From: Nitratireductor sp. ZSWI3
Lineage (GTDB): Bacteria; Pseudomonadota; Alphaproteobacteria; Rhizobiales; Rhizobiaceae
DNA: 34,232 nt
Direction: 5' to 3'
Assembly (NCBI RefSeq): GCF_024655565.1
Contig: NZ_JANKOF010000050.1
Coordinates: forward strand, 1-34,232
How positions within the stretch are numbered: position 1 is the stretch's first letter; each line of letters opens with the position of its first letter. This document shows positions 1-34,232 of the stretch, one piece after another. The notes below the pieces were generated by a model that saw only the letters and a program-made list of their open reading frames with translations, was not told the origin of the DNA and ran no database searches. The position numbers and the translations under genes were made by a program.

Positions 1-19
1 GTGCGCAAAGGTCAAGGCC

Positions 20-49
20 CCCCTTCTCCCCGCACGCGGGGAGAAGGGG
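20..49. repeat. Perfect GC-rich inverted repeat (hairpin)
   Basis: CCCCTTCTCCCC (20-31) is exactly complementary to GGGGAGAAGGGG (38-49), and G32/C37 add one more pair around a tiny loop. There is no T-run on either side, so it does not look like an intrinsic terminator. Sequences of the type CCCCTTCTCCCCGC are common dispersed intergenic repeats in rhizobial genomes, and this is probably one arm of such an element. No gene is seen in the first 227 bases. Confidence 0.55.
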
Positions 50-171
50 CGCCCCATCAACTCTGAACGACATGTAGAATGCCACGCCCAACCGTTGGCG
101 GCCTCTGGTTGGGAAGCCTTCTGCAGGAAAACTTGGTCGCGGGGATTGCCAGCGCGGCCAAGCCCCTTTAG

Positions 172-210
172 AATTCCATTCTGCAGCATATAATTCCGCA
201 TAATGGAATT
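172..210. promoter_or_regulatory. Candidate IclR operator upstream of the TRAP operon
   Basis: AATTCCGCATAATGGAATT (192-210) is a perfect 6-bp inverted repeat with a 7-bp spacer. A further half-site AATTCC begins exactly 20 bp upstream (172-177), and AATTCCATT (172-180) is also the exact complement of AATGGAATT (202-210). Nearly the same 19-mer recurs at 4096-4114 before the thiolase operon, which the same IclR gene separates from this one. The element ends just before the AGGGAGGGAGG ribosome-binding region (213-223), so bound protein would block the promoter or early transcription. Assignment to the IclR protein at 3264 is inferred from position and repetition. Confidence 0.6.
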
Positions 211-227
211 TCAGGGAGGGAGGCCCT

Positions 228-1277
228 ATGAGCAAGCTTCTTACAGCAACCGCAGCACTCGCACTGTGCCTTTCGGCCGGCATGGCCATGGCCGAAACGA
301 CCTTGATCCTCGGCGAGGCCGGGCCGAACCGTGGCGCGCGCGCCAAGTCGCTGGAACATTTCGTCGAGGAGGTCTCGAAACGCTCCAATGGCGAGGTGAA
401 GATCGACGTCCAGTGGGGCGGCGCGCTCTTCAAGGCGAGCGGCGCGGTCCAGGGCGTCGCCGACGGCGTTGCCGATATCGGCACGATCATCGCCGTCTAT
501 TTCCCGCAGGAGATGCTTTCCTACAACATCGCCGACCTGCCTCTCCTCAACGAGGATGCCTGGGTCGGCATGCGGGCGACGGATGAACTGATGCGCACCG
601 CGCCCGCCATCCAGGCGGATCTCGGCTCGAAGAATCTCGTCTATATCGGCACCTTCACCACCTCGCAGGTCAACATCGGCTGCAAGGGCAAGGCGATCAA
701 ATCGGTCGGGGATATTTCCGGCCTGAAGGTCCGCGGTGTCGGGGCCTATGGTGACACCTTCGCCGATCTGGGCGCCAACATGGTCAACATGTCGATCTAC
801 GACGCCTATCAGGGCCTCGACACCGGCCTCATCGATTGTTCGCAGGGTTATTCCTATGCCGTCGCGGCGCTCAAGCAGCAGGAGGTCATGACCAGCTACA
901 CCCTGCTCAACTGGGGACAGGTCGGCGGTCTCGGCCTCTTCATGAACAAGGACAGCTTTGACGCGCAGGACGAGGCCACCAAGACCGCTCTGGCGGAAGC
1001 GGGCGTTGCCATGGCGGACAAGCTCGGCGAGCTGATCAACACCGACAACGAAGCCGCCATCGGCAAGATGAAGGATGCGGGCGTGGAGGTCATTTCCCTG
1101 CCCGCCGGCGAGCGCGACAAGCTGGTTGCCGCCGGCGAGAAATATGTCGCCGAGTGGGTGGAACGGGCCACAGCAGCCGGCCTCGACGGCGAGGCGCTGC
1201 TCAGCCAGTACAAGGACCTTCTCGCGAAATACGAGAAGGAGAAGGCGGAAAAGGGATATCCCTGGCAGCGCAACTGA
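228..1277 (+). CDS. TRAP transporter substrate-binding protein, DctP type
   Basis: Periplasmic receptor of a tripartite ATP-independent transporter, 349 aa, normal for the family. A Sec signal peptide is evident (MSK, hydrophobic core, AMAMA before Glu23). The mature part has the DctP fold, including the LKVRG segment with Arg169, where family members form a salt bridge with the substrate carboxylate, followed by a conserved DAYQGLDTGLID stretch (192-203). The ligand is therefore probably an organic acid. The ATG at 228 follows a strong purine-rich ribosome site (AGGGAGGGAGG). Small and large permease genes follow, and an IclR-type operator lies directly upstream. The acyl-CoA pathway downstream suggests a carboxylic acid destined for CoA activation, but the sequence does not identify it. 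Confidence 0.93.
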   Translation: MSKLLTATAALALCLSAGMAMAETTLILGEAGPNRGARAKSLEHFVEEVSKRSNGEVKIDVQWGGALFKASGAVQGVADGVADIGTIIAVYFPQEMLSYNIADLPLLNEDAWVGMRATDELMRTAPAIQADLGSKNLVYIGTFTTSQVNIGCKGKAIKSVGDISGLKVRGVGAYGDTFADLGANMVNMSIYDAYQGLDTGLIDCSQGYSYAVAALKQQEVMTSYTLLNWGQVGGLGLFMNKDSFDAQDEATKTALAEAGVAMADKLGELINTDNEAAIGKMKDAGVEVISLPAGERDKLVAAGEKYVAEWVERATAAGLDGEALLSQYKDLLAKYEKEKAEKGYPWQRN

Positions 1278-1298
1278 GCGCGTAGCCGATCCCGTCCG

Positions 1299-1344
1299 AG
1301 GCGCCTGATGGCGCCTTCGTCCCGGCAACACGCCGGCCGGGACG
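1299..1344 (+). other. Two tandem hairpins between DctP and DctQ genes
   Basis: The first stem pairs AGGCGCC (1299-1305) with GGCGCCT (1310-1316) around TGAT. The second pairs CGTCCCGGC (1318-1326) with GCCGGGACG (1336-1344). Neither is followed by a T-run. Stem-loops here commonly stabilise the upstream binding-protein message or reduce readthrough so that the receptor outnumbers the permease. That role is inferred from position. Confidence 0.45.
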
Positions 1345-1386
1345 CTTTCCTTCCGCGATCGACACTTGTTTGCCGAGAGTTCCGCG

Positions 1387-1908
1387 ATGTTACGACGTAT
1401 CGAGCGACTGCTGCTGGACCTGTCCATCTGCGCGATAGCCGGGCTCTGCCTGCTGATCACCGCGAGCGTGGTGCTGCGAGCCGGCTTCAATTCCGGCGTT
1501 CCGGACACGGTCGTGATGGTGGGCGAGCTCATGGTGGCAGCGATCGTCCTGCCGCTCGCCACGGCGACGGCGGCCAGAAGCCACATCGGCGTGGAGTTCG
1601 TCGCCAACATGCTGTCGCCGCGCGCGCAGGGGGTGCTGATCGTCTTCGGCAGCGTCGTCGGGCTGCTGGCGCTGGCGCCGCTGCTCTACGCCGGCTGGCG
1701 CGAGGCGGCGCACACGCTGACGAACGGCGCCTTCTTCTTCGGCCAGCTCTCGCTGCCGAAATGGCCCGGCCGCGTGATCTTCCTGACGGGACTGTCCTTC
1801 TGCTGGCTGCGCCTGCTGCTGCTCGTCATCAATGACACGGTCCGGCTGAGCCGCGGAGAAAACCTCGCCGATCTCGTGCATTCCTCCGGAAGGCAGGGAG
1901 AGCGCTGA
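1387..1908 (+). CDS. TRAP transporter small permease, DctQ type
   Basis: Small membrane subunit of the TRAP transporter, about 173 aa from the ATG at 1387. An in-frame TTG at 1366 would add seven residues but is less likely. Four hydrophobic segments are visible: near the N-terminus (SICAIAGLCLLITASVVL), around the VVMVGELMVAAIVLPLATAT stretch, a third around VLIVFGSVVGLLALAPLLYA, and a fourth near FLTGLSFCWLRLLLLVI. This is the DctQ topology. Small permeases pair with the large permease and bridge it to the periplasmic receptor. The stop codon overlaps the start of the large-permease gene (TGATG), which implies translational coupling. Confidence 0.88.
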   Translation: MLRRIERLLLDLSICAIAGLCLLITASVVLRAGFNSGVPDTVVMVGELMVAAIVLPLATATAARSHIGVEFVANMLSPRAQGVLIVFGSVVGLLALAPLLYAGWREAAHTLTNGAFFFGQLSLPKWPGRVIFLTGLSFCWLRLLLLVINDTVRLSRGENLADLVHSSGRQGER

Positions 1909-3248
1909 TGGATGGCACCGTCGTCGGCCTCAGCGCCTTTGCCGCCGTCCTCGGCCTGCTCGCCCTGCGCGTGCCGATCGCCTTCGCGCTGGCCTCGGTC
2001 GCCACCGCCGGCAGTTTCGTAATGTTCGCCTTCCGGACCGGCAGCTTCAACCCGGACCGGGCGATCAATCCGACCACCTCCCTCGTCTTCTCGAATTTCT
2101 TCGACCTGATCCATTCCTACGACCTGTCGATGATCCCGCTCTTCGTCGCGCTCGGCCATATCGCCTATCGCTCGGAGATCACCACGCGGATCTACGATGC
2201 AGCGCGGGTGTGGCTGGTGAGGGTGCCGGGCGGCGTCGCCATGGCCTCGGTGCTCGGCTGTGGCGGCTTTTCCGCGATCACCGGCTCGTCGATCGCCTGC
2301 GCCTCGACCATGGGCCGGATCTGCTCGCCGGAAATGCTGCGCATGGGCTACGACAAGCGTCTGGCGACCGCCTCGGTGGCGGCAGGCGGCACGCTCGGTT
2401 CGCTCATTCCCCCGTCGGTGCTTTTCATCATCTACGGCATCTTCACCGAAACCTCGATCAGCAAGCTGTTCCTTGCCGGCATCCTGCCGGGGCTGCTGAC
2501 GCTCGCCGGCTTCCTGGCCGTGATCTTCCTCTGGGTGCGGCGCGATCCCGCCGCGGCGCCCCCCTATGCCGGCAAGATCGCCAGGGGGGACCGGCGGCGG
2601 GCGGCACTCAAGGCCTGGCCGGCGATCGCGCTCTTTGCCATCATCATCGGCGGCATCTATGGCGGCATCTTCACGGCAACGGAGGCGGCCGCCGTCTGCG
2701 TCAGCGCCGCCACGATCATCGGCTTTGCCCAGAAGAAGCTGAGCGTCCGTGGCCTGATCGACAGCCTGCGCGAAACGGCGCTGCAGTCGGCGAGCATCTT
2801 CATCATCGCGGCGGCGGCGAAGATCTTCGTCGCCTTCGTGGCGTTGACCGGTGTGGCGGCGTCCATCGGAGAAACCATTACTGCTGCGAACCTGTCGCCG
2901 GTGCTGCTGCTGGCGGCCATCGCGGCGGTCTATCTGCTGCTCGGCATGTTCCTCGATCCGATCGGCATCATGGTGCTGACCCTGCCGCTGATGATCCCGC
3001 TGGTGGAGGGTTACGGCTTCGACCTGATCTGGTTCGGCGTCGTGGTGATCAAGCTCCTGGAGATCGGCCTGATCACGCCACCGGTCGGGCTGAACGTCTT
3101 CGTCATCGGCAATGTGGTCGGCAAGGAGGTGGCAATCGACAAGATCTTCAGCGGCGTGCTGCGCTTCCTGATGCTGGATTTCGTCGTGCTGCTGCTGCTC
3201 ATCGCCTTTCCGGTGATTTCCACCCTCATTCCAACGACAATGCGCTAA
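1908..3248 (+). CDS. TRAP transporter large permease, DctM type
   Basis: Ion-coupled translocation subunit, 446 aa, with about a dozen hydrophobic segments. Family-typical stretches include SMIPLFVALGHIAY near residue 70, GGFSAITGSSIACASTMG near residue 120, LGSLIPPSVLFIIYGI, and the C-terminal ITPPVGLNVFVIGNVVG. These glycine/serine/proline-rich motifs belong to the DctM (elevator-type) core. The ATG overlaps the stop of the small permease gene by one base. The C-terminal end is only 15 bp from the IclR gene, so regulator and transporter may be co-transcribed. Substrate specificity lies in the receptor and cannot be read from this protein. Confidence 0.92.
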   Translation: MDGTVVGLSAFAAVLGLLALRVPIAFALASVATAGSFVMFAFRTGSFNPDRAINPTTSLVFSNFFDLIHSYDLSMIPLFVALGHIAYRSEITTRIYDAARVWLVRVPGGVAMASVLGCGGFSAITGSSIACASTMGRICSPEMLRMGYDKRLATASVAAGGTLGSLIPPSVLFIIYGIFTETSISKLFLAGILPGLLTLAGFLAVIFLWVRRDPAAAPPYAGKIARGDRRRAALKAWPAIALFAIIIGGIYGGIFTATEAAAVCVSAATIIGFAQKKLSVRGLIDSLRETALQSASIFIIAAAAKIFVAFVALTGVAASIGETITAANLSPVLLLAAIAAVYLLLGMFLDPIGIMVLTLPLMIPLVEGYGFDLIWFGVVVIKLLEIGLITPPVGLNVFVIGNVVGKEVAIDKIFSGVLRFLMLDFVVLLLLIAFPVISTLIPTTMR

Positions 3249-3263
3249 TTTACGGGGATTCGC

Positions 3264-4085
3264 GTGAACGGGGGCAACTGGATGAGTGACTTCGAAACCG
3301 ACCGGCGCTTCGCCACCACCTTGGCAAGGGGGCTCAGTGTGCTGCGCGCCTTCCGCGTTTCCGACAACGGACTTGGAAACGCGGAGATTGCGGAGCGAAC
3401 CGGTTTGCCGAAGTCGACGGTTTCGCGGCTGACCTTCACCCTGCAGGCGCTCGGCTATCTCAGCCATACCCGCCGGCATGACCGCTATCGGCCGGGCCCG
3501 GCGCTGCTGGCGCTCGGCAACATCGCCAGCGGCGCGATTTCCTTCGTCGATCTTTCCGAGGGGCTGATGCAGCGCCTCGCCGACGAGACCGGCACGCTGA
3601 CGCTGCTGGCGGTGCGGGATCAGGACAAGATCATGCTGGTCAAGACCTGGCGGCCGCGCACGGTGGCCTCGATCTGGCTGGAGGTCGGTCACCGGCTGCC
3701 GGTCGCCAACACCTCCTCCGGGCACGCGCTACTCGCCAGCCTGTCCGAGGAGGGGTTCGACCGGCTGCTCGCCGAGACGGGCGAGGAGACGATCACGCGG
3801 CAGCGGGCGACGGAGATCCGCCGCGAGGCGAACGGTCAGCTGATGTCGCGCGGCTTCGTCATCGCCGATCCCGCCATTTACTTCGCCCGCACCGTGCAGG
3901 CGGTCGCCGTCCCGTTCCACGCCCGCGACCTCAGCGAGCCCGTCGTCTTCACCTGCGGCGCGACGCCACAGGACCTCACCATGGAGCGCATGATCAATGA
4001 GGTCGGGCCAAAACTCAGGAGCACCGTGCGGGAGCTGGAGCGGATCATGGGGCAAAGTCCGGGACGCGCGGGCGGCGAGCTGTAA
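3264..4085 (+). CDS. IclR-family transcriptional regulator
   Basis: DNA-binding regulator of 273 aa from GTG 3264, or 267 aa from ATG 3282; I cannot decide between them. A winged helix-turn-helix occupies roughly residues 20-75 (GLSVLRAF, NAEIAERTGLPKSTVSRL), followed by the IclR effector-binding domain, with the recognisable LPVANTSSGHALLA segment near residue 150 and the MSRGFVIAD and VAVPFH segments. It sits between the TRAP genes and the acyl-CoA operon. The matching palindromes at 192-210 and 4096-4134 flank it on both sides, so it most likely controls uptake and degradation together, with the imported acid or its CoA ester as effector (inference). Confidence 0.9.
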   Translation: MNGGNWMSDFETDRRFATTLARGLSVLRAFRVSDNGLGNAEIAERTGLPKSTVSRLTFTLQALGYLSHTRRHDRYRPGPALLALGNIASGAISFVDLSEGLMQRLADETGTLTLLAVRDQDKIMLVKTWRPRTVASIWLEVGHRLPVANTSSGHALLASLSEEGFDRLLAETGEETITRQRATEIRREANGQLMSRGFVIADPAIYFARTVQAVAVPFHARDLSEPVVFTCGATPQDLTMERMINEVGPKLRSTVRELERIMGQSPGRAGGEL

Positions 4086-4095
4086 GGGTCGCAAT

Positions 4096-4134
4096 ATTTC
4101 CGCATGATGGAATTCACTTTCGCATATTGAAATT
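4096..4134. promoter_or_regulatory. Candidate tandem IclR operators before the thiolase operon
   Basis: ATTTCCGCATGATGGAATT (4096-4114) differs from the site at 192-210 by two bases in nineteen. A weaker copy, ACTTTCGCATATTGAAATT (4116-4134), starts exactly 20 bp later and keeps a TTTC...GAAA dyad. Two sites two helical turns apart fit cooperative binding by an IclR dimer of dimers. The IclR gene ends at 4085. Confidence 0.6.
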
Positions 4135-4177
4135 ACCAGCCATGTGGCAGAGTGTTGGAAGAAACAAGGGGACGAGA

Positions 4178-4308
4178 ATGACCGGGATTCTGCGCCACGC
4201 CCGCAATGGCGATGCCGCCGTCGGCAATCCGCCGGCGAACGTGAGGTCACAACAGGCCCCCGCCGAACGGATCAGCGCCGACGAGAGCTTCAACGAAAAG
4301 GATGCCGC

Positions 4309-4312
<4 letters not shown>
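4178..4312 (+). CDS. Short leader ORF or gene remnant coupled to the thiolase
   Basis: An ATG at 4178 with a good ribosome site (AAGGGG about 8 bp upstream) opens a 44-codon frame whose TGA overlaps the GTG start of the thiolase (GTGA at 4309-4312). A longer version starts at 4127. I do not recognise a complete family. The piece NGDAAVGNPPANVRSQ resembles the beginning of crotonase-fold enoyl-CoA hydratases, which typically read xVAVITxDNPPVNALS, so this could be the collapsed remnant of an enoyl-CoA hydratase gene. No other hydratase gene is visible in this operon. It may still be translated and serve to couple ribosomes to the thiolase start. The product itself is unlikely to be an enzyme. 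Confidence 0.4.
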
Positions 4313-5484
<1,172 letters not shown>

Positions 5485-5495
5485 GGAGAAACGTG

Positions 5496-6695
5496 ATGGA
5501 TCTGAACTTCACGCCGGCGGAAGAGGAATTCCGCAGTGAAGTCCGCTCCTTTCTGGAGGCCCGGCTGCCGCGACGGCTGGCGGAGAAGGTTCGGCTGGGC
5601 CGCACCCTGACCAAGGCCGACCACGAGGAATGGCACGCCATTCTGAACGAGCGCGGCTGGCTCGCCGGCAACTGGCCGACGGCCTATGGCGGCGCCGGCT
5701 GGAGCGCGGTGGAGCGGCACATCTTCGAGGAGGAGATGACGAAGGCGCACGCGCCGCGCATCGTGCCCTTCGGCATCGCCATGCTCGGCCCGGTGCTGCA
5801 GCAATTCGGCTCGAAGGAGCAGAAGGACCAGTACCTGCCGCGCATTCTCACCGGCGCCGACTGGTGGTGCCAGGGCTATTCCGAACCGGGTGCCGGCTCC
5901 GATCTCGCCTCGATAAAGACCTCTGCCGTCAGGGACGGCGACCATTACGTCGTCAACGGCCAGAAGACCTGGACGACCCTCGGCCAGCACGCCAACATGA
6001 TCTTCTGCCTGGTGCGGACCTCCAGCACGCCGAAGCCGCAGGAGGGGATTTCCTTCCTGCTGGTCGACATGAAGAGCCCGGGCGTCACCGTGCGCCCGAT
6101 CGTGCTCATCGACGGCGAGCCGGAGGTGAACGAGGTCTTTTTCGACAATGTGCGTGTGCCGGTGGAAAATCTCGTCGGCGAGGAGAACAAGGGCTGGACT
6201 TACGCCAAGTATCTTCTGACCCACGAGCGCACCAACATCGCCGGCGTCGGCTTCGCCCAGGCGGGTTTGGAACAGCTCAAGCGCGTCGCGCGCTCCGAGC
6301 TGCACAACGGCCGACCGCTGATCGAGAACCCGCATTTCGCAGCGCGCATCGCCCGCGTCTCCATCGACCTGATGGCCATGGCGACAACCAATCTGCGCGT
6401 CCTGTCGGGGACCGCCAGCGGTCAGGCGCCGGGAGCGGAAAGCTCGATGCTGAAGATCAAGGGCACGCAGATCCGCCAGGAGATCAACGCGCTGACGCGC
6501 ATCGCCGTCGGTCCCTATGCCATGCCCTTCGTCTCCGAAGCGCTCGAGGAGGGCTGGAACGGCGAGCCGGTCGGGCCGGATTATGCGATGCCGGCGACGG
6601 CCGCCTATTTCAACAACCGCAAGCTCTCGATCTTCGGCGGATCCAGCGAGATCCAGCGCTCGATCATCAGCAAGACAATCCTGGGACTCTCATGA
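5496..6695 (+). CDS. Acyl-CoA dehydrogenase, first of a pair
   Basis: FAD enzyme of 399 aa from ATG 5496, preceded by AGGAGAA. It has the three-part acyl-CoA dehydrogenase fold: an N-terminal helical domain (FTPAEEEFRSEVRSFLE), a central beta domain (WCQGYSEPGAGSDLASI and VNGQKTWTTLGQHA), and a C-terminal helical domain ending in IFGGSSEIQR. In medium-chain-type enzymes this last motif reads YEGTxxIQR and supplies the catalytic glutamate. Here that position is Gly381. Such glycine variants are common in the large subunit of heteromeric acyl-CoA dehydrogenases acting on bulky substrates (steroid side chains, branched or cyclic acids). Its stop overlaps the start of a second dehydrogenase, which suggests an alpha-beta complex. 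Confidence 0.92.
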   Translation: MDLNFTPAEEEFRSEVRSFLEARLPRRLAEKVRLGRTLTKADHEEWHAILNERGWLAGNWPTAYGGAGWSAVERHIFEEEMTKAHAPRIVPFGIAMLGPVLQQFGSKEQKDQYLPRILTGADWWCQGYSEPGAGSDLASIKTSAVRDGDHYVVNGQKTWTTLGQHANMIFCLVRTSSTPKPQEGISFLLVDMKSPGVTVRPIVLIDGEPEVNEVFFDNVRVPVENLVGEENKGWTYAKYLLTHERTNIAGVGFAQAGLEQLKRVARSELHNGRPLIENPHFAARIARVSIDLMAMATTNLRVLSGTASGQAPGAESSMLKIKGTQIRQEINALTRIAVGPYAMPFVSEALEEGWNGEPVGPDYAMPATAAYFNNRKLSIFGGSSEIQRSIISKTILGLS

Positions 6696-7825
6696 ATTTC
6701 GAACCGACCGAAGAACGCCGCATGATGCAGGACGCGCTGCGCCGCTTCCTGTCCAACTCCGTCACCCCCGCGCGCCGTGAGGCGGCGGAGAGCAGCACGG
6801 CCGGATTCGACCGCGAGACCTGGGCCGGCCTTGCCGAGCTGGGCGTGATCGGCGCCCTCTTCCCGGAAGCCCGGGGCGGCTACGGCGGCAGCGGTTTCGA
6901 CATCGCCGCCGTTTTCGAGGAAATGGGCCGCGCCGGCGCCATCGAGCCGCTGCTCGACACCGGCGTTCTGGCCGGCGGGCTGCTCATGGAGCTCGGCGGC
7001 GATGCCCGCCAGGGCCTTGTCGAACAGGTGATCGGCGGCGAGCTGCAGCTTGCGCTCGCCCACGCGGAGCCGGCAAGCCGCTACGATCTCTCGCGCGTGA
7101 CGACCCGCGCCGAACGCTCCGGCGACACCTATGTACTCAACGGCCGCAAGTCGGTGGTGGTCAACGCCCCGGCGGCCGATCTCCTCCTCGTCAGCGCCCG
7201 CATGGCCGGCGGCGCGAACGACGCCGACGGCATCTGCCTCTTCCTGGTCGACCCCGCCGCGTCCGGTCTGGCGCTGCGCGACTATCCGCTCTCCGGCGGC
7301 GGGCGCGGCGCCGAGCTCGACTTGAGGAACGTCGCGGTGGCGGCCGACGCGCTGATCGGCGCGGAAGGCGCTGCCTATCCCGCCCTCGTCCACGCCCATG
7401 CCCGCGCCACCACGGCGATCTGCGCCGAGGCGGTCGGCCTGATGGACCGGATCCGCGTGCTGACGACGGATTATCTGAAAACACGCAAGCAGTTCGGCCA
7501 GCCGATCGGCAAGTTTCAGGCGTTGCAGCACCGCATGGCCGACATGCTGACGGAGATCGAGCAGGCCCGCTCTGCGCTGATCAATCTCGCCGGCCATCTC
7601 GACGGCCCCGAGACAGAGCGCGATGTTCATGTGGCGGCGACCAAGAACCTGATCTCCCGCGTCTGTGCCCTCGTGGTCGAGGAAAGCATCCAGATGCATG
7701 GCGGTATCGGCATGACCATGGAATACGAGCTCGGTCATCTCGCCAAGCGCCTGACGATGACCGACCATCGTTTCGGCGACGGCCTGTATCATCTGGAACG
7801 CTTCATTTCGCTGGCCGTGGCATGA
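6692..7825 (+). CDS. Acyl-CoA dehydrogenase, second of a pair
   Basis: Acyl-CoA dehydrogenase of 377 aa, starting at an ATGA overlap with the first dehydrogenase. The N-terminal domain reads FEPTEERRMMQDALRRFL and LGVIGALFPEARGGYGGSG. The C-terminal domain has KTRKQFGQPIGKFQALQHR and IQMHGGIGMTMEYELGHLAKR. The central beta domain is shorter and less conserved than in the first subunit, and the C-terminus (DHRFGDGLYHLERF) lacks the EGT glutamate motif. This is the pattern of the smaller partner in alpha2beta2 dehydrogenases. The pair probably oxidises one acyl-CoA together, but two independent enzymes for successive rounds cannot be excluded. Confidence 0.9.
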   Translation: MNFEPTEERRMMQDALRRFLSNSVTPARREAAESSTAGFDRETWAGLAELGVIGALFPEARGGYGGSGFDIAAVFEEMGRAGAIEPLLDTGVLAGGLLMELGGDARQGLVEQVIGGELQLALAHAEPASRYDLSRVTTRAERSGDTYVLNGRKSVVVNAPAADLLLVSARMAGGANDADGICLFLVDPAASGLALRDYPLSGGGRGAELDLRNVAVAADALIGAEGAAYPALVHAHARATTAICAEAVGLMDRIRVLTTDYLKTRKQFGQPIGKFQALQHRMADMLTEIEQARSALINLAGHLDGPETERDVHVAATKNLISRVCALVVEESIQMHGGIGMTMEYELGHLAKRLTMTDHRFGDGLYHLERFISLAVA

Positions 7826-8283
7826 ACGACGACGCGGCGAAGAGAGCCGGACTGATCGTCGGCGAGACCGGCGCCCAGCGCCTCATCGGCTATGTGCTCG
7901 ACGTCGGCGGCGACAGCGGCTCGGCCCGGTGCTGGCTCGACATCGACGAGCGGCATACCAACCGGCACGGCGTTCTGCACGGCGGCCTCTTCACGGTCCT
8001 TCTCGACAATTGCATGGGCGCGACCGCGAGCCTGAGCGTCGACCCCACCGGGCGGCGGCCGTTTCTGACGATTTCGCTCACCACCCAGTTCCTCGCTCCG
8101 GCGCGGGCCGGAACCCGCATCACCGCCAGCGGCCGGATCACCGGCGGCGGCAGGTCGCTTCTCTTCATCGAAGGGCTGGTGACCGACGACCAGGGCGCCG
8201 TGCTCGCCACGGCTCAGGGCGTCTTCAAGCGGGTACCGGCGGACCGCCTGCCCGGCCCCGAGAGACAGGAGCCGGGCATATGA
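7822..8283 (+). CDS. PaaI-type hotdog-fold thioesterase
   Basis: A 153-aa single hotdog domain. The family signature is clear: NRHGVLHGGLFTVLLDN, with the HGG at residues 53-55 and Asp62 in the following helix, then LTISLTTQFLAPARAGTRI. PaaI enzymes hydrolyse acyl- or aryl-CoA thioesters, often releasing CoA trapped in dead-end intermediates. The start overlaps the preceding dehydrogenase stop (ATGA), and its own stop overlaps the start of the acyl-CoA synthetase, so all are translated from one message. A role as a CoA-recycling valve for this pathway is inferred from context. The exact thioester is unknown. Confidence 0.85.
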   Translation: MNDDAAKRAGLIVGETGAQRLIGYVLDVGGDSGSARCWLDIDERHTNRHGVLHGGLFTVLLDNCMGATASLSVDPTGRRPFLTISLTTQFLAPARAGTRITASGRITGGGRSLLFIEGLVTDDQGAVLATAQGVFKRVPADRLPGPERQEPGI

Positions 8284-9824
8284 ACAAGAGCAACGGGTTT
8301 TCTCAGGGGAGCAGTCCGGGCATGACGAACACGCTGATCCACGACCTGGTGTTTTCGGCAGCGGAAAGATTCGGCGCCGATCTGGCGCTGATCGATCACG
8401 ACGGGTGCCGGTTCTCGTGGCTTGACTATGCCGGTGCGGTGCGCGAGGCCGCCGCGGTGCTTTCCGGAGCGCATATCGCACCCGGCGACCGGGTGATGAT
8501 CGTCGCTGAAAACAGCGTCGCGGCTGCCGCCTTCGTCTTCGGGGCGAGCCTTGCCGGCGCCATTGCCGTGCCCGTCAACGCGCGCATGAGCGCGCCCGAG
8601 CTGGCGCGGATCGCCGGCCATGCCCTGCCTCGGCTGACGGTGTGGACCACGGATGTCTCCGCCGAGGCGAAGGCCCATGCGGCCGCGGCAGGAGCAACGC
8701 CCGTCGCGGGCGGATTCGGCCATGTTTCGATCAAGGGCGATGCCCCGCCGGCCGTGGACATTCCCCCCGCCGCGGATGTCGTCGTGCTGCTCTATACGAC
8801 CGGGACCACCGGCGATCCGAAAGGCGTGGAGCTGACCCAGGGCAACCTGACCTTTGCCGGGCAAGCCTCGGCAACGCTCAGGGGCATGCGGCCGGGAGAC
8901 GTCATCTACGGTGCGCTGCCGATGACCCATGTCTTCGGCCTCGCTTCCATGCTGATGGCCGGAGCGACGGCGGGAGCCGCAATACGGCTCGCGCCGCGCT
9001 TCCGCGCCGACAGGCTGCTGGCGGCGCTCAGGGAGGACGTAACCATGCTGCCGGCCGTGCCGCAGATGCATGCCCTGCTGATGCAGCATGTGGCGAGCCT
9101 CGGCGAGGACAAGCTGACGGGGTCGGAGCTGCGCTACGTCTCCTCGGGCGCCGCTCCGCTCGATCCGGCCTGGAAGCGCAAGGCGGAGGCGTTCTATGGC
9201 CTCGCCCTGCAGAACGGCTACGGCATGACCGAAACGACGGCCGGCGTCAGCAGCACGAGGAATCCCATCGGCTCGCCGGACACCAGCGTCGGCAAGCCCC
9301 TGCCCGGGGTCGAGGTGCGCCTCGACACCAGCCTCGGCAGCGAGCCCGGCGTCGGCGAGGTTCTCACCCGGGGGCCCCATGTGATGGCCGGCTATTTCCG
9401 CAACCCGCAGGAGACGGCGCGGGCGATCGGTGCCGACGGGTTTCTGAGGACCGGCGATCTCGGCCGGATCGACGAAGACGGCAATCTGCACATCGTCGGC
9501 CGCGCCAAGGAGCTGATCATCCGCTCCGGCTTCAACGTCTATCCGCCGGAGGTGGAGGCCGCCTTCAACGATCACCCGATGGTGGTGCAATGCGCCGTCA
9601 TCGGCCGCCGCGTGGAGGGCGGCAACGAGGAAGTGCTCGCCTTCGTCCAGTGTGTCGACCCCAGCGCGATCGATCTGGAGGAGATGAAGGCCTTCGTCGC
9701 GGCGCGGCTGACCAGCTACAAGCGCCCTTCGCACATCATCCTGACCACCCAGCTCCCGGCCGCCTCCACCGGCAAGATCCTGAAGCACCAGTTGCTGGAG
9801 GCGTTCAAGGCACAGCTGACCTGA
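8280..9824 (+). CDS. Acyl-CoA synthetase (AMP-forming ligase)
   Basis: ANL-superfamily ligase of 514 aa from ATG 8280, which overlaps the thioesterase stop. An internal ATG at 8322 is an alternative start. The core motifs are complete: the phosphate loop YTTGTTGDPKG near residue 175, NGYGMTETTAG near residue 320, RTGDLGRIDEDG and GRAKELIIRSGFNVYPPEVE in the C-terminal half, and the adenylation lysine Lys499 in ASTGKILKHQ. It activates a carboxylic acid to its CoA thioester via an acyl-adenylate. As the only ligase in the operon it is the likely entry enzyme for the acid imported by the TRAP transporter. The acid itself cannot be identified from the sequence. Confidence 0.92.
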   Translation: MNKSNGFSQGSSPGMTNTLIHDLVFSAAERFGADLALIDHDGCRFSWLDYAGAVREAAAVLSGAHIAPGDRVMIVAENSVAAAAFVFGASLAGAIAVPVNARMSAPELARIAGHALPRLTVWTTDVSAEAKAHAAAAGATPVAGGFGHVSIKGDAPPAVDIPPAADVVVLLYTTGTTGDPKGVELTQGNLTFAGQASATLRGMRPGDVIYGALPMTHVFGLASMLMAGATAGAAIRLAPRFRADRLLAALREDVTMLPAVPQMHALLMQHVASLGEDKLTGSELRYVSSGAAPLDPAWKRKAEAFYGLALQNGYGMTETTAGVSSTRNPIGSPDTSVGKPLPGVEVRLDTSLGSEPGVGEVLTRGPHVMAGYFRNPQETARAIGADGFLRTGDLGRIDEDGNLHIVGRAKELIIRSGFNVYPPEVEAAFNDHPMVVQCAVIGRRVEGGNEEVLAFVQCVDPSAIDLEEMKAFVAARLTSYKRPSHIILTTQLPAASTGKILKHQLLEAFKAQLT

Positions 9825-9944
9825 GGCGTGCGCGGCGCGCGACCTGTTCCTGCAGCATTTCCTTCGAGGACTATGCCACCGCCACGGCGGACGAGAACGA
9901 GAAGCCCCGCCACATCCGCCAGAGATTCACTGTCGGATACTGAT

Positions 9945-10082
9945 TTGGGGAAAATCCGCGCCTCCTATCTCTTCGATCCGCTTTGCGGCTGGTGCTATGG
10001 CGCCGCGCCGGCGATCGGCGATCTGATGCGGGGGCGCGGCTTCGCCGTCGAATTGATGCCGACCGGGCTTTTCGCCGCCTCC
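9945..10082 (+). pseudogene. Truncated DsbA-family oxidoreductase fragment
   Basis: From a TTG at 9945 the frame encodes about 46 residues matching the N-terminus of DsbA/FrnE-type thioredoxin-fold proteins: SYLFDPLCGWCYGAAPAIGD with the CGWC redox pair at 9984-9995, then FAVELMPTGLFA. Intact relatives continue for another 150 or so residues. Here the similarity stops at about 10082 and the sequence runs into the 3' end of the opposite-strand aminotransferase gene. The gene was evidently cut when the neighbouring block arrived or by a deletion. The 120 bases between the acyl-CoA synthetase and this fragment hold nothing I recognise. Confidence 0.7.
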
Positions 10083-10115
10083 AGATTGATCAACCGGCGG
10101 AACCGAGCCGAGGGA

Positions 10116-11033
10116 TCAGATACAAATATCCCGAACCCAGTCCCAGTAGATCTTGGCGATGCGCATTGTCATTGCTCCAGGCTTGCCATCACCGATAGCA
10201 CGGCCGTCGATCCTGGAGACCGGTGTGATGCCGCCCAACGTTCCTGTGACGAACGCCTCGTCCGCCGAATAAGCTTGGGTCAGGGTGAAGTCCTTCATGT
10301 GTCCCACGCCGATCCTCTCGTTCCAAAGGTCAAAGACATGGCCGCGCGTGATGCCGTTGAAGGAATATAGACCCGGCGACGTCCAGAGCTCCCCCTTGCG
10401 GACGATGAAGAAGTTGGTGGAATTGCAGCTCGCTACCATGCCGCGTTGGTCCAGCATCAGCGCTTCGTCCGCGCCGGCCGCGATCGCCTGGATCAGCGCC
10501 TGGATCAGGTTCAGCCGGCTATGCGAATTCCATCGCAGATCGAAGACATCGGGCGTGGAGCAGCGGAAGGTCGAAGTGAAGAGTGACAAGCCCTTCTCCG
10601 CGAACTCGGCGCGCGGTTTCTTCAACTCCGCCACGATCACCACCGTCGCACCGGATGCCATGAAGCGTGGATCCTGGTTTGGTGTCGTCTTGCGGCCGCG
10701 CGTGATCATCAGGCGGATGTGGGTGTTGTCCGTAAAGCCGTTTGTGGCACAGGTGTCCATCACCGCTTGCACCACTTCGGCACGGGTCATCCCGATGTCC
10801 ATGGAGATTGCCCGCGCTCCTTCGAACAGACGATCCATGTGCTGATCAACGGAAAGCAGCTTGCCGTTGACCAGGCGCAATCCCTCCCAGACGCCATCCC
10901 CCAACACGAAGCCAGCATCGAAAACCGAAACGGTTGCCTTGTCTCGGTGAACGAACGCGCCATTCACATAGACGAGAGCATTGTCATTGCGAGGATCACC
11001 GTCAAAGGACTGAGCACTGGAAGCAGGTATCAT
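10116..11033 (-). CDS. Class IV aminotransferase-fold protein lacking the PLP lysine
   Basis: A 305-aa member of the branched-chain/D-amino-acid aminotransferase fold family. The N-terminal half is typical (ALVYVNGAFV, DAGFVLGDGVWEGLR, HMDRLFEGARAI), as are AGADEALMLDQRGMVAS, CNSTNFFIVRKGELW and the C-terminal GTLGGITPV. In active family members a lysine about 20 residues before the DEALLLD-like strand forms the Schiff base with PLP. Here that region reads RWNSHSRLNLIQALIQAIAA, and no lysine occurs anywhere between Lys147 and Lys213. It may be inactive, may use PLP differently, or may bind another ligand. It is last in the amino-acid ABC transporter operon, 26 bp after the ATPase gene. Confidence 0.82.
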   Translation of the reverse strand: MIPASSAQSFDGDPRNDNALVYVNGAFVHRDKATVSVFDAGFVLGDGVWEGLRLVNGKLLSVDQHMDRLFEGARAISMDIGMTRAEVVQAVMDTCATNGFTDNTHIRLMITRGRKTTPNQDPRFMASGATVVIVAELKKPRAEFAEKGLSLFTSTFRCSTPDVFDLRWNSHSRLNLIQALIQAIAAGADEALMLDQRGMVASCNSTNFFIVRKGELWTSPGLYSFNGITRGHVFDLWNERIGVGHMKDFTLTQAYSADEAFVTGTLGGITPVSRIDGRAIGDGKPGAMTMRIAKIYWDWVRDICI

Positions 11034-11059
11034 TGAGCACCCTCGGGCCGAACATCTTG

Positions 11060-11869
11060 TTAAAGTGAGAATTCCGAAGATCGCGCGATGAAGGCACGCG
11101 TCTTCTCCTTTTGCGGATTGCGAAAGATTTGCTCGCCAGTGCCGGTCTCGTGCACCACTCCGTCGTAGAGATAGATGACGTGGGTCGCAAACCGGTACGC
11201 GAAACCGAGTTCATGGGTCACCAGCAGCATTGTGCGCCCGTCCTCAGCCAGGGTCAGGATCGTACGCAGCACTTCGCCGACCAGTTCGGGATCGAGCGAG
11301 GAGGTCGGCTCGTCAAAAAGCAGAACCTCGGGGTCCATCGCCAGCGCCCGGGCGATGGCAACGCGTTGTTGCTGCCCGCCCGACAGACGCCCTGGATAGA
11401 CGTCGAGCTTGTCGCTCAAGCCGACGCGCTCCAGCTCATGCGCGGCGCGTGCCCGAGCCTCGGATTTCGGACGACGCATGACCGTGACCAGCCCCTCCAT
11501 CACGTTCTCGATGGAGCTCATATGAGGAAACAGGTTGAACTGCTGGAACACCATGCCGACGCGCCTGCGCACCGACATCAGTTCGCGCTCGGAATATGTC
11601 ACGGACTGAGACCCATCCCGCGCAGTGCGCACGGTGCCAATGCGTTCACCCTCGAGAAACACCTTGCCGCCGGTGGGCAGCTCCATGAAATTGAGACAGC
11701 GCAGCAACGTGCTCTTGCCAGAACCCGATCCACCGATGATGGCAATGCGGTCCCCCCGCTTCACATCGAGGTCGATACCTTTCAGCACCTCGATGGGACC
11801 GAAAGACTTGCGCAGATTCTCACTGCGCAAGATGGGAGCGTCCGTCGTGGATGGGGCAATCTCGCTCAT
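11060..11869 (-). CDS. Polar amino acid ABC transporter ATP-binding protein
   Basis: ATPase of a PAAT-family importer. Walker A is GGSGSGKSTLLRC, the Q-loop region is RVGMVFQQFNLFPH, the signature LSGGQQQRVAIARAL, Walker B VLLFDEPTSSLDPE, and the switch histidine lies in LLVTHELGFA. The start at 11869 gives 269 aa and has an AGGAGG site seven bases upstream. In-frame starts at 11896 (ATG) and 11908 (GTG, overlapping the permease stop) are possible but have poorer sites. The family mark FPHMSSIENVMEG places it with GlnQ/HisP-type importers. It energises the two permeases encoded just upstream and precedes the aminotransferase-like gene. Confidence 0.92.
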   Translation of the reverse strand: MSEIAPSTTDAPILRSENLRKSFGPIEVLKGIDLDVKRGDRIAIIGGSGSGKSTLLRCLNFMELPTGGKVFLEGERIGTVRTARDGSQSVTYSERELMSVRRRVGMVFQQFNLFPHMSSIENVMEGLVTVMRRPKSEARARAAHELERVGLSDKLDVYPGRLSGGQQQRVAIARALAMDPEVLLFDEPTSSLDPELVGEVLRTILTLAEDGRTMLLVTHELGFAYRFATHVIYLYDGVVHETGTGEQIFRNPQKEKTRAFIARSSEFSL

Positions 11870-11904
11870 CGGTGCGCCTCCTGTCTGGTCGGTCATCTTG
11901 AACC

Positions 11905-12570
11905 TCACGCCTTGCGGCGCATCCGCCGCTCGAGGGCGGAGGACGTCCAGGTCATCGGGTAAATCATCACCAGATAGACGACACCGACTGTGGTGAGGAT
12001 CTCGAGCGGACGGTAATAGGTCGAGGACAGGACGCGCCCTTGGTACATGAGCTCATGCACGCTGAGCACGGAGGCCAGTGAAGTCACCTTGGCCACCTCC
12101 ACCGCCCGATTCGTGAAGGCAGGCAGCATTCGACGAAAAACCTGGGGCAGGATTACACGGCGAAACGTATCGGCCCTGCTCATTCCGATGGCCATGGCCC
12201 CCTCCCACTGCCCCCGCTCGATCGATTGGATTCCCGAGCGGTAGATTTCGGCTGAGAAGGCGGCCGTGTTCAGGCTGATGCCCAGGGCGGCCGCAACAAA
12301 GGGGGTGAGCTGCGCGCCAATGAGGATCGGAAACGCGTAGAAGAACCAGATGAGCTGGATGAGCGCGGGAATGTTTCGAAACAATTCGACGAAGCTGCGG
12401 CCGGCGAGGCGAACCGGCGCGAACGGCGAAATACGCGCCAGCGAGACGAAAAAGCCGAGGACGAGACCAACCGCGAGGCAGATGACCCAGAGCTCAAGCG
12501 TCACAAGCACGCCTCGCCACAACACGGGCAGGATCTTCACGACCATGGAGAAATCGAACTGATATCCCAT
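11905..12570 (-). CDS. Polar amino acid ABC transporter permease
   Basis: Membrane subunit of 221 aa from ATG 12570, which has AGGAGG seven bases upstream; a GTG two codons earlier overlaps the previous stop. About five hydrophobic segments are visible. The HisM/GlnP-type sequence includes SFVELFRNIPALIQLIWFFYAFP, SAEIYRSGIQSIERGQWEGA, and the EAA-loop region AMAIGMSRADTFRRVILPQVFRRMLPAFTNR that contacts the ATPase. It follows a second, related permease, so the channel is probably a heterodimer as in the histidine and glutamate importers. Confidence 0.9.
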   Translation of the reverse strand: MGYQFDFSMVVKILPVLWRGVLVTLELWVICLAVGLVLGFFVSLARISPFAPVRLAGRSFVELFRNIPALIQLIWFFYAFPILIGAQLTPFVAAALGISLNTAAFSAEIYRSGIQSIERGQWEGAMAIGMSRADTFRRVILPQVFRRMLPAFTNRAVEVAKVTSLASVLSVHELMYQGRVLSSTYYRPLEILTTVGVVYLVMIYPMTWTSSALERRMRRKA

Positions 12571-12572
12571 GT

Positions 12573-13238
12573 TCACGCCTCCTGCAGCCGGTCTTCCAGA
12601 ATCTTGGCAAGTGAGGAGAGCACATAGAGCAGGGCGAAGTAGATCAGCGCCAGCAAGCTATAGGTCTCCAGCGGACGATAGGTGATCGACGCGATCTGCA
12701 TCCCTTGGTAGAGAAGCTCCCCATAGGCAAGGGTCGATGCCAGCGATGAGGTCTTCACGATCTCGAAGGAACGCTCGACGAAAGGTGCCACCATGCGGCG
12801 AGCCGCTTGTGGCACGATGATCCTCCGCAACGCATCGGCGCGCGACATTCCAAGAGCCGTAGCACCTTCCCATTGCCCCCGGACGATCGATTGAATGCCG
12901 CCACGCAAGACCTCGGCGTAGAAGGCGCTGGATTGCGTGGCAAGGGCTACAACCGCTGCTTCCAGCGGCCCGAGCTTCACATTGGTGATCACCGGCAACG
13001 CATAATAGACCCAGAAGAAATGCACGATGCCGGGAGTGTTGCGGTAGAACTCGATATATGCCGTGCCGATGGTGCGCAGCGCCACGTGACGCGACATCCG
13101 CATCGCCGCCACCAGTCCACCACCGACGATGCCGAAAAGGATCGCCAACGCCGAGATCGCGACGGTGCCCCAAAGACCATGCAGCAGCATTGGCCAATAG
13201 GCCAGAACCGCTCCGAAATCCCATTCATATTGCTGCAT
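12573..13238 (-). CDS. Polar amino acid ABC transporter permease
   Basis: Second permease, 221 aa, with GGAGG before its ATG at 13238. It shares the family plan with its neighbour: FYRNTPGIVHFFWVYYALP, YAEVLRGGIQSIVRGQWEGA, and the EAA loop ATALGMSRADALRRIIVPQA. The two permeases are clearly paralogous (QSIxRGQWEGA and GMSRAD in both). The gene is separated from the binding-protein gene by an 86-bp gap that holds a strong hairpin. Export of toxic amino acids is unlikely because a periplasmic receptor is present, so this is an importer. Confidence 0.9.
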   Translation of the reverse strand: MQQYEWDFGAVLAYWPMLLHGLWGTVAISALAILFGIVGGGLVAAMRMSRHVALRTIGTAYIEFYRNTPGIVHFFWVYYALPVITNVKLGPLEAAVVALATQSSAFYAEVLRGGIQSIVRGQWEGATALGMSRADALRRIIVPQAARRMVAPFVERSFEIVKTSSLASTLAYGELLYQGMQIASITYRPLETYSLLALIYFALLYVLSSLAKILEDRLQEA

Positions 13239-13253
13239 TCCGCCTCCTGCTGC

Positions 13254-13292
13254 CGGTTTCTCCGCGCCGCGCGGATGCGGCCGGAGAAACCG
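13254..13292 (-). other. Hairpin between binding-protein and permease genes
   Basis: CGGTTTCTCCG (13254-13264) and CGGAGAAACCG (13282-13292) form a perfect 11-bp stem just after the binding-protein gene on the minus strand. No T-run follows. Such structures usually let the receptor message accumulate above the permease message. It parallels the hairpins after the TRAP receptor at 1299-1344. Confidence 0.5.
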
Positions 13293-13324
13293 TTTCTGTC
13301 AGGCCATGCCCCTCGGAGAGCGGT

Positions 13325-14155
13325 CTATTTCCACTCCTCTTTCACCAGGCCGGGCACCTTGGCGGGATCGATCCCTTTGGTTGCGATATAGGTCTCGAAA
13401 ATCTCGGTGGTTTTCCCGCTTTCGTAGGATTTGGTGATGAAGTCGTCGACCCAATCCTTGAACGAGGAATCGGCGGCCTTGGGCAAGCCGACGGAGGTAG
13501 GCACCGCATGGATTGGCTTGGGCAGCACCACGCTGCCGGTCCCGATGCGCGACACCTGCACGATGAGAGCCGGATGGAACTGCGACACCGCATCGACCCG
13601 CCGCGAGGCGAAGGCAGCGATGGCTTCATCATTGGACGCAAATCGCTCGATCTTGGCGTTCGGCAGCGTCTCGGTCAGCAGCCGGTCCACCGTCGTGCCC
13701 AGCGTAACACCGACGGTGGTGCCCTCGACATTCAGATCCTGCCAGTCGGAAATCTTCATGTCGTCTTGGATCAGCGCGCCCATGGCATAATAGAATAGCG
13801 GGTGATCGGGGAAGTCGATTGCCTTCTTGCGCTCGTCCGTCGGATCCAGCACGAACATCAGATCGATCTGACCGGCCTGGATTGCAGCGACGGAATTCGC
13901 CCATGTGGTTTCGACCGGCACAAATTCCACGCCCAGTTCCGCCGCCATGGCCTGTCCCATCTGGACACCCACGCCAGCCCATTCTTCCGAAATGGGATCC
14001 TTATAGAACCATGGATCGGCAGCGGCCATGCCAACCCGCAGCGCGCCGCGCTGCGTCACGGTTTCCAGCGCCGTCTGCGCAATGGCGGATGACATGGCGG
14101 AAAGGCTGAAAACAGCGGCGGCGGCCGCCTGAATCATCTTGCGTCTCGTGAACAT
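13325..14155 (-). CDS. Amino acid ABC transporter substrate-binding protein
   Basis: Periplasmic receptor of 276 aa from ATG 14155, which has GGGGAG upstream and opens directly into an export signal (MFTRRKMIQAAAAAVFSLSA, cleavage near AIA/Q). A frame extension upstream to 14239 was rejected because it would bury the signal. The mature protein is of the SBP_bac_3 type: LRVGMAAADPWFYKD, GVGVQMGQAMAAELGVEFVPV, IDLMFVLDPTDERKKAIDF, and LGTTVDRLLTETLP. These importers usually take up amino acids or related zwitterions. The receptor diverges from the GntR/sulfatase operon across a short regulatory region, which links its ligand to that pathway. Confidence 0.9.
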   Translation of the reverse strand: MFTRRKMIQAAAAAVFSLSAMSSAIAQTALETVTQRGALRVGMAAADPWFYKDPISEEWAGVGVQMGQAMAAELGVEFVPVETTWANSVAAIQAGQIDLMFVLDPTDERKKAIDFPDHPLFYYAMGALIQDDMKISDWQDLNVEGTTVGVTLGTTVDRLLTETLPNAKIERFASNDEAIAAFASRRVDAVSQFHPALIVQVSRIGTGSVVLPKPIHAVPTSVGLPKAADSSFKDWVDDFITKSYESGKTTEIFETYIATKGIDPAKVPGLVKEEWK

Positions 14156-14230
14156 GAGACTCCCCTCTTGGCTACTTTTTTGTCTCGTTCTTGACAGCGA
14201 TTGGGACGGAGCAAAGCCGTTATCGCCGAT

Positions 14231-14280
14231 GGTTGACAATCGATCATCGACAACATTTAATCAACAATAAATTATCAACC
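14231..14280. promoter_or_regulatory. Candidate GntR operator array in the divergent promoter region
   Basis: The 183-bp gap between the divergent receptor and regulator genes is AT-rich and symmetrical. GGTTGACAAT (14231-14240) and ATTATCAACC (14271-14280) are inverted copies matching at nine of ten bases. Between them lie further TCAAC/GACAAC half-sites (14249-14254, 14261-14265). The layout suits control of both operons by the GntR protein encoded at 14339. Binding is not demonstrated by sequence alone. Confidence 0.45.
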
Positions 14281-14338
14281 GGATGTGGAATTCTGCCAAT
14301 ATATGAGCCAGGGAGCGGGTTTCGGGCATGGAGGAACC

Positions 14339-15046
14339 ATGACATTGGCAGAACCAAAAACAGGCTTCGGGCAGATCCCGCGGCGCACGTTTCGGGAACA
14401 GATCGTCGAGGTATTGCGCACATCGATCATCAGCGGAAAACTGGCGCCGGGCTCGCAGATCGTGGAAGCGGAAATGGCCCGCACCTTCGGTGTCAGCCGC
14501 GGTCCGCTGCGTGAAGCATTGGGGGACCTGATCAAGGAAGGGCTGCTCGTCACCGTTCCATATACCGGCACCCATGTCGTTGATCTGTCGCTGAATGAGG
14601 TCAACGAGATTTTTTCGTTGCGTACCGAACTGGAGATCTTCGCGTTCCGGCAGATCTGGGACAAGCGCGACCAGGCTTACTACGACGAGTTGAATGCCCG
14701 TCACGACCGCTTGCTTGCCAGTATCGCCAGCGGTGACGACGAATCCAGCATCGTGGACGAACTTGCGTTGCACAGCCATGTCTACGAGGCCAGCGGTCAC
14801 TCCCTGCTGCTTGGCGTTTGGAACGGGTTGCGCGGCAAGCTCCAGCTCTACTGGGCGGCCCATCACCGTGCGCACGGCCGGCGTGGGCCGCTGCCCACGG
14901 GCCACACCAAATATGTCGAATTCGCCCAGGGCGAGGACATCGATCTGATGATCGAGGAAATCCGCGATCACATGGTGCGCGGATTCGCAAAGACAGAAGC
15001 CTTCCTGCGCGAGCGGGAACAATTCAAGCGAGGCGAACATTCATGA
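14339..15046 (+). CDS. GntR-family regulator with FCD domain
   Basis: Regulator of 235 aa from ATG 14339, preceded by GGAGG; an ATG at 14285 is a weaker start. The N-terminal winged helix is clear (TFREQIVEVLRTSIISGKLAPGSQI, VEAEMARTFGVSRGPLREAL), followed by an all-helical FCD effector domain (RTELEIFAFRQIW, LHSHVYEASGHSLLLGVW, EIRDHMVRGFAKTEAFLRER). FCD regulators usually sense small carboxylates or amino acids and repress catabolic genes. It is the first gene of the sulfatase/mutase/FGE operon, its stop overlaps the sulfatase start, and it faces the amino-acid transporter operon, so it probably controls both. Confidence 0.9.
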   Translation: MTLAEPKTGFGQIPRRTFREQIVEVLRTSIISGKLAPGSQIVEAEMARTFGVSRGPLREALGDLIKEGLLVTVPYTGTHVVDLSLNEVNEIFSLRTELEIFAFRQIWDKRDQAYYDELNARHDRLLASIASGDDESSIVDELALHSHVYEASGHSLLLGVWNGLRGKLQLYWAAHHRAHGRRGPLPTGHTKYVEFAQGEDIDLMIEEIRDHMVRGFAKTEAFLREREQFKRGEHS

Positions 15047-16521
15047 GCGGCACGGACCGTCCGAACATTCTCCTCGTCACCGTCGATCAGTGGCCGGGGC
15101 ATCTGCTTGGAGCCGCGGGTCATCCGGCGATCCAGACGCCGACACTCGATGAGTTGTGTCGCATTGGAATCCGGTTCATCAACGCGCACAGCGAATGCCC
15201 GATCTGCGTGCCGGCGCGGCGGACGCTTATGACCGGGGCATCGCCCCGACGCCATGGCGACAGGGTGTATGATGACCAGCTCGCCATGCCCGCGGACACC
15301 CTGGCATCATCCTTTTCCGCCGCAGGATACCAGACGCAAGGTATCGGCAAACTGCATGTCTTTCCCCAACGCGACCGCATCGGATTCGATGATGTGCAAT
15401 TGGAAGAGGAAGGCAGAGCGCAGTACGGGGTAATGGATGATTATGAGATATGGCTGGGTGACAAGGGCTATCCCGGCCAGCAGTTCGACCACGGGATGAG
15501 CACGGACGGATATGTCCACCGCCCGTGGCATCTGCCCGAGGAACTGCATGTCACCAATTGGGCGACCCAGCAGATGATCCGCCAGATCAAGCGGCGCGAT
15601 CCGAAGCGGCCGGCCTTTTGGTATCTCTCCTATCGCCATCCGCACCCGCCGCTCGTGCCCCTGCAGGCTTATCTCGACATGTATCGCGATATCGAGATCG
15701 ATATGCCGTTGACGGACAACTGGGCTCAGGTGCAGGACCTGCCATATGCGGTTGCCTCCAAGCGCAAGCGGGGCGAAAAATATTCTGCGCTGCAGATCGC
15801 TGCGATCCGCAGGGCGTTCTATGCACTGTGCACGCATATCGATCACCAGTTCCGGCTTGTGATCGGAACACTGCGCGAGGAGAGGCTGCTCGACAACACG
15901 ATCATCCTCTTCACCTCCGATCACGGCGACATGCTGGGCGACCACGGGCTTTGGGCCAAGAGCCTCTTCTACCGAGGCTCGACCTCAATTCCGATGATTC
16001 TCGTCGCTCGTCCCTGCGATACGACGCTCGGCACAGGAGTGGAGAGCGACCGCCTGGTGACCCTGGCCGACGTCATGCCGACATTGCTCTCACTCGCCGG
16101 ATTGCCGGTGCCCGACACGGCCGACGGACAGTCGTTTTTCGACGACACCCCACGCCGTACGGTCTATGGCGAATTCGGAACCGACGACGGCGCGACCCGA
16201 ATGGTTCGAGACCAACGGTTCAAGCTGGTCTACTACCCCGTTGGCAATGTGCGGCAGCTCTTCGACCTGGAAAACGACCCCCAGGAATCCTGCGATCTCG
16301 CCACCGCGCCGGAACATGCCGAAAGCCTCGCCCGCCTGACCGATCTTCTGATCGCCGAATTCTACAGTTCGGATCTCGAGTGGCTGACCAATGGGGAATT
16401 GACCGGCTTGCCGAACAAGCAAGCCGGCCCCAGGCGCAACCGCGACCTCTCGAGCCAACGCGGCCATCACTGGCCACCGCAGCTGCACTCGGACATGCCT
16501 CAGATCCTGACGAGCGCATGA
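15043..16521 (+). CDS. Sulfatase-family hydrolase, cytoplasmic, formylglycine type
   Basis: Alkaline-phosphatase-superfamily sulfatase of 492 aa. The N-terminus NILLVTVDQW supplies the first metal ligands (Asp15 and Gln16). Cys55 in CVPARRTLMTG is the CxPxR cysteine that is oxidised to formylglycine. Asp293-His294 in FTSDHGDMLGDHG complete the metal site, and Lys306 follows in WAKSLFYRGS. There is no signal peptide, so it acts in the cytoplasm on an imported substrate. It could hydrolyse a sulfate ester, or a phosphonate monoester as some close relatives do. The ATG overlaps the GntR stop and the TGA overlaps the mutase start, so it belongs to one operon with its activating enzyme (FGE). Confidence 0.92.
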   Translation: MSGTDRPNILLVTVDQWPGHLLGAAGHPAIQTPTLDELCRIGIRFINAHSECPICVPARRTLMTGASPRRHGDRVYDDQLAMPADTLASSFSAAGYQTQGIGKLHVFPQRDRIGFDDVQLEEEGRAQYGVMDDYEIWLGDKGYPGQQFDHGMSTDGYVHRPWHLPEELHVTNWATQQMIRQIKRRDPKRPAFWYLSYRHPHPPLVPLQAYLDMYRDIEIDMPLTDNWAQVQDLPYAVASKRKRGEKYSALQIAAIRRAFYALCTHIDHQFRLVIGTLREERLLDNTIILFTSDHGDMLGDHGLWAKSLFYRGSTSIPMILVARPCDTTLGTGVESDRLVTLADVMPTLLSLAGLPVPDTADGQSFFDDTPRRTVYGEFGTDDGATRMVRDQRFKLVYYPVGNVRQLFDLENDPQESCDLATAPEHAESLARLTDLLIAEFYSSDLEWLTNGELTGLPNKQAGPRRNRDLSSQRGHHWPPQLHSDMPQILTSA

Positions 16522-18275
16522 ACCGCACCGACCCTCTCCTCCCTCTTTGCGACCTGCCCAGCGGGGCAGAACTCCTGGCTGAAGGCGCCGCGGCCGCTAA
16601 GGCTTGGTACGTCGGCCCTTCGGCATTCCTGTCTCATGTAGGAGCGGACTGCGAACACGATTTCAAGCTCGGCCGGATGGCGGAACGGAAAGTGATGCAG
16701 CACGCCCAGATCGGATACCGAGATCTCGATAAAAGCTGCCGAGCCTATGCCGAGATCTGGGAGATCTGCGACAAAAGGAGAGTGACGGTCGACCGCTACG
16801 GTCTGTGCCTTGACTGGTCGATGGGCGTGCTGCGCGAGAAGCGCAGCGACGCCACGCGGGGTACCGGGATGATTCTCGAAGGGCCTGAGGATTTTGTCCG
16901 GTTGGCAAACGCCGCGCCTGTCGCCCCGCATTTCGGAGATTTCGTCCTCGGTTTCGGTGCAGCCTTCGAAAACACCAAGGCGGCGCTGGCTGCCGGATGC
17001 ACCGCAGTCGGCAACCTCGGCCAATATTTCACCTTCCGCATCCCCGGGCACGACGACGACATCGAGGCCACGCAGCAGACCGTGCGCGCGCTCGGCCTGA
17101 TCGCGGCGCAACCCGTGCCGGTGATGGTTCATTCCAACATTGATGACGGTTATGCTGCTCAGTTCACCGATCTGGCATCCTGTCTCGGTATGATTCTGAT
17201 CGAACGTGACATCATCGGGAGGCTCGTCGGTGCGCCGATAGGCCATTGCTATGGCCACCATTTCTCGGACCCCTTTGCACGCCTGTCGTTCCAGCGCGCC
17301 ATGGCAATGGCGGGAGCCGCACCAGGCACGGTGATCTACGGAAACACCACCTCCTATCGGGGAACGCCCGCGGAGAACTACAGTGGACTGGCATCCTATC
17401 TGCTGACCGACGCGCTCGGCCAGATGACCAGCCCGACCGGCCATGCGATTAACGCCGTGCCGGTGACCGAGAACCAGCGCATCCCCGAGATCGATGAAGT
17501 GATCGACGCTCAGTTGTTCGCCGCGTCATTGATCCGCCATGCCGAAGGTTTCCCGCCGCTGGTGGACAAAGCTGCCGTCGAGCGAATGGCGAGCGAGCTT
17601 TTGGCGGGCGCACGTCGTTTCCAAGCCAATTTGATCGGCGGATTGACTGAGCGTGGCGTGAACACCGATTGCGTTTTCCAGATGCTGCTTTCGCTGCGCC
17701 GTCTCGGAGCCCGGGCCATCGAGCGCGATTACGGGGCAGGACCGGCGGATGAGCGCGTAGCGGGCGGGCGGGCACCGCTGTTCCCCGCTTCGCTGCTCAA
17801 GGAGTTGTCGGAGATGAGCGCCGAGGCTCTGAAGGAAATACCGGCCGAACAGCTGGAACGCATCCGCAAAGCCAGGCCACGCATTCTGGTGGCCACCTCG
17901 GACGTGCATGAACACGGGAAGATGCTTATTGATCGCATCGCGGTCGACATCGACGCGGTGCCGCTTGACGGTGGCGTTTCGACGGAGCCGGAGCGGCTCG
18001 CCGCCCTGGCTGCGGAGTTGCGCCCCGATATCATCGCCATCAGCACATACAACGGCATCGCCCTAAAATATTACGAGACATTGTGCCGAGAGCTACAGGC
18101 GCTTGGTCTCGACATTCCGGTGCTGATAGGCGGGAGGCTCAATCAGATTCCAGAAGGCTCCAACAGCTCGCTCCCGGTCGATGTCGGCGCACAGCTCGGC
18201 AAAGCAGGTGCGATCGTCTGCCGGGAAGCGCGCGAGCTGATGGAACACCTCGATGTCCTTTTCGGCAAGATTTGA
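16518..18275 (+). CDS. Single-chain B12-dependent mutase, glutamate-mutase-like
   Basis: 585-aa protein of two parts. Residues ~1-430 resemble the TIM-barrel subunit of B12-dependent mutases of the glutamate mutase (GlmE) type, with segments such as RVTVDRYGLCLDWSMG, GNLGQYFTFRIPG, VPVMVHSNIDDGYAAQ and TSPTGHAINAVPVTEN. Residues ~455-585 are a cobalamin-binding Rossmann domain: the base-off DxHxxG motif is Asp462-His464-Gly467 (TSDVHEHGKML), followed by IAISTYNG and a GGRLNQ turn. In glutamate mutase these are separate E and S chains; here they are one polypeptide. A radical carbon-skeleton rearrangement of an amino-acid-like substrate is likely. The substrate is unknown. The start overlaps the sulfatase stop, and an FGE gene follows 5 bp later. 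Confidence 0.8.
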   Translation: MNRTDPLLPLCDLPSGAELLAEGAAAAKAWYVGPSAFLSHVGADCEHDFKLGRMAERKVMQHAQIGYRDLDKSCRAYAEIWEICDKRRVTVDRYGLCLDWSMGVLREKRSDATRGTGMILEGPEDFVRLANAAPVAPHFGDFVLGFGAAFENTKAALAAGCTAVGNLGQYFTFRIPGHDDDIEATQQTVRALGLIAAQPVPVMVHSNIDDGYAAQFTDLASCLGMILIERDIIGRLVGAPIGHCYGHHFSDPFARLSFQRAMAMAGAAPGTVIYGNTTSYRGTPAENYSGLASYLLTDALGQMTSPTGHAINAVPVTENQRIPEIDEVIDAQLFAASLIRHAEGFPPLVDKAAVERMASELLAGARRFQANLIGGLTERGVNTDCVFQMLLSLRRLGARAIERDYGAGPADERVAGGRAPLFPASLLKELSEMSAEALKEIPAEQLERIRKARPRILVATSDVHEHGKMLIDRIAVDIDAVPLDGGVSTEPERLAALAAELRPDIIAISTYNGIALKYYETLCRELQALGLDIPVLIGGRLNQIPEGSNSSLPVDVGAQLGKAGAIVCREARELMEHLDVLFGKI

Positions 18276-18280
18276 GCGCC

Positions 18281-19204
18281 ATGGGCTGCTGCACGCCGGA
18301 ACCGAAGTCTGATGGAGCGCACCCGATTGCCGCACGGCCCGCAACGCGGGTGTCGGCCCCATCGCTCATAAGCCTCCCGGGCGGCACCTTCGCCATGGGC
18401 TACGAGGGCCCGGAAATCGTCGCCGCTGACGGCGAGGCCCCGGTGCGCCCGGCCCGCGTCAGCCCGTTTAGCATCGCCCCAGCGGCCGTGACCCGTGCCG
18501 AATTCTGCGCCTTCGTCGAGGCGACCAGTTATGTTACCGCCGCCGAGCGGTTTGGCTCGTCCTTTGTCTTCCATGCCTGCTTGTCCGCGCCCGACGATCA
18601 CCCGGCAGTGCCACATACACCTTGGTGGCGGGAGCTCCGGGGAGCGTCCTGGCGGTGCCCGCACGGGCCAGGTTCGGAGCGGGCGGTGCCGGAGGATCAC
18701 CCGGTCACACATGTGGGCTGGCACGACGCCATGGCCTATTGCCGATGGTCCGGCACGCGTCTTCCGACCGAGGAGGAGTGGGAATTCGCCGCCCGCGGCG
18801 GCCTCGAGGGACGTCGGTATCCGTGGGGCGATGATTTCATGCCGGACGGAGAGCCCCGTTGCACCAGCTTCGCGGGTGCTTTTCCGCAGCCGAATAATCC
18901 ACAAGGCTACCTCGGAACGACGGCAGTTCGGACCCATGCGCCCAATGCGTATGGCCTCTACCAGATGACCGGCAATGTTTGGGAGTGGTGTCTGCGTCCC
19001 AGCGCTGACCGCAAGAGCGACCGGACGGACCTGCGCCCCATCCGCGGTGGCTCGCATTTGTGCCACCACAGTTATTGCAGCCGCTACCGCACCTCATCGC
19101 GGTTGATGGCGCCCGCCGCGACCACGGCGGGGCACATCGGGTTCCGTGTCGCCCGCGATGGCGAGAAATACCCCCGGACGGGCAGTGTAGGCGATTGTGC
19201 TTAG
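18281..19204 (+). CDS. Formylglycine-generating enzyme (sulfatase maturation)
   Basis: FGE/SUMF1-family protein of 307 aa from ATG 18281. It has the family segments ISLPGGTFAMGYEG, HPVTHVGWHDAMAYCRWSGTRLPTEEEWEFAARGG, YPWGDDF and MTGNVWEWC. Most telling is GGSHLCHHSYCSRYRTSSR near the C-terminus, where Cys261 and Cys266 match the two copper-binding catalytic cysteines of true FGEs (human CHRSYC). Many FGE-sulfatase-domain proteins lack them, so this one should really oxidise the sulfatase cysteine to formylglycine. No signal peptide is seen, which fits a cytoplasmic sulfatase as client. It lies 5 bp after the mutase and closes the operon. Confidence 0.93.
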   Translation: MGCCTPEPKSDGAHPIAARPATRVSAPSLISLPGGTFAMGYEGPEIVAADGEAPVRPARVSPFSIAPAAVTRAEFCAFVEATSYVTAAERFGSSFVFHACLSAPDDHPAVPHTPWWRELRGASWRCPHGPGSERAVPEDHPVTHVGWHDAMAYCRWSGTRLPTEEEWEFAARGGLEGRRYPWGDDFMPDGEPRCTSFAGAFPQPNNPQGYLGTTAVRTHAPNAYGLYQMTGNVWEWCLRPSADRKSDRTDLRPIRGGSHLCHHSYCSRYRTSSRLMAPAATTAGHIGFRVARDGEKYPRTGSVGDCA

Positions 19205-19458
19205 GCACATGCCTATGATTATGACTTCTGATCCATTCTTTCGAGACCCAGTTTCCTCTTCAGCACCTCCTGTCGCATCAAAGGGCCTTTTCGGGCTCGG
19301 ACAAGGCGTCGAAGAGGTCAGCGACGAGGCCATAGTGGGCGACCTGGAAGACGCCGGCGAAACGCAGGACGTTATGCCCATGCGCCGGACAAAACCTCTC
19401 TACACCTTTTGGTGTTTGGACGAATTGGGGGCGAGGGGTGCCATCCGGTTCGGGCCAC
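19205..19458. other. Junction between convergent operons, no recognised gene
   Basis: These 254 bases separate the end of the FGE gene from the end of the maleate isomerase gene. Short frames exist on both strands, for example a minus-strand stretch containing GHNVLRFAGVFQVAHYGLV and a plus-strand stretch FGLGQGVEEVSDEAIVGD. None has a convincing start or a family I recognise. No clear hairpin-plus-T-run terminator was found. It may be a gene remnant at a recombination junction. Confidence 0.4.
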
Positions 19459-20217
19459 TTAGTACATCCCAGAAAATAAAGAGCCATAGCCGGGCACGAC
19501 AGTGCTCAAACCGAGCCGCTTCAACATCATGTATGTTGTCGCTACCGACGAGGAGATCACTGGCAATCCGGTACGGTCCTCGATGATCTGGATAGAAGCG
19601 AGCGACGGCATCTGGACGCAGGCGGACGCGATGATTGCATCCGTGCCGGCGGTCTTGAGCCGCTTGGTGATCTCGGCCGGCGCAAGCGGATCCTGGCAGC
19701 CCACTTCGAGATTGTCAGATATCTCGAGAGAGATGCTGTCGACCACCTCGATCCCTTCGTTCTCGATATAGTTGATCACCAGTTGCGTCAGCGGCTTCAT
19801 GTATGGCGCGAGAATGGAGATTTTCTTCGCTCCAAGCACGTTCAGAGCATCGACTAGGGCGCCAGCGCTCGTAACGACGGGTGCAGGAGCACCATTCTCC
19901 ACCGTCCTCCCGTGCAGCCGTTCCTCGGACACGCGGTGATAACCCGGGCCCATGCTCATGATCGCAACCAGGCAGGCGTAGCCCAGAACATCAACCCGCG
20001 CGTCGGAAAGCTCCAGCGCGCAACGGTCGCTGTCGGCATCCATCGACGCAAGCTCGTCCTTTGTTACCTTCTTCATGCGCATGCGGCTGGAATGGAAGGT
20101 GAAGCGTTCCGGTTCGATCGCTTCACGGGCGCGAAGCACCGCCGGGATCTCCGTCTCCATGGTCGTATTCGAAGAAGGAACGATCTGGCCGATGCGGTAG
20201 GTGCGAGACTCGCTCAT
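19459..20217 (-). CDS. maiA: Maleate cis-trans isomerase
   Basis: Asp/Glu-racemase-superfamily enzyme of 252 aa that converts maleate to fumarate. The N-terminus YRIGQIVPSSNTTMETEIP is characteristic, as is RFTFHSSRMRMK. The two active-site cysteines are Cys82 (GYACLVAIMSMG) and Cys200 (SACVQMPSL), matching the positions in characterised maleate isomerases of nicotinate-degrading bacteria, where the gene is maiA or nicE. Its ATG overlaps the nitrilase stop by four bases and has AGGAG upstream. It is the last gene of the dioxygenase operon and delivers the C4 product to the TCA cycle as fumarate. I am confident of the family and fairly confident of the reaction. Confidence 0.92.
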   Translation of the reverse strand: MSESRTYRIGQIVPSSNTTMETEIPAVLRAREAIEPERFTFHSSRMRMKKVTKDELASMDADSDRCALELSDARVDVLGYACLVAIMSMGPGYHRVSEERLHGRTVENGAPAPVVTSAGALVDALNVLGAKKISILAPYMKPLTQLVINYIENEGIEVVDSISLEISDNLEVGCQDPLAPAEITKRLKTAGTDAIIASACVQMPSLASIQIIEDRTGLPVISSSVATTYMMLKRLGLSTVVPGYGSLFSGMY

Positions 20218-21242
20218 TGCTCGGACTCCTGAACGGTTTCGGCGGCGGTATCCGGAATGGCTGAACTGCCGTCCACGTCCGCGTCGTCAAAGTGCGCGGG
20301 CTGATGAGCTCTGCGGTTCACGCGCAGATCGAAGACGTCGAAGCGGTTGTAGTGGCCGGTGATGTCGTGCATTTGTCGTGGCTGGATGCAGCGTGACAGG
20401 TCGATGTCGGCATAGATAATTCCCTCGTCGTCTATCAGTGGCTCTCCGATGACCCGACCGTCCGGTCCGAGGATGCCAGAAAAAGCGCTGTTGCTACGTG
20501 ACAGCGACTCGCGCGCCTGAGGATGTGACGCGCTTACTGCTTCGATAATTTCTTGCGAAATGGTCGAACACGAGACGATCGTGAAGACCTTGCCCTCGAA
20601 ACTGTGGGCTGCGGCGCGTACTTTGATCGCGTCCGCCATGTCGTAGTCCGGCGGTGCGACCGGCAGTGCGATGTAGCTCGCGACATGGACCAGTTCTCCC
20701 TGCGCAAGCAGTGCGAAACGCGCCAGTGTATTTGTATTTTCTCCACAGGCGAGTGCGCCGAGTCGGCCAATGCTCGTTTCGTGCACTCTAAGAGCCGAAG
20801 CATCGCCGGGCGCCCATGTGAGCTTTTCGGCCCAGGTCGGCACCAGCTTGCGGTGCCGCCCGAGGATGCGCCCGTCATCAGCGATCGTCACCAGTGTGTT
20901 GTAGATTGTGCCGATACCGTAGGGACTGCGCTCGTTGACGCCGATCACGACGTTGACCTTGTGACGCGCGGCCGCCTGCGCGATTTTGGTAATTTCTGGC
21001 CCCGGAATCTCGATAGCCGAACGCGCCAGCTTCTCGAACCAGGGGCTGCCCTCTACCGGGTTCATCACCCAGCTCCAGTATGGATAGCCGGCGACGAAGA
21101 CCTCGGGAAAGGCCACGAGCCCGGCCCCATTGCCGGCTGCCTCACCGATCAGGTCACAGACCTTGTCAACGGTGGCGTTGGTATCCAAGAAGACCGGTGC
21201 GGCCTGAACCGCGGCGGCTTTGAATTTCGGCAGGTCGAGCAT
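20214..21242 (-). CDS. Nitrilase (carbon-nitrogen hydrolase family)
   Basis: Nitrilase of 342 aa from ATG 21242, which has GAGGAG upstream. The catalytic triad is complete: Glu47 (LVAFPEVFVAGYP), Lys132 (GRHRKLVPTWAEK) and Cys166 (ALACGENTNTLARFALL). The GYPYWSW segment and the long C-terminal tail (IPDTAAETVQESEQ) place it with classical aliphatic or arylacetonitrilases rather than with carbamoylases, so it should hydrolyse a nitrile to the acid plus ammonia. An open-frame extension upstream to 21542 is not part of the gene: it runs through a fragment of a cupin dioxygenase gene. The stop overlaps maleate isomerase by four bases. Confidence 0.9.
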   Translation of the reverse strand: MLDLPKFKAAAVQAAPVFLDTNATVDKVCDLIGEAAGNGAGLVAFPEVFVAGYPYWSWVMNPVEGSPWFEKLARSAIEIPGPEITKIAQAAARHKVNVVIGVNERSPYGIGTIYNTLVTIADDGRILGRHRKLVPTWAEKLTWAPGDASALRVHETSIGRLGALACGENTNTLARFALLAQGELVHVASYIALPVAPPDYDMADAIKVRAAAHSFEGKVFTIVSCSTISQEIIEAVSASHPQARESLSRSNSAFSGILGPDGRVIGEPLIDDEGIIYADIDLSRCIQPRQMHDITGHYNRFDVFDLRVNRRAHQPAHFDDADVDGSSAIPDTAAETVQESEQ

Positions 21243-21311
21243 AAGCCACTCCTCGCTTAAAAGATCGGTGGGATGGAAAGGTGACGAGGCAAAGCCTGGA
21301 CCGCCACGATC

Positions 21312-21413
21312 AGATTTTCTGAGCGTCCGGATACCGCCGACACCTGCCTCCGGCGTGACGAGATCGACTGAGCGCAGCAGATGATGGCGAACATTCTGGT
21401 AGCGCCAAAATTC
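21312..21413 (-). pseudogene. Relic of a bicupin ring-cleavage dioxygenase
   Basis: In the 235-bp gap before the nitrilase gene, one minus-strand frame reads FWRYQNVRHHLLRSVDLVTP followed by EAGVGG. The intact dioxygenase at 28065-29186 has LWRYQDLRTHVLRSVDLVTP followed by EKAGRR at its residues 59-84. The match covers about 25 residues with only conservative changes and then fades on both sides. It lacks a start and the metal-binding domains. It is a diverged remnant of a second copy, not a recent duplicate. Confidence 0.75.
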
Positions 21414-21477
21414 TGCGCCGAAGCCGTGACATCGGCAGGATTGGATGGCGCCTGCGCGAAGGCTGCCTTGAAGGGTT

Positions 21478-22374
21478 TCAGAACGTCTCTCCTTCGGCAT
21501 CTCGGGCAATCGAGGCGCATAAGGCCTCGACCAGAGCGCCATCGGGCTCGCAAAGACTGAGCGCGATGTCGAAATGATTGTGCGACGGCATGTCGATCAC
21601 CTGGGTCGCATGTCCGGCCCTTTGCCAGGCCGCTGCGTAGTCCAGCGTCTGGCGGATGAACTCCCCGGTTTCCCGCCCGCCAACGGAGGCGATCAGCCGT
21701 GCCCCGGTTCTTTCGGGGATCAGCCGGATAGGCGAGTTCTCGGCAATCGACGCCGCATCGAAATGCATCCAGCTGTTCACCTGCGTGTGCTGCAGAGGCT
21801 CCAACTCATGTAGCCCGCTCAGGGCCAGAACAGTGCCAAGCGTATCCTCCGGCAGGCCGAACGTTTCGAGCCAGCCGCCGGCAAGCAGCATGCCCGCGAG
21901 ATGACCGCCAGCGGACGAGCCGCCAACATGTATCCGGTGCGCATCGAGACCATGTTTCGCCCCGTTCCGCTTCAGCCAAGCAACGGCGCTGCGCACCTGC
22001 CGCACCATTTCGTCTATGCCGGCTTCGGGCGCGAGAGTGTAGTTCATCACCGCGACCGAGATCCCGTGCGCGGTCAGGCCGCCGGCGGCAAAGGCGTTGT
22101 CCTCCTTGGAACCGCCGCGCCAGTAACCGCCGTGGATCCACAGAAAGACCGGGCTGCTACCGCCGGCCCTGTAAAGATCGAGCCTCTCGCCACTCCGCAC
22201 GTCGTAGACGATGTCACGCGCGGCTGCGAGACTCTGTTTGACGCGCTCGCTTTCGGCCACATAGCGGGCATATTCCGCATCGAAAGAGGCAACGCTTTCA
22301 CGCGCATTGTATTCGTGCTCCAGTGTGGCCCGGTCCATGCCCCGATGGAGTGGCGATGGGACATCCATACTCAT
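21478..22374 (-). CDS. Alpha/beta hydrolase, formamidase/esterase type
   Basis: Hydrolase of 298 aa. The oxyanion-hole motif is HGGYWRGG (81-88), the nucleophile Ser154 lies in HVGGSSAGGHLAG, and the histidine is in MPSHNHFDIAL near the C-terminus. HGGYWRxxxK followed by GxSAGG is typical of the kynurenine-formamidase/esterase group, which cleaves N-formyl or short ester bonds. The ATG overlaps the preceding ATPase stop (ATGA). In this operon it could remove a formyl or acyl group from an aromatic or maleamate-type intermediate, comparable to N-formylmaleamate deformylase in nicotinate breakdown. That assignment is inference. Confidence 0.85.
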   Translation of the reverse strand: MSMDVPSPLHRGMDRATLEHEYNARESVASFDAEYARYVAESERVKQSLAAARDIVYDVRSGERLDLYRAGGSSPVFLWIHGGYWRGGSKEDNAFAAGGLTAHGISVAVMNYTLAPEAGIDEMVRQVRSAVAWLKRNGAKHGLDAHRIHVGGSSAGGHLAGMLLAGGWLETFGLPEDTLGTVLALSGLHELEPLQHTQVNSWMHFDAASIAENSPIRLIPERTGARLIASVGGRETGEFIRQTLDYAAAWQRAGHATQVIDMPSHNHFDIALSLCEPDGALVEALCASIARDAEGETF

Positions 22375-23066
22375 ACCCCCAGGTAGCGATGCGCGAGGTC
22401 TTCATTGGCGGAGAGCTCGTTCGGCGAGCCCTGCCAAACCACCCTGCCCTTTTCGACGATGTGATGCCGGTCGACGAGCGAGGCCATTTCCTTAAGGTTC
22501 TTGTCGACCACGAGGATCGACTGGCCGAGTTCCTTCAACTGGCGCAGGGTCGCCCAGATGTCGGAGCGGATCACCGGGGCGAGCCCTTCCGTCGCCTCAT
22601 CGAGGATCAGCAGCGCGGGGTTGGTCAAAAGCGCCCGACCAACGGCCAGCATCTGCTGCTCACCGCCCGAAAGCGTGGCGGCGAACTGGCCGCGCCGTTC
22701 GCACAGGCGTGGAAACAGATCGTAGATCCGCTGCAGGGTCCAGCCGTCCGCACCGCCTAGCCGGGATGTCGCGACCAGGTTCTCCTCCACCGTGAGCGAG
22801 GGGAAGACGCGGCGCCCCTCCGGCACAAGCCCGATGCCGCGCCGGGCGATGGCATTGGGCTGCAGGGCGGTGATGCTTTCGCCTTCGAGGCGGACATCGC
22901 CGCCTCTGGCACGCACCATACCGAGGATGGTGTGGATGGTGGTGGTCTTGCCCATGCCGTTGCGGCCGATGAGCGATGTGACCGAGCCGCGCGGCACGTC
23001 GAACTCCATGCCGAACAGCACTTGGCTGACGCCATATCCTGCTTCGAGAGCCGTCACCTTCAACAT
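22371..23066 (-). CDS. Branched-chain-type ABC transporter ATPase, LivF type
   Basis: ATP-binding subunit of 231 aa. Walker A is GRNGMGKTTTIHTILG, the signature LSGGEQQMLAVGRALL, and Walker B LLILDEATEGLAP. RRGIGLVPEGRRVFPSLTVEENL is a strong LivF mark, and the C-terminus (LSANEDLAHRYLGV) is typical. It begins within the end of the LivG-type gene (7-bp overlap) and its stop overlaps the alpha/beta hydrolase start. Together with the other four components it forms a complete hydrophobic-amino-acid/aromatic-acid-type importer. Confidence 0.93.
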   Translation of the reverse strand: MLKVTALEAGYGVSQVLFGMEFDVPRGSVTSLIGRNGMGKTTTIHTILGMVRARGGDVRLEGESITALQPNAIARRGIGLVPEGRRVFPSLTVEENLVATSRLGGADGWTLQRIYDLFPRLCERRGQFAATLSGGEQQMLAVGRALLTNPALLILDEATEGLAPVIRSDIWATLRQLKELGQSILVVDKNLKEMASLVDRHHIVEKGRVVWQGSPNELSANEDLAHRYLGV

Positions 23067-23836
23067 GCTTCGTCTCCCAGATAGGCGCTGCGCACTTCCG
23101 GATTCCGACGCACTTCGTCCACAGTGCCGGTGAAAATCACGCGGCCGTAAACCAGGACGCTGATCCGGTCAGCGAGCGTGAACACGGCATCCATGTCGTG
23201 CTCGACCAGAAGCATGGGATACTCCCCCTTCAGCTCCCCGAGCAGGTCCACCATGCGGGCGGACTCCTCCGCGCCCATGCCCGCCATGGGCTCGTCCAGC
23301 ACCAGAACATGCGGCTTGCGCGCCAGCGACACAGCGAGTTCCAGCTGCCGCCTTTCGCCATGGGCGAGATTGGCGACCTGACGGCTTTCACGCCCGGTCA
23401 GGCCGACCTTGCCGATCCAATGCATTGCCTCCTCGCGCAACGCGGCGTCGTTGCGGGGATTGGCGACCAGGTTGAACGATCCGCCTTCCATGCAGTCCAG
23501 CGACAAGATCACATGCTCGAGCACACTGAATTCAAAGCAAAGCTGCGTCGTCTGGAACGAACGCCCGAGCCCGAGCCGTGCACGCTTGAAGGCGCTGAGA
23601 TCGGTGACGTCGCGCCCCTTGAAGCTGACACGGCCGGCGTCCGACCGCATCTCACCACAAATCTGCGCGATCAGCGTGGATTTGCCCGCCCCGTTCGGCC
23701 CAATCAGCGCATGGATTTCACCGCTGCGGACTTCCAGCGTCACGTCGTCGGTCACCTTCAGCGCACCGAACGCCTTGTGCAGTTGGTCAAGCGATAGAAC
23801 GCTGACGTCGGCTGCGCTCACGCCGGCTTCAGTCAT
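23060..23836 (-). CDS. Branched-chain-type ABC transporter ATPase, LivG type
   Basis: ATP-binding subunit of about 258 aa from ATG 23836, which has GGAGGG upstream and overlaps the LivM-type stop. A start at 23863 would overlap more. Walker A is GPNGAGKSTLIAQI, the signature region LAHGERRQLELAVSLA, Walker B VLVLDEPMAGMG and the switch MLLVEHDMDAVF. GLGRSFQTTQLCFEFSVLEH and the C-terminal VRSAYLGDE mark LivG/BraF. The usual SGG of the signature is AHG here, which is normal for this subunit type. Confidence 0.93.
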   Translation of the reverse strand: MTEAGVSAADVSVLSLDQLHKAFGALKVTDDVTLEVRSGEIHALIGPNGAGKSTLIAQICGEMRSDAGRVSFKGRDVTDLSAFKRARLGLGRSFQTTQLCFEFSVLEHVILSLDCMEGGSFNLVANPRNDAALREEAMHWIGKVGLTGRESRQVANLAHGERRQLELAVSLARKPHVLVLDEPMAGMGAEESARMVDLLGELKGEYPMLLVEHDMDAVFTLADRISVLVYGRVIFTGTVDEVRRNPEVRSAYLGDEAC

Positions 23837-24806
23837 GGCGCCCTCCCTTAAGGTAGCGACCAAGCATGCCTTGCTGGCCGAACAGTGCGATCAGCACCAG
23901 CATAGGGCCCATGACGATCATCCAGTGCTCCGTCCAGATGGTCAGGATCTGCTCCAGACCAATGAACACAGCGGCACCGGCGATGGGACCGAGCAGCGTA
24001 CCCAGTCCGCCCAGCGTGACGATCGCCAAGAATTCCCCGGACTTGGCCCAGGTGGCCATGTCGGGGGTGACGAACTCGGCATAATTGGCCCACAATATGC
24101 CGGCGAGCCCGGTGCCAACGGCCGAAATAACGAAGGCGGTCAGCCGGAAGGGAAGCGGGTTGACGCCGAGATTGACGGCGCGCCGCTCGCTCTGCCTGAG
24201 CGCCTGAAAAACCAGGCCGAAACGCGAGTTGACAATGAGGCGGCAGAAGAGCACCCACACCACCAGAAGGGTCAGCGCCAGGTAATAGAACGCCCACGGG
24301 TCGTCGAGCTGGATGCTAGGCATGGTGTTGCGCATGTCCATCATCAACCCGTCGTCACCGCCGTAATACTGAAGCGAGACGAGAACGAAGTAGACCATCT
24401 GCGCGAAGGCGAGTGTGATCATAATGAACTGCACGCCGCGCGTTTTGAGCGCCAGATAGCCGACCACCAGCCCGAGCAGGGCGCAGGCGAGAAGCGCCAG
24501 CGGCCACAGGAGGAGCGCCGAATTTGTGCCTTCCCAGCCGAAGATGGTGTCGCCCATATTCGTGTGGTGGAGGAGGACCGCCACCACATAGCCGCCAAGG
24601 CTGAAGAACATGGCGTGGCCGAAGCTCACCAGCGCGCCATAGCCAATGATCAGGTCGAGGCTCACCACGGCCAGCGCATAGATGACGATGCGGGTCAGGA
24701 GCGGCAGTCCGCCGGACCAGTCGGTCTGCGCTATGACGACCGGGGCGATGATGAGCAGGGCCAGCATGACAAGGCCGGTCAACGTGAAACGGTTGAACCT
24801 AGACAT
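23829..24806 (-). CDS. Branched-chain-type ABC transporter permease, LivM type
   Basis: Inner-membrane permease of about 325 aa from ATG 24806, with GGAGC upstream. An in-frame ATG at 24836 would overlap the LivH-type gene. Many hydrophobic segments are present. LivM marks include DLIIGYGALVSFGHAMFFSLGGY near residue 50 and ESERRAVNLGVNP-like and GLAGILWANYAEFVTPD segments in the second half, then VTLGGLGTLLGPIAGAAVFIGL. It pairs with the LivH-type permease four bases upstream. Its ligand is set by the binding protein two genes upstream. Confidence 0.92.
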   Translation of the reverse strand: MSRFNRFTLTGLVMLALLIIAPVVIAQTDWSGGLPLLTRIVIYALAVVSLDLIIGYGALVSFGHAMFFSLGGYVVAVLLHHTNMGDTIFGWEGTNSALLLWPLALLACALLGLVVGYLALKTRGVQFIMITLAFAQMVYFVLVSLQYYGGDDGLMMDMRNTMPSIQLDDPWAFYYLALTLLVVWVLFCRLIVNSRFGLVFQALRQSERRAVNLGVNPLPFRLTAFVISAVGTGLAGILWANYAEFVTPDMATWAKSGEFLAIVTLGGLGTLLGPIAGAAVFIGLEQILTIWTEHWMIVMGPMLVLIALFGQQGMLGRYLKGGRHD

Positions 24807-24810
24807 CGGC

Positions 24811-25725
24811 TCAGCTCCGGGCGGGAAAGAGGCCATAGGGCCTAACGAGAAGAACGAACGCCATCAGCACGTAGATGCTCGCCGAAACGAGGCCGGCAGC
24901 CAGTGTGTCGGCCACCGAGTAGGGCAGCAGCGCAGTGAGGATCTGCGGCACGTAGGCCCGGCCGAGACTGTCGACCATGCCGACCAGCATGGCCCCGACG
25001 AGCGCTCCGCGGATGGAGCCCACGCCGCCAATGACGATGACGACGAAGGTGGTGATGAGAATGCGCTCGCCCATGGCGATCTCGACAGCAAGCAGCGGTG
25101 CGGCCATGACGCCGGCAAGGCCGCACAACACCGCGCCGAGGCCAAACACGCTCATGTAGAGCCAACGCATATTGACGCCGAGAGCGTCCACCATCTGCCG
25201 GTCGTCTGCGCCGGCGCGCACTAGCATGCCGAAGCGCGTGTGATTGACGAGCAGCCAGAGGAACAGGGCCACGGCGAGGCCGACGACGATCAGCGCCAAC
25301 CGCATGAGCGGATAGGCGAGGCCCGGAAAGAGGGTTACCGAACCACTGAGAAAATCCGGAATGTTCATGAAGATCGGCGCGCGGCCAACGATCAGCGTCA
25401 CCGCCTCGTTGGTGAACAGGATCAGGCCGAGAGTCGCCAGCACCTGGTAGAGGTGGTCGCGATTGTAGAGCCATCGCACGACGGCGCTTTCCACGAGCAG
25501 GCCGTAGAGCCCCGCACCCGCCATGGCTGCCAGGAGGCCCATGAAAAATGAGCCGGTCAACGCGACGGTGAGCGCGCCGCAATAAGCGCCGATCATGTAG
25601 AACGTGCCGTGGGTGAGATTGATCACGCCCATGATGCCGAACACGAGAGTCAGGCCAGAGGCGAGCAGGAAGAGAAACGCCCCGTACTGAAGGCCGTTCA
25701 GCAACTGTTCGATGAAGAGGATCAT
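24811..25725 (-). CDS. Branched-chain-type ABC transporter permease, LivH type
   Basis: Inner-membrane permease of 304 aa from ATG 25725, with GGAGCGAG upstream. An open frame back to 25806 was rejected because the extension is not hydrophobic and has no ribosome site. The N-terminus ILFIEQLLNGLQYGAFLFLLA followed by SGLTLVFGIMGVINLTHGTF is the LivH/BraD hallmark. DRQMVDALGVNMRWLYMSVF and VVIVIGGVGSIRGALVGAML form the conserved loop and following helix that contact the ATPase. A 159-bp non-coding gap separates it from the binding-protein gene. No clear hairpin was seen there. Confidence 0.92.
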   Translation of the reverse strand: MILFIEQLLNGLQYGAFLFLLASGLTLVFGIMGVINLTHGTFYMIGAYCGALTVALTGSFFMGLLAAMAGAGLYGLLVESAVVRWLYNRDHLYQVLATLGLILFTNEAVTLIVGRAPIFMNIPDFLSGSVTLFPGLAYPLMRLALIVVGLAVALFLWLLVNHTRFGMLVRAGADDRQMVDALGVNMRWLYMSVFGLGAVLCGLAGVMAAPLLAVEIAMGERILITTFVVIVIGGVGSIRGALVGAMLVGMVDSLGRAYVPQILTALLPYSVADTLAAGLVSASIYVLMAFVLLVRPYGLFPARS

Positions 25726-25884
25726 CTCGCTCCGATGCTCCCGGTCTGGTGTCGAAGGGCAATTCGCTCCGATTGTTTCGAGGCGGAACGCAAACGCTTT
25801 GTCCAATTCACGCCCGACGCTCCCGGTCGCTCATCGGCGCAAGCCGAAGATCGCGTGATCTCCGGACCTGTCATGCTGCGTCCG

Positions 25885-27063
25885 TCAGTCCATCTTACAA
25901 TCCTTCGCGTAGGCGTCCTGGTGGTTCTCGGCGATGCGCTCCACCACTGTCTGGACGATTTCGCCATCGGCATTCTTCTCGAAACGCGTCAGATAGTAGT
26001 TCTGGATCGGGTGCTGGTTCGGACCGAAGGTGAACGGATCGCGGATCGGCTTGAAATCGGCCTTGGCGAGCTCAGCGCGGAACGCATCGGCATCCTCTAT
26101 GTCGCCGTCGACCGCATCGAGAGCCGCGGCGATAAGGTTGGCGGTGTCATAGGCCTGCTCGGCATACATGGTGGGCGTGCGGCCATAGGCTTCCTCGAAA
26201 CGCTTGACGAAATCGCGCGACGCGTCGTTGTCGAACTCCGTTGTCCAGAGTGCCGAGGCGTAGACACCCTCAGCCGCATCCCCGGTCGCCTTGACCATCT
26301 GAGCGTCCAGCGAGAAGGCCGGGACCAGCATAGGCACGCTCTCCTTGAGGCCGGCATTGTCATATTGCTTGGCGAAGTTGATGCCTGCACCGCCGGGATG
26401 GAACTGGTAGATGGCATCGGGCGCGGCCGAACGGATGCGCGCCAGTTCAACGGAGAAGTCGGTCTGGTTGAGCTTGGTGTAGATCTCCTCCACCACCTCG
26501 CCCTCATAGGTGCGCTTGAAGCCGTTCAGCGCGTCGCGTCCTGCCTGATAGTTGGGCGCAAGGATTACGACTTTCTCGTAACCGAGTTTGTTGGCCGCCA
26601 AGCCCGCCGCCTCGTGGAAGGCGTCGTTCTGGTAGGAGGCGACAAAATAGTTCGGATTGCACTTGGCGCCGGCGAAGACGGACGGGCCAGGATTGACGCT
26701 GACATAGAAGCCGCCGGACTTCATGACCGTAGGCTGCACAGCCGCGAGCACATTGGAAAAGTTCACTCCGGTGAAGAGTTTGACGCCCGACTGCACCAGC
26801 CGGTCGGCCGACTGCTTGGCGTTGGCCGGCTTGAGGCCGTCATCCTCGACTTCGAGCACCACAGGGGTATTGCCCAGTCTACCGTCTTCACCGATGGCCA
26901 GCGTGAAGGCGTCACGAATGTCCTCGCCAATATAGCCGGCCGGCGTCGACAGGGTGGTGATGAAGCCGATGCGCAGCGCCTCCGCCGCCGCATGCGCTAC
27001 CATGGTTGTTCCAAGCGCGGTGGCCAGAAGACCGACCCGCATTGCCTTGCCCTTAAGTTCCAT
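25885..27063 (-). CDS. Branched-chain-type ABC transporter substrate-binding protein
   Basis: Periplasmic type-I receptor of 392 aa from ATG 27063, which has GGAGGAG upstream and a signal peptide (MELKGKAMRVGLLATALG, cleavage near AHA/A). The mature protein starts LRIGFITTLSTPAGYIGEDI and has VVLEVEDDGLKPANAKQSAD, GVNFSNVLAAVQPTV, and the family-typical EQAYDTANLIAAALDA near the C-terminus. Receptors of this type in aromatic catabolic operons often bind aromatic acids rather than leucine. Placement between the ring-cleavage genes and the permeases supports that. The frame extension upstream to 27237 overlaps the hydrolase gene and was rejected. Confidence 0.92.
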   Translation of the reverse strand: MELKGKAMRVGLLATALGTTMVAHAAAEALRIGFITTLSTPAGYIGEDIRDAFTLAIGEDGRLGNTPVVLEVEDDGLKPANAKQSADRLVQSGVKLFTGVNFSNVLAAVQPTVMKSGGFYVSVNPGPSVFAGAKCNPNYFVASYQNDAFHEAAGLAANKLGYEKVVILAPNYQAGRDALNGFKRTYEGEVVEEIYTKLNQTDFSVELARIRSAAPDAIYQFHPGGAGINFAKQYDNAGLKESVPMLVPAFSLDAQMVKATGDAAEGVYASALWTTEFDNDASRDFVKRFEEAYGRTPTMYAEQAYDTANLIAAALDAVDGDIEDADAFRAELAKADFKPIRDPFTFGPNQHPIQNYYLTRFEKNADGEIVQTVVERIAENHQDAYAKDCKMD

Positions 27064-27103
27064 CGCCAAATTCTCCTCCCTTGGATGCGCCCGCGAAGCC
27101 GGA

Positions 27104-28048
27104 TCAGCCGCCCTTGCGCTGACGCGAGAAATCATTGCCAACAGCCACCACCGGGTGGCGGATCGTGCCGATACCCTCGACGCAGGCTTCCACCACATCG
27201 CCAGGCCAAAGCCATTCCTGCGGATCGCGGCCCGCACCGACGCCTTCCGGCGTGCCGGTGGCGATGATGTCGCCGGGATCGAGCGTGATGGCGGCCGAGA
27301 TGTCGGAGATCAGTGTCGGGATCTTGAACAGCATGTGCTTAGTGTTCGATCCCTGCTTGCGCTCACCATTGACAGTGAGCCAGAGGTCCAGATTGTGCGG
27401 ATCCCCGACCTCGTCAGCGGTGACGATGCAGGGGCCGAATGGCGCGAAGCTGTCCTGCCCCTTGGAGTAGATCCACTGGCCGGCGCGGCGATTGTCGCGC
27501 GCACTGATATCGATCATCACGCTGTAGCCGAACACGTAGGACAGAGCATCTTCTTCGCTGACCTTTGTGGCCTTGCGCCCGATGATGGCGGCGAGTTCCA
27601 CTTCCCAGTCGAGTTGCTGCGTGATCGAGGCGTTGTGCTCGATGGCATCATCCGGCCCGATCACCGCCATGGGCGGCTTGCTGAAGATGACCGGCTCCTT
27701 GGGCAGATCCTTTGAGGTGTCGAGCGTGCGGCTCGATTCTTCCACATGCTCCACATAGTTGAGCCCGATGCCAAAAATGTTCTTGCGCGGCCGCGGGATG
27801 GGGGCCAGCAAGCGCACATTGGCGAGCGGCACGGTAGTACGCACCGGCCATGCTCCGCGCGCTTCGTCCAGAAGCCGCTCCAATGCCGCAAAACCGTCCG
27901 GGCCGAGATCGATCAGCTCCAGCATGGAGGCGGGAAAGTCCTTGCCAATGGCGATGCCGAGCGCTTCCACGTCGATAACGCTCTCACCCTCGATGACGCC
28001 AAGTCGCGCGGGCGCCTCGACCGAGGCCCTGTAGGTAACCAGTCGCAT
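27104..28048 (-). CDS. Fumarylacetoacetate hydrolase-family enzyme, probable maleylpyruvate hydrolase
   Basis: FAH-family protein of 314 aa. The catalytic domain begins at IFGIGLNYVEHVEESS. The metal ligands are the two acidic residues in LDWEVELAAIIG and the aspartate in MIDISARD. Also present are YSKGQDSFAPFGP, GSNTKHMLFKIPTLIS and IATGTPEGVGAG. Family members cleave C-C bonds in acylpyruvates. Lying next to a gentisate-type dioxygenase, with a maleate isomerase in the same operon and no maleylpyruvate isomerase gene, it most likely hydrolyses the ring-cleavage product directly to maleate (or an analogue) plus pyruvate. That reaction is inferred. Confidence 0.88.
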   Translation of the reverse strand: MRLVTYRASVEAPARLGVIEGESVIDVEALGIAIGKDFPASMLELIDLGPDGFAALERLLDEARGAWPVRTTVPLANVRLLAPIPRPRKNIFGIGLNYVEHVEESSRTLDTSKDLPKEPVIFSKPPMAVIGPDDAIEHNASITQQLDWEVELAAIIGRKATKVSEEDALSYVFGYSVMIDISARDNRRAGQWIYSKGQDSFAPFGPCIVTADEVGDPHNLDLWLTVNGERKQGSNTKHMLFKIPTLISDISAAITLDPGDIIATGTPEGVGAGRDPQEWLWPGDVVEACVEGIGTIRHPVVAVGNDFSRQRKGG

Positions 28049-28064
28049 TCAGATGTGTCCTTGA

Positions 28065-29186
28065 TCAGTCTTGTGGTTGGTGACCACCATTGTCGGCCAG
28101 CGCCTCTTCCCGGTAGAGACCGAGCGAGCGCATTACCGGAAGGTCGTTGAAACAGAAAAGGCAGGCATCGTCTGTCTCGGACAGGTTGGCGTGCTCATGC
28201 CAGGCCCAGGAGGGCACGCAGAAAATGTCGCGTTCCTGCCAGTCAAAGCGCTTGCCGCCGATGATCGAGTAACCCTTGCCCTTGGCCACCTGGTAGAGAT
28301 AGCTGCCGGTGTGACGGTGTGCCTTCGTCTTCTCGCCCGGCCTCAACATTTGCATGCTGGCGCCAATGGTCTGCATGACGGGTCCGGAATTGACCGGGTT
28401 GATATACTCCATCAGGACGCCGTCATAGGGCGAACCCTCGGTCGCATCGGCGTAGCGCTTCAGCGCCTCGTAGGTGCGCCCCCACTCGTACTTGAAGAGC
28501 GGGGAGTAACCCTTGTCCCAGGCTCCGCCTCCCGGTGTCAGGCCCGGATTGCCCCAGGTCTTGGTCATATCGTCGACTGCGTAGCCGACCGCCTGCCGCA
28601 GATCCGGATGCACTTCGTAGAAATTGGCTTCGAGCGCATTGACCAGCGGAATATCGAGACCGTCCTGCCAGATGCAGGGCCTGCCGTTTTCCTCCACGCC
28701 GTGCTCGTGCCAGGTACCGTTCGGCGTCAGCACGAAGTCATTGGCATTGAGTGTCATCTTGTGGCCATCGACGACGGTGTAGGCGCCGGAGCCTTCCATT
28801 ATGAAGCGGAGCGCCGAGGCCGAATGCCGGTGCGCGGACGCGACCTCGCCCGGATGCATCACCTGGAGCCCCGAATAAAGCCAGCCGACGGCTGCCGCTA
28901 CATCTTGGCGACCCGGGTTGTTCAGGTAGATCACACGGCGGCCAGCCTTTTCAGGCGTGACGAGGTCGACAGAGCGCAGTACGTGGGTTCGGAGGTCCTG
29001 GTACCGCCATAGGACAGGAACCGAGGAGGACTTCGGTTGCCATGGCTCGATCTTGTTGGCGACGGTCCAGAGAGCGCCCGCATCGAGACGCTCCAGGTCG
29101 CTGTAGTACGCCAGGAGTTCAGGGGTGTCCTCGACATTCGCGCGCCCGGCAACATCCTCGCGGTAGTTCTCCCTTGCCTTTGTCAT
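28065..29186 (-). CDS. Bicupin ring-cleavage dioxygenase, gentisate/salicylate type
   Basis: Dioxygenase of 373 aa, normal for gentisate 1,2-dioxygenase relatives, with GGAGG eight bases before ATG 29186. The first cupin carries the Fe ligands His119 and His121 (ASAHRHSASALRFIMEG) and His160 (GTWHEHG). The second cupin also keeps a full set, His290, His292 and His330 (KAHRHTGSYLYQV, SWAWHEHAN), whereas salicylate 1,2-dioxygenase lacks them in that domain. It should cleave an ortho-hydroxylated or aminated benzoate between the carboxyl- and hydroxyl-bearing carbons. Gentisate, salicylate, 5-aminosalicylate and 1-hydroxy-2-naphthoate are all possible. It is the first gene of the ten-gene operon. 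Confidence 0.9.
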   Translation of the reverse strand: MTKARENYREDVAGRANVEDTPELLAYYSDLERLDAGALWTVANKIEPWQPKSSSVPVLWRYQDLRTHVLRSVDLVTPEKAGRRVIYLNNPGRQDVAAAVGWLYSGLQVMHPGEVASAHRHSASALRFIMEGSGAYTVVDGHKMTLNANDFVLTPNGTWHEHGVEENGRPCIWQDGLDIPLVNALEANFYEVHPDLRQAVGYAVDDMTKTWGNPGLTPGGGAWDKGYSPLFKYEWGRTYEALKRYADATEGSPYDGVLMEYINPVNSGPVMQTIGASMQMLRPGEKTKAHRHTGSYLYQVAKGKGYSIIGGKRFDWQERDIFCVPSWAWHEHANLSETDDACLFCFNDLPVMRSLGLYREEALADNGGHQPQD

Positions 29187-29209
29187 AAAACCCTCCTGCG
29201 TGTGGATGG

Positions 29210-29223
29210 ATGTTATATGACAT
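29210..29223. promoter_or_regulatory. Candidate GntR operator before the dioxygenase operon
   Basis: ATGTTATATGACAT is a near-perfect palindrome (six of seven pairs) 24 bp upstream of the dioxygenase start, in the 123-bp gap shared with the divergent GntR gene. Short ATGT...ACAT dyads are usual for FCD-type GntR regulators. The whole gap is AT-rich and should hold both promoters. Confidence 0.4.
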
Positions 29224-29309
29224 GCGATATTTTCGAAAGCAATACGTCTTTGCGATTACCGCCGATCTGATGTAAATCAATTCGAGGAAGCCATTAGGAG
29301 ACACTCAAG

Positions 29310-30059
29310 GTGCGCACAGGAAATGTGGGTCAACCGAAGAGCGGCACAATCTCGGCCGCCCAGAACGGAGCAGAGACGCTCGCCGAGGTGGCCTATCGCC
29401 GACTACGGGAGGACATTGTGCACAACGTCTTCACGCCCGGACAGCCATTGCGCCTGGAACTGCTTAAGCAGCGCTACGGCCTGAGCTTCTCGCCGCTGAG
29501 GGAAGCGCTCAACCGCCTTCAGATGGAGCGTCTGGTAGTCACAGCGGCGCTACGCGGGTTTTCGGTTGCCCCCGTTTCTATCGAAGAGATGTGGGACGCC
29601 ACGGAAACACGCATACTGATCGAGTGCGAGGCTCTCAAACGCTCGATCAGAAACGGCGACGACGACTGGGAAGCCGCGATCGTGTCCACATTTCACGCGC
29701 TCGACCTTCAGGTGCGCAGAATGGAACGACGCGCCGGAGAGTTGAGCAGCGACGACGTGGCGGCCCTCGAAAGCCGTCACAAGGAATTTCACCACGCGCT
29801 CATTGCCTATTGCGGCTCGCGCAGGCTGATCGACTTGGCGAACCAACTTTATACCGAAACTCAGCGCTATCGGCTTCCCACACTTACTGGAGAGAACCCG
29901 GCCACCAGCCGCGACATCCCCAGGGAGCATCGCGAGATCATGGACGCGACCCTCGCGCGACGCAGTGACGAAGCCGCCGAACTGCTGGCCGCCCACTATC
30001 GAAAGACGTCCGAACTGATCGAATCATCCATGTCAGGGGACGGCGCCGCGGTCGCATAA
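29310..30059 (+). CDS. GntR-family regulator with FCD domain
   Basis: Regulator of 249 aa from GTG 29310, with AGGAG about 10 bases upstream. Winged-helix segments are AEVAYRRLREDIVHNVFTPG, then QPLRLELLKQRYGLSFSPLR and EALNRLQMERLV. The C-terminal all-helical FCD domain follows (ETRILIECEALKRSIRNGD, HKEFHHALIAYCGSRRLIDLA, EHREIMDATLARRSDEAAELL), with the histidines expected for metal-dependent ligand binding. It is transcribed away from the dioxygenase operon and probably represses it until the aromatic substrate or a cleavage product is present. It is only distantly similar to the GntR protein at 14339. Confidence 0.9.
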   Translation: MRTGNVGQPKSGTISAAQNGAETLAEVAYRRLREDIVHNVFTPGQPLRLELLKQRYGLSFSPLREALNRLQMERLVVTAALRGFSVAPVSIEEMWDATETRILIECEALKRSIRNGDDDWEAAIVSTFHALDLQVRRMERRAGELSSDDVAALESRHKEFHHALIAYCGSRRLIDLANQLYTETQRYRLPTLTGENPATSRDIPREHREIMDATLARRSDEAAELLAAHYRKTSELIESSMSGDGAAVA

Positions 30060-30257
30060 AGGGGCGGTTCGCAAGCTAGCTAGGTGCAGCGATCAGCGCG
30101 GAGCCTCAGGCCGAGGCGGCACTGGTAGCCAAGAAAATGGGACCGACGACCGTCATCGCCGCCTCGGATGCCTGGCCGCGAGCATTCACGGCCGGCGAAT
30201 ATGATCGGTGTGGCCCGAGAAGCTCATCGACGGTATCCCGGCGACAAGGTGAGAGCC
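30060..30257. other. Junction after the GntR gene, no recognised gene
   Basis: The sequence between the convergent GntR and AraC genes has a readable plus-strand stretch (about 30100-30205) coding AEAALVAKKMGPTTVIAASD and some further residues. It has no start codon with a ribosome site, and the reading seems to shift frame around 30210. It could be the decayed 3' end of a lost gene. I cannot name the family. Confidence 0.35.
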
Positions 30258-30290
30258 GAAAAACCCATGCGGGCCGGACGAAGCGCCCGC
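30258..30290 (-). terminator. Probable intrinsic terminator of the AraC gene
   Basis: On the minus strand, immediately after the AraC stop codon, GCGGGC (30290-30285) pairs with GCCCGC (30274-30269) around a 10-base loop. ATGGG and a run of five T follow. The stem is short but GC-only and well placed for Rho-independent termination. Confidence 0.5.
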
Positions 30291-31373
30291 CTACAATTCC
30301 TTCCTGCCGTAGTGCCGAGGCGCGGCACCGGTCCATTGCTTGAAAGCCCGCGAGAACGTCGCGGTGTCGGAATAACCGAGAACCTTTGCGGCAGCCGCCA
30401 GCGGCACTTCGGTGTCCTCGAGCATCGCCTCCGCTCTTGCCTGCCTCGTTTCCTGAAGCACGCGCCGGAACGATGTGCCCTCTTCCACCAACCGTCGGCG
30501 CAGGGAGCGCACGGACATCTTGAGGTCCGAGGCAACGACGTTGCAGTCGATCGAAGACTGTCCAAGACGCCGCGCAATGATTTCCGCCGTTCGCTTCGCC
30601 ACGCTCTTGCGGATGACGGGATCGGGCGGCATCAGGTGGAGCAGGTGCGTTTCCAGAATGGTCTTCAGCCTGTCGTCCCCGGAACGATCGGATCGGGAGA
30701 ATGGCCTGTCCAGGTCCTCGTTCAGGATGACGAGTCTGTTGGAGGGCTGGCTGCCCAGCACCGGCGCCCGGAAGAAATTGCGGAGGTGCTTCTCCCGGTT
30801 GGCCACGGAGTGCTCGAAATGAACCTCGACGGGCGACCACTTCGCAGTCGTGAGCTGCTTAACCAGCGTCATCAATCCAGCAATGGTGAATTCCGCATCC
30901 TGGCGGCGGGGCCAGATGGCGGGATCGTCTATCCGGTAGCTGTAGCTCGTCGCATCCGCCAACCGCTCCACGGAGAAGAGCGTCTGTGTTTGCCAGCGGC
31001 TCTGGAAGCGGGAGAAGGTAGCCAGCGCGTCGCGCAAATCTCCCGATGAGGTCAGAAGCGCGTGAAATGGTCCCAAGTCCGCCAAGCCGAATTTTACGCC
31101 CATCTCCAACCCAAGGAAGGGGCGCGCAAACTTCATCGCAGCGCTCTCAACCAGCGACACATACCGATGCAACGGAAGCCGTTCGTACGGATTGCTCACC
31201 TGCGATCCGAGAACACCATGCTCGTGCAACAACCCATCGAGCTCCACTTCCCTGCCGGGCAAGGCATTGAAGAGGGCTGCCAGGAAGAGAGAACGAATTG
31301 TCGCGCTTCCACCCTTCGTCGAGCTCGTGCGATGTGGATAATCGGCATCGACCACAAGAACGTTCCCACGCAT
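30291..31373 (-). CDS. AraC-family transcriptional regulator
   Basis: Regulator of about 360 aa from ATG 31373; a TTG two codons earlier also fits. The N-terminal 200 residues form the arabinose-binding-like domain found in OruR/ArgR-type AraC proteins (LFLAALFNALPGREVELDGLL, LGLEMGVKFGLADLGPFHALL). The C-terminal two-helix-turn-helix domain is clear: CNVVASDLKMSVRSLRRRLVEEGTSF and AAAAKVLGYSDTATFSRAFKQWTGAAPRHY. This subfamily often activates amino-acid or amine catabolism. It diverges from the cyclodeaminase-family gene at 31647, which it probably controls together with the downstream oxidoreductase. Confidence 0.9.
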   Translation of the reverse strand: MRGNVLVVDADYPHRTSSTKGGSATIRSLFLAALFNALPGREVELDGLLHEHGVLGSQVSNPYERLPLHRYVSLVESAAMKFARPFLGLEMGVKFGLADLGPFHALLTSSGDLRDALATFSRFQSRWQTQTLFSVERLADATSYSYRIDDPAIWPRRQDAEFTIAGLMTLVKQLTTAKWSPVEVHFEHSVANREKHLRNFFRAPVLGSQPSNRLVILNEDLDRPFSRSDRSGDDRLKTILETHLLHLMPPDPVIRKSVAKRTAEIIARRLGQSSIDCNVVASDLKMSVRSLRRRLVEEGTSFRRVLQETRQARAEAMLEDTEVPLAAAAKVLGYSDTATFSRAFKQWTGAAPRHYGRKEL

Positions 31374-31646
31374 TTGCAATAATTTTCTTTAGCAAGTTTG
31401 TAGTTTTTTGTAAAATCCATCAGTTTGCAACAGCCATTCGCTTTGCTTTCACAGCGGACCCGAGACATTTGCGAGGCTGCTCCGCCCTGCCACGTCTGGC
31501 ACAGCCGAAACGGGCCTACGCAGGCAGCTGGCGCTCTGGCTTGAACGAAAAGCCCTCGCATTGGCCGATTTTGCAAAGGCTTCATCCATCTCTGCAATTT
31601 ACCTACATCGTCTGCACCGGCACCCTTCGTTCCATCGTTGCGAAAG
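31374..31646. promoter_or_regulatory. AT-rich divergent promoter region with TTTGCAA repeats
   Basis: The 273-bp gap between the divergent AraC and cyclodeaminase-family genes is much more AT-rich near the AraC end (31374-31430). Similar direct repeats occur at 31373-31379 (TTTGCAA), 31397-31403 (TTTGTAG) and 31424-31430 (TTTGCAA), spaced 24 and 27 bp. Direct repeats a few helical turns apart are usual for AraC activators. No gene is seen in the gap. Confidence 0.35.
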
Positions 31647-32795
31647 ATGCCAATTGAAATGATCTCCCAGAAAATCGACTTCATCTACCTCTCCGAACCC
31701 GACATGATCCGCGCCGGCGTCACCGACATGGCGGCCTGCGTCGACACGATGGAGGAGATGTTCCGGCTTTTGTATCACGGCGATTATCGCATGGCGGGCG
31801 CAAACAATAATTCGCACGGCGCGATTGTTCTGTTTCCCGAGAACTCGCCCTTTCCCGACATGCCCAAACCGACGGCCGACCGTCGCTTCATGGCCATGCC
31901 GGCCTATCTGGGCGGGCGTTTCCGCACCGCGGGTATGAAGTGGTACGGCTCCAACATCGAGAACCGCACCAAGGGACTGCCGCGCTCCATCCTCACGTTC
32001 GTGCTCAACGACGCTGACAGCGGCGCGCCGCTCGCCTTCATGTCGGCCAACCTGCTCTCCGCCTACAGGACGGGTGCGGTGCCGGGGGTGGGCGCGCGCC
32101 ATCTGGCGCGTCGCGATTCCAGAGTGGTAGGTATCCTGGGGCCGGGCGTTATGGGGAAGACCTCGCTTTCGGCCTTCATGGCGGTCTGCCCCAAGATCGA
32201 TACAGTCAAGGTCAAGGGACGTGGCCGAGAAAACCTCGACACTTTCCTCGCCTGGCTGGGGGAGACCTATCCGCAGATCACCAGCGTCGAAGTGGTGGAA
32301 AGCGTCGAGGCGGTCGTCCGGGACTGCGACATCGTCACCTTCTGCGGTTCCGGCGCGACCGGCGACCCATCTACCTATCCGACGGTGAAGCGCGAATGGG
32401 TGCGGCCCGGGACGTTCCTCTCCATGCCCGCGCTGTGCAACATCGATGAGGGTATGGAAGCCCCTGAAATACGCAAGGTCCTCGACAATACTGGCCTCTA
32501 CGATGCCTGGTATGAGGAGAATCCGAAGCCAGCCCACAGATGGGTTCCCGCTGTCGGCGTACGCTTCCTCGACCTGACCGCCGAGGGAAGGGTCTCTCGT
32601 GACCAGTTGGAGGATCTCGGCAAGATCGTGGCAGGCGACGCTCCCGGCCGCCGCGACGATGATGAGATCGTTATCCTGTCCGTAGGCGGCATGCCGGTCG
32701 AGGACGTCGCCTGGGGCACCGTGGTCTACCGAAACGCGCTGGAACAGGGCATCGGCACCAAGCTCAATCTCTGGGACGAGCCTGCACTACGCTGA
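31647..32795 (+). CDS. Ornithine cyclodeaminase/mu-crystallin-family protein
   Basis: Protein of about 382 aa from ATG 31647; ATG at 31659 and TTG at 31638 are alternatives and no start has a strong ribosome site. The dinucleotide-binding loop is VVGILGPGVMGKTSLSAFM. An upstream substrate-side segment reads AGMKWYGSNIENRTKGLPRS, followed by LLSAYRTGAVPGVGARHLAR. The family includes ornithine cyclodeaminase, ketimine reductases and alanine dehydrogenases, all of which handle imines of amino acids. It is longer than ornithine cyclodeaminase and matches the subgroup often annotated as tyramine oxidase subunit B. A RidA fragment and an amino-acid-oxidase-type flavoprotein follow, consistent with imine chemistry. 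Confidence 0.87.
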   Translation: MPIEMISQKIDFIYLSEPDMIRAGVTDMAACVDTMEEMFRLLYHGDYRMAGANNNSHGAIVLFPENSPFPDMPKPTADRRFMAMPAYLGGRFRTAGMKWYGSNIENRTKGLPRSILTFVLNDADSGAPLAFMSANLLSAYRTGAVPGVGARHLARRDSRVVGILGPGVMGKTSLSAFMAVCPKIDTVKVKGRGRENLDTFLAWLGETYPQITSVEVVESVEAVVRDCDIVTFCGSGATGDPSTYPTVKREWVRPGTFLSMPALCNIDEGMEAPEIRKVLDNTGLYDAWYEENPKPAHRWVPAVGVRFLDLTAEGRVSRDQLEDLGKIVAGDAPGRRDDDEIVILSVGGMPVEDVAWGTVVYRNALEQGIGTKLNLWDEPALR

Positions 32796-32863
32796 CGCGC
32801 TGCAAGCCCATCGCGGCACGGCCACCCAAATCTGTCTCTCCCCTTCCGAAAGGATTCCGCAGC

Positions 32864-32965
32864 GTGACCAACGTCATCAAACTCAAGACTGGCTCGAAGC
32901 ACGAGGAGCACGGCAGCTATTCAAGGCTTGTCTCGGTCGTCCGGGAAATGGCGATCGCTCTCTAA
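32864..32965 (+). pseudogene. Truncated RidA-like N-terminal fragment
   Basis: A GTG at 32864 with AAAGGA upstream opens a 33-codon frame: VIKLKTGSKHEEHGSYSRLV followed by SVVREMAIAL and a stop. The first 24 residues resemble the N-terminus of RidA/YjgF-family imine deaminases (typically GSKxEExxSYSRAVxVGDWIFVS), but the expected continuation is missing. Intact RidA proteins have about 130 residues. RidA genes often sit beside flavin amino-acid oxidases, whose unstable imine products they hydrolyse, so a truncated copy in this place is credible. The identification rests on a short match. Confidence 0.5.
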
Positions 32966-33042
32966 AGCAGTTCACCGATCGCCACAGCGGCGAGCAGTTC
33001 CCCTCGGTGGTGAACCACTCCACAGCCCAAGGATAAGAGCCC

Positions 33043-34232
33043 GTGGCTCCCGTTATCCAACCCGTCCAGACCTCTCCCGACCTTCCCCCATCGACGACCG
33101 TCGTCGTGATCGGAGGAGGCATTGTCGGACTGACCGCCGCGCTCTCGCTTGCCGAGCGCGGGATGCCCGTGACGGTGCTGGAAAAGGGCCGCATCGCGGG
33201 GGAACAGTCCTCCCGAAACCTTGGCTGGATCCGGAAAATGGGGCGCGGAAAAGCCGATGTGCCCCTGTCTCTCGCGTCAGACCGGCTATGGCGCGCGATG
33301 CCAGAACGCGTCGGCGCCGATGTCGGCTATCGCCAAGCGGGCATCATGTACGTCGCGCGGTCGGAAGCCGAGATGGCAGCTCACCGCGACTGGCTGAAAT
33401 CGGTCCAGGATCTGTCCCTGGATTCGCGCCTGCTCAGCCCGGCGGAGATAGACCGGCTGGTTCCCGGCGGTACAGGCGATTGGGCCGGCGGAATCCACAC
33501 GCCATCCGACGGCCGGGCGGAGCCCACCCTCGCCTCCAGCGCAATCGCCCGCGCCGCCATTGCAAACGGTGCGGTGATCGTCGAGGGCTGCGCCGTGCGA
33601 ACCCTGTCAATGGCCGCTGGCCGGGTCTGCGGCGTCGTCACCGAGCGCGGCGAAATCCGCTGCGAGCGGGTTCTGCTGGCTGGTGGTGTATGGTCGCGGC
33701 GTTTTCTCGGCAATCTCGGGGTATCGCTGCCCGCCCTGCCGCTGGTCGCCTCGGTACTGCGAACGGCCCCTGTGGACGGTCCCACGGAGATCGCCGTCGG
33801 CGCACCGGATTTTTCGTTCCGCAAGCGCCATGACGGCGGATACACGATCACCCAGCGCGGCGCCCTGTTTGCCCCTCTGATGCTGGACCACCTGCTGATC
33901 GGCCACCGCTATCTCTCGACGCTGCGCACGCAATGGAAGAACCTGCGGATTTCATTGAGCCGCGATTTCCTGAAAGACCTCGCTCTTGCCCGCCGCTGGA
34001 GCGGAAACAAGCGGTCGCCTTTCGAGAAGGTTCGCACCATGGACCCGCCCGTCGATGATGGGCTCAATGCGGAGGCTCTCTCCAATCTTGCGAGCGCCTG
34101 GCCCGTCTTCAGGGATGTCATCGTCAGCGAGACCTGGGCCGGCATGATCGACGTCACCCCGGACTCGCTGCCTGTGATCTCCCCGGTCGCCACGATTCCG
34201 GGCCTCACGCTTGCCTGCGGATTTTCCGGGCA
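33043..34232 (+). CDS. FAD-dependent amine/D-amino acid oxidoreductase, cut by window end
   Basis: Partial protein: 396 codons from GTG 33043 (AAGGA upstream) to the window edge without a stop. The FAD-binding loop VVVIGGGIVGLTAALSLAERG is followed by TVLEKGRIAGEQSSRNLGWIRKMGRG. The second FAD segment appears near the end (MIDVTPDSLPVISPVATIPG, then LACGFSG), after which DAO-family proteins usually have about 50 more residues. This is the DadA/glycine-oxidase-like group, which oxidises amino acids or secondary amines to imines. With the cyclodeaminase-family protein and the RidA fragment upstream it points to amine or amino-acid breakdown. The substrate is not readable. Confidence 0.88.
   Translation, partial: MAPVIQPVQTSPDLPPSTTVVVIGGGIVGLTAALSLAERGMPVTVLEKGRIAGEQSSRNLGWIRKMGRGKADVPLSLASDRLWRAMPERVGADVGYRQAGIMYVARSEAEMAAHRDWLKSVQDLSLDSRLLSPAEIDRLVPGGTGDWAGGIHTPSDGRAEPTLASSAIARAAIANGAVIVEGCAVRTLSMAAGRVCGVVTERGEIRCERVLLAGGVWSRRFLGNLGVSLPALPLVASVLRTAPVDGPTEIAVGAPDFSFRKRHDGGYTITQRGALFAPLMLDHLLIGHRYLSTLRTQWKNLRISLSRDFLKDLALARRWSGNKRSPFEKVRTMDPPVDDGLNAEALSNLASAWPVFRDVIVSETWAGMIDVTPDSLPVISPVATIPGLTLACGFSG

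Follow-up and report, generated by a model that had tools for sequence, protein, structure and literature searches.

Description

The window (the whole stretch analysed, 34,232 nucleotides of contig NZ_JANKOF010000050.1 of Nitratireductor sp. ZSWI3) contains a 585-codon open frame for a mutase-like protein of 585 aa, flanked by the genes of a sulfatase and a formylglycine-generating enzyme (FGE), with an ABC importer and an aminotransferase encoded on the opposite strand (Table 1). The sulfatase stop and the mutase start share the ATGA at 16518-16521; 5 bp lie between the mutase stop at 18275 and the FGE ATG at 18281. Both junctions are as a sequence-only reading of the locus had described. 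That reading also named a sulfatase and a true FGE, and both assignments were confirmed: the sulfatase is of type I by its PF00884 profile and its formylglycine motif CVPAR (CxPxR), and the FGE matches PF03781 and has PDB entry 6s07 as its best match (E 4e-79), with the Cys pair of GGSHLCHHSYC aligned to GGSFLCHESYC.

The sulfatase domain begins at residue 7, leaving no apparent room for a signal peptide. The protein is closest to the solved structure 9koq and to choline-sulfatases, and scores below the NCBIfam cut-offs for arylsulfatase and choline-sulfatase. Choline-sulfatase-type sulfatase and FGE pairs have the same CxPxR and FGE Cys pair; unlike them, the window pair is linked to a B12 mutase-like gene. 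A literature search of open-licence PMC papers found nothing relevant linking a sulfatase to a B12 or glutamate mutase.

Table 1. Coordinates of the mutase-like gene, its parts and the surrounding genes in the window
Feature	Position	Strand	Evidence
Fold-type IV aminotransferase (branched-chain / D-amino-acid type)	10116..11033	-	profile, locus survey
ABC ATPase	11060..11908	-	profile
ABC permease (BPD_transp_1)	11905..12576	-	profile
ABC permease (BPD_transp_1)	12573..13238	-	profile
Polar amino-acid type substrate-binding protein (SBP_bac_3), divergent operon	13325..14239	-	profile, locus survey
GntR/FCD regulator	14285..15046	+	profile
Type I (formylglycine) sulfatase, CxPxR	15043..16521	+	PF00884 E 8e-40, motif
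B12-dependent mutase-like protein, TIM barrel + helical linker + C-terminal cobalamin domain	16518..18275	+	sequence, alignment, AF2, Foldseek
Predicted (beta/alpha)8 barrel, residues 60-342	16695..17543	+	AF2 secondary structure; Foldseek of residues 12-346
Glu318 of E-x3-[IL]-P, between last barrel strand and last barrel helix	17469..17471	+	35/35 members
Rossmann cobalamin-binding domain, residues 455-583, DVHEHGK (D462, H464, G467), GG538-539	17880..18266	+	profiles, alignment, AF2
Formylglycine-generating enzyme (FGE)	18281..19204	+	PF03781 E 4e-69, 233.5 bits; Cys pair

Cobalamin domain

The mutase-like protein matches PF02310 (B12-binding) over residues 456-541 with 30.2 bits, just below the Pfam cut-off of 32.1, and 35/35 aligned homologues match this profile at E<=1. 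Asp462, His464 and Gly467 of the base-off/His-on motif DxHxxG, picked out in the sequence-only reading, proved invariant in all 35, as did K468, and DVHEHGK is kept throughout. The same motif in a Rossmann domain is common to MetH-type proteins, the Lys following it occurs in the MetH motif as well, and among NCBIfam models MetH (TIGR02082) matches the B12 domain in 35/35 members and GlmS in 33/35, with MetH models scoring no worse than mutase models. A corrinoid methyltransferase, whose barrel catalyses methyl transfer with methylcobalamin as donor or product, would fit these matches, the resemblance of DVHEHGK to the MetH motif DVHDIGK, and the corrinoid-protein models that match up to 25/35 members. 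The barrel and the neighbouring genes make this reading quite improbable: no methyl-group or corrinoid-reactivation gene showed in a general scan of the window neighbours, and the structural evidence below points elsewhere.

Predicted fold and sequence comparisons

The AlphaFold2 model (pLDDT 90.3, pTM 0.91) consists of a TIM barrel and a C-terminal Rossmann B12 domain. Foldseek with the whole chain gave methylmalonyl-CoA mutase (MCM) as the best match, together with OAM, GlmE (E 2.6e-7), LAM and, as a methyltransferase would predict, MetH. For the barrel alone (residues 12-346), the top two matches were GlmE 6h9e_B and 1cb7_B (E 4.3e-7 and 3.0e-6, respectively; TMq 0.66 for the first), followed by lysine 5,6-aminomutase (LAM), and no corrinoid methyltransferase was present among the best 50 of 979 matches at E<=10, which argues against a barrel of methyltransferase type. 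The TIM barrels of ThiC, L-rhamnose isomerase and pyruvate carboxylase likewise reach E<=0.001 with the mutase barrel.

The motif E-x3-[IL]-P after the last strand is present in 35/35 members, 9/12 GlmE and 4/4 MCM/ICM-type proteins used, and two of the three GlmE without it carry E-x3-V-P; its invariance in the family also speaks against a methyltransferase. Glu318 of this motif was placed at GlmE Glu330 by topology and spacing, while two hhalign runs aligned the Glu motif differently. A review (PMC3958899) links GlmE Glu330 with the adenosyl ribose and OAM Glu338 with homolysis of the Co-C bond, and places the PLP lysine of OAM, Lys629, 11 residues after the cobalt His618. A PLP-assisted B12 aminomutase resembling ornithine 4,5- or lysine 5,6-aminomutase would suit the amino-acid genomic setting and the presence of LAM and OAM among the best fold matches, but 0/35 members carry Lys at the corresponding position, which is L, F, A or V, and we regard this reading as very unlikely.

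Only the B12 domain is recognised by Pfam and NCBIfam, and the proteins are therefore taken as an uncurated mutase-like family and not as glutamate mutase; Met_asp_mut_E (PF06368) matches 0/35 members at E<=1, and the CoA-mutase barrel profile is unmatched. An acyl-CoA mutase was accordingly rated low, as neither Pfam nor NCBIfam found a CoA-mutase barrel family. Comparisons by hhalign were not convincing: the whole alignment gave P 0.037 over 32 columns with the GlmE set and aligned with the MCM set in the B12 domain alone (P 0.008, 115 columns), and the barrel gave P 0.017 for GlmE, 0.024 for MetH and 0.59 for MCM, against 0.13, 0.34 and 0.64, respectively, in reversed-alignment controls. 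The closeness of the MetH and GlmE barrel scores calls for caution against over-reading the GlmE match, and the MCM and MetH sets are rough, having been assigned by reading long frames around B12-domain hits (MCM set L056, L060, L063 and L111, with L061 and L062 of the six tried dropped for want of a barrel start; at least one MetH row resembles a wrong frame). The glutamate-mutase-like barrel proposed from the sequence is thus correct at the level of the predicted fold and invisible to sequence comparison.

Relation to known B12 enzymes

Among the matches listed, glutamate mutase GlmES of C. cochlearium (1cb7/6h9e) has the barrel fold closest to that of the window protein, and its DxHxxG cobalamin domain and E-x3-I-P after the last strand are both found here. 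It differs in its Met_asp_mut_E match and in its surroundings; surveyed GlmES loci have methylaspartase/GlmL neighbours, and none were found among the window neighbours scanned. The B12 domain of the window protein is C-terminal in the same chain, whereas open frames joining GlmS and GlmE, which occur naturally (L109, L112 and L118), have S at the N-terminus. Methylmalonyl-CoA and isobutyryl-CoA mutases share with the window protein the order of barrel and C-terminal B12 domain as well as E-x3-[IL]-P, and differ in their longer barrel part.

2-Methyleneglutarate mutase is known from an anaerobic nicotinate fermenter, unlike the Proteobacterial window protein, and is similar in length and domain order. 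A review (PMC6257451) describes it as a homodimer, exceptional for a bacterial isomerase, so that it is a one-chain carbon-skeleton mutase like the enzyme proposed here. With this enzyme and the GlmS-GlmE fusions, the single-chain organisation of B12 mutases is already known, and the surprise that the sequence-only reading saw in it falls away. A relative of 2-methyleneglutarate mutase, with a branched unsaturated dicarboxylate as its substrate instead of an amino acid, would also share the carbon-skeleton mutase fold seen by Foldseek, but the neighbour genes point to amino or imino acids, and we consider such a relative unlikely. Zhang et al. 2009 (PMC2667541) predicted a novel B12 family whose genes are consistently neighboured by that of a CH-NH dehydrogenase, and which is uncharacterised like the present one; its B12 domain is N-terminal, the neighbour is an octopine/nopaline dehydrogenase and the hosts are Firmicutes, Chloroflexi and Thermotogae, and identity was rejected because domain order and phyla differ.

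Gene neighbourhoods of homologues

Neighbours were surveyed in 89 distinct loci, obtained from 93 (43 + 6 plasmid records, of 10 matched, + 43 genome stretches + the window) by removing 4 exact duplicates. Adjacency was defined as gene centres <=2.7 kb apart on stop-to-stop frames; in 12/89 loci a contig end lies <=2.7 kb from the mutase gene, and in L042 and L157 the mutase gene is split over two frames. Close relatives from Mesorhizobium are over-represented, so the locus counts are non-independent. A sulfatase adjoins the mutase in 6/89 loci and an FGE in 4/89, and the link recurs in other species; it is real but narrow. In all six sulfatase modules the sulfatase is accompanied by the aminotransferase, the ATPase, both permeases and the binding protein, and the fold-type IV aminotransferase is confined to these modules among the 89 loci. 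CVPAR is present in 6/6 module sulfatases and the active-site Cys pair in 4/4 module FGEs, while no FGE was found in the flanks of sulfatase loci L008 and L012.

The sulfatase and mutase could be mere passengers of one mobile module, acting on unrelated compounds. Sulfatases are absent beside most mutase homologues and the spread is patchy: matches were found in 16/394 genomes sampled from the taxonomic family, and nine other searched genomes of the genus gave short B12-domain matches or none. Against this stand the ATGA overlap and the joint retention of aminotransferase, importer and sulfatase (6/6) in distant hosts, spanning Alpha- and Betaproteobacteria with sulfatase identities as low as 70%, and we judge co-transport of unrelated functions improbable. 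No relative turned up in the viral contigs scanned.

By raw count, a P5CR (pyrroline-carboxylate-reductase)-like or AspDH (aspartate-dehydrogenase)-like gene is in the flank of 62/89 loci, including 0/6 sulfatase loci, and amino-acid or peptide ABC genes are near the mutase in 36/89. Hydroxyproline-type genes adjoin it in five loci, and in seven Rhodobacterales loci it lies beside housekeeping clpX and/or NDUFA12, which are uninformative on pathway. In a quick tree (83 rows, SH-aLRT only, six of the 89 left out as too short), the mutase of sulfatase module L005 groups with mutases that elsewhere adjoin a reductase. The proposal of a dedicated radical mutase for a desulfated amino-acid-like compound survives in part. 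The radical-mutase-type barrel, the amino-acid-like setting and the recurrent sulfatase/FGE link favour it, and of the two outcomes named in the sequence-only reading as refuting, a barrel fold of a non-mutase family and homologues lacking a recurrent tie to sulfatases, neither was observed; "dedicated" does not hold, given the low sulfatase and FGE counts, the grouping of L005, an FGE that is the sole one found in the genome, and a second CxPxR sulfatase on contig C1.

Proposed function

We favour, with a probability of roughly 0.55, a single-chain AdoCbl-dependent radical mutase of an uncurated family, using a His464/Glu318 mechanism within a sulfate-ester module. The adenosyltransferase CobA is encoded in the same genome. 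The analysis establishes gene order, motif conservation, the sequence and the predicted fold; the cofactor form, mechanism, substrate class and pathway flow we infer as follows. Cobalamin would be held base-off in the C-terminal Rossmann domain with His464 on the cobalt, and the N-terminal TIM barrel would accommodate the substrate, its Glu318 helping to hold the adenosyl group. A 5'-deoxyadenosyl radical would abstract a hydrogen atom from an amino-acid-like substrate, which would then undergo a carbon-skeleton 1,2-rearrangement without PLP or CoA. In the module of the window, a sulfate ester would be taken up by the polar amino-acid ABC importer and desulfated in the cytosol by the sulfatase, which the adjacent FGE would activate; the mutase and class IV aminotransferase would handle the product.

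The presence of a reductase-linked-branch mutase in one sulfatase module, with the neighbour counts, suggests that the probable substrate rearranged by the mutase is amino-acid-like and that the sulfatase is one supply route. In a few bacteria, the mutase seems to belong to a gene set that imports and degrades a sulfated amino acid-like compound. More tentatively, the family may form an undescribed class of single-chain AdoCbl mutases with a new amino/imino-acid carbon-skeleton rearrangement in Proteobacteria and an imine reductase as usual partner, to which one module lineage would have added a sulfatase and FGE for sulfated amino-acid catabolism.

B12 radical mutases form a small group, and its newer members have revealed separate metabolic routes. 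The family described here is found across a range of Proteobacteria. Its mutase fold is predicted with confidence, it lacks a curated Pfam or NCBIfam name, and its neighbours make the substrate class testable. If confirmed, the sulfatase modules would link B12 supply with the utilisation of organic sulfate esters.

Putative mutase gene, predicted fold and proposed catalytic motifs

The putative mutase gene encodes 585 aa in one open frame, its start shares an ATGA with the stop of the sulfatase gene, and 5 bp separate its stop from the start of the gene for the formylglycine-generating enzyme (FGE), an arrangement read directly in the sequence, as the sequence-only reading had it. The gene is real, because homologues occur at 43 loci of the genome collection and in 10 plasmid records. 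Profile searches matched 16 of 394 genomes from the same taxonomic family (E<=1e-40); at E<=1e-30, 27 genomes matched among 347 from the order and 4 among 349 from the phylum. The three samples are not disjoint, and the window's own genome is counted in every one. The search of nine further genomes from the genus gave only short B12-domain matches or none, and the gene is therefore accessory.

Features of the mutase chain and of other genes in the window
Feature	Position	Strand	Remark
Mutase gene	16518-18275	+	
Eight-stranded barrel	residues 60-342		AlphaFold2 model
Helical linker	between barrel and Rossmann domain		AlphaFold2 model
Rossmann domain	residues 455-583		AlphaFold2 model
B12-binding domain	residues 456-541		Pfam, slightly below curated cut-off
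Fatty- or organic-acid set	228-9824	+	TRAP transporter parts (DctP, DctM), IclR regulator, thiolase, acyl-CoA dehydrogenase, AMP-binding enzyme
Separate-looking catabolic set	19459-27237	-	AMDase/EutA-like, Nit6803-like nitrilase, lipase-type esterase, branched-chain amino-acid type ABC importer
Ornithine cyclodeaminase/mu-crystallin family gene (PF02423)	31638-32795	+	possible imine reductase ~13 kb from the mutase

The remainder of the chain has no Pfam match. All 35 aligned sequences match the Pfam B12-binding family and none the Pfam glutamate mutase E family; D462, H464, G467 and K468 are invariant among them, bearing out the proposed cobalamin motif (Asp462/His464/Gly467, 35/35). NCBIfam MetH (35/35) and GlmS (33/35) models match the B12 domain alike, and no NCBIfam model spans the barrel.

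The AlphaFold2 model from the 35-row alignment reached pLDDT 90.3 and pTM 0.91. Whole-chain Foldseek ranked methylmalonyl-CoA mutases first, then ornithine aminomutase (OAM), glutamate mutase E (GlmE) and lysine aminomutase, with methionine synthases interspersed with and below the mutase matches. Residues 12-346 were modelled alone (pLDDT 90.7) to take away the weight of the B12 domain, and the best PDB matches were then glutamate mutase E (6h9e_B, E 4.3e-7, TMq 0.66; 1cb7_B, E 3.0e-6), together with lysine 5,6-aminomutase; ThiC, L-rhamnose isomerase, pyruvate carboxylase and methylmalonyl-CoA mutase lay near E 1e-3. A corrinoid-methyltransferase barrel, the alternative named beforehand, was absent from the best 50 of 979 barrel-only matches. 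By this ranking the predicted barrel is nearest to the B12 mutase kind. Profile alignment of the barrel with hhalign was not convincing (GlmE had a narrow lead over a rough MetH set), and sequence profiles fall short of linking it to B12 mutases; the proposed glutamate-mutase-like barrel thus stands by predicted fold but not by profile.

The motif GHAxNxVPxxENxRIP lies between the last barrel strand and last barrel helix in 35/35 members, and its E-x3-I-P is placed, by topology and spacing, as Glu330-x3-I-P of GlmE. E-x3-[IL]-P occurs at the same place in the four methylmalonyl-/isobutyryl-CoA-mutase-type proteins used and in 9 of 12 GlmE sequences, two of the other three having E-x3-V-P. A review (PMC3958899) connects Glu330 of GlmE with the adenosyl ribose and Glu338 of OAM with the control of Co-C homolysis, and puts the aminomutase PLP lysine 11 residues past the cobalt-binding histidine (OAM His618/Lys629). 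All 35 members have L, F, A or V at that position, which disfavours a PLP-type aminomutase. The kept Glu motif and the missing PLP lysine together favour an adenosylcobalamin (AdoCbl) carbon-skeleton mutase without PLP.

Comparison with known systems

In three loci (L109, L112 and L118) a single open frame contains both GlmE and a GlmS-type motif, with GlmS (GDSHSVG or GDAHSVG) fused to the GlmE N-terminus; in L118, on a Roseibium plasmid, an annotated amino acid racemase follows. Because such frames exist, and because 2-methyleneglutarate mutase is homodimeric according to a review (PMC6257451), single-chain organisation is already known. A possible kinship with the latter enzyme is what most calls novelty into question. 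Zhang et al. (PMC2667541) predicted a family with the opposite domain order and different hosts. Open-licence papers yielded nothing relevant joining sulfatases with B12 mutases. The family of the window protein is mutase-like by predicted fold and motif and lies outside the glutamate mutase family by sequence.

Neighbourhood survey

Ninety-three loci were compared (89 once exact duplicates were removed), "near" meaning that a gene's centre lies no more than 2.7 kb from that of the mutase gene. As raw counts, a pyrroline-5-carboxylate-reductase (P5CR)-like gene was near in 34/89, an aspartate-dehydrogenase-like gene in 22/89, and either was anywhere in the flank in 62/89; an alpha/beta hydrolase was near in 21/89, and amino-acid or peptide importer genes flanked 36/89 (raw count). 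A recount again placed the reductase near in 34 loci and in the flank in 52, all scores being strong; most lie 1-2 kb away, and a further group, that of the rhizobial cluster, lies at 8 kb. Mutase relatives often have the P5CR-like reductase rather than a PF02423 gene such as the window's.

In Phyllobacterium (L065) the mutase follows a P5CR-like gene, with annotated proline racemase, FAD oxidoreductase, DapA, aldehyde dehydrogenase and polar amino-acid importer as neighbours, a set that we take to resemble hydroxyproline use; at L029, L030, L036 and L095, proline racemase and a D-amino-acid-oxidase-like gene flank the mutase. In seven Rhodobacterales loci (L011, L013-L016, L018, L043) the neighbours are housekeeping genes, usually arranged as clpP-clpX-mutase-NDUFA12; the mutase adjoins clpX and/or NDUFA12, which is uninformative. 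A large, mainly rhizobial cluster surrounds the mutase in L028-L038, L066, L086-L094 and kin and is an unnamed catabolic pathway (FAD ketosteroid-dehydrogenase-like, cupin, aspartate-dehydrogenase-like and hydrolase genes; TPP E1, E2-hydrolase fusion, 3HCDH, SDR and P5CR-like genes). Divergent relatives of the mutase occur in L036 (+7.2 kb), L108, L098-L100 and L168; in the last two groups the neighbours are two ABC ATPase-like genes, a P5CR-like gene and a small protein of unassigned role (149 aa in L098-L100).

Sulfatase module

The proposed sulfatase link holds in that it recurs in six loci of Alpha- and Betaproteobacteria (the window, Phaeobacter L003, Albibacillus L017, Gemmobacter L005, a Proteobacteria MAG, L008, and Ramlibacter L012), but a sulfatase is near in only 6/89 loci and FGE in 4/89. 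All six share a class IV aminotransferase, found in the flank of 0/83 other loci, and an importer of ATPase, two permeases and binding protein; because these are common to all six, the module is real and spans both classes. None of the six has a P5CR-like reductase in its flank, and most of the mutase family does without the module.

The CxPxR motif is CVPAR in the sulfatases of all six modules. Nearest to the window sulfatase in the PDB are 9koq, whose chain is named merely "Sulfatase", and choline-sulfatases, and it scores below the NCBIfam cut-offs for arylsulfatase and choline-sulfatase. Its domain begins at residue 7, so the enzyme looks cytosolic. The genome has three Pfam-sulfatase matches, one besides the window sulfatase with a CxPxR motif, and the window FGE, the sole one found in the genome, may serve both. 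CobA was found, and AdoCbl can therefore probably be made by the host.

On a quick tree of 83 rows, one well supported set of 19 takes in all six sulfatase rows, its remaining members being six reductase-linked rows and seven others, and the sulfatase label needs at least two changes. The L005 mutase has 78-79% identity to those of L007 and L065 vs 62-67% to those of the window, L003 and L017. Its module includes FGE, a binding protein clearly nearer to the window's group (63-70%) than to L008 and L012 (52-55%), and an aminotransferase mostly nearer to that group; its sulfatase shows much the same identity (70-78%) to each of the five others, which decides nothing on branch. A module holding a mutase of the L007/L065 kind weakens the earlier view of a "dedicated" radical mutase for a desulfated amino-acid-like compound.

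The analysis establishes the predicted fold, the conserved cobalamin and Glu motifs and the gene order. In the mechanism we propose, a sulfate ester would enter through the importer and lose its sulfate inside the cell; with AdoCbl as cofactor, the adenosyl radical would abstract a hydrogen from an amino- or imino-acid-like substrate, which would undergo a 1,2-shift, and transamination would be a later step. On the simplest reading, mutases of both branches have one function, and the sulfatase provides a compound that other hosts get otherwise.
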